64,000 nt of DNA, from positions 44,149,560 to 44,213,559 of the forward strand of contig OX439043.1 in assembly GCA_949317995.1 (NCBI GenBank), given 5' to 3'. Under the pieces are notes generated by a model. It saw nothing but the letters and a program-made list of their open reading frames with translations. It ran no database searches and was not told the DNA's origin. The position numbers and the translations under genes were made by a program. The stretch is from Acholoe squamosa (Eukaryota; Annelida; Polychaeta; Phyllodocida; Polynoidae). This document shows positions 1-64,000 of the stretch, piece by piece (position 1 is the stretch's first letter; each line of letters starts with the position of its first letter).

Positions 1-63
1 TTGGTTGAGACATTTTAGTCCGAAACTGGACCCTTGGTAGGGAGATTTTTCTGAAAAAGTACC

Positions 64-955
64 CTTACATATGCACAGAAAAAAATCGAAGTTAGTCGGT
101 CTAACTTAACTTAGTCAAAAGTGCCAAATAATCTTGGTTAGTGCATATGACTAATGTGTGACTAACAATGTCTAGCTTATGTTAGTCACATTGACTACCC
201 AAATCATTTTCCCTCTCCAAGCGCAGTCTTGAACAAGGTATCTGCTGGGAGTTTCAGGCAAGCTAACTTAATTTAGCCACTGTCACTAAGGGATCTTAGT
301 CACTTTGACTAAGATCCCTTAGTCACTTTGACTAAGGTATATTGGCATAGTGTTGCCTTTACACACCAGGTGATAGCGTGGTTTGAAACAGGATTTTTCT
401 GGTGGCTTCATACCATAAATTGTTCAATGGATGTCAAAATGATGGTGATTTTCAGGCACTGTATACATTTGAGGCTTTCACAATTCAATATAACATCAAG
501 CTTGGCAGAATATATCAAATAGGTTGATGATTTGTTAAATAAACTAGGTAAACAGATACTAACACCTTTTCTGTTGGAGTCTAGATGAGAAAATATCCAC
601 AGATGTATCTGCTTCTTTGAGGGAAACCCAGAGTAACTTGACTCAGGTGTTCTAATGAAAATGATGTGAGGCATTTCACATGCTTCCTAAATGATGAGAC
701 TGATTTGTGGGATGTGGATCTTACATAGAGCTTACTCACCATTTGAATTAAACCAAAAAGTAATACATTGCATACTTAGTCAAAACCACCAAGGCATCTT
801 AGTCAAAATCAGGCAAGCCAAGGCAAGTTGGGCACTTCGATTAATGGTTAGTCGTATTTGACTAAGGAAAACTTGGACACTTAGGCACATGCTTTTGACT
901 AGGTATTGTTAGAAAGTTAGCCTTTTTGACTAACATCTGACTAAGATTTTGGATA
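64..955. repeat. TTAGTCA/TGACTAA-rich inverted-unit repeat
   Basis: The 7-mer TTAGTCA and its complement TGACTAA recur many times here, clustered at about 85-200, 275-340 and 775-950, with both orientations mixed. The strongest structure is a near-perfect palindrome at 285-323, with 18-bp arms around a 3-bp loop. A second copy of the core CTTAGTCACTTTGACTAAG follows directly at about 318-336. The middle (350-760) has few copies and holds no convincing gene. I infer a foldback-type repeat with arms made of short palindromic units. Its true ends and target duplication were not identified. Confidence 0.55.
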
Positions 956-1182
956 TTATTTTTTTCTGTGTGTGTATGTCCAACATAATTATAAAGTGCC
1001 CCCCCCCCCCGGTAAGTAGACAATAAATTTTCGACAGGGCTAGTATTTCGACAACCTCTCTGCAAAAAAAAAAAGTAAGTAGACAATAATCATCAACCAT
1101 ATATTATTTTCCCCATTTTGTAGATGGGGGGGGGGTAGAGGGAATGTCCTGGGGGTGGGGGTGGGGGTCAAGACTAGAACGT

Positions 1183-1221
<39 letters not shown>

Positions 1222-1241
1222 GAGAGAGGGAGAGAGAGAGA
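1183..1241. repeat. (GA)n microsatellite
   Basis: A nearly pure GA dinucleotide run with two short interruptions (GGGAG). It follows a G-rich tract at about 1125-1170. No coding potential is seen. Confidence 0.9.
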
Positions 1242-1254
1242 CTCTACTCTCTCG

Positions 1255-1500
1255 GATACTACACAGACATGCCACATGTCATGATGACATAGGTGGCCAT
1301 ATTCAAAGATGGTGTGGGCTTCCCTAGCCCACTTAAAAGGGTCTACTTCTCTTTCCTATCCCCTCAGGATGTGTGTGGTGCACATATGTGCGGGCACTGA
1401 CACATTCCTCTGTTAAATTGTGTAATGTAGTTCTCGCCATGAATATGACCGTAGCTGTCGAAATGGCGTTAAACATCTATTACTCAACTCAAAGATAGTG
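1255..1500 (+). repeat. Dispersed repeat, copy 1
   Basis: Much of this stretch recurs in inverted orientation at 21385-21700. Shared blocks include the hairpin-like GGGCTTCCCTAGCCCACTT, the stretch leading to CACATATG, and the segment running from an ATTCCTCTG block to ATCTATTACTCAACTC. No reading frame is convincing. It is a dispersed repeat of unknown class; the second copy carries an extra internal CATGTC-rich stretch. Confidence 0.6.
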
Positions 1501-2006
1501 TGAGAGTGATTGTATTGGCATTTGGTACCCCTCCACCCACATCTGATGACAGCTGCCTCTATTTATTATTGGTCAGGATCCTGTCAGATCCAGTTCTGTC
1601 ACTCTCCAAGCGGATCAAAGTGGTATACACAATGTACACCCAGAGGTTGCCTAGATCTCTCACACATTTCCGTACACACTTGCGCCTGTATACTATGGCG
1701 CCTGATATACAGTTGTATCTAGTCCACGGGTGGGGTGGGAATGGGAGCTCTGCTATTGAACCCCTCCACAACCTTATAAAATTAGGCCACCCCGAATTGC
1801 CTCAATTATCAATACCGGTATCAATCTTTGATAGTAATATTGTGCACCAAGGGCAAGAGTGTGAAATGGACGGGGTTGTGGCTAGACATTTTTGCTTTTT
1901 GTTTGGATGTTTTATTTAATACCTTATTCACCTCCCCTCTCACTTTTGAACCGCCAGCCACATATGGACATGTTCAGGTGCGATATAAATCAAAGTTCCA
2001 GAATGA

Positions 2007-2291
2007 GATAACATTTTCTTTCCTTAAACTTTGATACCAACGTTTCCTTACATGTCAGAGCTTTCCAAAAATGTGTAAATGATATTTTGATATCATGGTA
2101 TTATTTTCTCCTTCAGGTGTGAACATTTGGCTTGCCAAAGAAGTTACTGCAGGGGTCGTGGGTAAAACCACGTGGTTATGATGGTGTGACGACCAAAACA
2201 GACAGGTGGAAATGTGGGTCAAAGAGATGCGCATTAATATTTCCTTGTATAGTGCAAAGAGGTTATGGAGCCCTGGGAGTACATGAAACTG
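2007..2291 (+). repeat. Tandem duplication unit, first copy
   Basis: A 285-bp unit beginning GATAACATTTTCTT is followed directly by a second copy at 2292. The second copy is split by a LINE fragment (2401-3807) and resumes at 3808-3990. The unit contains TGATATCA and the end-like block GTGAACATTTGGCTTGCCA (ending at 2137). That block also forms the right end of the foldback element at 8424-9112, so part of the unit derives from that family. Confidence 0.75.
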
Positions 2292-3990
2292 GATAACATT
2301 TTCTTTTCTTAAACTTTGATATCAACGTTTCCTTACATGTCAGAGCTTTCCAAAAATGTGTACATGATATTTTGATATCATGGTATCATTTTCTCCTTCA
2401 AGAGAGATTCAAGATTCAAGATGGCTTTATTGACTAATGTACAGGTACACTGATGTCAGCACCAGGTTTTCAGTTACTATGTTGTAGACAGATTTTATAT
2501 ACGAGTATATACAGGTCACAGCTCCTGGCCTTTTAGATGATTTACAGTATGGGGCCATTGCTAGTATTTGAGAAAGTTTTTTAGGGTCATTGTGTCTTTT
2601 GTAGTAATCAACAAACTTGAGGTATTTAGTTTCAAAGACTGACCGTGCGTTTCTAATCTCATCTCCGGCAAGTTATTATGTAAGAAGACATGATTGACAT
2701 CTTGTACAGTATTACAGAATGCACACATAGAGTTGACGGGGTTCTTTCCTTTATATCTTCTTGACAGGCAGTCAAGTGTACAGTTATTGTCCGTTCGGAG
2801 TTAAGCAATAATGCTTCTAATTTTCAGTGATTCTGTATGCGTTAGGTATTCACGCTCTTCATAAATATCACTGAGATCACTTGCCAGTATTCTCTTGGTT
2901 ATCAATGTACTGGTGGTATTTCTGAATATATGCATCATTTAGTCTTCTCTTTATATTGTTTTTGAGTGAGGACTTTGACCAAACATAAGGATCAAGCCAG
3001 ACATTCTTACCACCAATTTTAAACAAGAGGTATTGGATATCTTTAAGCCATTGGTGATTTTCATTCTTCATGGTAGAGAAGGCCTCATTTAGAATGGGTT
3101 TTTTGATCCATGCTCAAGCCTCAGCCAATATAAAATGTGTAGTACGATTGTTTTGGATATTAAAGTAAATATCCTTAACTCACCAAGTGCGAGAGTAGTA
3201 CTTGCATATTTTGATATACCCAGAGCAAACTTGCAACTCGAAGAGTAAAACACTTCTACCGGACATGCCTTTCTGACACCTTCAGAGGTTAAGTCCTCAA
3301 TTATAAAAGTTACTGGTTGTTTTCTGTATGCAGACAGGATTTTGATTTTATCACAAATATTGGCTAGAGTCACATATGCTAACTGTGTTTTCTTATAGAA
3401 TCTACAAGATAATAATGTTTACATCCTTGACACCCAACAGTTTAAAGAGTGTTAACATATCTCTCTTTGATTTTATCTCAGATCCACTTATAGATATAGA
3501 ACAGTTACTAGATGGCATACCCCATACTGGGCATCCATATAAAAGGATAGGGTCGATCTGCTTGTCAAACAGTGACATAAACAATTTGGTCGATACATTC
3601 TGTGATTTACTCGAAGCTTGTCTAATAGAGAATAGTGCATGTTTTGCCTTTAAAATCCTTTCTGATTTCATTTTCCTTAGACTCCCATCCCGTGATAGAT
3701 GTAAACCTAAATAATAGGACACACATTCTAGTAAATTATCTTGAAAGAAGATCTGTGTTGACATCTCCCTTCCTTGAGACATGACCATCATTTTTGTTTT
3801 CTTCATAGGTGTGAACATTTGGCTTGCCAAAGAAGTTACTGCAGGGGGTCGTGGGTCAAACCACATGGTTATGATGGTGTGACGACCAAAACAGTCAGGT
3901 GGAAATGTGGGTCAAAGAGATGCACATTAACATTTCCTTGTATAGTGCAAAGAGGTTATGGAGCCCTGGGAGTACATGGAACTGGTGGCC
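2292..3990 (+). repeat. Tandem duplication unit, second copy, split by a LINE fragment
   Basis: The second copy of the 285-bp unit runs from 2292 to 2400 and resumes at 3808 with GGTGTGAACATTTGG. Rejoining the two halves matches the first copy closely. The insertion therefore happened after the duplication, or the duplicate was already the target. Confidence 0.7.
2401..3807 (-). mobile_element. 5'-truncated non-LTR retrotransposon (LINE), C-terminal part
   Basis: On the minus strand, 3806 down to about 3402 encodes the thumb/connection region of a LINE reverse transcriptase. It has a block around YLGLHLSRDGS and a run of basic residues (MKSERILKAKHALFSIRQ), as in CR1/L2/RTE-like elements. 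Frame breaks follow. Between about 2890 and 2640 a C-terminal segment with a C-x2-C...H pattern is legible, typical of the cysteine-rich tail after LINE RT domains. The 3' end at 2401-2430 has repeated AAGATTCAAGAT units, like the short tandem tails of CR1/L2 elements. The RT palm with the catalytic aspartates is absent, so the copy is dead. Its clade is not certain. Confidence 0.75.
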
Positions 3991-4762
3991 CCCTAACTGT
4001 GAGGTGATTAGGACATTTATTTAGTAGCATCAATGACACCAACAAGTTTGTCTTAACCCCCGGGGGGGGGCACTCTCTATTGTAATGTATACACATATGT
4101 GCAGCTGGCAAGGTTACTTTTTCAATGAAAGGTCCCTAGCAAGCCTTCTGTTTCAGCTACAAATGTCCCTAGCAAGGGTCTACTTTTGAGCAAAATGTCC
4201 CTAGCAAGGGTCAACTTTCGGCGAAATACCCCGATTCAGGCGGAAAATTTTCATGAAAATAGCATGAACAAAATCCAAATTTTCTCCCAAACAAGGTCAG
4301 TGTAAGATATTTTGATCAAAATCTAAGACTATTATGTATACCTTGAAGGGTTGGGTTTTAATTGAAAACCCCGCGAATGAGTGCCCTAGCAAGGGTAAGG
4401 GTCCCAGGTCCTAACCCCTTCAAAAATGAAGTTAAAAGCAATAAAAATGTGATAGAGCAGTGGTTTCAACACTACCCCGGGGTGTTAATAGGTCTGGTTT
4501 ATATAATGCTTCAATCTCCTTCGAACCAGCATGGGGGGGGGGCTGCAGCAGAGAGATCGCAGACGCCGCCAGATGAGGGATTCAGATTGATACTGCTTAA
4601 ATAGTGACCACATCTTCTACAGTCTCACAGAGAATTCATAACCCAGGCCCCTGTTGGCCTTGCCAGGTTCTGGAATATAGACTAATGAGGCAGTCCCATG
4701 AGGCCCTCCGGGCTTGAGGACGCTAATCAAATCAATCAATCTGGCATATATTTATATATGTA
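3991..4762. other. No gene seen; short G-rich and tandem sequence
   Basis: From about 4125 to 4240 the phrase GTCCCTAGCAAGG recurs three to four times at roughly 45-50 bp spacing, a small degenerate tandem array. The rest has no convincing reading frame or RNA gene. Confidence 0.4.
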
Positions 4763-4945
4763 TATATTAACCAATGAGGGCTAGCATCGACTATAGTCGA
4801 CACCATGGTAGGCCTAGCGTCGACTATAGTCGATGCCCATTATATAGGATTTGTATAGGAATTGAAAATAGGCTCGTCCTCTAGGAACTATACCTTTTTA
4901 AGAGGCCGTCCTCATGGCCAGGGCAACTATTTTTGCTCTGCCCTC
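4763..4945 (+). repeat. Dispersed repeat with TCGACTATAGTCGA palindromes, copy 1
   Basis: It contains two copies of the palindrome TCGACTATAGTCGA separated by CACCATGGTAGGCCTAGCG, then a constant stretch through CCCATTATATAGGATTTGT and on to GGAACTATAC. A clear second copy lies in the same orientation at 20508-20725, with three variant palindromes. Family unknown. Confidence 0.75.
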
Positions 4946-5113
4946 AAAGGGTTAAAGACGTTGACATCGTCTACGCATCAACATATATATTACTTATTTG
5001 GAGTTCCCTGTGTTGCTGTTGCTGCTAGGTGCTTTGATAGGCTGTAGTGTAGCGTCTGCCATGCATGGACCATGGGCATGGTGTCCAATAGGACCATGGT
5101 GTCCAATACATTA

Positions 5114-5495
5114 GGCCACTCAAAAAAAACTGGTTTCTCATCACCGCGCGCATCTAAAAATAGGGTTTTGAAGATTTTTTCTTTTTTTTTTTTACAATTT
5201 TTTTAGTCAGAAACATGGTAAAAATTGAAAAGTATGGGCATATTTGGTATCAAATTAAAGCTAATGATGTCAGCAATGCAGTGGGCAAGAGATTGAGTGC
5301 ATTTCCACAACTTTTTATTATCAGTAAACTCTTAAGTACTAAAACTGAAACTTTTGGTCTCAAATATTCGGGAGACAGGAAACAACCCAAACCCGTTCAT
5401 GGCCCGATATGCCCAGAGTAAAAAATTTAAAAAAATTGTCCTTGTCATATTCTTCAGGGGTTGGTGATGAGAAACCAGTTTTTTTTTTAGTGGCC
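5114..5495. mobile_element. Non-autonomous MITE, TTA target duplication
   Basis: A 382-bp element has terminal inverted repeats beginning GGCCACT and extending about 30 bp (GGCCACTcaaaaaaaaCTGG and onward at the left, its complement at the right). TTA flanks both sides at 5111-5113 and 5496-5498. A 3-bp TTA duplication fits the PIF/Harbinger superfamily. No transposase is encoded. Confidence 0.75.
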
Positions 5496-5669
5496 TTATA
5501 CTAGTATGTGTTGTCATAGTCTGTCATAAGCCTACATGTATAGACATTGGGCCGAAAAGTTAATAAACTTTATAACACAAAGAATGGGCCAATACAGACT
5601 GGCGCATTCATTCACTATTGACTCATTCTCAATGTTCATTTTATTTTTCACTTTATTTCAATTCTCTTA

Positions 5670-5993
5670 GGGAGCAGTCATTATTTATCAACGGGGGAGG
5701 GGGGTGAGGGGTTTCGCACGGATGCACAGAATTTTTTATGCCCCCCCCCCACTCGACGGCATTCAAAATTGTTTGCGCCCCCCCGTGCCAGAGGCGCGGA
5801 GAGTTTTCGTGCCCCTCTTTGATCTATAGTAGCGCACAGGCTTTTTTGCTAAAAAGAGGATGAATTTTTTTAGCCCCCCTCAAGAGGGGTCAAAATTTTT
5901 TTAGCCCCCCCCCCTTGGGAGGGGTCTGAAAATTTTACGCCCCCTCCTCCTCAAACCCACCACCCCCCCTGTTGATAAATAATGACCACTCCC
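5670..5993. mobile_element. Harbinger-like MITE, family 1
   Basis: A 324-bp element has inverted ends related to GGGAGTGGTCATTATTTATC and TTA target duplications at 5667-5669 and 5994-5996. The interior is a run of C-rich and G-rich blocks. The same family is present at 59698-60011, and a related family at 7247-7570. This copy lies about 40 bp inside the presumed first intron of the minus-strand gene at 6304. Confidence 0.85.
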
Positions 5994-6033
5994 TTAAAAT
6001 CAAAATCTAAAATAGTGAGGAGAGGCTTCTTAC

Positions 6034-6304
6034 CAATGGCCCCTGCTGCAAACTGTGCATATGCATGATGTAGGGTTGACATATTTGTTGGAACAGTCTC
6101 CAAACTATGAAACAAATGTCTTGTCTTCACGGATACTGGAATGTGTCCACTCTTTTCTCCTCCCCTTCTGTTACTAGTGTTAGACTTACACTTTGGGCAA
6201 ACTGAGATCTCCAAATGACTGTTCCTGCTCAACGGGACAGCATTGATTCTCCCTGAGAACTGCCATGTACTAAACTCCGACCAATCTACTGCAGAAGGAG
6301 GCAT
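6034..6304 (-). CDS. Probable first coding exon of a host gene, unknown product
   Basis: The minus strand opens with ATG at 6304 and stays open for about 90 codons (MPPSAVDWSEFSTWQFSGRI at the start) before a good splice donor, CATTG|GTAAGA, whose exon end is 6034. The codon content looks natural: a Cys-x2-Cys pair near residue 37 and no low-complexity sequence. A CCAAT box lies upstream at 6562-6571, in the direction expected for a promoter. I do not recognise the protein and no downstream exon could be placed. The first intron holds the MITE at 5670-5993. It could still be a chance open frame, but start, donor and promoter together make an exon more likely. Confidence 0.5.
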
Positions 6305-6561
6305 GTTATATCTCCGGGGGCCTCGTCATGTGTTCTAGTGTACAGTGCACTCTCCTATGGTCAGTGGAGGTAGATTGTGATGTACATATACCAGCCCTTT
6401 TTCCCATGTGTGTGCGTTTGCGAGAACTGGAGGCTACTTGGAGAACGTGTGGTGTATGACTGAGGTGGGTGGGTTTTCTGCTGTAGCCGGGCGGACGCTG
6501 CCGGAAAGGGACGTTGTAAACAAGTATGACACACTGACCCGATGCTGGCCTTCTTTTGCTG

Positions 6562-6571
6562 GGCCAATCAG
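6562..6571. promoter_or_regulatory. CCAAT box (NF-Y-like), putative promoter of the minus-strand exon at 6304
   Basis: GGGCCAATCA matches the classic CCAAT box. It lies about 260 bp upstream of the candidate start codon at 6304. No clear TATA box is seen. Assignment to that gene is inferred from position only. Confidence 0.35.
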
Positions 6572-6609
6572 AGGGAGGTGCACTGGGGTGTACTATTTTT
6601 AAAGCCCAG

Positions 6610-7246
6610 GGCAGTGGCAGGGTAGACTGGCGAGAGGTCTTATCTCTTTAGGTAAAATTTAGTTGGATTATTTGCATTATAGTTTTGGAAATGCACTTAA
6701 AAAGTTGCCATCTAAGGATTTGGCCCCGGGATTTGGCGTCGTCGTAAAAGGGAAAGTTGATTGATAAACAAGCAGGGAGTCATTAGAAGTTGTACTCACT
6801 AACACAGTCTGTAACATTCACAGAGGGGAGTAGTCTTGATGGTACTGTGGTTGGCTTTATTACTCTCAGGTCATAAATGACCACTCATCAAATACAGAGC
6901 TGCTCTTTGTAAAATAACCTTGTTTGGTAAATTCTGTGGGCGTTTCTAATCTGATTTGGTTAGATAATATCTGATTCTAATGGGAAACACCTATCAAGGG
7001 GGATGACGACCTCCCAGCATGTGGCTGCGCCAAATCCTTTAAGGTATTAACTTTCACTGCATGACTAATGTCACATGTGTAAGCGGATTTAGAGGGGCGG
7101 CGCACCCCCCTTTTATGTATCTTGTACGAATGTTATTTGCCAATTACATATTTTGAACTTCAAATTTGCCCAAAAATAGGGGTGCGCCCCCTCCTTTTGC
7201 AGATCCTGGATCCGCCACTACCAGTCTCGATCCCATGGGAGGGTTA
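6610..7246. other. No gene seen
   Basis: No convincing frame, RNA gene or repeat border is seen. The end of the stretch (about 7085-7225) has paired C-rich and G-rich blocks that could be a decayed short inverted-repeat element. Confidence 0.3.
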
Positions 7247-7570
7247 GGGAGTGATCATTTTTTATCAACGGGGGGGGGGCTGGTGGGTTTGAGGGGGGGG
7301 GTCAGAATTTTTTCAACCCCTTGACTGGGGGGGTCAGAATTTTTCAATACCTCTGATGGGGGGGTCAAAATAATTTCACCTGTTTTCAGTGGAAAACCCT
7401 GCGCATTACTATAGGCTAAAAGGGGACGTTCGCATGCGATTTTTGTCCCTTATGGGGGTCGAAAAAATTTTACCCCCTCGAGAGGGGGGGGTCAAAAATT
7501 TTTTCACGCGTCCGCACGCAAACCCACCAGCCCCCCCCCCCCCCCTTGTTGTTAAAAAATGATCACTCCC
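7247..7570. mobile_element. Harbinger-like MITE, family 2
   Basis: A 324-bp element starts GGGAGTGATCATTTTTTATC and ends with the inverted counterpart TTAAAAAATGATCACTCCC. TTA flanks it at 7244-7246 and 7571-7573. Both ends are G/C-homopolymer rich. Family 1 at 5670 and 59698 shares the end pattern but not the interior. Confidence 0.85.
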
Positions 7571-8423
7571 TTAGATGGGACCTGAAAGGCCCCGGGGAAG
7601 GGTCATACATCCTGACCCCATGGGAGGGCTAGATATGGGACCTGATGGCCCAAATGTCCTGGGAGGGGTGGATGCCCCCGGGGTGGATGGGACCTTAAGG
7701 CTAAAGGTTCTGGACCCAGGGGGTAGCCTTTGGGGGGGGGGGGCACGTGCCCGTCCCTCTGGACCCCCTGAAAAGGGGCGTTGACTAAATTATAGGAAAT
7801 GGGGTACCGAAACCTGGCTGTGCCCCCTCTCCCGACCGAATTTTCTTGGCTGTGCCCAACCCCCGCCCCTGCCTGGCTATTCAGGTCCCACCTACCTTCT
7901 CAGGACCTTTTGAATACATCAGAATCTCCTTTTTTTCAAGTTCGCTAAAACTTAAAGCTTTCAAAGATTGATATACCGAAGCCCCTGTAGAAACCTTTAC
8001 ACACAACATAACGGACTACACCTGAAGAAACCTCACCTACGAGGTGTTGGTAGAATGCATCAGAACCTATACCATTCCAAGTTTAAACCTAGAAAATATG
8101 CTTCATTGGGCAGGGGGGAGGGGGGGCATCCATACTTCGAATTAAGACAAATGTACTCGAGGTATTATATCAGTTGGACTGTACCTCAAAAGGTTCCGAG
8201 GGTTTTAGACCTATGCTGAAAAGGTCTGCTTTCGATGGTGTGGTCTACCTCCCATTAAAGGCCTGATTACGACAATTAGTAATCTTCTGGTATGTCAGAG
8301 GGAGGCATAAAGGACCGCGACAAGACTAACCTGAAAGATAATAACTACCCTCCTTCTAGGTACTCTCTGCTAGCAAGTCACCGTCTGCTGATGCCACAGA
8401 CTAGTAGTTTCTGTCAGGTGTAT
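7571..8423. other. No gene seen; GC-rich low-complexity then unique sequence
   Basis: From 7574 to about 7890 the sequence is GC-rich with repeated phrases such as ATGGGACCTGA and CCCCATGGGAGGG. From 7900 to 8420 it appears unique, with no supported gene. Confidence 0.3.
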
Positions 8424-9112
8424 ATGGCAAGCGATATGTTCACCCCCTGATATCAGAGTTTCTTCATTTGATATCACAGTTTTTGTCACTGATATCACAG
8501 TTTTAGGATTTGATATCAGAGTTATTTTAGGAAAACCCCTGTATCAGGCTGACAATGTAGTTTAGACCAGAAATTGGGGTTAATTTACTAATATTTCAGT
8601 TAATCCATTCATTATTCTTCATGTTATGTAAACTCCAGTATCAGGGCAAAACAGCAGTTTCTCAAAAACGTTGCTATCACAGTTTTTAACTCTGATATCA
8701 ATGATTCTAGCTGTGATATCATAGACTTTATCTTTGATAATAATGTTTTTAGATATGATATTCATGTTTTAATTATGATATCGGAGTTATTAACTGTGAT
8801 ATCAAAGTGTAAAATTATGATATTGAAGTTTCTGATAAACTCATGTTTCGACCCGATACGGGAGTTTACAGAATATGGGAAATAAAAGAAGATAATCAAC
8901 ACAAAGGCTTATTTTCTATGTATAAAATGAAAAAGAAGGTGGGGAAATGAATGTATCGCAATATCAGTCTGATATGACAATATTTCAGAAAAACTCTGAT
9001 ATCAGAATAGGAAACTGTGATATCAAAGTTAGAAAACCCTGAAATCAAATTCTAAAACTGTGATATCAAATAAAGAAACTCTGATGTCAAGAGGTGAACA
9101 TTTGGCTTGCCA
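8424..9112. mobile_element. Foldback element with TGATATCA-unit arms and 9-bp target duplication
   Basis: The ends are inverted: TGGCAAGCGATATGTTCAC at the left and the complement of TGGCAAGCCAAATGTTCAC at the right. The 9-mer CAGGTGTAT flanks both sides at 8415-8423 and 9113-9121. Arms consist of roughly 20-bp units, each with GATATC flanked by short A/T-rich spacers (for example TGATATCAGAGTTTCT), in one orientation at the left and the other at the right. No coding frame is present. A 9-bp duplication is usual for Mutator-like elements, which include known foldback forms, so MULE affiliation is a reasonable inference. End sequence of the same type occurs at 2117-2137 and 3808-3829. Confidence 0.8.
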
Positions 9113-9307
9113 CAGGTGTATGTATAGGGCTCAGTACTGAGCTCCAGTGGTTCAGCCATTGCTTGATCTGGGACCTGCCGAGATAAGAAATGATAACTTA
9201 TGTCAAGGTGAATATCGTAGTTCCATTGACAATGCACTGAGACCGCGTATTGCACCCCTGCATTGAATAACCGGCGCCAAATCCGCACTATGATGTCATA
9301 GGTCTAT

Positions 9308-9352
9308 CGCGCATGCGCAGCATTTTTGAAATGTAAACATCCAAGATGGCGG
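9308..9352 (+). promoter_or_regulatory. NRF1 plus YY1 promoter motifs
   Basis: CGCGCATGCGCAG at 9308-9320 matches the NRF1 palindrome, and CCAAGATGGCGG at 9341-9352 matches a YY1 site overlapping an ATG. This pair is typical of TATA-less animal housekeeping promoters, where YY1 sits just downstream of the transcription start and often covers the start codon. Confidence 0.65.
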
Positions 9353-9377
9353 CGGTCAGGATTCGCAATGAAGACGG
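9346..9377 (+). CDS. Probable first coding exon (11 codons) of a housekeeping gene
   Basis: ATG at 9346 lies inside the YY1 motif and is followed by 10 codons (MAAVRIRNEDG) and a splice donor GTAAAT at 9378. The reading frame is too short to be meaningful by itself. The NRF1/YY1 arrangement and the donor directly after it support a real gene start. No downstream exon was recognised on the plus strand before the next repeats, so the product is unknown. Confidence 0.45.
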
Positions 9378-9470
9378 GTAAATAAGGGTTTAATTTCAAT
9401 CTTTTTGATGAAATATTGATTAATTATCAACCCAAACACCTTGACATAAATGTAAAGATGAACTCTGACC

Positions 9471-9582
9471 AGTTTGAGCTTCCTGTTTCTTCACTCGCGT
9501 GTCCTGCCCACTCCGCACTCGGCCTACCAGCCTCGTGCAGAATGATCAGGACACGCTCGTGAAGAAACGGTCAGCTCAAACT
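9471..9582. repeat. Inverted repeat, 35-bp arms
   Basis: The arms are 9471-9505 and 9548-9582 (the left begins AGTTTGAGCTTCC, the right ends GTCAGCTCAAACT). They match with a few mismatches around a 42-bp loop. Possibly a small hairpin repeat; nothing marks it as a terminator or RNA gene. Confidence 0.65.
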
Positions 9583-9589
9583 GCTCATC

Positions 9590-12115
9590 GTTCACCTTTA
9601 CCATTAACCTGCATGATTGGTACTTGTTATATAATGTACCCAAAAAAGTCTGCAGGGAATGGAGGGAATTATCTCATTGGTTGATAATGTATTCCGGGAT
9701 TTTTCACACCCATGAGGGAGGGAGGGAAAAATTTATTTTTAGGAAAATATTTTTATTTGTCATGAACATTGTAAGTGAGGACGGCATGAATTCGTCATTA
9801 CGTTATAATGTTTTGTGATTGGAAACGTAGTTTCTTGTGCTGATGGAACTCGGGAAAAAATTTTCCCATTCTCACAAAAGAATCCACCAGGCCTCTGGAC
9901 AGGAAACAAACATATTTTTAAGGGTGGCCCAGGATCTACTTATTTGTTATACAGACTAGTTAACCTGTTTGTAAAACAGACAACGAGTCGATTAGCAGAA
10001 AGGTATGAGTTAGTGGAATTGCTCAGCGCTATATCTGACTAATAGATCCGCTAATAGGAGCTAAGATATACATTGATATATCAGCCCACAGACCCTCCGC
10101 ATCAGCTCACTGGTTGTAAGCAGGAACTGGTTGTGGTGCCTAACTATAAACAATAGAAATCCCCATTCGAAATGCACTGTATGCCCGACTGTATGCTTAA
10201 TGGGACTTCTTGGTAAACGCCTGTATGACAAATAGCCACTCTATCTATGTGTTTCTGCTGTTTATAGTGTTCTAGGATTGACTCCGGATCACTTTTGTTG
10301 TAGTACCGGGTAGTTCGATTATGTGGAGGTGGGGTGGGGTGCATAATGAGTGAATATTAATGATACTAATACTATATATACTTGTAGCCTATAGGAGCCG
10401 GGCCTAGGAGAATATACATGTAGGTCCTGGATATTAACAGTTAGATATCCCCCTACTTTTGTGCAATTCTGGCACATCACATTATCAGAGTGAAAGCAAG
10501 CACTTTTCGACAACATTTTCCGACCTTATGAACTTCACACTGAATCAAAAGGATACAGAAAAATGAAATGCAGAGGAAAAATGCAGGTATACACTTTCCT
10601 TGGTTTTTTTTCTTTTAACATGCCTTTTAAATACTTTATATATGTACTTATAAATTATTGCAGCCTGTGTGGCTGTCTGTTGGTCCATATTTTTATTGGC
10701 ACTTCCAGCAGGTACGGGTAAACTAGACTAGCAGTCAGCGGTGTACCTAGCAAAACAAAAGGTTGCATTTGCATAAATGACCATAATTAACGAGCCTGAA
10801 AAGAATCCAGGTCGGTGGCCTGGTTGGGTCTAACCTAAGATGATTACGGCTAGCACCTCTGATGCCGTGTTTGCCCATATCAGGGGCGTAGGAAAAGGGG
10901 GGGGGGCAAGGGGCCTGGGCTCCCCAATAAAGAAGAGGTTCCCTATATAAGCCTATATAAAAATATAGCAGCCCCCCCCCCCCCCCAACCGAGACCCCTG
11001 CCCCCCCCCCAATAAAGGTTTGCTTCCTTCGCACCTGCATATCGTCTATTGTAACTGCAAGACAAAGAGACATGTCTACATCACGTGTGTGCCTGGCAAA
11101 ACATACATTTTGTACATGCACATGCATGTATAAATCAGTGGGTGACACTGGTGGATTTGCAACTGCTGCAGGACCATGCAATTAGGCCTTTAGGACTGGG
11201 GTGTTTATAATAGCCATCTATATTATAAATATAGCTACGAATAGGTCCGCACCAGTACTAAGCTCCCTATAATCTTTAATTAGTCTGGATAAGAATCTCC
11301 AATGTATGGTACATGTAATACCATACCAACAATCAAAAGTTCCCTCTCTCTCTCTCTCCCTCCCTCCATTTTCCCTCTATCCGTGGGTATTGGACCCTGG
11401 TGCCATTTTCACAGTGTGCAAAATACATAAAGCCACTCAAAGCAGTCGTGGCAAAGCAAGATTTCTTTTTGCTTGAGTGCCTGAAATTAATGCACCGCGG
11501 CTGTCTACGGGTAAGGAAAAAACATGCATTTTAACAGTTAAATTGTTGTTGACATTTTAAAAGTGTGAAAATGGCTATTATTGATAACATGATGCATTTC
11601 TTTGACCTGATCCCAAGCTTAATCATACGTTCATTATTGATTCGTCAAAAGGCCATTGTGAACCAACGCCTACAATTTACAAATTCATAAACAATAATCA
11701 CGCACAAACTGTGTGATCACATAACTATACTACTTGGCATCTTAGGTGATATCTATGAGAGTATGTTGGCACACAAAGCAAACATACATGTATAAGGTTC
11801 TTAAGGCTGTTGATAACCTAGATCTTATCGATGAGCATCCTTTTCCCCCAGTGTTATCTTTGTTATGAACGGTACCATATCATTATCGTGTGCACATATA
11901 TGTAGAGGCAAGGAGAAAGGGGGCTCCATGCTAAAACTTTAAAATTCAGATCACTGGCTTTTCAGTGATATATTTCAAGAGAAGATACTCCTGTTAGTTT
12001 TAGAGGAATGGCTTGCTAAACGTAGGTAGGTGTGACCATTTCCTGAATGGCAATAAGCTATATGCCTAATTGATCATGTGATACATCTATAATTAGCATA
12101 ATTTATGCTAATTAC
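9590..12115. other. No supported gene; intergenic or intronic
   Basis: Several short open frames are present but none has splice support, recognisable motifs or natural composition. A C/G-homopolymer-rich patch at about 10885-11025 is likely a decayed MITE. A CT-rich stretch lies at 11340-11370. This could be intron of the gene starting at 9346. Confidence 0.35.
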
Positions 12116-12504
12116 CTAAATTAGCATAATCTTTTATTCTTTTGCCTATAACTTTTGATCTAAAAATGGTATTTTCGTTCTGTTTTCACCATAGTAAACC
12201 TAGTGAAAGCTTCTTTCAAATGGGATAATTGATTTTCCTTTTTAGAATGAAAATCATGTTTCCATGGCAACAGACATCAACAAAAATGCCTATTTAGGCC
12301 CAAAAACATATTTTTTACATGCCAAATTTGGAACCTTTCCACCCAAAATAGAATGTTTCATCTAAATTCATTGAATTCTCCATAAAAAAGTACCCTATAA
12401 TAGTTTTAGGCATTTTTTCCTATTCTAGCCCATAGTGGTGCCCCTGGTGGCTAAAACAGGTACTAATTCCCACAGGAACCCCCATTTCTGCTTGCTGGCT
12501 CACA
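12116..12504 (+). repeat. Dispersed ~390-bp repeat, copy 1
   Basis: The stretch from CTAAATTAGCATAAT to TGCTTGCTGGCTCACA recurs at 39003-39392 in the same orientation with roughly 85-90% identity by eye. That second copy is inserted inside the Gypsy element, so the family has been mobile. No frame is present. Just upstream, 12091-12113 is itself a palindrome around TTAGCATAATTTATGCTAA. Confidence 0.8.
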
Positions 12505-12819
12505 TTATTATGTATACTCTTTTTCGATAGAAAACATTTTTCATACACTGCTTTTCCTATATTTGGATACATTTTAAAGAAACAACGAAAAGAGAACACT
12601 TTTTTTTGCCAAGTAGGCAGAGATTGATGGGGACAAAATCGATAAGGAGACGAAGAAGATGACTGGGTGTCTACATGGTACAACCGGACCTTTCAGGATA
12701 TCTGGGTATTCAGGGTAAGAGAGAGAATGGAATTGTTTGCCAAGTTGCATACGAATGCACCATTTGGAGTCTAGATTTTCAATTTCTTTTTCTTAGGTGG
12801 CCCCTACCTAAACTTCATA

Positions 12820-12852
12820 TGGTCGATAGGCACCACTTGTCGTCATTTGGGG
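12820..12852 (+). repeat. 33-bp block with inverted match at 19857-19889
   Basis: The block containing GGTCGATAGGCACCACTTG is repeated perfectly as its complement at about 19857-19889. The two flank the 13.0-19.5 kb element but lie outside its motif-bearing ends. The surrounding sequence does not match in the same way, so this may be a fragment of a dispersed repeat. Confidence 0.6.
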
Positions 12853-13014
12853 TGGGAGGGGCCCCAGAATAAATATAGTAGGACATGTTAAAGTTTTTTT
12901 GTGTGTATACTACAGGGATTGGACCATAACATCCACATATTGGGGTAGGTTAAATATGAAAACTCTACTTACACCACCCTGGTGAAGAAGGCATGTCCAA
13001 GATTGAAAAGTGAC

Positions 13015-13406
13015 GGGGCGATTCGTCTCACGCCCTAACCCTGTGTATTGTGGGATGCCTTAAGACCTTGTAATATATTATCTAACTTAGTTATTGCGAA
13101 TGGTTATGAAAATAGACAGCTAACCTGATAATATGGACCATAAAACATATACATTGGCTTTGATGTCCATCATTTTGCAGTGTGAGAGAAAATGTTGAAA
13201 TTTTATGTGGTACAAGGAAACACCAGTACATCCTACACCCCTTCCTATCAAATACCATAACTAAATGTAAAATGGAATAAATTTATTTATTTATTTATGA
13301 ATAAGTAAGGTATGACCATGAGTTCATCTTGCTATATCGTTATTAGGCCTGCCTGAAAGCATCAGACCACTAGAGCTCCTGTCCAGGGCGTGAGACGAAT
13401 CGCCCC
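13015..13406. mobile_element. 392-bp MITE with 22-bp perfect inverted ends
   Basis: The left end 13015-13036 and right end 13385-13406 are perfect inverted repeats carrying the 19-mer GGGCGTGAGACGAATCGCC. GAC flanks both sides at 13012-13014 and 13407-13409, a possible 3-bp target duplication. The interior has no coding frame. The ends match the motif that recurs through the adjacent transposon (13411-19501), so this is most simply a non-autonomous derivative mobilised by the same transposase. Confidence 0.7.
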
Positions 13407-13589
13407 GACAGGCGATTCGTCTCACGCCCTAGCCCCATGACGGTACCAACACTGCAGGACAGTTAAGCCCCCAGTTAAGCCCCCAGAAATGACCAAACAT
13501 GATTCTCACCATAAAGGGGCTATGAAAGGATGATAGTTGAACAACAGTTGAACATGTAATAACATTTATTAACTGCTTAACATTTCATC

Positions 13590-13640
13590 ATTATCATTAC
13601 TATTACTACTATTATTATTATTACTACTATTATTATTATC
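13590..13640. repeat. ATT/ACT trinucleotide microsatellite
   Basis: A run of TATTA, CTA and TCA triplets with no coding significance. A similar array lies at 18033-18172. Confidence 0.8.
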
Positions 13641-13738
13641 ATTATTACCCCTCTCTTAACGATTAATACATGCAAGGGGTGTGTACAGGGTACAACATAC
13701 AATTCTCCGATAATGGTATAACTACTACTACAGGGGGG

Positions 13739-13953
13739 GGTTAACACCAAAGAAATGACCACAACGCACGGGTGTGAGACGATTCGCCTGCAGCTGCAGC
13801 AGCTAATATATGAGAAAAAGGTGGACGGTTCTTTCAAGTGGTTGGGACCGTTCGGGCGTCAGACGATTCGCCTGCAGCAGCAAATGTATGGGAAAAAGGT
13901 GGACGGTTCTAACCAGAGGTTGGGACCGTTCAGGCGTGAGACGATTCTCCTGT
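13739..13953 (+). repeat. ~215-bp direct repeat, left copy, three motif units
   Basis: This copy and 16761-16968 are direct repeats with about 90-95% identity by eye. Each contains two to three tandem units of about 78 bp. Each unit starts with the 19-mer motif and carries CTGCAGCAGC, then GAAAAAGGTGGACGGTTCT and GGGACCGTT. The pair brackets the transposase-like gene. The arrangement resembles subterminal transposase-binding repeats or promoter repeats. The phrases GGACGGTTC and GGGACCGTT are partly complementary, so hairpins are possible. Confidence 0.8.
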
Positions 13954-14071
13954 CGTAGAAGCATATATATATACAACTTTATACAAAATGCATCAGACCT
14001 CTACAGCTCTACAGCTATGGAGAAATGCTCAGGATGGATGAAAGGTAAATACACTAGTACACAAGCATCAT

Positions 14072-16744
14072 CTACTTCTTCCGCGATGACCTGCGGAGAC
14101 GTACTTGGACTTCCTTGGTGGCCTTGGTTTTGGCGGAGGTCGACTTGGTTGCCCTCAACTTGGTTGCCCTCGACTTGGCTACCCTCGACCTAACTAGCTG
14201 AGGGAGGGGGACATCATCGTTGTCACTCTCAGCAGCAAGTCGTGCCTTCACCTGAGAAAGAGGGAGGTCATCCTCCATGTTGGCCTTGAGGTTGGCAAGA
14301 GGGGTGTCTTCCTCAGAGCTGTCCTCAGAGTTGGGGAGATGGGCTAGAGGAAGCTCGTCCTCAGTGTCATAGCCTGACTCCCCCTCAAAGTCGAACTCTT
14401 CATCCGAGTCTTCACAGACGTCTTCCTCCTCCTTTGCCACAACCTTGGTCTTGTACCATCCGGCACACCCCGGTACAAGCTGCCCAGTGCTCATGCAGCA
14501 AGCTCTGTAGCATGAGGTGCGCCGGACATAGATGGCACCTTGGAAAGCACATGCTTGGTGCATTTCCATAAGCCCAGCCACACCTGGGCTGTCCCAGTCC
14601 TCAACCTCTTTTGTTGACTCCATCACTTCCCTGGATGTAACCTGGACAAGTTGGACCTTGGTTGCTGGTGCAACCTTCTCCACAAAGTTGTCTGCCGATT
14701 GGATGATCTGATTGGTCTTTACGATGCGGTCAGCCAGGCGCTTCATAGCTCCTCCGACCCCGTCGCAGGGGCCTTTCCCGTGCCCGGCCTCGAGCCAATT
14801 CCATGCTGCGACGAGGCCGAAGGTACTGGTAAACCTTAGAAGCATCTGAATGACGTGCCTATTACGGTACTGCGAGGAGGGACTGTCCGTGCAGAAGTGT
14901 ATGGATGTCACATATGAAAATGATGCCTTGATATCTTCTATCAGTTTCTGTATGAATGTGAAGGTAGTTGGAAAGGAGTGGGAGGTAACGGATGTCACAC
15001 CTACGTATGTGTGAGTTATGAGGAGGCCTTCTGGTGATCGTATTTTCACCACCATAGGATGTATGGTTATCTGATCCTTTGAATAGTAGGCTGAGGTGAT
15101 CTCACGCAGATAGGCACAGTTCCAGTTTTCGGAGTAGTCCATTAGTATGACAGCATGGCCCACTGGCAGATTTTCCTCCAGCCTCTTCATCTCACGGTAC
15201 TGCGCCTCAACTCTGCCACAATGTGCACGGAACCCTGGCAGGGCAGCAAGGAAGGTCTTTATGAACACCTCTTTTGGTTCTGACTTGGTGACTAGTTTAG
15301 TGTGATGGACTTCCTTGGTCACAATTTTCTTGTCAACTATGCTCTCCACCTTCTTGCTCACCCGTTCCCATTGCTTGTATGAGACCATCTCCTTGTTCAT
15401 CTTTTGAAGCTCCATCTCTATGGCCTCATCAGTATAGTTGTTTGTCATGGCAGTGGTGCTCTTCGGTAGGGTTGGAACAGCGTCCATCATAAGTGACATA
15501 TTTGCATGTGCCTTGCACAAACAGACGCTGCGTTTTAGGAAGTGATTGAGTTTGATGTACCATGGTCTGGCTCTCCTGAAGGTGGAATACTCTAGGGTCA
15601 TGTTCTCGAATTCTGAGCAGTACTTCCTATGTAGATTAATTAACGTATCTCCAAGAGCGTAACGCTGCTGATTTTTGGTTTGGTGTCTTTTGTCTGGCAA
15701 CATGTAAGAGTTATCGTCACGCTTCATGAAGTCAATAATAGATTGTTTAGTGGCCTCCGTTTTATCGATTCTGGCGGTGCTCGGCTCTTTCTCTTTCCAT
15801 ATATAATCACGAGAAATTTGTACAGTCTCTGCGAGCAAGCCAAGTGTTCCATGATAATTTTTGCCGGCCACAGGCTCCCGGAACAGGCCTTTCTTCACAT
15901 CAACAGAACTCGCCTTCACCTGGCTGGCAGCAATTTGTAGGGTGAGGAAGGCCTTCACCCTATCACTTGTCGGAGTGATGTTCAATTCCTCCATGTTGTT
16001 CATCGTAAGTGTCAATGGGGATGCAGGGGCTGGTGCTGGTTCAACCGGTGCAGCTTCCACTTGTGGCTGTGGATCTGCTGGTTCATGACCCTCCAAACCA
16101 GGGGGTGGGATTGCCTGTGGAGCTGGTGCTGGTTCAACCGGTGCAGCTTCCACTTGTGGCTGTGGATCTGCTGGTTCATGACCCTCCAAACCAGGGTGTG
16201 GGATCACCTGTGGATCTGCTAGTTCATGATTATCAAACCCAGGAGGTGGGGTCTCTCCTCTCAGCGCATGAAAGAATCTCACTACTGGACGACGAGGTTG
16301 TTGCTTAGATGGTGGTGGGAGAGTTGCAGTCCTTGGAGTGGTAGGTTGCCGCGGTACACTTGCGGCCCTTGGAGTGGTAGGTTGCCGCGGTGCACTTGCG
16401 GCCCTTGGAGTGGTAGGTTGCCGCGGTACACTTGCGGCCCGTGGAGTGGTAGGTTGCCGCGGTGCACTTGCGGCCCTTGGAGTGGTAGGTTGCCGCGGTA
16501 CACTTGCGGCCCGTGGAGTGGTAGGTTGCCGCGGTGCACTTGCGGCCCTTGGAGTGGTTGGGTCACCTTGATGACGCATAGCCGCAGCAGCTGCTGAAGC
16601 AAGCTGCTTACGTAGCTGTGCTACTTCCTGTTGTGCAGCATCCAGCTCCTTCTTCATTGCCCTTGCCTTACTCTGGCGAGAGAACGGCAAGGCGACAACA
16701 AGACTGTAATTGATAAAAGAAGTGAACCATAAGTACTGAGTCAA
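14072..16744 (-). CDS. DDE-type transposase-like protein with proline-rich repeat region
   Basis: An intact 890-codon frame. Residues 1-24 may lie upstream of a splice acceptor (TCTCTCGCCAG before AGTAAGGC). A more likely coding start is Met29, or an upstream exon joined at Ser25. Residues 29-56 are heptad-like (coiled coil). Residues 62-140 hold about seven copies of a 12-residue unit, PTTPRAASAPRQ. Residues 165-245 hold a longer Pro/Glu repeat. The conserved core has CLCKAHAN (about 408), MDYSENWNCAY with D536, HFCTDSPSSQYRNR with D620 and GHGKGPCDGVGGAMKRLAD with D661. This D...D...D spacing and these phrases recall a widespread invertebrate transposase-like family with DFAEN-, SDG-SQY- and HGKGPCDG-type motifs. 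The tail is acidic, then Lys/Arg/Thr-rich. The role as transposase is inferred. The undamaged frame suggests a recent or selected copy. Confidence 0.7.
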   Translation of the reverse strand: MTQYLWFTSFINYSLVVALPFSRQSKARAMKKELDAAQQEVAQLRKQLASAAAAAMRHQGDPTTPRAASAPRQPTTPRAASVPRQPTTPRAASAPRQPTTPRAASVPRQPTTPRAASAPRQPTTPRAASVPRQPTTPRTATLPPPSKQQPRRPVVRFFHALRGETPPPGFDNHELADPQVIPHPGLEGHEPADPQPQVEAAPVEPAPAPQAIPPPGLEGHEPADPQPQVEAAPVEPAPAPASPLTLTMNNMEELNITPTSDRVKAFLTLQIAASQVKASSVDVKKGLFREPVAGKNYHGTLGLLAETVQISRDYIWKEKEPSTARIDKTEATKQSIIDFMKRDDNSYMLPDKRHQTKNQQRYALGDTLINLHRKYCSEFENMTLEYSTFRRARPWYIKLNHFLKRSVCLCKAHANMSLMMDAVPTLPKSTTAMTNNYTDEAIEMELQKMNKEMVSYKQWERVSKKVESIVDKKIVTKEVHHTKLVTKSEPKEVFIKTFLAALPGFRAHCGRVEAQYREMKRLEENLPVGHAVILMDYSENWNCAYLREITSAYYSKDQITIHPMVVKIRSPEGLLITHTYVGVTSVTSHSFPTTFTFIQKLIEDIKASFSYVTSIHFCTDSPSSQYRNRHVIQMLLRFTSTFGLVAAWNWLEAGHGKGPCDGVGGAMKRLADRIVKTNQIIQSADNFVEKVAPATKVQLVQVTSREVMESTKEVEDWDSPGVAGLMEMHQACAFQGAIYVRRTSCYRACCMSTGQLVPGCAGWYKTKVVAKEEEDVCEDSDEEFDFEGESGYDTEDELPLAHLPNSEDSSEEDTPLANLKANMEDDLPLSQVKARLAAESDNDDVPLPQLVRSRVAKSRATKLRATKSTSAKTKATKEVQVRLRRSSRKK

Positions 16745-16760
16745 ATCTCTATGTGAGAAG

Positions 16761-16968
16761 GGTTACTACCAAAGAAATGACCAAACACACGGGCGTGAGA
16801 CGATTCGCCTGCAGCAGCTAATATATAAGAAAAAGGTGGACGGTTCTTTCAAGTGGTTAGAACCGTTCGGGCGTGAGACGATTCGCCTGCAGCAGCAAAT
16901 GTATGGGAAAAAGGTGGACGGTTCTAACCAGAGGTTGGGACCGTTCGGGCGTGAGACGATTCTCCTGT
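16761..16968 (+). repeat. ~215-bp direct repeat, right copy, three motif units
   Basis: It matches 13739-13953 in the same orientation, with the 19-mer at 16791, 16869 and 16947. It begins only 17 bp upstream of the first in-frame ATG of the 890-codon gene. It therefore overlaps where that gene's promoter or last upstream intron would be. Confidence 0.8.
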
Positions 16969-16975
16969 TGTGCAA

Positions 16976-17313
16976 TGTTTCCTGGATAGAGTTAAGACCT
17001 AAAAAAATCATGAAGCAAACACATAACGCTATGGTTCAACGAGAAATATATATATTTATTTATTACCTTTTATTAAAGGTGAGAGAAATGACTTTAATAG
17101 ATCTAATATAGTACTTTTATAGCATTTATAGCATTTATATAAGTTAGGCCATTCCTTCTTCTTGGGTAGAAAAATATATATATATATATATAGACTTTTA
17201 AATATCTGTGTACATGTTACATCTTACATCTCTTAAATAGAAGCACCTTGCTGTCTGTATACATGTATATATATATAAGAACTTTCTTAGATTATGTTAA
17301 ATGCAGTTAAATA
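16976..17313. other. Spacer between the two genes of the element; TA-rich
   Basis: A/T-rich sequence with short TA runs at 17173-17192 and 17266-17277. AATAAA-like signals for the upstream minus-strand gene may lie here. Nothing else is supported. Confidence 0.3.
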
Positions 17314-18548
17314 TTAATTTTTCTTCCTCAGGTCGAGAGAATGGGCAAATTTCGTCCTCGGACTTTTCGTAGGAGAAACTGGCTTCTTCTTCTTCTTCTT
17401 CTTCTTCCCTTCTTCCCAGGTCCTATCCACAATATTCTCCATGGTAGCAATGGGGTGGGGGTAGGGCAGGGGCTTAACAGGGGGAGTTGATTTTGATTTT
17501 GTGGAATGTTTGCTGGAAGAAAAGGAAAAATTCTTTTTAACAGAAAAAAAACAACATAGACACACACAAAAAAAAATTGAATGAAATGACAAGGTGCTTC
17601 ATGTATTACAAATAAAAGATGGGGGGAAATAAATTTTATGTTTTACTCACCGAGCAGAGCCAGGATCTGGCTTACGCCGCTTCTCGGGAAGGGGTAGGGG
17701 AGGCTCTGCCTCCACTCCCTGCACTCTACGGGACGACTTCCCTCTACCTTTCCCTTTGCCTTTTGTTGGAGTTGGAGTTTGGTGGCTAGGTCCAGCTACG
17801 GGCTCTTCGGGTTGTGGTGCTGGCAGAGGTGCTGCCTCAGGTGCTGGCAGAGGTGCTGCCTCAGGTGCTGGCAGAGGTGCTGCCTCAGGTGCTGGCAGAG
17901 GTGCTGCCTCAGGTGCTGGCAGAGGTGCTGCCTTAGGTGCTGCCTCAGCTTCAGCCTCAGGTGCTGCCTCAGCTTCAGCCTCACGTGCAGTATCTTCATT
18001 TAAAATATTATAAAAAGTGACAAGACTTAAATTATTATCATTATTATAATTATCATTTGATTATCATAATTATCATTGTTATTGTTATTTATCATTGTTA
18101 TTGTTATTTATCATTATTATTATCATTGTTGTTGTTGTTATTATTATTATTATCATGATCATTATTATTATTGGAACAGGACTGATAGTACAGGTACAAA
18201 CCTTTGTCCCTTTTCAGTTTCGCTTTGTACCTTCTCTTTGATTCGCGGCGACGTTCCTGGAGCTCTGGGTCCAGGTCATCAATGCCCTTCCTCTTTGGTT
18301 TGTATTTCTGAAAGAATAAGAATAAGATAATTTAAGAATCATAATAAAATAATAATTCTTAGAGATAACTTAGTGTCAATATACTTCCAATATACTTCCT
18401 TAAGTTACATAACAGGTAAAGTTACCTCATCTGACAACCTCTTGGCCATCTTCTTCTCCTCTGTTTGTCTTTTCTTGTCATAACACCTCTTCCACCGTTT
18501 ACGAGCACTCTCCAAGGCCGCTGGGGATTTTGGGTCTTTGTAAGGCAT
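17314..18548 (-). CDS. Four-exon gene for a 256-residue basic, repeat-rich protein
   Basis: The coding exons, in minus-strand order, are 18548-18426, 18307-18202, 17993-17651 and 17512-17314, each bounded by AG and GT. Their lengths (123, 106, 343, 199) sum to 771 and the phases agree across every junction, giving 256 residues and a stop. Exon 1 begins with ATG directly after its acceptor (MPYKDPKSPAALESARKRWK). Exons 1-2 are Arg/Lys-rich helices (RKRWKRCYDKKR; RRRESKRRYKAKLKRDK). Exon 3 has about six 8-residue EAAPLPAP repeats (24-nt units). Exon 4 has a run of eight Lys, probably a nuclear signal. Comparable basic N-terminal segments precede the catalytic core in the DFAEN-type family, so it may supply the DNA-binding part, either separately or by alternative splicing to the 890-codon exon. 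That link is inference. The exon 3 acceptor has a weak pyrimidine tract. Confidence 0.7.
18033..18172. repeat. ATT/ATC microsatellite array in intron 2 of the four-exon gene
   Basis: Long runs of TTATCATTG, TTATTA and ATTATC triplets occupy most of the intron between 18201 and 17994. No further function is supported. Confidence 0.85.
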
Positions 18549-18976
18549 CTGCAAGAATAGATTATAAAAAACATACATGGGCGAATCGTCTCACTCCCGA
18601 CACCTACAGACTATGCCTAACATAGGATAAGTGTACCAAATGGACAAGACAGGGTGTGTATTAGTATTCTTTATGATATGGTAATGCCAGGCCAGGTCAG
18701 GCCAGAAAATATGCAGTACAAACAAACTTCATTGAGACAGGCGAATCGTCTCACGCCCGACACTCACATACCTCTGCCTTCATTTTACATAAGACTAACG
18801 GCAGAAAGTGAACCAGATCGGCCGAGCGTAATGTTTACATGTTGCTGAGGTGATTTACAGCCCTAATTACCACACTTAGCTCGATCAATACAGTCTATAG
18901 CATGTTTTCTACATTATTTAATCAAATTTCTTGAAAATTAATGGTTTAAAGCATAATTTTTCATCAATTTCTTACC

Positions 18977-19080
18977 TTGAAAACGTTTAGTCGACCGGCG
19001 ACAAACTTCCAAAGCGCCTGCGTCCGTAACGTTCCTGTCTTTTACACCAGATGGCGGGTCATAGGTTTAGTTCTAGCGAA
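18977..19080 (-). other. Probable 5' untranslated first exon of the four-exon gene
   Basis: On the minus strand a good donor, TTTTCAAG|GTAAGA, has its exon end at 18977. It lies 430 bp upstream of the acceptor that opens exon 1 at 18548. No open frame precedes it, so the exon would be untranslated. Two tandem copies of the 19-bp motif (19089-19126) lie immediately upstream, where the promoter should be, with a third at 19292. Autoregulation by motif binding is possible but unproven. Confidence 0.4.
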
Positions 19081-19503
19081 AACCGCCAGGGGGTGAGACG
19101 AATCGCTGGGCGTGAGACGATTCGCTCCGGGTCGACCTCTGCCTTTGTATAGTGATATCTATTGCTATGGAGCTAGCAGGAAAATGCCCTTGACATGTCT
19201 TATACCTTTGATATGTAGGTGCTTTGTGATATGAATAAGGATGGTTAAATATAAAAACCCTAAAAAATTTGGATATATATATAGAAATTGAGGGCGTGAG
19301 ACGGTTCGCCCTCTGCTTCAGCCCCAGACTACCCCACCGTACATCAATCATTCTGTTCTGCTCTTTGCAGGACCCAGACTCTAATTTTCTTTTTCTCATA
19401 TACAAGTATAAGTTCGCAGAGAAAATGGATGGTATAGATAGACCATGCACTGTGTGTATATTATAGCTAGACCCCCATCTTTGGGCGTGAGACGAATCGC
19501 CTA

Positions 19504-20507
19504 GAAAATTAACCAACCACATTTCTTATTACAGAAAATAAATAACTAAGTCTATACATACCTAAAAGTTCTTCAAAATTTCTTAGACTAATTATACATT
19601 TGCCTAGAAATATCTATGGGCCCTCCTACCAGTAATTTTTTTTTTTTTTATCTCTAAATGTGGATTTTTTGATTTTTTGCCTAAAAAACGAGTTTTTTTG
19701 GGTAGTTCTAGGCCCCTCACTCCCAAAATATCCTTCAGATGTATGGAAAACTAGGGTTCCCCATGTAGCTCTAACCCTGGGCTATCAGAATGAATGATAA
19801 TGACAGGTGTATATATTATTTTCACTGATTTATTAACCACAGAAGGCAGAATGACCAAATGACGACAAGTGGTGCCTATCGACCATATACCCCGGGGAGG
19901 GGGCACTTCCCCTTGAAATGGATACCGACTGCAGCCCGACTCGCGAGAGTGGTGGCAGTGGATTCCCACGTGATCCCGAAAAAGGGGAGCGGTGGATTCC
20001 CATCAGATCTCTAATAGCAGGGCGGTGGAATTTCATTAGTTCCGAAAAGGACTGTAGGGTTTATACACCATGCAAGTGATAAAAAGGCACAGTGCTGGAC
20101 AATGAAAAATTCTGATCCATACAAATACATGAGTACAATAGGGTGCAGGCTTGAAGGGGGGGGGGCAGTCCAGTCAATATTTGGGGTTGTCGAAAAAGGG
20201 GGGGGGGGCGTCAATGTCTAGGTTATCAGTCAAGTAGGGCGGACAGATCTCAAGATCACTGGGAGTTGGGCGGCAGTTGAGGGTGACCAACATATAGTCA
20301 GTGCCCCCCCCCCCCCCGGGATATACCCCTAAGTACAATGATTCAGTAATACGGGTACACAGTTTGTTATCGTTAAAAAGTATCTGAATGCACCATTTTG
20401 CCTCTAGATTTTATCTTCTTTTTTTTTCTAAGGGAGACCCCCAGACCCCCCTACAACAATGGTTATTCATATCTGTGCCTTTGGAATTTTAATGAAACAA
20501 TATTCTA
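19504..20507. other. No gene seen; repeat fragments
   Basis: It includes the inverted 33-bp match to 12820-12852 at 19857-19889, short phrases such as GGTGGATTCCCA repeated at 19958 and 19991, and several G or C homopolymers (20155-20210, 20305-20320). No convincing frame. Confidence 0.35.
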
Positions 20508-20725
20508 TTAATAACCAATTGAGGGCTAGCATTGACTATAGTTGACACCATCGTAGGCCTAGCATCGACTTTAGTCAACACCATGGTGGGCCTAGCGTTG
20601 ACTATAGTCGACGCCCATTATATAGGATTTGTATAGGAATTGAAAATAGGCTCGTCCTCTAGGAACTATACTTTTTTTCAGGGGCCATCCCCATGGTCAG
20701 GACAACGAATTTTGCTCTGCCTTAA
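20508..20725 (+). repeat. Dispersed repeat with TCGACTATAGTCGA palindromes, copy 2
   Basis: Same orientation as 4763-4945. It carries three variants of the palindrome (TTGACTATAGTTGA, TCGACTTTAGTCAA, TTGACTATAGTCGA). It then shares TGCCCATTATATAGGATTTG-type sequence through GGAACTATAC. The extra palindromic unit shows the array expands. Confidence 0.75.
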
Positions 20726-21384
20726 GTCTAGGATTTTAAAGATGTCTTTTGTGCAAAATATCAGTGGAGAGCTACGATACCCTCCCCCGGGTCATCGCCC
20801 CCTTCACAGTTTCATACCATGGACTACCTGACCTCACCCTCCTCTTTGCCCCCCCCCCCAACTTTCTGCCACCCCTGTGGTGCCGGTGAACCATGGATGA
20901 TGATGACAATGAGGGCATCACGTGACTATATAAGCCCCTTTGTTAGGCCAAATAAAATATCGTTTGTTTCCAGTAACATGACTTGAAAAGCTAGTATCCA
21001 TCGGTAGGTCGGATTTTTTTAAATTTCATTTTTACATTTATACAGGAAATGTTAGTGCAGAGAGAGGCATGAAATTCGTTGATTCCATTGAAAAATGATA
21101 ACGGAAAAATTGACAACTCTGGAAGAGGAGAAGCATATGAAATCGATACAGATAAATGAATGAAAAATATAAAAATACTTTAGAGAATAATGGTAGATAA
21201 GAAAACCATGAACAATTCAAGATCTATTTCTGATGGATAGCTGAGAAGCTCTGACTGAGTGATTTGAGTATCAACAAAGATAAAACATCACATAGTATGT
21301 CAGTGTCTTCCTCTCGAGTTTCCTCTCTCTCTTTAACTATCTGTCTACCTGTCTGCTTCAACCCGTTTTCCGCCCACCATGAGT
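20726..21384. other. No gene seen
   Basis: No convincing frame, splice pattern or RNA gene. A CT-rich stretch near 21310-21340 and a GAGT run near 21380 border the next repeat. Confidence 0.3.
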
Positions 21385-21700
21385 GAGTGAGTGAGTTATA
21401 GATGTTTAGCGCTACTTCGACAGATAAGGTCATATTCATGACGAGAACTACATTACACAATTTCAGAGGAATGTGTTGGTTCCCACGCATACCGGGGGTG
21501 TGGATGTTAAGAAATTGTTCATGTCACCATGTCAATTTTAAGAAATTGTTCATGTCCCATGTCACTAAGCCTAAAATAGCCCATGTCGCCATGTCGATTT
21601 CAGTCTTCCACACCCATCATATGTGCAACACACATCTGAGGGGATAGGAAAGAGGAGATATAGACCCTTTTAAGTGGGCTAGGGAAGCCCCCTGCCCACC
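21385..21700 (-). repeat. Dispersed repeat, copy 2 (inverted), with CATGTC-rich insert
   Basis: The outer parts match 1255-1500 as the complement. The central part (about 21515-21600) is an array of CATGTC units, for example CATGTCACCATGTC, absent from copy 1. A longer CATGTC-rich stretch lies at 29465-29640. Confidence 0.6.
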
Positions 21701-22468
21701 ATGAACTGAAATACAAGTCATGGAGACTTGTAAAGCTGCCGTCAGACATTATCTACTGGTGATCTATGACTGTACACATACGTGCCATACGTATATTAGT
21801 GGGAAACCCCATAGACACCACCCATAGTGCTTCCAGAGTCCACGTGCTCCGTGCGTGGGGAAGGTTCCTCCTGCTGCTGCAGCTGGGCCATAGAGAACCC
21901 ACGTGGGTACAGTCAGCTTCCTCCAGGAACTAACCCAGAATAACCCTCCTGATGCTGTAACCATGCAGGGAACTGGGTTAGGGCAAACCTTTCTATGCCT
22001 CAATACAAAATATGATTGGGTCCCGGGATTTGGTCTATGGTATACACCCAGGGATATACATAAAAATGTAAATGTATAGGCCTAGAATTCATAGGCTACC
22101 GAGCATCCCGGGCCGAGGATATATTCCAGGCAATGTGGCTCAAAAATAGAAAAAAAATAAAGAAGAAATTTCCGATAAAGAAGAAGTTTCCGATATTATC
22201 TGGTCCAAAAAGTTAAGGTAGGTAGGTAGGTAGGTCAGATTAAAAAAGAAAAACCTTTCTGTGCAATATTTTGGCCGAAATAATTCGTAAGCATTAATAA
22301 CTGTCATAGATAATCTATTTTAGCTATTTCATTAGCCAAACCATAGAGAGCTTGGGTAAAAATCTTTAATTCTTTACTTGGACGGGAGGGAAATATCAAA
22401 AACATGAATATTACATGAACAACTTTTTAATAATGACGAATATGAAAATAAAATCAAAATTATGTATT

Positions 22469-22540
22469 TGTGGATCAACACGGTAAAAGGTACACCCGTG
22501 CACCCCCTCGCGGGCCTACCTTTTACCATGTTGATCCACA
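22469..22540. repeat. Strong hairpin, 24-bp arms
   Basis: The arms 22469-22492 and 22517-22540 (TGTGGATCAACACGGTAAAA at the left, complementary at the right) differ at one or two positions around a GC-rich 24-nt loop. It lies in A/T-rich sequence with no adjacent gene. It could be a small hairpin element. A function as an RNA precursor cannot be judged. Confidence 0.7.
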
Positions 22541-23538
22541 TTTTATTTCTCTAAGTATCACAATTTAATCATCATTTTAAAAGCAAGTACATGCATGTAT
22601 GGTACTGCAGAATATATTGATTATTAAACACATTGAAGCTAGGATTTAGACTCATGATGATAATTTGGCAAATAGCAAATTAGAGAGGTCTAATGTGATG
22701 ACCTTAAGTATGCTTCTTTGTGTATTCCATCTATTCTTTATTTGGACATGCCCGTGCGGAATATTATGAGCACATAAGGAAGTCAATGAATATATTTGGC
22801 CTTCAAATATTCGGTATATGGGCATCACAAAAAAATACACACCTGTAAAAAGGTAGAATGTGTAAAAGTTACCCTCCCATGCATATTGATAGATAATGAA
22901 CACTCTGGATGTGGTGTAGAACTGAGACAACAATACATGTATTATTGAGAGGAAAAGGATAATTATCTGGTAACAGTCATTGAATGCACATCCATTGACA
23001 GGCATGGACAGCTCCATAGTGTTACTGCACTATTGATTGATTGAAATTTTTATTTGACATAATTATCATACAAACAAGGAAGCTCTTCTCATCAGCCAAA
23101 GTAGGTGGTAGATGAGATGATCCAATATTAAACATGCAAGGAACAAGAGTAGAATGTTGACGGCTCTGCGGTAATTAGCATAGTATGCAGGCATTATATA
23201 TATATAGATTGTCCCACGCTGGAGGCCATTTCACCGCGTTAATTATTAATGTGCTTAGTGTGAGCCTATGACGGACTCCACCTTTTTTTAGGTTAAACTC
23301 CACCTTTTTTTTTTTGTTAAACCGTAATACCCTCCGCCATTTAACAATAAACGTGGACCCTTTTCATTTAACATGGACCTTTGAACATGGACCTCTGTGT
23401 TTTACCCTCCGTGTTTATTATTTTTCATTATATCTTTGTGCCTACACCGTGATTTTTGTTCAGGATTCCCCGGGTATTCCCAATGACATCATGAATTATA
23501 TTCCGGGAGGCGGGTTTTCTAGTTGACGCAAGAGAAAC
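22541..23538. other. No gene seen; possible promoter end near 23230-23530
   Basis: No supported gene between 22541 and 23200. From 23280 to 23420 the phrases CTCCACCTTTTTTT, ACCCTCCG and CATGGACCT recur two or three times just upstream of the first exon at 23539, possibly a promoter region. Evidence is weak. Confidence 0.25.
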
Positions 23539-26500
23539 ATGCATCGAAAAATGCCTAAAGCAAGAGAAAAGGTAAGCAAAAGAATGAAAAGATGCTTCTA
23601 TGTTACAGTGTAGGTCACATGCCTTGTTCCTGTGTGTTATATTTATACTGTCATCAGTATTTTCAACGAAAATGGAGGTCCTTTGGTCAGCATCAGCTGA
23701 GTCCATCCTGTCACTATGTAAAATGTATGGGGTCACAGAGTAGTGGAACGTTCCTGTCATTTTAGTGTCAGTTTTTTTGTAGTCTTGTACTCCTGGATTG
23801 AGTTATACATCCCTGCCTTCTCCCTGTGCCTTTCTCAGGATGAATTATGGGTCTGTTCTGGTAGAGACAAGGACCAGGCAGGGAATTTACCTTATTTTCC
23901 TATGGGGGTTGTGGATTTGGGGCTAGGCATAGTGTGAGTCTCTATTTAAAAACCAGCCATCCAAAAAAAATTCGAACCCTAATTCTTATGTTATATGTTT
24001 TTATCCAGAGTAACCATGAGGGGGAAGAATATGATGAAAACGAGGGGTACTACAATGAAGATGACTTGGAGTACGAAGAATATGTGCTGGAGGAGGAGGA
24101 CTATGACCAGTCTTTGAAACCTTGTCATTTTCCGGGTATTGGTGCCACACAAGACTTTAATTACATGGTCTACAGGTACTGACATTCACTATAACAGAAA
24201 TATGCAGGTCGCAGGGAGCATCCGATGCACTATGGCATACTCATGAGGAGGCCTGCCTACCTATCACCTCCTCCTGAAGATGACCCTGTGAGAGATCCCA
24301 CTTACTAAACTGACGATGAATTTGTTGCTCCATAAAGTGCAAGGGGTCGAGGTCGTGGGGAAAGAGGAGGCCGTGGAGGTGCTCCCAGCAGGCCAAGGGG
24401 GAGGCCCGAGGGTCCAGTATGTCTGGTAGGGGTGCCCCCCCATGGAACCCAGGGCAGTGGCCGCGGACGTGGAGCAAACACATCTAGGAACTCATCCGTC
24501 TCGTGCTCTTCTGAAACCACCTTGAAACATTGGAATCCCTTGGAATTGAAGGCACTTATTTATGGTGCTAACCACCTGAAGCCAGTGCTGAAAGGCAAAT
24601 TTAAGTTCAGCAGTGATGGCGCCGTGATGAAGAAGCTAGCATGGGAGGAGCTGGCAGGTCAGTCTCTTTTAGTTAATTGTCTTTATAATAGCGCTGCAAC
24701 ATTCTTTTTTCTTATAAAAATTATCTCATTAAAATATATCTTATTCCTAGCTTAACTAATTAAGTGTACTATGTTTCAAATTTAGAAAAAAGTCTTAGTG
24801 TCATCAGCTGAACAAGAATGACTCTTTTGATTCTTTTTCACAGAATATGTGTAAACGTGAGTGGTACGTGAAACAATGCAAGGACAAATTACTATACTAT
24901 GGGCAAGATGCGAAAAAAAAGGTAGGTAGCCTGTTGTCTTCCTTTTTTAAATGAACTATGCTAAAGTGCACTTTGCTTTATATATGGGAAAGAAATTTAG
25001 ATATAACTTTTATTCACTGACACTTTTAGCTAAAACCCTTCATAACATATTGTCAATTCTCTTCACAGAGGAAATAAATTCCCTTTGCACCATAGAACTT
25101 CTTGATTTTGTCATCATATGCATGTTACCTCAAATGCGTTTTCTTCTTTAGATGATCACACCTCTTCAAGTGTAGTCTATTTTATCTTTTCCAGAGACAA
25201 TTGATAGACAGCATGTATAGCTCGGGCAGTGGGCAGAGAAAGGAGGAGCACTTCCTGACTGACTTGGAGCAAGCAATCCTAGACTGGGTAGGAGAAGACG
25301 TGGTCTTGGGTGAGTGTGGACCTAAATTTTTGTTCATTTATCACATTAATAGTTTACCCCTAGGTTTTTTGCAGGGTATGGCATTTGGTAGACAGCATAC
25401 TAAGTACATATAGAGTATCAGATAGTACAGCTGACCTTGTGGTAGGGAATGGAACTAGTACATATATAGCATAGACATTAATAATGCATGTGCTTCTCAT
25501 GTCCTATACATTTTATTTTATACCATATAGTTTTTAAAAGTAAGCGGTCCAGTTATCAACTTTCTTTTCTTTATGTCCACTTTATTTCAGTGGAGTATTT
25601 TTTTATTTATTCATCGTTTATTTTTTCAGGAATACCTGGTATGCAGCCCCCAAACCTTAAAGGAGGAGGCAGGATCGAGGAACCATGGTCATGTTACGAC
25701 CCAAACAGCCCAGAGCGGGAGGATTACACGGCGATGGAAATGCCCAGTGACGCATTGAGGGCAGTAATAGAGGGCAAATTACTTGCAGTTGATGAAGACG
25801 GGGATAAGTTAACTATAGCCTTAGTCCTAAAGAAATACTCCTTTAAGATATTGTTTAAACAAGATTTTCTATTATTTTTTTTTATATAATTGCCAAAATT
25901 TTTGTCTCACTATAATGTCAACCAAACCGAAATACTCCCGAAATATAATTTTTAACCAAGACCAGATATTTATTTTTATGTTATAGCCAAAAAATGTACA
26001 TTATTAATTCATTTTTTTTCCTTTATTTTGCACAGATCCTATGGTGGATGAGGATGAGTACAATGAGGTTCCGGATGAGGCCGAAGCGGAGGAAGAGCAT
26101 GATCCAACTAACACAGTAGACCACTTCATGCAAGAGGTGGAGGAGGAAAATCAACGTGAGACAGTCTCTTACAAGCCGAATCAATCACTACCTGATGTCA
26201 ATGACCTAAAAAGTCCTCCACCTAAAAGTGTTTCAAGAGAGTCCATGTTGAAATTCAACAAAAGGCAAAATCTAGAAAAAGAAGGACAATCGGGGAGAAG
26301 GAACTGTCTCCTCATGCCAAAGAGAGGGTGGAGAGAAAGAAAAAGCTTTTAGCAGAAGCTGTGAAAGTAATAGAAAGGAACACTCCCAAGAAAACAAAAA
26401 CCCAGCCTTTACTCAACCAGAAGGCATCCACCTCATCCATCTTAAAGACTGTTCTTGCGGCCAAACCTGTGGTAAAAGAGAAGGCCCCCTCCTGTTAAGA

Positions 26501-27475
26501 CTCTCCCTGATATCAAACCCGCCCCATCCAAACATAAATCAGAGGAGGTAAGTGACACTGAACCTGCCAAAGAGAGACCGAGAACCAGACCTCCATCCTT
26601 TTTCAGGTTTAATAAATGCGATGGACATGTCAGGAGTTGAGGAGAATGATGAATCTGTTGTTTTCCTTACTAGTACACCTGCATCTGTAAGAAATAAAAA
26701 AAATGAGGAGACAGCAACAAGCAACAAATGGCCACCTGATCAAAGTACCTCGCATCAATCTGACATAGACAGGTTAGACAGTAAAAGGAGGAAACTCTTT
26801 TTGTCTCATGGAATAGACAAGGGCTGGAAAGAAGAATTTGGGGCGGCTACCCGCTCATTACTGGAGGAAAGTACTGACATTATTTTGGAGCAGAATAAAA
26901 AATTGTGCGAGTCTCTTTTCAGACACCAAGATGAATTAGCACAAAATACCCAAGAAACCTCCTGTATTATGGTAAAATCCTTGAAAGGGGTAACTGCTGG
27001 GTTGACCAATGCTCTTCGCGATCACTCGCATGAAACAGAACAGTGTCTGACATCTCAAAGAGACACTATGCTTGAAATTCAAAGTAAAGCCCTAGAGCAA
27101 CAAAAGAAAGAAGCAGAGGAAGACTGTATAGCTATGGGCAATGTGCACACAGAACTGACAAACCAAATAGTCGGAAAGCAAGTTCAACCAGTCAAAGCTC
27201 TCGATAAGTTGAGTAATATAATGATAGAGAATTGTGAGAAGTTGACTGACGCCCAAAGTAAGATGAACGTGGGTTTTATAGGCATGCAGGACTGTGTCTT
27301 GTCTTTGTCGCAGTCATTTAATAATATGACTATTAATGCAGACTCTCCAAAAGAGGTGTGCACTGGTCTCCAAACAGGAGCGACTGCTGATAAGATACTC
27401 CAAGAAATAGTGAAAACAGTGCAAAAGCTGAATGAAGCTGTGACCTTCTCAGTCGACCAAAATATAACAAGGGGT
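23539..27475 (+). pseudogene. Decayed multi-exon gene with Myb/SANT-like segment and coiled-coil C-terminus
   Basis: Exon 1 is 23539-23571 (ATG to donor GGTAAGC). Exon 2 is 24009-24175, very acidic (EEYDENE, EEYVLEEEDYD). Exon 3 is 24215-24657, entered in matching phase. It holds an Arg/Gly box (RGRGRGERGGRGG) and then a Myb/SANT-like stretch (HWNPLELKALIYGANHLKPV). That stretch seems to continue at 24843-24921 (KREWYVKQCKDKL) and 25195-25309. Further exons lie at 25630 and about 26035. The last, about 26604-27472, is a long helical segment ending at GGTGAG. Exon 3 has two in-frame stops (24306, 24333), the next junction is out of phase and frame breaks occur near 26270 and 26500. DNA binding is inferred from the SANT-like part. 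Such two-part proteins occur both as host factors and as accessory proteins of DNA transposons; I cannot tell which. Confidence 0.5.
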
Positions 27476-27742
27476 GAGAAATTAAAAAAAAAAAAATTTA
27501 GGTCTTGTTTCAGCATACTTCAATTTTTATTTAATTTACCTCTATATCCATTGCTCACAAAGAAGTGTTTTTTTCTCGAGGTGGGGTACAATGTTCACTA
27601 TAGTAATTTAGTTAGGGATCATTTTTGGTAGGCTCATACATATATACAACCTTAGTGTCTACACAACATTTTAGGAGATTCTGCTCAAAATCGTCTATTT
27701 TATGACAATTTTAAATTTTGGCATATTTATATATGTGAATTA

Positions 27743-28777
27743 CAGTAAAATTCCTTTACAACGAATCCTGTTACAACGAATTTTGTTTATAACAAACAAA
27801 ACACATTGTCCCAAATCAGTCCCATACATTACATATAATCCCTTTACAACGAACTTTACATGGGCTGGATTCGTTTACAATGAACCTTTGAGGCTTATAA
27901 ATAGTTATCTTGCCTTAGATTGACTTCAAAGGATTTTGTCCTTTTGTTTAGTTTTACGTCCGGGGGCCATCGAGGAACTCAGACATTCAAGGGTTCTCAG
28001 ACATTAAGTCCTTTCTTTTCTGTTTGGACAGGTATTTCAAAGCTGCTTGTCCAGACAGTTAGACAGGTATTTATATGCTGCTTGCCCAACACAGCAGTGA
28101 CCGAATCTATGAATGACCGAATCTATGAGATGAATGACCGCATCTATGAGGAGGGGTGAGGGGGAAAACCGCTACCGGGGCTTCATTCCCCTACTCTTTT
28201 CGAAGGATAGCAAGTGTTCTTTTATTTGGCTGGTCCAATAGGCAGGGCCAGACAAACCACGGCCTTAGATCACTCAGACTTAGTTCACTGAGGGGATTCC
28301 CATGGCAAAAGACAAGCATGTAGGCCTGGACCCACGCATATGGACACCAGCTGCCCACATGTTTGTCGCCTTTTACGAATATGGTATGCCCACTGGTAGA
28401 ATGGAAGGAGAATGAAGTTATTCTGCTCCTCCATGCCCTCACATGAAGGTCCCCACTCCACAGGAGGAGACTTCAAAGGAAGCTACAGGCATTTTGTGTA
28501 ACCTCCTCCCCCTTTTTTTTCTTAAGCCTGGACGGGGGATGGGGATGCTAGGGTGTGTGATAGGGCATCTACATATGCCTCTATTGTACCCTGGACGGGT
28601 GGAAGGGTGGAGGAGGTCGGGGGTGTTAGGGTGTGTGATAGGGCTTCTACACACGCCTCTACTATGCCCTGGATGGGGGGAGGGAGGGGTAGGGGCGACC
28701 TTAATGGACTCATAAATAGATGATTTGGATATAACGAAATTCGTTTATAACGAATTTATTATAACGGAATTTTACTG
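27743..28777. mobile_element. Pogo/Tigger-like non-autonomous element, TA target duplication
   Basis: A 1035-bp element has inverted ends starting CAGTAAAATTCC and continuing with TTATAACGAATT-type repeats (several ACAACGAATC / ATAACGAATT variants on each side). TA flanks it at 27741-27742 and 28778-28779. This end sequence and TA duplication are characteristic of pogo/Tigger members of Tc1/mariner. No transposase frame remains. The interior has two copies of a GCTAGGGTGTGTGATAGGGC-like phrase at about 28547 and 28626. Confidence 0.8.
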
Positions 28778-28779
28778 TA

Positions 28780-29464
28780 TTTTCTTCCTTCTCTGACATT
28801 CTTTTGGACCTTACAATTATGATCCTCATATTAATAATGACTGAGGGCATATGATGAAACAATGTTATGCAATGATTTATATATTTTACCCATCATGCAG
28901 TGCGTTGAATATGGATCTTTTTCAATTTTTTTACTTCAAATGGCCAAAATTACAAAATTATGCATGGGACCCCATATCAAAATCACTCTTATTTGAAAGC
29001 AAATTATCCGAACAATATTTCAAAGTATAAGGAAAATCTAGTGAATTTTGTTTATTTTTGTTGTAAAATTATAGAAACTTTATTCCCCTCTTTTCCGAAA
29101 AATGAGAGATTTAGCTAGAATGCCATATAATGGAGTTAGAAACAAAAATTCTTGATGCATAAGGATATCAGACCATTTACCATCTGAGGTTTCATATCTC
29201 TGTATTAAATGGGTATGACAGAAAAAAAATTCTCTAGGTGAAGATTGAAATACTTTTATTTTTCAAAATTCAATATAAAAAATGTAGCCTGGGACCCCCT
29301 ACTTTTCTTTTCCAAATCTTATTCTACATGATTTATTTTTTTTTTATAAATCATCAATAATGATGGCAGCGTAGTCCAGATAGGAGAGTACCATCTGTTT
29401 GTAAAGCAACACTGCTATAGGAGAGGCATGTCTATTACTGGTCGTATCTTTTAAGAAATTGAAT
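28780..29464. other. No gene seen; A/T-rich
   Basis: A/T-rich sequence without a supported frame, splice pattern or repeat border. Confidence 0.3.
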
Positions 29465-29640
29465 GCTCATGTCACAAGTCACTGAATTTCCCATGTGCCA
29501 TGTCACCTCTACAGACACATCATATCCCATCTCAAATTAATAAAGCACCTTTGCCATGTCCCTATTAATTTTATTGCCTCATGTCTCTAAAACCCATGTC
29601 ACATGTCGATATTTCGAAATAACCATGTCACCACGTCGAA
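29465..29640. repeat. CATGTC-rich degenerate array
   Basis: The units CCATGTC, CATGTCAC and ACATGTCG recur about ten times. Related to the array at 21515-21600. No coding potential. Confidence 0.6.
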
Positions 29641-29667
29641 TTTGGTGGTCCCAGCACCCACTCGTAG

Positions 29668-30129
29668 AGGTTACATGGACGTAAATGCTGCCCTCTCGTG
29701 AGTCATATGGTATTCAGGCCTGCACTGAAGGTGATCTGGGTGCTGATTGGCTTAGAAATCATATGCAAGAAATATTGGTAAAATTATGAAAAAAATCACA
29801 AGTGACCCCAAATAGTTCCTAAATGGAACAGTAGATGAGTTTTTATATTTTGCCAAGGTTTGGTGATTTTATCAGGTCTGCAAATGTTCATCTGGCCAAT
29901 GGAGGTTTTGAGGCCCAAAATAGGGTAGAATGGCACTTGCTGTACGTATCGCTCCCTTAGTTAAGATTTTCAGGGTTAAGCCTATCCTATATTCTAACAC
30001 ATTGTGTGTGAGAGATGGTTTAATCTTGCTACGGTCGAAAATATTACCAACGAACATTACGGGGGGCTGTTTTTATGTGTTATGCTATATAGAAACATAG
30101 AGGAAATGGAATTAGTTCCACGTAACCTA
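29668..30129 (+). repeat. 462-bp repeat, copy 1 of an apparently identical pair
   Basis: Copy 1 and copy 2 (31038-31499) appear identical over their full length. Both begin AGGTTACATGGA and end with TCCACGTAACCTA, so the ends are short inverted repeats (11 of 12 positions). No coding frame of note. They could be two insertions of one MITE, terminal repeats of an 1832-bp non-autonomous element, or a recent duplication. Confidence 0.85.
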
Positions 30130-31037
30130 TAGGATGATTGGACATTTGACCTGCCTATTTCAAATGCCCTCTTAATGTCATTTTTCTGTTACAGCAAGGA
30201 TGGTTTTACAGGAATTTGGCCAAATTAGTCACAGAAATGGTGTGTAAATAAAAAAAATAGGAAAACCTTGCTTGCGGAGGTAGGGTAATTCACTAAATAT
30301 TGCAGTTTCTATGAATCTCCCAAAACATAACTTTTTCTGGTCATAAACCACCTACAGGGTGAAATTTTCAGCAGAAAATGACATTTTAGCCTCATTTTAA
30401 TCTTCCTAGGGTTATTGATGCACAGATATCCATGTAGGGCCTACCATAGGGTCCATTGGAAGTTGGTCGGGTTTGCTGTGTTTCGTCAAAGTTTCAGTGA
30501 GAGCGCAACTATCTAATTAACCAGTAGTAATTTATCCCCCAGTGCAAATATTAGTACAATATTGATAACAGGTATTCTTGATGCATGTAACAGAAAAGGC
30601 ATGCCTTAAAAAATGATCCCCTGGTAAGATATGATCTGTAAAAAGTGGGATTAATTATAGGCCTAATATTAATCATTTTTCACCAGTTTTATCATGTTTT
30701 TCATGATTTTGTGAGTTTTTCTGGCAAAATCCTAACAATATTTTGCAAAATCAATGCCCCCTTCATCATCAGGTGACTGAATTCACTGCAAATATGCAAT
30801 TTGACAGCTCTAGAACTGCTGCTTGTGCAGTGCATAGATCTTTGATGATAAAAGTCGCTGCTCGGAAATCACATTGAAAACTGGTAGGAATTTCAGTGTG
30901 AATTGCACACATCAATCCCCTCATATCATAACATTGAGAAAGGCTGTTGCCACCAAACTTTAGGATTTTATAGGACAGACCCTAAGGTTTGATAGGAAAA
31001 ACATTTTAGTTTTATCTGAAGACTCTACCCCTAATTA
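30130..31037. other. Sequence between the identical 462-bp repeats; no gene seen
   Basis: 908 bp of A/T-rich non-coding sequence. No primer-binding-site-like or polypurine-tract-like sequence is obvious next to the repeats, which argues against a classic LTR-type structure. Confidence 0.4.
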
Positions 31038-31499
31038 AGGTTACATGGACGTAAATGCTGCCCTCTCGTGAGTCATATGGTATTCAGGCCTGCACTGAAG
31101 GTGATCTGGGTGCTGATTGGCTTAGAAATCATATGCAAGAAATATTGGTAAAATTATGAAAAAAATCACAAGTGACCCCAAATAGTTCCTAAATGGAACA
31201 GTAGATGAGTTTTTATATTTTGCCAAGGTTTGGTGATTTTATCAGGTCTGCAAATGTTCATCTGGCCAATGGAGGTTTTGAGGCCCAAAATAGGGTAGAA
31301 TGGCACTTGCTGTACGTATCGCTCCCTTAGTTAAGATTTTCAGGGTTAAGCCTATCCTATATTCTAACACATTGTGTGTGAGAGATGGTTTAATCTTGCT
31401 ACGGTCGAAAATATTACCAACGAACATTACGGGGGGCTGTTTTTATGTGTTATGCTATATAGAAACATAGAGGAAATGGAATTAGTTCCACGTAACCTA
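31038..31499 (+). repeat. 462-bp repeat, copy 2 of an apparently identical pair
   Basis: See copy 1 at 29668-30129. The flanking bases differ (ATTA before, GAACC after), so no shared target duplication is visible. No base difference between the copies was seen, pointing to a very recent event. Confidence 0.85.
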
Positions 31500-31625
31500 G
31501 AACCACTGTGTGAAGGACTGTGGAGGGAGCACACACCCCCACTGGTGGCTTCTGGGAGAACTGGGCACTGGATAAGTTATTTGAATGTTGAAAGTTCTAG
31601 GTGTACATGTATTACTCTGCACAGG

Positions 31626-31680
31626 GAGTGATCATTTTCTAACAACAGGAGGGGGGGCTGGTGGGTTTGCGCATGGACGC
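31626..31680. mobile_element. Truncated end of a Harbinger-like MITE
   Basis: GGGAGTGATCATTTTCTAAC followed by G-rich sequence and GCTGGTGGGTTTGCGC matches the left end of the 7247-7570 family. The right end is missing. Confidence 0.5.
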
Positions 31681-31921
31681 ACAAAAAAAATTAAAACCAT
31701 AAAATTAGGGGTGTACGTAGGGGGTATGTGGGTGCACAAAATGGACATACAGTAGATACTTAGATAACAGAATTGTGCTTGTGCTACAACTAGGTACATC
31801 AACCTAGCAATTGTTGATATGGTACCAAATTGTATTGGTAACCATGGCAACAGGTTATGTATTTAAGAAAAATTACCTGTGCAAAACTACCCACCCGTAC
31901 CTACGGAGCCCCTAATAGGAC

Positions 31922-32285
31922 TGTAGAGGTAACCTAGTATGTACTATATCAAGGTGTCGTCTGGCATGGTGGGTGAGTCCTGTCGCTGGGTGTTCCTAGG
32001 GTTCCGGATAGGTGGCAGCACTGGTCCAGGCCCATGGGACATCTGGCGACAAACACTAGGGTTCATATATAAAGCCCGGGGCTCAGCCGCTATGTCAGAG
32101 GCCGTCCAGGCCTCCGAGCTTAAAGTATATCTTTTAAGTAGAACATCAGCTGCCCTGTTTTCATATATTCTGGGTAGCCGTTGAGCTATTAAATAAACTG
32201 TTGGCATACACTTGAATCACTGTCTTGCCTTCTCCTTTCTGATCGTAAGACCCGAACCACCAAACTGGTAGAACAAACCATTACA
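31922..32285 (+). repeat. Left LTR of the Gypsy element
   Basis: It starts TGTAGAGGTAACC and ends AACCATTACA. A TATATAAA box near 32067 and AATAAA near 32189 give the usual promoter and polyadenylation signals. Confidence 0.92.
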
Positions 32286-32300
32286 TTGGTGCCGTGACCA
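32286..32300 (+). promoter_or_regulatory. Primer-binding site
   Basis: TTGGTGCCGTGACCA directly follows the left LTR. The TGG start complements a tRNA CCA end. The tRNA was not identified. Confidence 0.65.
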
Positions 32301-32311
32301 GTTAAATTCTG

Positions 32312-33547
32312 GTGTATAGCCCAGACGTTATAACGTCCGAACGGCTAGTCCATGGGTTAGATGACCTTAAGGAAACTAACCCTGATGGACAATTAATTGT
32401 CCGAGAGAACGGTAATGGGACATTGTCTGTCCAAACCCATTCGAACCCACAGGATGTAAGTGCTAGATCCTGGAGGGAACCCAGACTTCATTATACTTTG
32501 GATAGTGAGGAAAACATACCTGACTCTGTACGTAGAGAACAATCCATACAGAGAAGGAGTACCTTAATAGGGCAACAATCACTTGTTGATGAATTAAGGA
32601 ATTCGATGTTCGAAATTTGTGATAGCACTAATCCAGAACATCCGGCTCCAATACCAAAAAGGATAACATTTGGAAAACTACCATATAGTGTACCCAGACC
32701 AGGTTTGCCTATTTGGGATTACAGCACCATCGATGGTGATGTAACCTATGCAATAGCTGAAGGTGAGTAATTCGGACAACCGGATGTCCTCTTGCTAAAT
32801 GAGACTTACATGACTTTGAATGAGAATCTGAACGTCTTAGTCAAAGCGAAAGATGAAGTGGTAATTGAGAAACAACATCTTGAGGATGGCGGAGGCGGCA
32901 GGAAACTGAAACGAAGGACATCCATGCCGGCAGGGATGCAAAGCATCTTTGATAGGAGCCAATGTATCCAAAATTTGGGTATTGATTGCTACCGGAAGGG
33001 TGCAGATGGCATGGAGGTCTGGGATTCATGGAAGGATGAGACATCCTTCAGTGACCTCTTCATAGCCATAGAGGGTTATGATATGAAGAAAAGGTTGGTG
33101 GGTCTGGCACCTAATCCGTTGCGGGCAGCCCCGCTACAATACGGGGAATCATCGGTAAATGTACCTGAACCATTCCAGTTGGCCTCTGTGGACCTTCAGG
33201 ATGTTAGTCAGGATGAGGAGTATATTTCTGACGATGACGGGGAATATATTGGTTCGGTTCATGTAGCCGGGAAATACTACTGCCAGAAGCGGTATCGTAA
33301 AGTAGGTCCGAAAGGAAAAGGGGGAACTGGTATAAGTAAAACAGCTTCCAGGCCAGCCCAGGCAAGTCATAATGTCACTCCTACCACCCCAACTGTGGCG
33401 GCTGCAGCTGCCCCTACCGAATTGGTAGAAACTCTAGTAGCACGGCTAACAGATGATCTGAGGAGGCCCCGAGTAGATAAATCCCAGAGAAGGTGTTTTA
33501 GGTGTCAGACCTTAAGACATTATGCAGCCGAATGCATGGCTGAATAA
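32312..33547 (+). pseudogene. Gag of the Gypsy element, one in-frame stop
   Basis: Two blocks share one frame and are separated by a single stop at 32768-32770. The C-terminal end has a CCHC zinc knuckle (CFRCQTLRHYAAEC; C-x2-C-x4-H-x4-C), preceded by an Ala/Pro/Thr-rich linker and basic residues. The product would form the particle and bind RNA. The stop makes the copy non-functional unless read through. Confidence 0.8.
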
Positions 33548-33711
33548 CCTGTTCCCAGGGGACAGGGAAGTATCTCTGGTGTAAATACAGAGGAAAACTA
33601 AGAAGGGGTCCCTCCAAGGGCAGGCAAGGGGATCCCTGTGACAAATCTTGCCATAATATCATCATCCTTGATGATTGTTCGCATATAGTAGCAGATTCGC
33701 CTAACACCGGT

Positions 33712-34113
33712 GTGGTTATAGATAGCCGGAAGGTTAGGGAACCCGATATACCAGGTGCCCAGGGAGCACAGGGGAAACCCAGTATCGGTAAAGAGGTAGG
33801 TGGCTATGAATTAGCCAGGGTTGGTAGTGCACACCTACCCCAGGGTCATCCTTGTCTGGAATTCCTAAAAGGATGTGGATTGACCCCTGGTGTGAACAAT
33901 GACGTTCCGATCGTCACAGACACGCCTTCTCTATTGAATGGAAGGCAGTGGTATGTTTGCCTTACTGTTAACGGAAGACCTGCTGAATTTCTCGTTGATA
34001 CGGGTGCCAGCCACTCCTGTGTCTCCAAGAAATTCCACGATCTTATCCCGGACGAACATGATACTCTCTTATCGGGAGGAAGTGCTCAGAAGGCCGATGG
34101 CAGTAGAATGTAA
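33712..34113 (+). pseudogene. Aspartic protease region of the Gypsy element
   Basis: The frame contains the retropepsin active-site phrase FLVDTGASHSCVS after VCLTVNGRPA. It ends early at a stop at 34111-34113. Remnants of the rest of the protease domain continue in other frames to about 34640. Confidence 0.8.
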
Positions 34114-34639
34114 ACATATGGTAGAACTTGTGTGAAATTGCAATTGGATGGAATGCATGATTATGTCATGAGTGCCACCGTTACGGACTTAACAGATGAG
34201 GGGATACTTGGGTTGGATTTCGCCTCCCTGTATGGTGTGGTGTAGGAACCACAATCAGGAGTGCTGAGTGTGAAATACCCGTATCCTGTAAAGGTGCGAT
34301 GTGTACTGAGACAAGTAAGTAGTAGGGCAAGTGTGGCACACACTGTCCGAATCCCTGCAGGAGTAGCCTGTGACGTGCTCTTAAGGAGCGATCCCGTCAT
34401 GTGAAGCAAGGCTGCAGTAATAGAACCGGATGTAGTTACCTTGTCTAGTATCGGATTAACTTCCGTAGACACTATGGTAGCAAATGCATCCTGGGTGGGG
34501 GTACCGGTTTCCAATACGGGAACCTCGGCTATCTACTTGAAAAAGGGACATGTCTTTGGGAATGTCATGCTTTCGGAAACAGTTACGAATAGTAATTTGA
34601 AACTGCCTAAAGTAATGGATACAGATGATATCTGAGACG

Positions 34640-35690
34640 ACTTATTAAAGTTGTATGAAGATACTCCATTAGAAGATCCGGAACAACGGAAAGAATTTTT
34701 TGGATTGCTCCAGCAATATAAGACTGCCTTTGCCAAGCCCAGTGAACCATTGGGTATGAAAACTAAGGTAGTGAATAGAATAGATACTGGAGAAGCAGAA
34801 CCATTTAAGATTCCTTATAGATGATTACCTTTAGCCAAGAAGCGAGTGGCTGAAGAGGAAATCAATAAGATGTTGGAACAGGACGTAATAGTCCCGTCCA
34901 ATAGCCCATGGAGTAGTTCTGTATGTATGGTAACCAAAAAAAGATGGTACCATCAGATTCTGTATAGATTACAGAAAGTTAAATGGAGTAACAAAAAAAA
35001 ATTCGTATGCATTGCCTCGGATAGATGAGACAATAGACTCACTAGGAGGTAATAGTTGATTTACAATCGGGCTACTGGCAGGTTGGGATGAACCCTACCG
35101 ATATGGAGAAAACTGCATTCTCGAGTCATATTGGATTGTTTCAATACAAAGTGATGCCTTTTGGTTTGTGCAATGCACCAGCAACATTTGAAGCAATGAT
35201 GGAAACTCTTTTGAGTGACCTATTGTGGAAGAAGTGTCTTGTATATCTTGATGATGTAATAGTCTTCGGAAAAACATTTGAAGAATGCTCTAGCAATCTC
35301 AAGATGGTGTTAAAATGGATTATTTCTAATGGTCTCAAGTTGAAACCTAAGAAATGTCATATGTTTAAATAGTCCATAAACTATTTGGGCCGTATCATTT
35401 CGGATGATGGGATAAAAGCTGATCCAGAGAAAATAGAATCAGTTACAAATTGGAGTAGACCTAAATCACCCCAAGAAGTGAGGTCATTTTTATGCTTCTG
35501 TTCCTATTACCGTGAATTCATCCCTAGTTATTCTAGAGTCAGTTACCCTTTGCAAGTTTTAACTAACTGGACTCCAGGAAGTAGCAAGGATAGATTTCCT
35601 TGGACCCATGAACAAGATTATGTTCACGAGTACTCCCGTATTGCAATATCCCAACAAAACGGATCATTTCATACTGGATACGGATGCTAG
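34640..35690 (+). pseudogene. Reverse transcriptase of the Gypsy element, frame-shifted
   Basis: Fragments of RT lie in different frames. An N-terminal part is at 34846-35028 (INKMLEQDVIVPSNSPWSSS). The palm is at 35088-35372, with FGLCNAPATFEAMM and the catalytic YLDD motif. A thumb/connection part is at 35385-35690. A stop at 35370 and several frameshifts inactivate it. Confidence 0.85.
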
Positions 35691-36054
35691 TAATGATAGC
35701 ATTGGTGCTGCTCTTTCACAGGTCCAAAATGGAAAAGAAGTACCGATAGCTTTTGCTAGCAATACATTGAGTAGAACTCAATGCAACAACTGCACAACTA
35801 AACGAGAACTGTTAGCAGTAGTAGTATATACTAAGAAGTTCAAACATTTCTTGTGGGGAACTGATTTTACTTTACGTACGGATCATTCCTCTTTAAGATG
35901 GTTATTGAATTTCCGAGATGCTGAAGGAATGCTAGACCGATGGCTAGCCTATCTGTCCGAATACGGGCTGGAACATCGCCAGATTCAGCATAGACCCGGA
36001 GTGAAGCATATTAATGCAGATGCCTTGTCTCGAATACCAATTTCGGAAATGTGA
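35608..36054 (+). pseudogene. RNase H domain of the Gypsy element
   Basis: An open block of 148 codons has the Gypsy RNase H signatures: FILDTDASNDSIGAAL (first Asp), TTKRELLAVV (Glu), LRTDHSSLRWL (Asp) and HRPGVKHINADALSR (final Asp). It would degrade the RNA strand of the hybrid. The domain is intact but out of frame with its neighbours. Confidence 0.85.
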
Positions 36055-36061
36055 CAATCCG

Positions 36062-37422
36062 GATTGTACTGACTGTGGGGCTCATAGAGCAGTTCTTGCC
36101 GGGATTCGAAGATCTTTCGAGCCCCGGGTTGCCAGCATACTGGAATGGTCTATGGATCACATACGACAGTTCCATGAAGCTGACTCGATTACTGCACAGC
36201 TACTGCAATTGGTACCAAAGGGTATACGTCCAGTCAGACTGGAGGTCTCTCTGGAGAACCAAGAAATCAGAAGGTTTTTTGCTCAATGGACCAAGCTTGA
36301 AGTCTGGAAGAGTGTGTTATACCGTTGGAAGCCATGTAATAATAGTGAGAGACTCTTACAAGTGGTTAAACCACATGCTATGAGGCATGATATTATGTAT
36401 TATTGTCATGGCCATCGGACCAGTGGTCATTTTGGAAGGAAACACTCACTAGCACAACTTTCTAAAAAATACTATTGGCCTGGCATGTCGCGTGACTTGC
36501 AAAGGTGGATCACCGCCTGCCCGGACTGTTGTAAAAACAAACCAGGACCCGGAATGGTTAAACTTTCCCTATCCCAGGAGGATATCATCATTGGATTTAA
36601 TACAACCGCTAATGATAATACCTGTATGATGGTAGTGTGTGATTACTATACAAAGTATACTAAAGTTTTCCCACTACCGGGTCACAAAGCAATAACCTGT
36701 GCCAAAGCCTTTGTAAAAGGTTGGGTACTGACCTTTGGTGTACCACTTATGCTGCACAGTGACCAAGGCAGAGAATTCGAATCAAATATCTGGCAAGGGA
36801 TGTGCGAATATCTAGCCATTTGCAAAACTAGAACCAATCCATATCGGCCTCAGAGTGATGGATTGGTTGAATAGAACCCTCATTAAGGTCCTGAAGTCAC
36901 TCGTAAATGAGAATATGGATGACTGGGACGAGCAGTGTCATTTTGTGACACATGCTTAAAACAGTACGATATATTCAAGTACTAATTGTTCTCCGAACCA
37001 GTTAGTGTTCGGAGAAGATTTGATAATGCCTGCTGACTTGGTATTTGGAGTTGTGGGTATGGACCTGGAACTACCTTGCTATATAGTCTTTGTTGAATGT
37101 TTATGGGACAGATTAAAAAATACATGAATCTGTCCGGATTGATTTAGAAAAAAGTGCCCGCTGGCAGAAAGTAGGGTATGATGTAGATTTGAAAATGCGA
37201 AAATTCAAAACCGGAGATAGAGTGTTGAAATTGCACAAACCACTTAGACATGTTAAATTGGCATCTAATTGGGATGATCCTCTCACAATAACCCAGGTTA
37301 TAAGCGATTGTACAGTGATCATTAGATCAGATCTTGGACAACTCTATAAATCCAATGTCGCTAGACTAAGAAAATGGTCTGGGAGGGAGACCTCCACAGA
37401 AATGTACGGTGAAGGATTCTGA
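36062..37422 (+). pseudogene. Integrase of the Gypsy element, copy A
   Basis: The HHCC zinc domain is legible (HGHRTSGHFGRKH, then CPDCC), as is a core with LHSDQGREFE carrying the second catalytic Asp. Compared with copy B (39392-40119), about 33 bp containing the first catalytic Asp are deleted near 36580. The frame ends just after the expected Glu at 36874. A C-terminal block at 37189-37422 (KFKTGDRVLKLHKP, then VARLRKW) resembles a GPF/Y-type module. Non-functional. Confidence 0.8.
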
Positions 37423-37451
37423 ATCTAAATCGAATCATTAACCAGGAGAAG

Positions 37452-38340
37452 ATCTTTGTCCAAGCATCTGCATTTATGCCATACGCCGATAATTATCATA
37501 TGGAGGGCTGCGTGTCGGTCCAGGCTTAGGATAGAAGAATTCCTAACCTGGGTAATTTCCGCTTCTACGATGTAGAAGCCATCATCCCACTTTTCAAAAC
37601 TTGTAACGGCTTCACAGAACTCCTTCTAAAGATGGAGGTCGTACTGGACGGTTCTCGGGTAGGGGTATGTCTGGCCTAGGGAATCCGAGACACAACCCAC
37701 CCAGTTGACATTCTCACGTGTAACGTGCCACTGGGACTTGTCGGGCTTGGGATAGGCTCCCAGCTCGAAGGCTCTGTTGGCGGCATACACTGTCTCTCAG
37801 AACTGCATGTCCACCATGAGTCCCCACTAGAACCAGGTCCAGTCCGTAAGCCACTCCAGTGGCGTTCTCTCGAGTTGGAGCGGGTGCATCACATCCTCGA
37901 TAGCATGGCGTACTCGTAGGTCCAGCTTAGCCGGTTCCCCTTCAGAGTTCATCCTCTGTGCCTGTAGCTCCGGATGAACGTACAGGTACCTTCCATCAGA
38001 GTATGCTGGGAAAGGGATGTCCTAAGTAGTGTCGGATCCGGACCCTGCGTTTCTTCGACTTGCTTCGAAGCGTCCCCAGGCCCCTCATCAGGAAGTGGTA
38101 AAACTGGCTTCTCTGTTTCATTCAAAGAGAATGAGTCCAGCTTGTCCTCAAATGACCCGTCGGCGGTTTCATCCACCTCCGTCAGATCATTCTCCGCCTG
38201 TGTTACAGGTGATAATGCTTGCGGGAAAGCATCTGCTTCTGAGTCAGCTTATCCTGGTCACCGGATAGCTTGGCTGAGGTTACGGATTCCTCAGCCATGA
38301 CTGAAGGAATCTACACGTCCAACACAACTCCTTTCCTGAC
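37452..38340 (-). pseudogene. Third ORF-like region of the inverted Gypsy copy
   Basis: On the minus strand an ATG at 38299 opens a frame (MAEESVTSAKLSG) that shifts after about 30 codons into an acidic, Asp/Glu/Pro-rich segment at 38176-37949, and again afterwards. Legible pieces such as TPLEWLTDWTW and KSQWHVTRENVNWVG suggest a real but decayed protein. It lies downstream of the pol end of the inverted copy, where an extra ORF would be found. I do not recognise the product and it has no visible membrane segment. Confidence 0.4.
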
Positions 38341-38699
38341 TTAACGGTGTCAGGGGCCGACACGGAGCGGAGCCGCCTTCCTTAGAACAGACTCTGAGGG
38401 TTTTGCAACGCCTTATAGTTGCAAATCAGAAGACAGACGAAAACTCGTCCGCCCCGACCGACTTCTAAAAAACAATATGGCGACACGCTAGGTGCCGTGA
38501 CGTCATTTCCACACTGTTTTTAGGTAATTATCGCTCATGCTGTCAACTCGTCTAGGAATTTGAGTGGAGTTTATGGAAAGCTTAAGCAAATCCACCGGAT
38601 TATCCGTCCACTAGCCACTGGTACATCATACAGCGACGAAAACTAAACCTTTAGGGTAAGTTGTTACCCGTTCCATTTTACATATAAGATGATACCCTC

Positions 38700-38999
38700 G
38701 TTGTGTTTACAGGTTAGGTCACTGCGGTCCTCTGGGCAAGTCGAGGGCTGCGGTGGATGACTACCCCTTCCTTGGATAGTTCCTTTTCGGACCTGACAAC
38801 TCGAAGAGCCTTCTCTAGGGATTTTGTAGCCTTCGAAACTCCCTTCCTCTTCTTATTGTCTACACCTGCCGAGACTTTTTTTTACACCACCACGCTTAGT
38901 CTGTGTTAATGGTGGTACTTGTTTAGACACCTTCCTAGGCCTACCCCTGCCTCTTTTTGGTATAGGGTTCTTCTCCTGGTTAATGATTCGATTTAGAAT
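38700..38999 (-). pseudogene. C-terminal Pol tail with AT-hook-like motif, inverted copy
   Basis: Reading from 38999 down, the frame carries PKRGRGRPRKVS, which contains an AT-hook core (RGRPRK), then Lys-rich sequence. A run of eight T at 38877-38884 marks a frame break. The following frame continues Lys/Arg-rich to a stop near 38717. A basic tail could target chromatin. The plus-strand copy A diverges from this copy right before the tail, at 37451. Confidence 0.5.
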
Positions 39000-39002
39000 T
39001 AG

Positions 39003-39392
39003 CTAAATTAGCATAATTTTCTTATTCTTTTGCCTATAACTTTTGATCTAGAAATGGTATTTTCGTTCTGTTTTCACCATAGCAAACCCGGTGAAAAATT
39101 CTTTCGAATGGGTTCATTGAGTTTCCTATTTAGAATGGAAATCATATTTCCATGGCAACAGAAATCAACAAAAATGCCTATTTAGGCCCAAAAACGTTCT
39201 TTTTACAAGCCTTATTTGGAACCTTTTCACCCAAAATATAACATTGTATCAAAAATCGTTGAATTCTCCATAGAAAAGTAACCTATAATTGTTTTAGGCA
39301 TATCTTTCCTATTCTAGCCCATAGTGGTGCCCCCTGGTGGCTAAAACAGGTACTAAATCCCACAAACCCCCATTTCTGCTTGCTGGCTCACA
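39003..39392 (+). repeat. Dispersed ~390-bp repeat, copy 2, inside the Gypsy element
   Basis: It matches 12116-12504 in the same orientation. It separates the inverted integrase (39392-40119) from its own Pol tail (38972-38999). About 400 bp of the integrase C-terminal region are missing at the site. Confidence 0.8.
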
Positions 39393-40119
39393 AATCTTCT
39401 CCGAACACTAACTGGTTCGGTGAACAATTAGTACTTGAATGTACCATACTGTTATAAGCATGTGTCACAAAATGACACTGCTCGTCCCAGTCATCCATAT
39501 TCTCATTTACGAGTGACTTCAGGACCTGAAGGAGGGTTCTATTGAACCTTTTAACCAATCCATCACTCTGAGGCTGATATGGATTGGTTCTAGTTTTGCA
39601 AATGGCTAGATATTCGCACATCCCTTGCCAGAGATTTGATTCGAATTCTCTGCCTTGGTCACTGTGCAGCATAAGTGGTACACCAAAGGTCAGTACCCAA
39701 CCTTTTACAAAGGCTTTGGCACAGGTTATTGCTTTGTGATCCGGTAGTGGGAAAACTTTAGTATACTTCGTATAGTAATCACACACTACCATAATACAGG
39801 TATTATCATTAGCGGTTGTATTAAATCCACTGATGATATCTACTCCGACTTGAGCAAATCTTACTCCAAACAGCTCCTGGGATAGGGAAAGTTTAACCAT
39901 TCCGGGTCCGGGTTTGTTTTTACAACAGTCCGGGCAGGTGGTGATCCACCTTTGCAAGTCACGCGACATGCCGGGCCAATAGTATTTTTTTAGAAAGTCG
40001 TGCTAGTGAGCGTTTCCTTCCAAAATGACCAAAATGACTAATACATAATGTCATACCTCATAGCATGTGGTATAACCACTTGTAAGATTCTCTCACTATT
40101 ATTACATGGCTTCCAACGT
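39392..40119 (-). pseudogene. Integrase of the Gypsy element, inverted copy B
   Basis: This is a minus-strand equivalent of 36320-37020, nearly identical at protein level. It has the CPDCC zinc-binding pair, the segment with the first catalytic Asp (VGVDIISGF) that copy A lacks, and LHSDQGREFE. The position of the catalytic Glu reads Lys (DGLVKRFNRTL). A frame break precedes 39969. The two copies form a large inverted repeat inside the element. Confidence 0.85.
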
Positions 40120-41557
40120 TGTAACACCCCCGAATCGGCCCTAGACCTCCTGAGAAAGAAACACACTAAGAGATCCACTTAGTGTGTTCCGGGTCCCTTT
40201 TTATGACCAGACTTAGTGTTTACAGAAGGTACTTACACCTACCTCCTGATGTTCATGTATCGGTAACACAAAGTTCCTTTGATGTGTTCCGGGTTCCTTT
40301 ATAACCAGATTTAGTCCTATCAGGATATGTTATACCGTAATTTCCTGATGTACCTATTTTCAGATTATTATTTTCTCATTGATAATAGTTCTGAATAGAT
40401 ATTTGTGCTGTTCCTGATGCTGTCTGATGTGGATTTACGTGCATGTTCCTGAACTACTTGTTCCTGATATCCATCCGGATGGACCTACCTATTAACCTAC
40501 CAAGACTGCTATTATCCATGTTATACCTACACCTCCGGATTTACCTTTTGGACTATTAATTTGTTATACAAGCCAAAAAGGACTACCGCTACATATTACT
40601 ATGGCATCACTTATCTACACCATCCAGATTATAACTACAGACATTAGCACATCTAGAGGATTAAGGGTAGCTGCCCTGTTCAACATCCGTGTTTTTTTTT
40701 ATATATACGAAGGATACACTAGAGACTAGCACTGCCACCCCGTGGTTAGCTGACCACAATATTTTTTTTCTCAACCATAAAACGGACCCCACATCAGAAC
40801 AGCTTCTAGACAACATACAAAGGATTATCATTAATATATAAATATGTGCTCATATGATTGTACTTGTTATTATAGTAATATATTAATAACTTTCATTCAT
40901 ATATAAACAGTGTATACCTGTAGGAACTTAATGTTATCGATATCTCACGGGTTTATAAAATAATCAGATCTATCCTTACTTGTTATAATACATAATATGA
41001 TCCCATAAAGGTTCAAGTACACCAGAATGTCATATTTAGTTATTTGTGACATATTATTGTATAATGGTACTTGTCTGGTGCTGATGATAGTTAGTTAGAT
41101 GTATGAGATTATAATATGTAAAATTTTTCTTTTCGAGTGTATAAAATTGTTATTACGGTTATAAATCAGACTTTTAAGAACTAAAGTTTATTATAAAGTA
41201 TCATTAGATAGTAGTGTTACGTTTAGTCTTTTTCAAGACTGAATCTATATTATGTTTTTTGTATAAATAACAAACTTATCAATCCATTAATATGTGGTTT
41301 ATTAAGAAATTATCAGATCGGCTACACATATCTGTTAATATCTACGACTGTCAAATTGTATCGACTTCCTTAATCATTATTCGTAACTATATACTACTAT
41401 CAAATATGTCGAATGTCTCTTGTATGATACTTTAACAATGTGATTGTTATATCTATGGTTATACCTCTATTATTCGGATAAGACATGATGTATATGTTAT
41501 CCCTATATAATATAATCTATAATAGTTATAACTCCTACCTATTGTCTGGGGGAGTAG
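40120..41557. other. Non-coding 3' region of the Gypsy element
   Basis: A/T-rich sequence without a supported frame. The phrase GTGTTCCGGGT..CCTTT recurs at about 40177 and 40287. The last bases, CTGGGGGAGTAG, form the polypurine tract before the right LTR. Confidence 0.5.
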
Positions 41558-41920
41558 TGTAGAGGTAACCTAGTATGTACTATATCAAGGTGTCGTCTGG
41601 CGTGGCGGGTGAGTCCTGTCGCTGGGTGTTCCTAGGTTTCCGGATAGGTGGCAGCACTGATCCAGGCCCATGGGACATCTGGCGACAAACACTAGGGTTC
41701 ATATATAAAGCCCTGGCTCAGCCGCTACGTCAGAGGCCCTCCAGGCCTCCGAGCGTACAGCATATCTTTTAAGTAGAACATCAGCTGCCCTGTTTTCATA
41801 TCTTCCGGGGAGGCGTCGAGCTATTAAATAAACCGTTGGCATACACTTGAATCACTGTCTTGCCTTCTCCTTTCTGATCGTAAGACCAGAACCACCAAAC
41901 TGGTAGAACAAACCATTACA
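41558..41920 (+). repeat. Right LTR of the Gypsy element
   Basis: It matches the left LTR over its whole length with scattered substitutions and small indels (363 versus 364 bp). The differences between the LTRs indicate an insertion that is not recent. Confidence 0.92.
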
Positions 41921-41924
41921 GGAC

Positions 41925-42650
41925 ACACCAAAAATAATTTTTCAGTAGAAAAAAAATATTCTTGCAGATACTGAACAATTCTTGCGGATACTGAACAATA
42001 CCAAAAAGATTTTTTTCATGAAAAAAATATTCCTGCGGGTACTGGAAGATTCCTGCGGATACTGGAAGATTCCTGCGGGTACTGGAAGATTCCTGCGGGT
42101 ACAGAAGGCACACAAAGAATTCTTGTGGGTGCACAAAGAATTCTTGTATGTGCTAGAATTATCCTTTTGGGTGCTAGAATTATGCATTCACCTACCAAAA
42201 AGTCTTTTTTCCTCCAATAAAATCTTTCTTGTGCCAGCCAGAATTGTTCTTGTACCCGCAAGAATTGTTCTTGTATCCATAGGAATAATTTCTATGGGTA
42301 AAAAATACTTTTGCAAGTCCTATCCAGGACTCTGTATGTACCCCTAAAAATAGTTCTTTACCTGCAAAAATCGTTTCTGTATCCGCTTAAATAGTTTCTG
42401 TACCTGCAAGAATGTTGCTCAATGTTGCTTTACCTTTAGGAATTGTTCAGTACCCGCAAGAATTGTTCAGTACTCGCAAGAATTGTTCAGTACCTGCAGG
42501 AATTGTTCAGTACCTGCAAGAATTGTTCAGTACCCGCCGGAATTGTTCAGTACCCGCCGGAATTGTTCAGTACCCGCAAGAATTGTTCAGTATCCGCAAG
42601 AATATTTTTATGGGGGAAAAAATCTTGATATGTCCTATTAGGGGCTCCGT
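41925..42650. mobile_element. Foldback repeat with ~20-bp tandem units in opposed arms
   Basis: The left arm (41925-42180) carries direct units of ATTCTTGCGGGTACTGAACA-type sequence with variants. The right arm (42230-42605) carries the complement (TGTTCAGTACCCGCAAGAAT), nine units in tandem from 42443 to 42600. The 19-bp end ACGGAGCCCCTAATAGGAC occurs at 31903-31921, just before the Gypsy element, and inverted at 42632-42650. Removing the Gypsy element therefore restores one continuous inverted-repeat element. No coding frame. Confidence 0.75.
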
Positions 42651-42660
42651 GCACACCCAT

Positions 42661-43046
42661 AGTATACCAATAAAAAGAGAAATCACCCTACTCCATTTCT
42701 CGGAGACCACCCTGCACCTCAAATGCATCAAATTCGCAAAACCAGGTCTGCACGGGAATATATGAATAAATAAGAGGGCCGCTACTGTGAAATTGATGTG
42801 TGAGTTTTAATGGATGCGCTAGTCTCATTCCATTGTGTGGAAGGCTTGGCAACATTGGCTGTGGTATCGATTGACTGGAAAATGGTCTGGAAACTCTATT
42901 TGTCATATAGTCATTTTGTATGTGCACATTAAGAGGATAATAGAGTGTAGCATCAATCAACTCGCAGCATCCCACACATTGTATGTGACGAAATGTCAGC
43001 TACTAGAGGGAAGCTCTACAATCATTAGGCAGTAAATACAGGAGGA
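42661..43046. other. Upstream region of the sulfotransferase gene
   Basis: Apparently unique sequence. No strong TATA box is identified. The frame on the opposite strand has no support. Confidence 0.3.
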
Positions 43047-44291
43047 ATGAGGGGCAGTTTAGAGGTGCCCTATTACTACTTCCTTTGTGGCTTTGTGATT
43101 GGATCCACCTGGATGTGGATGTCAGGGACACTGTTTGCAGGATCCAATATAGGAAGGATCAGTAGTAGATCAAAATGTCAGCCCCAGGTACTTATAAAAG
43201 GCGCAGGAGAAATGGGAAACCTGGATATCATTAGGTATAGTCCAAGGCCTACTGTAGGTGGTGGTAGTCATAACAAGAAGGAGATAAACAGGATATATAA
43301 CACAGTGGAGCAGAAGCAGGTTGTTCTCTATACCTTACATAGATCAGGCTCTACCTTTACAGGTGAGATCTTTGCTAGACACCCTGATGTTTTCTACATG
43401 TATGAGCCCTTCCAGATGTACCCATTTGATGTAGCTAACAAGCAGAATCACATTAACCAAAATGGGGAGTCATTATTGAGAAGCACCTTGCATTGCAATC
43501 CTCAGCCACTAATTGAAGACATCAAATGTTTCGACTCGAAATCCCCAGAGAGGATAATGAAATGGGCACCTTCGGTGTACTGCTTCTTGGCTCATAGAGG
43601 TGGCTCGAAGACAAATAAAACTTATGCCTCTAGATCGAAGGGTGTTAATGCATGTGACCCTTTTAATATGACATGGATAAAGGTGAAATGCAGTAACAAG
43701 CCACAGGTAGTAACGAAACTGGTCACCCTGACAAACTTCAGCAGTATGCTAGCTTTAATCCATGAAGGTGTGAAGGTTATTCATCTTGTACGTGACCCCA
43801 GAGGACAATTGGAATCTATAAGACGTATAAGGTTTGGTTTGGACATCTATAAGCAGATGCCTGCATCTGGAAGAGCCAGACATGTCTGTAATGTATTACG
43901 AAAAGGTATGAAAGAGTCCACTTTGGCCTGGGAGAATGATGCCAGGGTCCGCCTAAATTACAGAAGAGTGAGATATGAGGATATTACTAGTGACCCTGAC
44001 GGGCTTACACAGAAATTGTTCAATTTCGCTGGGCTGAAGCAAAGTGCAGAGGTCCTAGGGTGGCTGAACGAAACTACCACATCCCAAAAGTCACCTCATA
44101 GAAGGACCTCTGGTGAAAGGGCTTGGCATTGGAGGAAGAGGATTGTGTTGAAGCACGTCACCCTTATCCAGTTATTGTGTGCTGACGTTATAAGACACCT
44201 GGGATATCGGTGGGTTACATCTGATCACGATCTTAGAAATTTAAGTAACTCCCTGCTAGGTTTACCATCGGCACATAACTCTTGGTTATAA
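43047..44291 (+). CDS. Carbohydrate sulfotransferase (Gal/GlcNAc/GalNAc-6-O type), single exon
   Basis: An intact 414-residue frame of a type II Golgi membrane enzyme that would transfer sulfate from PAPS to a sugar hydroxyl of glycoproteins or proteoglycans. A short N-terminal tail precedes one hydrophobic segment (about residues 9-32). The 5'-phosphosulfate-binding motif is TLHRSGSTF at 96-104. The 3'-phosphate-binding motif is VIHLVRDPRGQLES at 244-257. Potential N-glycosylation sites are at Asn190, Asn207, Asn230 and Asn341. Length and motif spacing fit the CHST1/3/5-like family, often intronless in animals. ATG at 43047 precedes the membrane segment directly; no earlier in-frame ATG is better. 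Substrate cannot be told from sequence, so no symbol is given. It is the only clearly intact host gene seen here, between two foldback elements. Confidence 0.9.
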   Translation: MRGSLEVPYYYFLCGFVIGSTWMWMSGTLFAGSNIGRISSRSKCQPQVLIKGAGEMGNLDIIRYSPRPTVGGGSHNKKEINRIYNTVEQKQVVLYTLHRSGSTFTGEIFARHPDVFYMYEPFQMYPFDVANKQNHINQNGESLLRSTLHCNPQPLIEDIKCFDSKSPERIMKWAPSVYCFLAHRGGSKTNKTYASRSKGVNACDPFNMTWIKVKCSNKPQVVTKLVTLTNFSSMLALIHEGVKVIHLVRDPRGQLESIRRIRFGLDIYKQMPASGRARHVCNVLRKGMKESTLAWENDARVRLNYRRVRYEDITSDPDGLTQKLFNFAGLKQSAEVLGWLNETTTSQKSPHRRTSGERAWHWRKRIVLKHVTLIQLLCADVIRHLGYRWVTSDHDLRNLSNSLLGLPSAHNSWL

Positions 44292-45552
44292 AACAGAACA
44301 ATGACCGTGTATGACTTGTTTCATTCGAGTTGCCTCACCATCAGAAAGTGCTTTATGTACAGTTGTATTTATCAGAGACTGTACCTCCAGTGGACCAAAA
44401 GGAGTTCAGATTTTACTTTGTTTAAGGGGTGCATCCACTGCCGACGGATGGGCCATCCGTCGGTTTCATCTGTCGATCTTATCATTGTTTTCTATGGAGC
44501 AAAACACGGATGAAGGGAGACGGATGGTCCATCCGTCGCAGTGGACGCATCCCTTTAGCAAATACTATACATCTCATTCCATGATATTCGAGTCAGCACG
44601 TTAACCAACTGGGCTACTAGGGTAATTGATATACCACTATAGTATCGGCCACGGGTCCGCCATTCATTCATTCAAAAATGTATGCCCGGATGATGATTTA
44701 AGTCTTTAATAATTTTATGGAGAATAAGGGGCGGGGGTGCGTGGCGCCCTTAATCTTAAGCTGACATGCACCTATATAAATCCATGATTGTCGAGGACCA
44801 CATGTTGACCTAAAAGGCAATCACCCTCTTTCAGGTGGCTATGTTGATGAAATCTTATAATAATAAAATTATTGTCGGGTGGCCTTTGGCTACCTGATGA
44901 TTGATATGGGACCTCGGACCTCTTCACACTGCAAGAAATCGTCAAAATAACGGCGCATTCCTCGTCCCAAAGTTGCCAGAGAGGAGGGGAGGGATGGGGG
45001 AATTAGGAGCTAGGAGAGCTCAGGGATTGCCGCCAGCCTACTGCTGACTACATGTATTATTGACGTGTCAACTCCCTTTTAAATGGTAAACCACTCTATA
45101 CTCCAAGAAATCTCTCTCTCTTTCTTTCCTTCTTCTTCTTTTTTATATATACATGTATAGTGAAGTTACCCAGACACTAATTTCATCCTCATGGATGTTT
45201 ATGCACCCCTCATGGTCGTTAACCATCACGTTATGAATGCCAGACGACTAGGAAGTAAGGTTATAACTGATGAGAAAGAGAACGAAAACATGTGCCAAGA
45301 GCTACAACACTTTATTAACACAAGAGTCTGCTCTTACACCTTTTTTATGACTGCTTGTGGTAACTTTTTATCACATAAGAACAGACTGAGTGTGAGGATC
45401 TGTGGTTGTATGAGTCTTGCCTGTGCTTATCTAATCTCTAAACTCTAACCTAGACGGTGGTAGCACCCAATATTATGCACAGAAAGCGGGATGCACTACT
45501 GACCACTCAGAAAATTTCCTTCGTACAGTGCAGACATTTTGGGGTGCACTGC
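44292..45552. other. Downstream of the sulfotransferase; no further gene
   Basis: A candidate polyadenylation signal AATAAA lies near 44868. An inverted pair (GACGGATGGGCCATCCGTCG at about 44442 and GACGGATGGTCCATCCGTCG at about 44519, each itself palindromic, about 77 bp apart) occurs at 44440-44540. Nothing else supported. Confidence 0.4.
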
Positions 45553-45869
45553 GTAACGCAGCGGGGCCGATGGTCAGCTTTCTGTGTCTCTGAAGGACAC
45601 AGCAGCAGCTCATTATGTAGTCTCCTTGAAGGATACAACCAACTGACCAATCAGGAGCTGGCTTCTGCTGCAGCAGCTGTATAGCTGCCTAAGACCAAGA
45701 TGCTGAACTTAAATGTAATACAGGTACCCATTCACTGCATAAATGCACTGATCTTTCCAGGGTAAAACTTAAAGCAGTATCTATCCTTTGAAATAGTTGC
45801 AAATAAGTTTTAAAAACAAGACTGCTATGATATTCTTCTATTTATCACTGCTCATTATTTGCTCACTTA

Positions 45870-46060
45870 GGGAGTGGTCCTTTTTTATGAACAGGGGGTT
45901 GTGGGTTTGAGGGGGGTGTACGAATTTAAGACCCCTCCCGAGGGGGGGATAAATATATCTATCTACTATAGATAAAAGAGAGGTGTAAAAATTCTCCTCC
46001 GCTCTGGCTCGTTGGGGCATAAAACATTTTGACTATCTTCGAGGGGGGGGGGGAACGAAA
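45870..46060. mobile_element. Partial Harbinger-like MITE beside the left array
   Basis: TTAGGGAGTGGTCC then a G-rich block matches the left end of the family-1/2 MITEs. Only this end is present before the palindromic array begins at 46062. Confidence 0.5.
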
Positions 46061-47226
46061 ACCCATCACTGTGTCCTTGAAGGATACAAGCTGACTATTG
46101 CGTCCTTGAAGGACACTGGTAGACCACTGGGTCCTTGAAGGACACAAGTAGGCCAGTGTGTCCTCCAAGGACACAAGCAGCCCACTGCATCCTTGAAGGC
46201 TATAAAGCAGCCCACTGTGTCCTTGAAGGATACAAGCAGACCACTACATCCTTGAAGGAAACAAGGAGATCACTGTTTCCTTAACAGATACAGGGAGACT
46301 ATTGTGTCCTTGAAAAACACAAGAAGAACAATTTGTCCTTGAGGGATACAAGCAGAACGTACACTGTGCCCTTGAAGGATACAAGCAGAACACTGTGCCC
46401 TTGAAGGATACAAGCAGAACACTGTGTCCTTGAGGGATACAAGCAGAACACTGTGTCCTTGAAGGAGACACGCACAGAACACTGTGTCCTTGAAGGAGAC
46501 AAGCAGAACACTCTCTTTGAAGTACACGAGCAGAACACTGTGTCCTTGAGGGATACAACCAGACCATTGTGTCCTTAAAGGATACATTTATATGCGAGTA
46601 ATCGACAATTTTCTATGGACATGTACATGTAGAATATTTGAAAATCCATTGCTATATACTAGACTGCTGGCCCGGGTGGCCAAAGGTCCAAAATGTTAAC
46701 TATCTACCCCTGCTTCTAGAACACATGCTGCAGTGGTCTGCTTGTGTACTTCAAGGACACAGTGGTCTGATTGTATCCTTCAAGGATGCTGTAGTCTACT
46801 TGTATCCTTCAAGGATGCAGTCGTCTGCTTGTATCCTTCAAGGGCACAGTGGTCTGCTTGTATCCTTTAAGGACACAGTGGTCTGCTTGTATCCTTTAAG
46901 GACACAGTGGTCTGCTTGTATCCTTTAAGGACACAGTGCTCTACTTGTATGCTTCAAGGATGGAATGGTCTGATTGTGTCCTTGGAGGACACAGTGGGCT
47001 ACTTGTGTCCTTCAAGGATGCAGGGGTCTGCTTGTGTCCTTGGAGGAGACAGTGGTCTGCTTGTATCCTTCAAGGATGCAGATGTCTGCTTGTATCCTTC
47101 AAGGACAGAGTGGCTGGATAATTCCTGTCCCCCTTTTCTTTAAGCAGCGCGCTAGATTTTTTGGTTAGAGTACTTCGAGGGGGTGACTTTTTTGCCGCCC
47201 CCCAACCAACCAGCTCCCCTTTTGTT

Positions 47227-47694
47227 AGAGGGAGTGATCAATTTAGGATATGGATTTGTGCAGGGATGAAGAAGAAGTACATCATGGGGTGACAGGAACC
47301 CTCGCACCCCCTCCTAACCCATAGTAATGCCAGGGCTTTGTCGCTAAAAATAGGTAAAATAATTTTGCCTTCCCCCCTCCCCTCATAGGGGTCGAGAAAT
47401 ATTTGCCCACTCCCAGTCAAGGGGTAAAAAGAAATTTGCCCACCCGCCTCCAATCTACCACCAAATGATCACTCCCTATTGAGCGGTTCTGAAATTTATT
47501 TGTAGGCCACCGTCCCCCCCCACCCCCTTTGTTAAAAAATGACCAATCCCACCTCCCCTGCCTCAAAACCACCAGCCCTCTTGTTGATAATTAGTGACCA
47601 CCCCCTATATATATATTTTTTCAGCCTCCCCCTTGAGAGAGAGGGTCCTGAAATTTTTACGCCCCCCCCTGTTGATAAATAATGACCACTCCCT
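47227..47694. mobile_element. Cluster of Harbinger-like MITE and MITE ends
   Basis: A degenerate element at 47231-47474 has GGGAGTGATCAAT at the left and ATGATCACTCCC at the right. After it come three right ends: TTAAAAAATGACCAATCCC (to 47551), GATAATTAGTGACCACCCCC (to 47605) and GATAAATAATGACCACTCCC (to 47693). The pile-up shows repeated insertion of related MITEs into one another. Confidence 0.6.
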
Positions 47695-48482
47695 AAATGC
47701 ATAGATCTATCAAGGTTTTTATCAATCAGGGAGATCTCTATACTCGGGGCTCTCCATATTCATGATTCAATGTATCATACAAGTACACAGCTGTTGTGTC
47801 CTTGGGGGACACTATAGGCTATCCCAACCCATGTGTCAACAAAGAATTGTTGTTGTGTCCTTGAGGGACACAAGGCTAGCCCACCACACTGTGTCAACAA
47901 AGCTTTGAATCCAGGATGATCATCCCTAGACACCATACAGGAGCATTTCAATTTCTTACTATTACTATTTTGCTCTGTCAAATTCTATTACAAAGTAAAA
48001 TTCTACCTATGTATTTAGAAATCAGTGTGTTTGTGCCTTGAATGCAGGCTGTAGAAGGTCCACCATCTTGGTTTTAGCAGCTGCCATCTGCTGCTGCAGA
48101 GACTGGCTTCTGATTGGTCAATTTCTTGTGTCTCTTAAGGACACAAGGGCTTGTATCCTTGAGGGACACAGAAAGCTGACCAACGGCCCTCCTGCTTACG
48201 GCCAGAACTGGTACTCATCATGCTAGTTGTTTTACTGACTTAGCTGGGTTAATTATCAGCCAATGAAATAACATCAAGTATTCAATGGGGTCCTCTCGGT
48301 GGGCAGGTGGTACCCATCTGATAACTGCCACCAGTGATAACCGCTGGTAATCAGCTTAAGCAATGGCGGCGCCCATCGGGCAATCCTCGGTATATGTGTT
48401 TGTCTCACCAGCGCCTTTGGCGCTGGGATTTTAAATAAAAAGCCCCCACCCCCACACCCCACCATGTCCCATTATCATCTCT

Positions 48483-48513
48483 CTCTTTCTCCTTCACTCA
48501 CTCACTCACTCAC

Positions 48514-48569
<56 letters not shown>
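48483..48569. repeat. (CTCA)n and (CT)n microsatellite
   Basis: CACT tetranucleotides grade into a pure CT run about 55 bp long. Confidence 0.9.
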
Positions 48570-48572
<3 letters not shown>

Positions 48573-48689
48573 GCCCCCCCCCTCTTGTGTACACATGAAC
48601 CAACTGACAGAATAAGATAAGTTTAGGGAAGAGTCCCCATTTTTTTATGCCCCCCCTCTCGACATTTTCAATATCATATCTCTCTTTCT

Positions 48690-48850
48690 TATGAAGTAAT
48701 CATTTCTTAACAAAAAGTAGGGCGTGCTGGTGGGTTTGAGGGGGGGGGCAGATTTTTTTAACCCATTGACCGGGGGATTAACTTTTTCAACCCCTCTGAG
48801 TGGGGGGGGGGGTGGTAAAATAATTTCACCTGTTTTCAGTGAAATAGCAT
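48690..48850. mobile_element. Half of a Harbinger-like MITE (7247 family)
   Basis: GCTGGTGGGTTTGAGGGGGG and TAATTTCACCTGTTTTCAGT match the left half of 7247-7570. The right half is missing. Confidence 0.6.
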
Positions 48851-49100
48851 TACTGGGGTAAATGTATCCTAAAATCTATTTATTATCTGCTGCATGTCCA
48901 AGATAGGATCTGGATGGCCCCCAAACACACATAGACCATTCCCTAACGTTTTGCATTAAAACAAATTAAAATTTTAATCCAAGTAGAATATTTTCCTAAC
49001 TTGGAGAAACGTGATTAAAACATGGAATTTTTATGGGTTGATTAAAGCTCACATTTGGCACGTGGGAAACGTTATGGTTTGGCCCCCTCAATAGGGCATG

Positions 49101-49800
49101 TGGGTCTCTTCTTGGGATTTTGACCTGGCCAGAAGTAGAATGACGTCACACTGGAGACAAACATTCACGCCGCCTCAGTTCCTCGAGACGTGGTGGGACC
49201 ATGCTGTCACACACTTCTGACTGTTTTCAGATGAGATCTCATCTGAATAATATTCTTCCATTTAAGTTTCCATAAGTTTCAGATGATCTCATCTGAATGT
49301 AATTCAAATCCAGATGAGTTCTGGCATATATCCTTGATCAGGGGCTCTGCCCCCGAACCCCCGTTACACCGGGCACCCCGGGTAGCGCAGCGGCATCAAC
49401 ATTCGTCTCCATGGAGGGCCAGGTCAATTCTGCAAGAAGTGACCCTTTTGCCTCAAGCAAAAGGGTCACTTCTTGCAGAATTAACCTGGCCCTTCGTGGA
49501 GACGAATGTTGACGGCGCCACGGTTCCCGGGGTGCCCGGGCAAAAGGGGGTTCGGGGCAGAGCCCCGTTCAAGGATATATGCCAGAACTCATCTGAATTT
49601 GAATTACATCCAGATGAGATCATCTGAAACTTATGGAAACTTAAATGGAAGATTATTATTCAGATGAGATCTCATCTGAAAACAGTCAGAAGTGTGTGAC
49701 AGCATGGTCCCACCACGTCCCTGAGGAACTGAGGTGGCGTGAATGTTTGTCTCCAGTGTGACGTCATTCTACTTCCGGCCAGGTTAAAAGAAGAGACCCA
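49101..49800. repeat. 700-bp near-perfect palindrome, ~345-bp arms
   Basis: The left arm 49101-49450 and right arm 49458-49800 are complementary with few mismatches around a centre of about 7 nt (CCTCAAG). Each arm holds a local palindrome CAGATGAGATCTCATCTG, a CpG-rich block (CACCCCGGGTAGCGCAGCGG) and GAGACGAATGTTGA-type sequence. The frame across the centre is a by-product. Likely a foldback or snap-back element; no target duplication was identified. Confidence 0.85.
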
Positions 49801-50466
49801 GATGGTACATTGTGTAGCCCTAGTTGTTTACGTTCATGTGCGACACCCTCCCCGGTAGAAATGTATTTTCCAATGCAGAATAAAGTTTCCACTTTCCAAC
49901 AACTGCACGATTAAAATTTCTTAAATCAATTATTACTAAAACCTAATCTAAAACCATCCACATGGGCCTATGTGACTATCCCTTGGACTAAAGCCATTAT
50001 ATATTGGCCACTAGCTGGTCTGGAGCTGGATCTGGCGACACCTACTGATAAGAACTGATAAGATGGGACCAGCATGTCCCTGGAAGTGGGTGTTAACCAG
50101 GGACAAGGTACCCATCATGGTCTGTGTTATCAGTGGGTTTTTCCTCAACCAGCGAAATCCAATATGGCGGCTCCACTAGGCCTCCATACTAAGTCCTATA
50201 GGATGAGGATACATCTGTAATTACCACTATTTAGTTTTAGAGATAAAACTTCTCGGGCAGTCAAGAAATTCTTTAAGAAGAGGGGGATTGCTCAGTGATA
50301 TCATGAAGAGATGCAGCCGGGATAACCATGAGGTATCCAAGTAAGCTGGACATCTAATGTTGCAGGTATATATACTGGACTGGTCACTAGATTATATAAA
50401 GCCAACCTAAAACCAAACCTGTACCACTATATATCCGCATGTATAACTGTATTAGTGGGAATACTT
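49801..50466. other. No gene seen
   Basis: No supported frame. A TGTCCCTGG..GGGTGTTAACCAGGGACA block near 50078-50105 is a small imperfect hairpin. Confidence 0.3.
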
Positions 50467-53400
50467 CATTTTTTTTTAAGGGTTGAAGGTTTTTATTGTC
50501 AAGTCACTAATTAAAATGAGTGATGAAATCTGACAATATGGTGATTCCTTTTAGTCATACAACAGTTTCGTTTTTCCAGCACATTCTAATGAATATAATG
50601 ATACGATGTATATAGGTGAAGATGAAGCATACAAAATATATATAAAGCTTAATAACTAGATTGGAGTGTATTTACAAAAGTAACAGGTTACATTATGTAC
50701 AATTGACGAATGATTATCATTGCAAAGGTTGGAGGTGATTAATCCCCCATAAATACAAATGCTTAATAAAAAGCTGATAGACAAATTTGTTTAACGGAAT
50801 TATGATCAATAAGGAGACTTAAATATATTCTACATATCTGAAGCAATATGTTTCACTAGAAACATGACATAAGAGACCAAGAATTATTATTGTCGGCCAT
50901 AGAATTATGAAATTTTGAGATTTTGGCACCTAAGGATAGTGATATCACTTGGATGAGAGGCCATGTAGCTGGACGGATGGTCAGCATTAGGATTCAATTA
51001 TGAATAGAAGCCCAGTTAAGTCATTACAACCCATCCAGAGCTTCATTCACAATACAATAAATAATAATGGTCATGCACGGCTAGATGGAGTCATTACAAC
51101 CCCTCCCAGCAGCGCAGGACCATCATCCCATAAGAGAGAGGATGAGACTCTGAAATGAGGTGAAGTTATTACAACCCATCCCCTAGGACTCATACATCTC
51201 TCTTTACCTAATCGCTATCCGCCTGTGCAGGGTTGTTACTCTGTTTAGTTAAATCTAGTATAGCATTTATTCTTTTCTTGAAGGTGAATTTATCAACACT
51301 CAATTGGTACCACGAGTCCAAGTTGTCCCAAAGGCTTATACCCCTGAATAGCGGTGAATTATGATAACCATTGTTCCTTGCCCTGAAAGTCTTGAACTTT
51401 ATACTGGCCTCGGAGCGCAGTCCTTCTCGCCTTTCACTATGATCAATCCACTCATCCTTTTTGGACAATTTAAACATGTAGCTCAACAAAAGTCTCTGGC
51501 GTCGGACTGCCAATGTGGTAATGCCAGCCGCGACATACATGTCGTCATCTGTCATATTTTTGCCCCTGTATATGGTTTTGAGTCCCCTCAACTGCATTCT
51601 CTCCAGTTTCTCTAGCATTACATCACTTCCTCCATCATGAACAAAGCTTGCATAATCAAAAAGACTCATAATTGTGCTTTTATAAACTTGTACAGCGGCA
51701 TTTTCAGTTAACAGATTACGCAATTTGCTGAACATAAAAAGCTTAACATGAACTTTTGAGATCAAGTCATTTAAAGCAGGAATGAAATTTAAGTTAGAAT
51801 CAATTTTAAGTCCTAAATATGAATAACTATTCACAGTTTCAAGCATATCACCATACAGATAAAAAATTTCATCTTTACATTTTTTTTTAGTTTGGGAGAA
51901 CTCCCAAACCAACAGATTTTTGTTTTGTCCGTATTGACCGTTAAAAATTTTTCAGTACACCATTGGCCAACCTCCTTGATGGCGTTTTGCAATCGGTCAA
52001 TTATTAGATCTCTTTTGTTATTTGCCGAATAAACTACCAGGTCATCCGCATATAAAGAGAATTTACATGGACTTATTCTTGTTTTTACATCATCACTATA
52101 TAGAATGAATAACAGCAGGCCCAACACAGACCCTTGTGGGACACCAAAATTCACTTCATTTACCACTGACTTAAATGAACCTATTTTTGTATATTAACTT
52201 CTCTTTGTCAAATACGACATTAACCAGTTTAATACTTTATTATGTAAGCCAATTTTGCCAAGTAACTCTATAAGGTAACCATGGTGCATACTGTCAAACA
52301 CCTTTTTTAGATCTAAAAAACAGGCTCCTGTTAGATGACCCCTGTCTCTGCTCTCGTAGATATCGTTTAGAAAACTGAAGATGGCATCACCAGTGCCAAC
52401 ACCCTTCCTGTAACCATACTGCTGTTTACTTAGAAGACTGCGCCTCTCAATTATATCAGTTAAATGGATGTGCATTATTTGTTCCGCAATTTTGGATGGT
52501 ACAGGTAAGAGGGAGATTGGTCTCCAGTTTTTCGTTAATTTTAGATTACCGGATTTAGGTATAGGACATACCCTCCCCATTTTCCAGCAATCAGGAAAAA
52601 TAGCAGTATCGAATGACAATTGCATTAACCAAGTAAACGAATGTAACAAGAACTGCAGTGCTAGCTTGAGGATATCACTCCTAATACCCTCTATACCTGA
52701 TGTTTTGTTCACATTTATTTCATTTACAAATAATTCCACAAGACCTGCATCCACTTTAATTTCACAGCTATTTTCCATCATTGGCTCTTGGTAATCCTGT
52801 CTAGCAGGATGTCCCGAATCAATTATATTTTGTGTTAGTTCACTTCCAATATTCGAGAAATACTTATTTATATAGTCAACTGACTCCTGCTTCGACTTCA
52901 TCATGTTGTCATCACCTAGTATCTCTGGAGGTTCAATCTCCATACACGGTTTTAATAACCCATTAATTATTCGCCAAAACTTCTTAGGATTATCCTTCTC
53001 ATCTTCCAAACTCTTTTTCACATGAGCCGCCTTGGCATATCGTACAGCTTTGTTAATCCTACATCTTAGCTTTCTTGCCTCATCCAAACAAACACTATCC
53101 CCAGTCTTAAGGTACATAATCACATTATCTTCCCGCTTGTGCACGTATGCCAAGATGTCAGGTGTCATCCAGCCCTTTCTCTGATTTACCACTAATTTCT
53201 TTACCCAGGGACAGGTTGTATCAAGATAACATGAAATATGACTTTCAATAAATTCCCATGCAGCATCTGGATCATGTAAATCATAAAAAACATCCCAATT
53301 AGCCTCACATAGCCAGTCCAAAAATTGGTCAGTATTAAAATTTCTATACTGTCTTACCCAAACCTTCTGTTTTATGTATTCAATTTTATCATTAGTTTTC

Positions 53401-53590
53401 ACAACAAAAACCGGAAGATGATCACTAACAAGGTAGTTTAATACACCTGAACATGCTTCTCCACTGAAGTTTGACAAAATATTATCCAAACAAGAAACAA
53501 TTTTCTTAAACGGCCTTGTACATTGACATATTAACATGTGATAACCATATTGATGGAAGTTTGCTTATTTTGGATATAAATAATTATGAT
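50467..53590 (-). mobile_element. LINE (non-LTR retrotransposon), 5'-truncated, decayed
   Basis: Minus strand. Near 53590 remnants of the endonuclease end are legible, then CLDNIL and SDHLPVF motifs. The RT follows at 53200-51900: a fingers block (NWRPISLLPV, QQYGYRKGVGTGDA), VNFGVPQGSVLG, then the catalytic YADDLVV. The C-terminal part at 51912-51208 has AAGITTLAVRRQRLL. One in-frame stop at 52194-52196 and a frameshift at the T-run 51881-51890 inactivate it. The 3' UTR contains three GTCATTACAACCC units (near 51019, 51091, 51168) and ends in an AATAAA signal and poly-A (T-run 50467-50478 on the plus strand). The motifs fit the CR1/jockey-related group; the clade is uncertain. Confidence 0.85.
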
Positions 53591-53628
53591 TGCCCATTTG
53601 CCAGTCAGTTACAGTTGATTAACTGAGT

Positions 53629-53839
53629 ATGGGACTATATACACCCGTGTATATATATATATATAATGAATATGTACAGCGGTGGTACTACTTTCTCCTC
53701 CAGGGCGCGCATTGATATGTGTGACGTCATGGAAAACAAGTAGCGCCTATATAAGCTCCGGGATCCAAATTAACCGTCAGTTGGCGGATATCCTTCGAGC
53801 GGCACACACCACGCTGGGTGGTGCCAAAAATTTTAACTT
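53629..53839 (+). repeat. A1, left split direct repeat
   Basis: From ATGGGACTATATACACCCGT to AAATTTTAACTT; 211 bp, versus 207 bp for A2. It contains a CGCCTATATAAGC TATA-type box near 53747, so it probably carries the promoter. Confidence 0.92.
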
Positions 53840-53884
53840 ATTCTTTGTGTTTTTTCGTATAACTACGGTACTGTACCCTGCAAT

Positions 53885-54871
53885 ATGGGTAGGAAATCGA
53901 CGGGTGGTGTTAAAACCAAGCCTGGTACTAAGAAAACTGCAAAGAATACGAGGAGTAAGGCTAGGATTTCGAGCAGCTCTGATATGGTTGACCCGGTGTC
54001 ACCTATCCCAATAGCTTCGGGAGTTAATTTGGGCCTATCTGCTGACCAGACGTTCATTAATCTAGAGGAAAGGACTACGGTAATGGAGGACCAGCTTGCT
54101 GATATCAAAGATCTTCTCGAGACCATAGCAGCTAAACAGAGCAATCCGGTAGGAGGGGCGTGTCAGGCGGACTCACGTGGGGATGTTTTGACGCAGGATT
54201 CCAAAGGCGCTGTAACCAAGCAACGGGGGAGACGTAGGCAGCGCTCGCCTAGTGACCGGAGGGGCCATGACGACAAGAATCCAAGATGGCGACGGAAGCG
54301 TTCTCCTTCGTCGGATTGGGTTAAAGATTCATCTTTTTCGAGAGGTTCCTCTACTGATACTACCCATTCTACACGGAAAAGACATCGGGGTGAGTTCGAT
54401 CAGAAGAATTATCTAGAGAAAAATTCCAAAATTGATTGTATCGAACGGTTAATGCTGGTAAATGTACGTCTTGCGAAAGACAAGTATGAGGAAGGCGAGG
54501 ATATTTTCCATTTGCTTGGCCATCTTGAAATGTTAATCGAAAAATCGAGTACAAGAATCTATACGGTGTCAGCTTTATCTAAATATGATAAGTCTGTAAA
54601 GGATAGGGCAAACAAGAACGGGTTAAAAGCATTCGAAAGAGTAGACAACTCTGATATCCTTAGATATTTATCTTACGACGGGACCGTTCAGGCCCAGAAA
54701 GGACAGGTGGCAAAACCCAAGTCTTTCAAATCTAGGTCAGCTCGTACTTGCTTTGCTTTTAATAGAGCTGAAGGCTGTAGGGAGGATCCCTGTAAATACC
54801 GTCACGTTTGTGATGTATGTGGTTCCCCAAGCCATGGCAAGGATAAATGCCAGAAAAACAAAAAGGATTAG
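53885..54871 (+). CDS. Gag-like protein of the Ngaro element
   Basis: 328 intact codons starting 45 bp after A1. The N-terminus is Lys/Arg-rich (MGRKSTGGVKTKPGTKKTAK). Residues 65-90 form a coiled coil (LEERTTVMEDQLADIKDLLE). Next come a Ser/Arg/Asp-rich linker (about 110-170) and a helical domain. The C-terminal cysteine-rich module has pairs FNRAEGCREDPCKYRHVC and CDVCGSPSHGKDKC, a CCCH- and CCHC-like arrangement usual in DIRS/Ngaro Gag proteins. It would package the RNA. The frame is undamaged. The next ORF starts 42 bp after its stop, in another frame. Confidence 0.85.
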   Translation: MGRKSTGGVKTKPGTKKTAKNTRSKARISSSSDMVDPVSPIPIASGVNLGLSADQTFINLEERTTVMEDQLADIKDLLETIAAKQSNPVGGACQADSRGDVLTQDSKGAVTKQRGRRRQRSPSDRRGHDDKNPRWRRKRSPSSDWVKDSSFSRGSSTDTTHSTRKRHRGEFDQKNYLEKNSKIDCIERLMLVNVRLAKDKYEEGEDIFHLLGHLEMLIEKSSTRIYTVSALSKYDKSVKDRANKNGLKAFERVDNSDILRYLSYDGTVQAQKGQVAKPKSFKSRSARTCFAFNRAEGCREDPCKYRHVCDVCGSPSHGKDKCQKNKKD

Positions 54872-54913
54872 TGTGTCGCCCTTAGGCGGGGTCCTATTTT
54901 AGAATCTGAAAAT

Positions 54914-56837
54914 TTGATGCCTGATTTTAATTTAGTATGTACGGTTGACCCGCCTAAGCCCCCCGTTTCTATCATTCCGGGTGATAAAATTAATAATGAT
55001 AGTGTAAAGGTTTATAATTCTTGTGAATTGTCAAAGAATTTATTTAATTCTTATAGTTGCCCAGTACAGGGTGAGGTTGAACCACTTTTTACGGTGGAAT
55101 GTTTAAATAGACCCAGCATCAGGGGCTATGACAGTTGTGTAAATGGGGTATGTATGTGTGAGCATTTCATTTATGGTAGAAAGGCTCAGATACTCCCGTG
55201 TCGACTGGCTAGTTTTCTTAGGCAGTCAGACCTTATTAATATCAATCAGATTGAGTCTGATTTTCTATGGTGTGGTTTTACTGAAGGTTTCAAAATTGTT
55301 GACCAAAGCTGTGACACTTCGTATGACTGTAAAAATTATAAGTCTATTCTAGAAGGAAAATTTTATAATGAAATGTGTGGTATTATTCTTGAGGAGTTGG
55401 ACCAAGGTCTAGTTACAAAAACTGAGGTTAAACCCAAATGTATTCACTCCTTAGGGGGTGTGGAAAAATCTAATGGTAAACTTCGTCCTATTACTGACTG
55501 CAGTATGCCTGATAAAATCTCTATAAATAATTATATGAGTACCACTTCTAGTCCGTTTTCATACAACTCTATTAACACTGTTACAGCTCAGTTAGATAGA
55601 GACGACTTTATGTGTGTAGTAGATTTAAAATCTGCTTATAGAAGTGTTAATGTCTATGGCCCACACGTGTGCTATCAAGGTTTCAGGTGGAATTTTGGTA
55701 ATGGAGACGAGTTTTTTGAGAGTAACCGTTTGACATTTGGTCTGAAGTGTGCTCCATATATATTTAGTAGAATATCTGATTTTTTGACTATTATTGCTAA
55801 ATTTTATGGTGTAGATAGGATAGTGAACTACCTGGATGATTTTATTATCATAGCTCAGACTGAAGAGGATTGTTTACGTAAGAGGAACACCCTAATTGAG
55901 TGTATGGAATATTTAGGGTTTGTTGTGTCGAAAGAGAAGGTGACTGAGCCCAGCCAGGTGTGTACTTTTTTAGGTATAACCATTGATTCTACGTGTATGG
56001 AGTTGTCTTTACCTCAGGGAAAATTAGACAAAATGAGCCTAGCAATAGACGAGTGTTTGGGTAAGAAATTTGTATCTAAAAAGGCATTGCAGAAGATTGG
56101 TGGTTTGATGTCCTTTTGCTCCCAGGTAGTACGTGGTGGCAGAACCTTCAGCAGGAGATTGTTTGACCTTTGTGCAAAAGCCAGGAATAGGGGTGTTATT
56201 AGACTTAATGAGGAAACTCAAAAGGACCTACTATGGTGGAGGGATTTTTTGTAGGATCTTCAATTGTAAAAATATCATTTTGAATGATAACGACTGTACC
56301 CCTATGTATTCTGATTCTTCAATTCAGGGTTTTGGTGCCTGGTATGGTACAGATTATTTATATGGTACTTGGTCAGATACGGACCCCTTGGATGACCTTT
56401 GTGGTCATTTTGTAAAATCTCCAAAGTTGGATATTTTGAGAGTTCACCATAGAAATATTAATGTATATGAGTTGTATCCAGTTATGGTGGGCCTTAAACG
56501 TTGGTTAAAAAATTTTAAGAATACCCGGGTTCATTGTATACCTGATAACATGCAGGTTCTGGCCATGTTAAATACGGGTCGTTCAAAAAATAAGTTATGT
56601 ATGGAATGGCTACGTGAAATTTTTTGGCTATGTTTCATTCATAATATTGAAATTTATTCTACATATATAAGGTCAGAGGAGAACATTTTAGCTGATCATT
56701 TGTCAAGGCTGATGTATAAAGGTGTTCCTAAGAAATGTAAAAATACCCTGGCTGAATATAATATGTGTTGCTATGCTTCCAGATCTGAGGGAGCTAGAGC
56801 GGAGAAGGAGAAGGTTGTTGTACAGGGGCGTGGCTGA
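54914..56837 (+). CDS. Reverse transcriptase/RNase H of the Ngaro element, one frameshift
   Basis: The first block, 54914-56254 (446 codons), holds the RT. Motifs are HSLGGVEKSNGKLRPITDCS (fingers), DFMCVVDLKSAYRSV (catalytic Asp), NRLTFGLKCAPYIFSRI, and VNYLDDFIII with the catalytic YLDD, then LGFVVSKEKV and CTFLGITID (thumb). The reading continues in the +1 frame from about 56250 to 56837 with the RNase H part. That part has MYSDSSIQGFGAWYGTDY (first Asp), VYELYPVMVGLKRW (Glu), CIPDNMQVLAML (Asp) and SEENILADHLSRL (final Asp). The shift falls at a run of six T near 56246, so it may be a mutation or programmed slippage. Otherwise all catalytic residues are present. Confidence 0.88.
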
Positions 56838-57661
56838 GTCCACACGTAAGGTTCGCAAACAGCAGTTTGGCAGGTACAAACTTTAGTCCCCTACCCTGTT
56901 CTCCTTCTCAAGCTTCGTTGTATAGTGTATATTTATCAGATAAAATGAAACCTGTATCTGTTAGGAACTATTTGTCTGCAGTATGGTATTATCAGAAATT
57001 GGAAGGTTATTCTGATTATAGTAGTAATTTTATTGTAAAAAAGACTTTAGATGGTATTGAACGTAATTATAAATGTTCTTCTATTAAAACATATCCTTTA
57101 ACTCCCAGTGATATGTTAAATATCAAATCTAATCTGGATTTGTCTGTGTATGAGGATGTAGTCTTCTGGTCTGCTATCTTATTGTGTTACCGAGGTGTGT
57201 TCAGGGTGGGTCATGTGGTCGATTCCCCCCATAACTTTAGACCTAAAGATATTTCTTTATCTTGTGACTGCATTCGCATTGATGTTAAATCTTCTAAAAC
57301 TGACCAATATGGTAGGAAACCTTACGTGGTATATTTGAAGAGAAACAATTATTCTGGTCTTTGTCCAGCTAGGTACTTGGAAATTTGTAAAAAATCTAAC
57401 AATAAATTTCTGTTCACTATACGTAACAAACCTTTGACCTACAACTTTGTTAATACCAGGTTGAAGGCTATTTCTATTAAATGTGATATTCCCCACAGAG
57501 TTTCAACTCATTCACTCCGACATGGTGGAGCAACACTTCTAAAAAACTCTGGTTTAAAGGTCGAGGATATTAAGAAGAGAGCAAATTGGAAATCCAATGT
57601 GGTATATAATTATTTACATGATTCTAAGCAGGATTTACTAGCTCTAGATGTGATGTTATAG
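56775..57661 (+). CDS. Tyrosine recombinase (YR) of the Ngaro element, frameshift near the N-terminus
   Basis: The main block (56867-57661, 264 codons) has the phage-integrase fold motifs. Box I is LLCYRGVFRVGHVV with Arg, followed by the conserved Lys region (VKSSKTDQYGRK). Box II is HRVSTHSLRHGGATLL with the HxxRH triad, and NWKSNVVYNYLHDSK provides the likely nucleophilic Tyr. It would insert the circular DNA copy. A legible N-terminal segment (GVAESTRKVRKQQFGRYK) lies in a different frame at about 56805-56880 and overlaps the RNase H frame, so there is one frameshift near 56880. The canonical start is uncertain. The stop at 57659-57661 lies 37 bp before B1. Confidence 0.88.
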
Positions 57662-57698
57662 TGTGGAATGGTGTATCCATTGTGTTTGGCGGTTTTTT

Positions 57699-57875
57699 GG
57701 CATGTACAGAATTGATATTGACTAAGTCAATTCTCACCAAACCCATTGTCTCCATTCCTTATTCCACTTGTGATATTATTATAATGTATTATAATATTTA
57801 TTGTTATTATATTCCCAATCGGACATATTAACGTATAATATTTATTATCATTTTCCCAAGCGAACATATTAACTT
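57699..57875 (+). repeat. B1, split direct repeat
   Basis: 177 bp from GGCATGTACAGAATTGATAT to CGAACATATTAACTT. It contains TTGACTAAGTCAA, an internal palindrome. It is joined directly to A2. Confidence 0.92.
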
Positions 57876-58082
57876 ATGGGACTATATACACCCGTGTATA
57901 TATATATAATGAATATGTACAGCGGTGGTACTACTTTCTCCTCCAGGGCGCGCATTGGTATGTGTGACGTCATGGAAAACAAGTAGCGCCTATATAAGCT
58001 CCGGGATCCAAATTAACCGTCAGTTGGCGGATATCCTTCGAGCGGCACACACCACGCTGGGTGGTGCCAAAAATTTTAACTT
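57876..58082 (+). repeat. A2, split direct repeat
   Basis: It matches A1 apart from a shorter TA run and single-base changes (for example GCATTGG versus GCATTGA). Confidence 0.92.
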
Positions 58083-58172
58083 TTAAATCTTTGTGATATT
58101 GTATATTTTGTATTATATATTGTTATATTGTATTGTTGTATTTATTGTATTGTATTAAATTATTGTCTTATT

Positions 58173-58178
58173 AATAAA
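58173..58178 (+). terminator. Polyadenylation signal AATAAA of the Ngaro element
   Basis: AATAAA lies in the A2-B2 spacer immediately before B2, the expected place for 3' end formation. Confidence 0.5.
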
Positions 58179-58350
58179 GGCATGTACAGAATTGATATTG
58201 ACTAAGTCAATTCTCACCAAACCCATTGTCTCCATTCCTTATTCCACTTGTGATATTATTATAATGTATTATAATATTTATTATTATATTCCCAATCGGA
58301 CATATTAACGTATAATATTTATTATCATTTTCCCAAGCGAACATATTAAC

Positions 58351-58352
<2 letters not shown>
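58179..58352 (+). repeat. B2, right split direct repeat (element end)
   Basis: 174 bp matching B1 except for a 3-bp indel (ATTGTTATT versus ATTATT). It ends AACATATTAACTT at the edge of a TA microsatellite. Confidence 0.92.

Positions 58353-58353
<1 letters not shown>

Positions 58354-58421
<68 letters not shown>
58354..58421. repeat. (TA)n microsatellite
   Basis: About 34 TA units directly abut the right end of the Ngaro element. The element may have inserted beside or within a pre-existing TA run. Confidence 0.95.
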
Positions 58422-58422
<1 letters not shown>

Positions 58423-59697
58423 GGCCCCTTTTTTCAATCTGGCCTCCTGCCATGGTGCTGGCATGTTTCCATTTACATGTATGGCGCAGACTGGGCCATA
58501 TTGATCAAACCTACCCAGGGTGTTGTATTGAGAAGGGGAATAGGCAGAGGTGATGACGATGGGGTGATTGAATATAAGTAGCTATGCACTTGGCAAAAAC
58601 GTATTTCCAAAGTTTGAGACAGATTGAAATGGGTTTGGGTACAAAGAAAATGAAACGAATGAAAAGATTCGATTTCATGTTAAGACCCATTCTTCACAGG
58701 GGCGGCGAGAAACTGTTAAAAAGGCAGGTGACCGTTAAAATGGGCTCTGTAGCGTTTGTATACAACCGTCTGCTCTACACCCGTTTTTACATTTATACAT
58801 GTACGGTAAAATGTTGTTTCATAAAGATTTTTTATCGTCTAATTGAAACGTTTTCAAACGTTTTAACACGCCTGTTGCAAGAGGATTACTTTTAAAGATA
58901 CCCCAACATCCTACTTACTTACTATCATTGGTGGAACAATACCAAGATGTCCTAGGGCTTTTGACAATTATTCATGAGGACATTCCTTTACGCAATAGCT
59001 CAGAGACCAAGTATAGCATTGATACTGAGCACCACTGCTGCTGCTGCTACATTGACCTGGGCCTGTCTGCTGTCAGACTGACTGGGTGAACCGGCGAGCC
59101 ACACCCACCTATACCCCTGTGCTGCCACCCGGGCTGCCACCCCTGTCCCCGGTCAGTGTTGGACCAGGAAGGGCCTCAGGAGGAAGCCTACCTCCTACCA
59201 GCCACAACGGCACATATACTGAATGTACCTCTGCTTCCAAGCTCATCTGTAGACGGTAAGTGTCATGGTTTATTGTGTGAATGACTGGTTATATCAGGAG
59301 CTGGCCGGCCTGTGAGCTGACAGCTCTCAGACACACAAGCACCCTACATGCATGCTGCTACAACTGCTGCTGCTGCAGGGTGGGAGGCAATGCTCCATCA
59401 GCAGAGGTCATTCAGACAAAGAGACCCGGGAGTGGGGCATGGAAGTACTACACGGAATTCTACCCGTAAATATAGCCGCAGGTCAATGCATATGATATAA
59501 TTTTACTCGAGAGTATTTGAAAATGGGGAATTTAATAGCGACATAGATTTTTTTGCGGGAGGGGGCCTATCCCATCCAGAACTTGCCAGGGGCGAATGGA
59601 CGAAGTCGGTGGGTGGGTGGGTGGCAAGGGGTAGGAGCCGGTATCTTTCCAGAAGGGGTTTCTGCGCAACTTGAATAAAGTGCTGAAGCACTGCTTA
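58422..59697 (+). other. Mostly unannotated; possible exon ending at 59257
   Basis: From about 59050 to 59257 one plus-strand frame is open for some 68 codons, Pro/Ser/Thr-rich, and ends at a strong donor (GACG|GTAAGT). There is no start codon in that frame, so it could be an internal or untranslated exon. Confidence is low. The rest shows no gene. Confidence 0.25.
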
Positions 59698-60011
59698 GGG
59701 AGTGGTCATTATTTATCAACAGGGGGGGTGGTGGGTTTTCGCGCGGACGCGCGGAAATTTTTTAAGCCCCCCCTCGACGGCAGTCAAAATTTTTTGCGGC
59801 CCCCCGCGCCGGAGTCGCGGAGAGTTTTCGCACCCCTCTTTGATCTATAGTAGCGCGCAGGCTTTTTGGCTAAAAAGAGGGTGAATTTTTTTAGCCCCCC
59901 CCCTCAAGAGGGGTCAAAATTTTTTTAGCACCCCCCTCGGGAGGGGTCTGAAAATTATACGCCCCCCCTCAAACCCACCACCCCCCCTGTTGATAAATAA
60001 TGACCACTCCC
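59698..60011. mobile_element. Harbinger-like MITE, family 1, second copy
   Basis: 314 bp with ends GGGAGTGGTCATTATTTATC and complement. TTA flanks it at 59695-59697 and 60012-60014. It is closely similar to 5670-5993 throughout, including the GATCTATAGTAGCGC centre. Confidence 0.88.
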
Positions 60012-60899
60012 TTACTTGCATAAGATGATTTGATAAATGGAATAGAACGATCCCATAATATGCCAAAGAGGAATATGATAGTACATTGTACAAATGCACA
60101 TTCCCAAATAAGTGTCTAAAGATATAAATATTGATAAACCCATTGATTTTTCTTCTTCATTTAAGGACACATGCACTTTGCACCACTATGCACTCCAGTG
60201 TTATCATGCACATCTAGGGTATAAATGCATGCAATAAAAGTTGTTTCATCGGAAACATTCACTAATAATGTCACCGTGACAGGATCTGCAAAAATGGATA
60301 TCATTGCAGGGGGCACAAAGGGCCCTTCTCCCAAAAGATGTCATGTCTTCAAATACCCTCCTTCCTCGTCACGTATCTAGTCAAAGTGTTTGCTTCCCTT
60401 CTTTTAAAAGCTGTTTCATTGAGAATGTTCACAAATGATGTCACCAACCTGGAGACGATTGAATCCCCACGGAAGACCCCCTAGCCTAATTCTAAAGTGT
60501 TGTTTTTCTGTTTCAGTAAAGCCACATAGGCTTCATTTATTCAATGTATTCTCACATGTACAGTAGTCGTAAGGTAATTTTTACACTGAATTGAAATCGA
60601 AAATGTGGATACCTATCCTGAGCAATTAACTGATGACTTAGTGTGTAGATAAAAATTCAGATTATATAATATAGGAAATAACCATGTGAGTCCATTCTAG
60701 CGTATCAGGAAATGTTCAAGTGGAAGTGCACTGTTGTGTGCTTTGTCCATTGGGTTTAATGAATTCATGATTTATGGAAAAGAAGAAAGCTTGGTGGCGT
60801 TTTCTGGCTATATTGTTGAATGTAAGAATTGACAACAATGGTACATAAAACAAAGAACAAGCAAGAAAATTTTCAAGAGTGCAGCCATGGACCCCATCC
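60012..60899. other. No gene seen
   Basis: A/T-rich, no supported frame. Part of it (from about 60700) may be the 3' UTR of the minus-strand LINE that follows, but no poly-A or tandem tail was found to fix its end. Confidence 0.3.
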
Positions 60900-63800
60900 C
60901 CAGCCGTTTTGACCATGAGAAATATACTATCAAAGGCTGCAGACATAAGGGCTATCCAGTAGGTCGCAACGCAGCTAACGCATGGGCTAGATACTCTGAC
61001 TCCATCCACCAGACTGAGGGAGCTAAAAAGAATTACTTCTAGTAAAGACGGTTGTTTAACCATCTTCCCCTACCCTGTCCCTCACCCCACCCCCTCCCCC
61101 TCACATCCCCTTCCCTTTCTTCTTCAGAGTCAGTGTCTGGGTGTAAGGGGGACTTGTGTAGACGTCTTTGGAAAACAAACTTATTATCAGATAATTGGGC
61201 ATGTGGTGCAGGTTTGTCCCACAACACTTTGCCTCTGTACATAGGTCCTTTCTTATACTTTTCTAGCCTTGGTCTTCTAAGCTTGATTTTAATTTTCCTG
61301 TCAGACAGTGTCCTGGGGTTTTCAGTTGGTATAAGACCCAGTTTTTGGACTCTTTTAAACATGAGTAGCAATAGTTGCTCATCCCTCATGTCCTTTAGGA
61401 GAAGGACACCTGCATCTTTGTGCAACTGTATAGTGTCAATTCTATCATAGTTCCCCTTGCAGATCTTTAAGCCCCTATTTTGTAACCTTTATAATTTCTG
61501 AATATAGACCACACTTGCACCATCCATGATAAAACTACAATAATCAAAAAATGGCAATATAGTTTGTTTGTAAATCTGCAACGCAGTGTATTTGTCAATC
61601 AAGTACCTTAATCTGCCCAAGTTATAGAGCTTTTGGCTGACTGTTTTGACAGTATTTTTAACTTGTGCATCCATAGATAACTTGCTGTCAATTATTACAC
61701 CCAGATATTTATAATCATCAGGATTTCCCAGTGGTACATTTTTAACTTGAATGGCTGTTTCTTGGCATTTTTCAACCATGCTACACTATTTGGTTTTGCC
61801 TGCGTTTATTGTTAGGCCATTGGCCTGACACCACCTTGTAACTATAGTCACATCAGATTGTAACTTGTGTGCGGTTTGTCTAGGGTCAAAGTCTGTGGCC
61901 ACCAGCGCAATGTCATCAGCATACAGCTGGATGGCACAATCAGCTATATAATCTTTCATATCATTAATAAAGATTCTGAAAAGCAGGGGCCCCAGGATCG
62001 ACCCCTGGGGCACCCCAAAATTAACCATTTGAGCCTTGGACTTGTGATTATTCAGTAGTGTGACCTGGCAGCACCCTCCCAGGTACCCACTCAGCCACTT
62101 AGCAAACCCAACACCTAATCCATAAACACGAATCTTCTTAACGAGTAGAGTCTGGTGGATGGAGTTAAAAGCCTTGCTGAAGTCGACATAACACACCCCA
62201 GCAGTTTTACCCTCATCTCTGGTGGTGTATAGCTCATCAGTGAGGTTGAAGACTGCTTCAGCAGTCTCCATTCCCTTTCTAAAACCGTATTGCTTATAAG
62301 ACAATAGTTTCTCATCTTCGAGTTTATCAGTAATGCAAGAGTGAACTAATTTCTCTAACAGTTTGCCAGGTAGTGGCAATAGGCTCACAGGGTGCCAATT
62401 TGAGACATCAGAGAGGGAGCCTGACTTAGGAATTGGGATGACCATTGCTCTCGACCATTCGTCAGGAAAAATACCTTTCGATATACTGCAATTAAAAAGG
62501 TTCCTCAGTTGTAGTATAATCACCGAAAAAGCATCCTTGCATACCCTGGCAGATATAAACTCTAGACCAGATGATTTTTCAATGCAGATGTTGCTCACCA
62601 CTTTGGACACCTGTTCATGTGAGAAGGTAGGCTTACCCTTGGGCCAGCCCTCCTCCCCCTATTTAAGGCTTCCTGTTACAGTTTTTCTAGCAGCTTGTCT
62701 AGGTGAAGATTTTCATCACATGGTCTATTATACGTAGCCTCATTGGCTTCAAACAGTCCCTGCCTGATGTTGGCAAAGTAGTTGTTACAGTAGTCTGAGG
62801 CTGCGGCATCAACATGCCTCATGCCATCATGGTCTACAAAGGAGGCCATGGTGCAGCGTTCTTTAGGATTCAAGAACCCATTAATGATCCTCCAGAACGC
62901 CTTCTGGTCATGCCTGTTTTCTCTGAGGTCATCTTTTACCTGAGAACCCTCAGTCTTTTTACAATTTTTAGCAACCAGACGTCTGTGCCTTTTTGCTTCT
63001 TCAAAATTGTCTTTACCCACTTGGCATAAAAAACGTTTTTTTTACGTTAAAAAAACGTTTTTATTGGTTTCCCTATTGGTTATTTGGTTGAAAATTGGTT
63101 AAAAAAACGTTTAAAAACATTTTTTGCCAAGTGGGTATTCTTATTAGCAAGGTAATATCTTACTGCGTCATCCCTATCCCTCACCAGCTCCCTAATCCCA
63201 ATTGCCATCCATTCATTAGCACGGTCTTTACATGTGATATCCTTTATCGGGCAATACCTAGCTAAATATTCCAGCATGTTAGATTTGATTATACTCCACT
63301 TTGTATTGGGATCATCTTCTGCATAGAAATCGTCCCATATGCAATGGTCCTTAAGATCTTCAGCGTTATAAAATTTGTAACTACGGCCCTTAGATGATAA
63401 GTCCCTGACTGGGCCCTTTGCCTTTTTTTTCTGTTGGCATACACAGGGAAATGGTCACTGACCAACTCTATCATCACATTACTTTGCATAACACAATGGC
63501 AGTTGGAAAAATCGAATCAATTCAGGAGCTTTTATCGTCTTTGGGTCTAGTAATGGCCTTGATATATTGCTTCAGCCCCTTAGATTTAGCTAACCCATCC
63601 AGTGCTATTGTGCTTGCTTCCTTGGGCTTCAGTACATTAATGTTGAAGTCCCCCAAGACCCATATTTTGGCTCTCCAATTTATGACTTTATCCAATATTG
63701 TACCCAAATATTCAATAAACTTGTCAACAGATGTGTTTGTTGGGGGCTTGTATACATTAATTATATATTTGATTTTAACTTGAGGCTTTTCTATTTTGAC

Positions 63801-64000
63801 AGTTAGAACTTCAATATCATCATCCATGACGCAGCATTCCTCGATTCTGTCTGAAAACAAGGCACTGTCATTTTTGAGATATGTGAGTAGTCCCCCTGCC
63901 AGGCTGTTTCTATCCAGGCGGTGGTACTGCCTGCCAGGCCAGTAGAGCTCAGTACTTTTCCTGCTTTCATCCAACCAGGTCTCTGATAGACAGCATACAT
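60900..64000 (-). mobile_element. LINE (non-LTR retrotransposon), runs past the window edge
   Basis: Minus strand. The endonuclease domain is at 64000-63522 (INVYKPPTN, VLGDFNINVLKP) and its end at about 63440 (SDHFPVY). A linker at 63277-62676 leads to the RT at 62610-61786, which has NWHPVSLLPLPGK, KQYGFRKGM, VNFGVPQGSILGP and the catalytic LYADDIALV. The C-terminal part runs from 61779 to about 61039 (VQKLGLIPTENPRTL). The pieces 62610-61786, 61779-61489 and 61425-61039 share one frame, separated by single stops (TAG near 61783, TAA near 61486). Further frameshifts lie upstream of 62610. It belongs to the same broad group as the LINE at 50467-53590 but is a different family. Confidence 0.85.
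63016..63135. mobile_element. 120-bp MITE inserted in the LINE, TA target duplication
   Basis: Inverted ends CCCACTTGGCA..AAAAACGTTTTT pair with their complement at 63112-63135. TA lies on both sides (63014-63015, 63136-63137), as in Tc1/mariner-type elements. Removing the 120 bp and one TA returns the LINE linker to a single frame across the junction, so this is a secondary insertion. Confidence 0.85.

Follow-up and report, generated by a model that had tools for sequence, protein, structure and literature searches.

A polychaete DNA transposon with a dispersed 19-bp motif and a candidate two-part recognition system

Closest Described Systems

The plant CACTA element En/Spm employs two proteins, the TNPD transposase and TNPA, the latter bound to subterminal repeats (extract of PMC2613891). 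The locus described here lies in a 64,000-nt window, the whole stretch of DNA analysed, of Acholoe squamosa (GCA_949317995.1, contig OX439043.1, positions 44,149,560 to 44,213,559, forward strand). It resembles En/Spm in encoding two proteins and in repeating a short motif near both ends. As in En/Spm, gene-less derivatives retain the cis sites, self-regulation is possible, and the transposase is conserved, with a second protein and a motif that diverge fast. In contrast to En/Spm and CACTA, with their 3-bp target duplication, that of the present element is 4 bp long, and its outer ends read GGTCGATAGG instead of CACTA. Unlike in En/Spm, ORF1 has no Pfam match to any transposase, the two proteins apparently stem from separate genes rather than from alternative splicing of one, and the sites are also found deep inside the element, next to both genes.

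Sola elements are 2-9 kb long with inverted repeats of 11-1124 bp (extract of PMC10741241), and Sola2 target duplications are ATAT, AAAT, and ATTT (extract of PMC3627910). The element has a 4-bp AT-rich duplication as in Sola, especially Sola2; its 7,064 bp and 30-bp inverted repeats fall within the Sola ranges; and its transposase of ~890 residues has three Asp in motifs that may form a DDD site. Taken with the three aspartates, the 4-bp AT-rich duplication suggests membership of the Sola superfamily, an unproven assignment made by likeness of description. In the open-licence literature, no report was found of a Sola element with a dispersed subterminal motif or a second basic gene, nor of a catalytic swap accompanying the coevolution of motif and protein.

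PIF/Harbinger elements need two proteins (extract of PMC2836001). A transposase plus a second protein is likewise present here. The PIF/Harbinger target duplication is 3 bp, unlike the 4 bp of this element, and neither of its proteins matches PIF/Harbinger in Pfam. The target duplication of hAT elements is 8 bp. That of Mutator is 7-12 bp (extract of PMC10741241). With a 4-bp target duplication, neither hAT nor Mutator fits, contrary to the likeness drawn in an earlier note based on the letters of the window.

Element Architecture

Alignment of genome copies sets the limits of a DNA transposon of 7,064 bp (12821-19884), with perfect 30-bp inverted repeats and a 4-bp target duplication:

12817-12820, no strand: left target-site duplication, 4 bp (ATAT), from copy comparison
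12821-12850, plus strand: left terminal repeat, 30 bp, GGTCGATAGGCACCACTTGTCGTCATTTGG, perfect inverted repeat
19855-19884, minus strand: right terminal repeat, 30 bp, perfect inverted repeat
19885-19888, no strand: right target-site duplication, 4 bp (ATAT), from copy comparison

Of 17 copies seen at both ends, that of the window among them, 15 have identical flanking 4-mers; in three of those 15, the duplication is other than ATAT, namely ATAC (L021), ATGT (L023), and TAAT (L025). Over long and non-autonomous copies, ATAT is found in most cases, besides ATAC, ATGT, TAAT, and ATAG. When 3 mismatches or fewer are allowed, the genome holds 448 sites of the terminal repeat and 0 of its reversed control. 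The inverted repeats and target duplications of the genome copies bear out the DNA transposon proposed in the earlier note. Aligning copies of 13411-19501, the check that it had suggested, did yield exact ends and target duplications, at places that differ from 13411 and 19501. No Rfam family was matched in the window at gathering scores.

One internal block was traced separately:

13017-13404, no strand: 388-bp block between motif sites 1 and 2, integral to the element, identically placed in the 17 long copies fetched

A genome search with this block gave 170 candidates, 40 of which were scored, and 33 of these 40 could be checked against the listed terminal repeats. An exact terminal repeat lies at most 700 bp away in 28 of the 33 and 6.5-6.8 kb away, at the far end, in four; the remaining match, in L027, has a terminal repeat with 1 mismatch.

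Motif Sites

The 19-bp motif has exactly 15 sites in the window at up to 3 mismatches, located by motif search, all within 13017-19501 and in both orientations; the number expected by chance is 0 (100 shuffles of the window).

13017-13035, minus strand: site 1, exact
13386-13404, plus strand: site 2, exact
13411-13429, minus strand: site 3, exact
13735-13956, plus strand: array of three ~78-bp repeats, 3' of the transposase gene, a direct copy of 16760-16971
13770-13788, plus strand: site 4, 2 mismatches, in the array 3' of the transposase gene
13854-13872, plus strand: site 5, 2 mismatches
13932-13950, plus strand: site 6, 3 mismatches
16760-16971, plus strand: array of three ~78-bp repeats, 5' of the transposase gene
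16791-16809, plus strand: site 7, 1 mismatch, in the array 5' of the transposase gene
16869-16887, plus strand: site 8, 1 mismatch
16947-16965, plus strand: site 9, 2 mismatches
18580-18598, minus strand: site 10, 2 mismatches, ~30 bp before the start codon of gene 2
18740-18758, minus strand: site 11, 1 mismatch
19089-19107, plus strand: site 12, 2 mismatches, forming a tandem pair with site 13 close to the presumed promoter of gene 2
19108-19126, plus strand: site 13, 2 mismatches
19292-19310, plus strand: site 14, 2 mismatches
19483-19501, plus strand: site 15, exact

The earlier note had listed the same 15 copies in both orientations, at positions that agree to within one base, and their confinement to a ~6.5-kb stretch holds for the window. 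It does not hold genome-wide, as 1,834 sites are present in the 1.48-Gb genome at up to 2 mismatches (reversed control: 0). Among 100 listed places of the exact motif, 85 have a listed exact terminal repeat within 8 kb. Of the other 15, eleven share their fetched stretch with a terminal repeat that has 1-3 mismatches (L026, L027, L036-L040), and four lie in element-derived sequence where the fetched stretch has no terminal repeat (L034, L035). The 17 long copies, selected among the listed exact places of the motif, carry 14-18 sites each. The two genes and the motif arrays, which the earlier note had joined in one mobile system, are found together in the window and in 17/17 of these copies, with the same layout in L060 and L061, chosen by ORF1.

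ORF1 and Gene 2

14072-16744, minus strand: ORF1, transposase-like, open reading frame of 890 codons

The three Asp of ORF1 are residues 536, 620, and 660, in DYSENW, TDSPSSQY, and HGKGPCDG, respectively. Its dN/dS is 0.06-0.08 over residues 248-775 (window against L013, L014, and L022), and 19 open frames, that of the window included, are 99-100% identical. Pfam, NCBIfam, PDB sequences, and phage records contain no relevant match, those in NCBIfam and phages falling in Pro-rich repeats. The comparison with transposase profiles suggested in the earlier note returned no Pfam match of the conserved region to any transposase, the tnp2-type domain of CACTA elements included, with E values of up to 10 allowed; such a search of a single sequence against profiles can miss distant relatives. 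No relative was found in viral contigs, and searching viral and prokaryote contigs with a degenerate DNA pattern of the HGKG motif yielded 0 hits. Structure prediction is of poor quality because distant relatives are lacking; with this model, Foldseek returned nothing at E 0.001 and VIA only middling Z, and any fold that a structure search may suggest is a hint.

Gene 2 is read from the same strand and encodes a basic protein of 256 residues:

18426-18548, minus strand: exon 1 (MPYKDPKSPAALESARKRWKRCYDKKRQ...)
18202-18307, minus strand: exon 2
17651-17993, minus strand: exon 3, Ala/Pro/Glu repeats and basic tail
17314-17512, minus strand: exon 4 and stop

Of 18 copies, that of the window among them, 15 have an intact frame and 18 have AG/GT at the introns, and all four exons are found, in order, in a second family (B; L060 and L061). 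Upstream of exon 1, a non-coding first exon is predicted, with a donor near 18975 picked out by eye. Judged by these intact frames, kept splice sites, and family B exons, gene 2 is a real gene. Its product matches no Pfam family, so that its putative DNA binding is proposed from its basic composition.

Families A and B

Family B (L060, L061) is a second autonomous family that retains the left inverted repeat along with the layout of the sites. Its sites have mostly changed alike, from GTGAGAC to GTCACAC (10/13 in L060, 9/14 in L061), the full change being absent from 3/13 and 5/14, respectively. Residue 7 of the motif is G in 14/15 window sites versus 0/13 in L060 and 0/14 in L061. The four window-exact sites each read GGGCGTCACACGAATCGCC in L060, the noncoding DNA being only 71-72% identical. 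Gene conversion among sites could be an alternative cause of this concerted change.

The motif version co-segregates with the gene-2 version, which partly mirrors shared descent. Among the matches listed, an exact B motif lies no more than 8 kb from 18 of 21 B-type gene-2 loci, an exact A motif lies that close to 0 of the 11 testable B-type loci, and an exact A motif accompanies 23 of the 27 testable A-type loci; an own-type exact site within 8 kb is missing from 3/21 B-type and 4/27 A-type loci. No such link ties the motif version to the catalytic half of the transposase, as seen from the following tract:

14016-15275, minus strand: family B tract in a family A backbone, from informative sites, spanning ORF1 residues ~490-890 (the catalytic half) and the 3' flank

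Of 141 informative sites in this 1.26-kb tract, 140 are of type B, and all 124 in the segment 15276-16010 are of type A. The A backbone with the B catalytic tract is found in the window and in 14/17 long copies; the combination A with A is found in L013, L014, and L022. Since the catalytic half has been exchanged between families with different motifs, it is unlikely to read the motif, and the role of reader that the earlier note gave to the transposase is probably wrong for this half. Between A and B, residues 248-420 of ORF1 are 88-89% identical at saturated synonymous divergence, the low-complexity residues 1-247 are 61-65% identical, and gene 2 is 44-46% identical in exon 1 and 65% in exon 2. 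In the fetched autonomous copies, the motif is inherited along with both gene 2 and the N-terminal half of ORF1, which makes gene 2 and this half inseparable as reader in these copies.

Gene-less Relatives and Motif Conservation

Gene-less relatives of 1.2 kb keep the ends and 6-8 motif sites. The sites are kept in 14/14 complete copies, and 12/14 have identical flanking 4-mers.

Loci L009-L040 (without L032 and L033) were fetched by exact motif places and L055-L059 by exact variant sites, and are thus biased for conservation; in comparing the window with L014, L022, and L029, the four window-exact sites were left out as a control. In that comparison, the motif is better kept than noncoding DNA. 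Against L060 and L061, identity is 81-82% for the motif vs 71-72% for noncoding DNA (p 0.003), and CpGs survive in 28/31 cases within sites vs 20/33 in other noncoding DNA for L060, and in 28/30 vs 19/33 for L061. The excess is not significant against L013, L030, L031, L033, L034, L036, L037, and L039, and is reversed against L040. Motif conservation is favoured between the window's ends and L056, L057, and the non-autonomous consensus, and between this consensus and L056, L058, and the window's left end, several of these comparisons losing significance once the exact sites used for finding the loci are dropped. It is not favoured between the consensus and L055, L057, and the window's right end, where tandem arrays of different copy number misalign. 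Within the non-autonomous family, the motif shows no excess (0.929 vs 0.927). Sites lie in tandem 78-bp and 19-20-bp arrays, the copy number of which varies.

Proposed Mechanism and Alternatives

By analogy with TNPA of maize En/Spm, the best reading of the motif is that of cis-acting sites for an element-encoded DNA-binding protein, and the dispersed sites suggested in the earlier note survive in this form. The motif is probably a family-specific address, and its probable reader is the second protein, not the cutting part of the transposase. The small basic gene-2 protein would bind the motif copies, help to join the two element ends, and recruit or license the ORF1 transposase, which in turn would recognise the terminal repeats and cut via an RNase H-like D-D-D site. 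On sequence evidence, this division of labour between gene 2 and ORF1 is moderately probable, and a cut-and-paste DNA transposon with such a two-part recognition system is favoured, with some reserve, as the explanation of the whole. Through the sites near both genes (16791-16965; 18580, 18740, and 19089-19126), the gene-2 protein may also repress or tune both promoters; such autoregulation of both genes is proposed from the site positions, which it fits.

The motif/gene-2 pair would diverge jointly between families, and the window's subfamily would have amplified while carrying the family B catalytic half. A wider proposal, somewhat short of an even chance, is that of a clan of eukaryotic DNA transposons outside CACTA with split addressing. 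In such a clan, a fast-evolving second protein and a multi-site motif would form a family-specific code, with concerted change at roughly a dozen dispersed sites; the terminal repeats and the catalytic half would be common to the families and exchangeable, and the exchange would have preceded the burst of the window's subfamily.

The N-terminal half of the transposase (residues ~1-490) might instead read the motif, with gene 2 as an accessory protein. Other superfamilies do include transposases that bind subterminal sites, and this half shares its family origin with the motif in the fetched autonomous copies, contains a possible helix-turn-helix at ~300-320, spotted by eye, and does diverge between A and B at residues 1-247 (61-65%). 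The preservation of residues 248-420 at 88-89% while gene 2 exons 1 and 2 diverge (44-46% and 65%) makes this assignment rather unlikely. A host transcription factor or chromatin protein, driving or shielding element expression, would suit sites that adjoin both genes; it is an improbable reader, however, as 6-8 sites are retained by gene-less relatives and the motif version tracks gene 2 of the element itself; a host factor would not require more than one version within a genome.

That the motif is functionless, its spread and uniformity being due to tandem duplication and gene conversion, would agree with sites within 78-bp and 19-20-bp tandem arrays of varying copy number, and with their decay like the rest of the element in the non-autonomous family. 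Yet site positions are kept where flanks drop to ~70% identity, sites stand in both orientations at scattered places, and their CpGs outlast other noncoding CpGs, which leaves this explanation very improbable. The earlier note had placed the motif at the edges of the mobile unit, where sites 1-3 and 15, exact and inverted, could pass for terminal repeats of an element of 6.1 kb (13411-19501), with the 388-bp block next to it as a MITE of its own. Genome copies rule this out, and its probability is close to nil: homology of independent copies reaches 12817 and 19888, with the duplications there, the true ends are the different 30-bp repeat at 12821-12850 and 19855-19884, and the 388-bp block belongs to the long copies.

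With gene 2 as the probable reader, the locus bears on a question described as open for plant CACTA elements, that of how internal repeats and their reader protein change together without loss of mobility (extract of PMC2613891). The A. squamosa genome holds two autonomous families with different motif versions, matching gene 2 versions, and shared terminal repeats. The natural swap of the catalytic half separates the cutting part from the putative address-reading part and makes the co-change question testable with few constructs. The working principle of En/Spm would thereby extend to what is probably another superfamily.

Copy Number and Arrangement

The many near-identical copies show an element that, judged by them, was recently active.

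Some copies on C9 are spaced by 6.41 kb. Circle amplification was rejected for this spacing, which corresponds to a tandem repeat of a longer segment with a truncated copy.

Ends, target duplication and classification

Independent copies align with the window from ~12817 to ~19888. A terminal repeat, GGTCGATAGGCACCACTTGTCGTCATTTGG, stands without mismatch at 12821-12850 and at 19855-19884. These limits replace the outermost motif sites, which the earlier note had taken as the edges of the element. Genome-wide, the terminal repeat has 448 sites at ≤3 mismatches. Both ends were seen in 17 copies, the window among them, and in 15 of these the flanking 4-mers are identical. They differ between sides in copies L011 and L024, and the right end of copy L022 was not found in the stretch examined. 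The majority of the pairs are ATAT, which alone could belong to the element itself; other pairs occur in three copies (ATAC in L021, ATGT in L023, TAAT in L025), and the 4-bp duplication is therefore real.

The 388-bp block at 13017-13404 was previously regarded as a separate MITE, a reading abandoned here since it occupies the same position in the 17 long copies (13 bp shorter in L025). When the best 40 of 170 genome candidates for this block were scored, a terminal-repeat check was possible for 33, and all 33 have a terminal repeat at one end, near or far: exact and within 700 bp in 28, exact and 6.5-6.8 kb away in four, and with one mismatch in one.

The 4-bp AT-rich duplication, the size, the repeat length, and three aspartates resemble Sola as outlined in published accounts (PMC3627910, PMC10741241). 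On these features the element is a candidate member of Sola. CACTA membership was rejected on duplication length and on the ends.

Abundance and layout of the motif

The motif cluster described earlier is borne out: 15 sites of GGGCGTGAGACGAATCGCC (≤3 mismatches) all fall within 13017-19501, and 100 shuffles of the window yield none. In the 1.48-Gb genome (63 contigs; window at G000:C9:44149560-44213559), the motif is not confined to the window, with 1,834 sites at ≤2 mismatches against none for the reversed motif at the same threshold, but the 100 exact places listed and examined all belong to one element clan. They are so assigned because each shows a terminal repeat or element-derived sequence: 85 have a listed exact terminal repeat within 8 kb, 11 have one with 1-3 mismatches in the stretch examined, and four harbor element-derived sequence without a terminal repeat in that stretch. 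Long copies carry 14-18 sites (17 copies), arranged in the window as follows:

Sites 1-3 and 14-15: toward the element ends
13735-13956 and 16760-16971: two direct-repeat arrays of three sites each, bracketing ORF1, the transposase-like gene
Sites 10-13: upstream of gene 2

Copy L024 (G000:C8:45780160-45789215; 9,056 bp) has three motif arrays, and part of its transposase gene is duplicated; unequal exchange between the arrays bracketing that gene would give this structure. At G000:C9:73,093,239-73,126,088, part of which is locus L032, a tandem array with a period of ~6.41 kb comprises one long copy followed by repeats in each of which the copy is truncated (to window 12817-15769 in L032); it looks like a segmental duplication.

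A second autonomous family

Two loci of family B, L060 and L061, were chosen by their ORF1 match (85 and 86% identical), the motif playing no part. Their left terminal repeat is identical to that of the window, the right one differs at 3 positions, and their motif sites lie at places matching the window's. The four window-exact sites all become GGGCGTCACACGAATCGCC in L060, with one further change in one of the four in L061. Motif residue 7 is G in 14/15 window sites, 0/13 in L060 and 0/14 in L061, and GTCACAC is present in 10/13 and 9/14 sites of the two loci, respectively. Motif sites are 81-82% identical to the window's, versus 71-72% for aligned noncoding DNA (p 0.003). All four gene 2 exons are present (44-68% identity), and ORF1 is interrupted by stop codons in both copies. 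Between families A (the window type) and B, ORF1 residues 248-420 are 88-89% identical although their synonymous divergence is as saturated as that of gene 2, and residues 1-247 are 61-65% identical.

A genome search with family B gene 2 exon 4 (all 84 candidates scored) returned 69 matches, 21 B-type (83-100% identity to B) and 48 A-type (48-73%). The genome holds 62 exact B motif sites; one lies within 8 kb of 18/21 B-type loci and of 1/48 A-type, this sole A-type locus (C6:78608959), which overlaps a B-type match, being probably the same locus. On C1-C8 and C9 up to 44.17 Mb, where the A-site list appears complete, an exact A site lies within 8 kb of 23/27 A-type and 0/11 B-type loci. This co-segregation is partly explained by shared descent.

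A natural swap and the candidate motif reader

Window 14016-15275, encoding ORF1 residues ~490-890 with all three aspartates, is of family B at 140/141 informative sites; the adjoining 15276-16010 is of family A at 124/124. Types were defined from L013, L014, L022, and L031 plus L060 and L061. An A backbone with a B tract is also found in 14/17 long copies; the A-type tract persists in long copies L013, L014, and L022 and in the older L031. Compared with the window in 150-bp steps, L013 shows 95-100% identity outside the tract, except for 90.7% in the step touching the left border of the tract. The simplest order of events suggested by these sequences is that an L013-like element gained the B tract and then amplified.

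In En/Spm, the transposase is TNPD, and a second protein, TNPA, binds the subterminal repeats and serves as a regulator of the element (PMC2613891). By analogy, the gene 2 protein would read the motif, and ORF1 would read the terminal repeat. The chimera multiplied with its A motifs and A gene 2 still in place, so the catalytic half of ORF1 is an unlikely motif reader. A rival candidate to the gene 2 protein is the N-terminal half of ORF1, its family origin being the same as that of the motif in the copies examined.

Non-autonomous relatives

Found via its terminal repeats, L033 (C11:45753255-45754470; 1,216 bp, 7 motif sites) matches the element at its ends only. The best 40 of 866 genome candidates for this type were scored; they include at least 15 long copies (82-100% identical), L033 among them. 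With L053 excluded for a missing end, 14/14 complete non-autonomous copies harbor 6-8 motif sites at ≤4 mismatches, and flanking 4-mers match in 12/14, one pair being ATAG. All 7 sites of their consensus end in TCTCC, not TCGCC. In this family motif sites are no better conserved than the remainder (0.929 v 0.927), which is what dead copies should show.

The TCTCC variant has 352 exact sites in the genome. L055-L058, selected for such sites, are more distant relatives with diverged terminal repeats (GGTCAATAGGCAC...) and 8 motif sites each; they are ~70% identical to the window's ends. Locus L059 (G000:C4:24392600-24397500; 4.9 kb) contains two diverged relatives, which together carry 13 motif sites; one of the ends starts TGACGATGGGCACC, a possible further end type.

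Flanking DNA

A 42-nt direct repeat (79% identical; 12753-12794 and 20386-20427) flanks the insertion on both sides, and is perhaps a host-genome repeat family. Elsewhere in the window, five ORFs are retroelement pieces, and one is a possible host gene:

36014-36874, 39388-39969, 52194-53537, 54914-56254, 61786-62610: ORFs with integrase (rve, H2C2) or reverse transcriptase domains
43047-44291 (+): 414-aa ORF with a sulfotransferase domain, possible host gene
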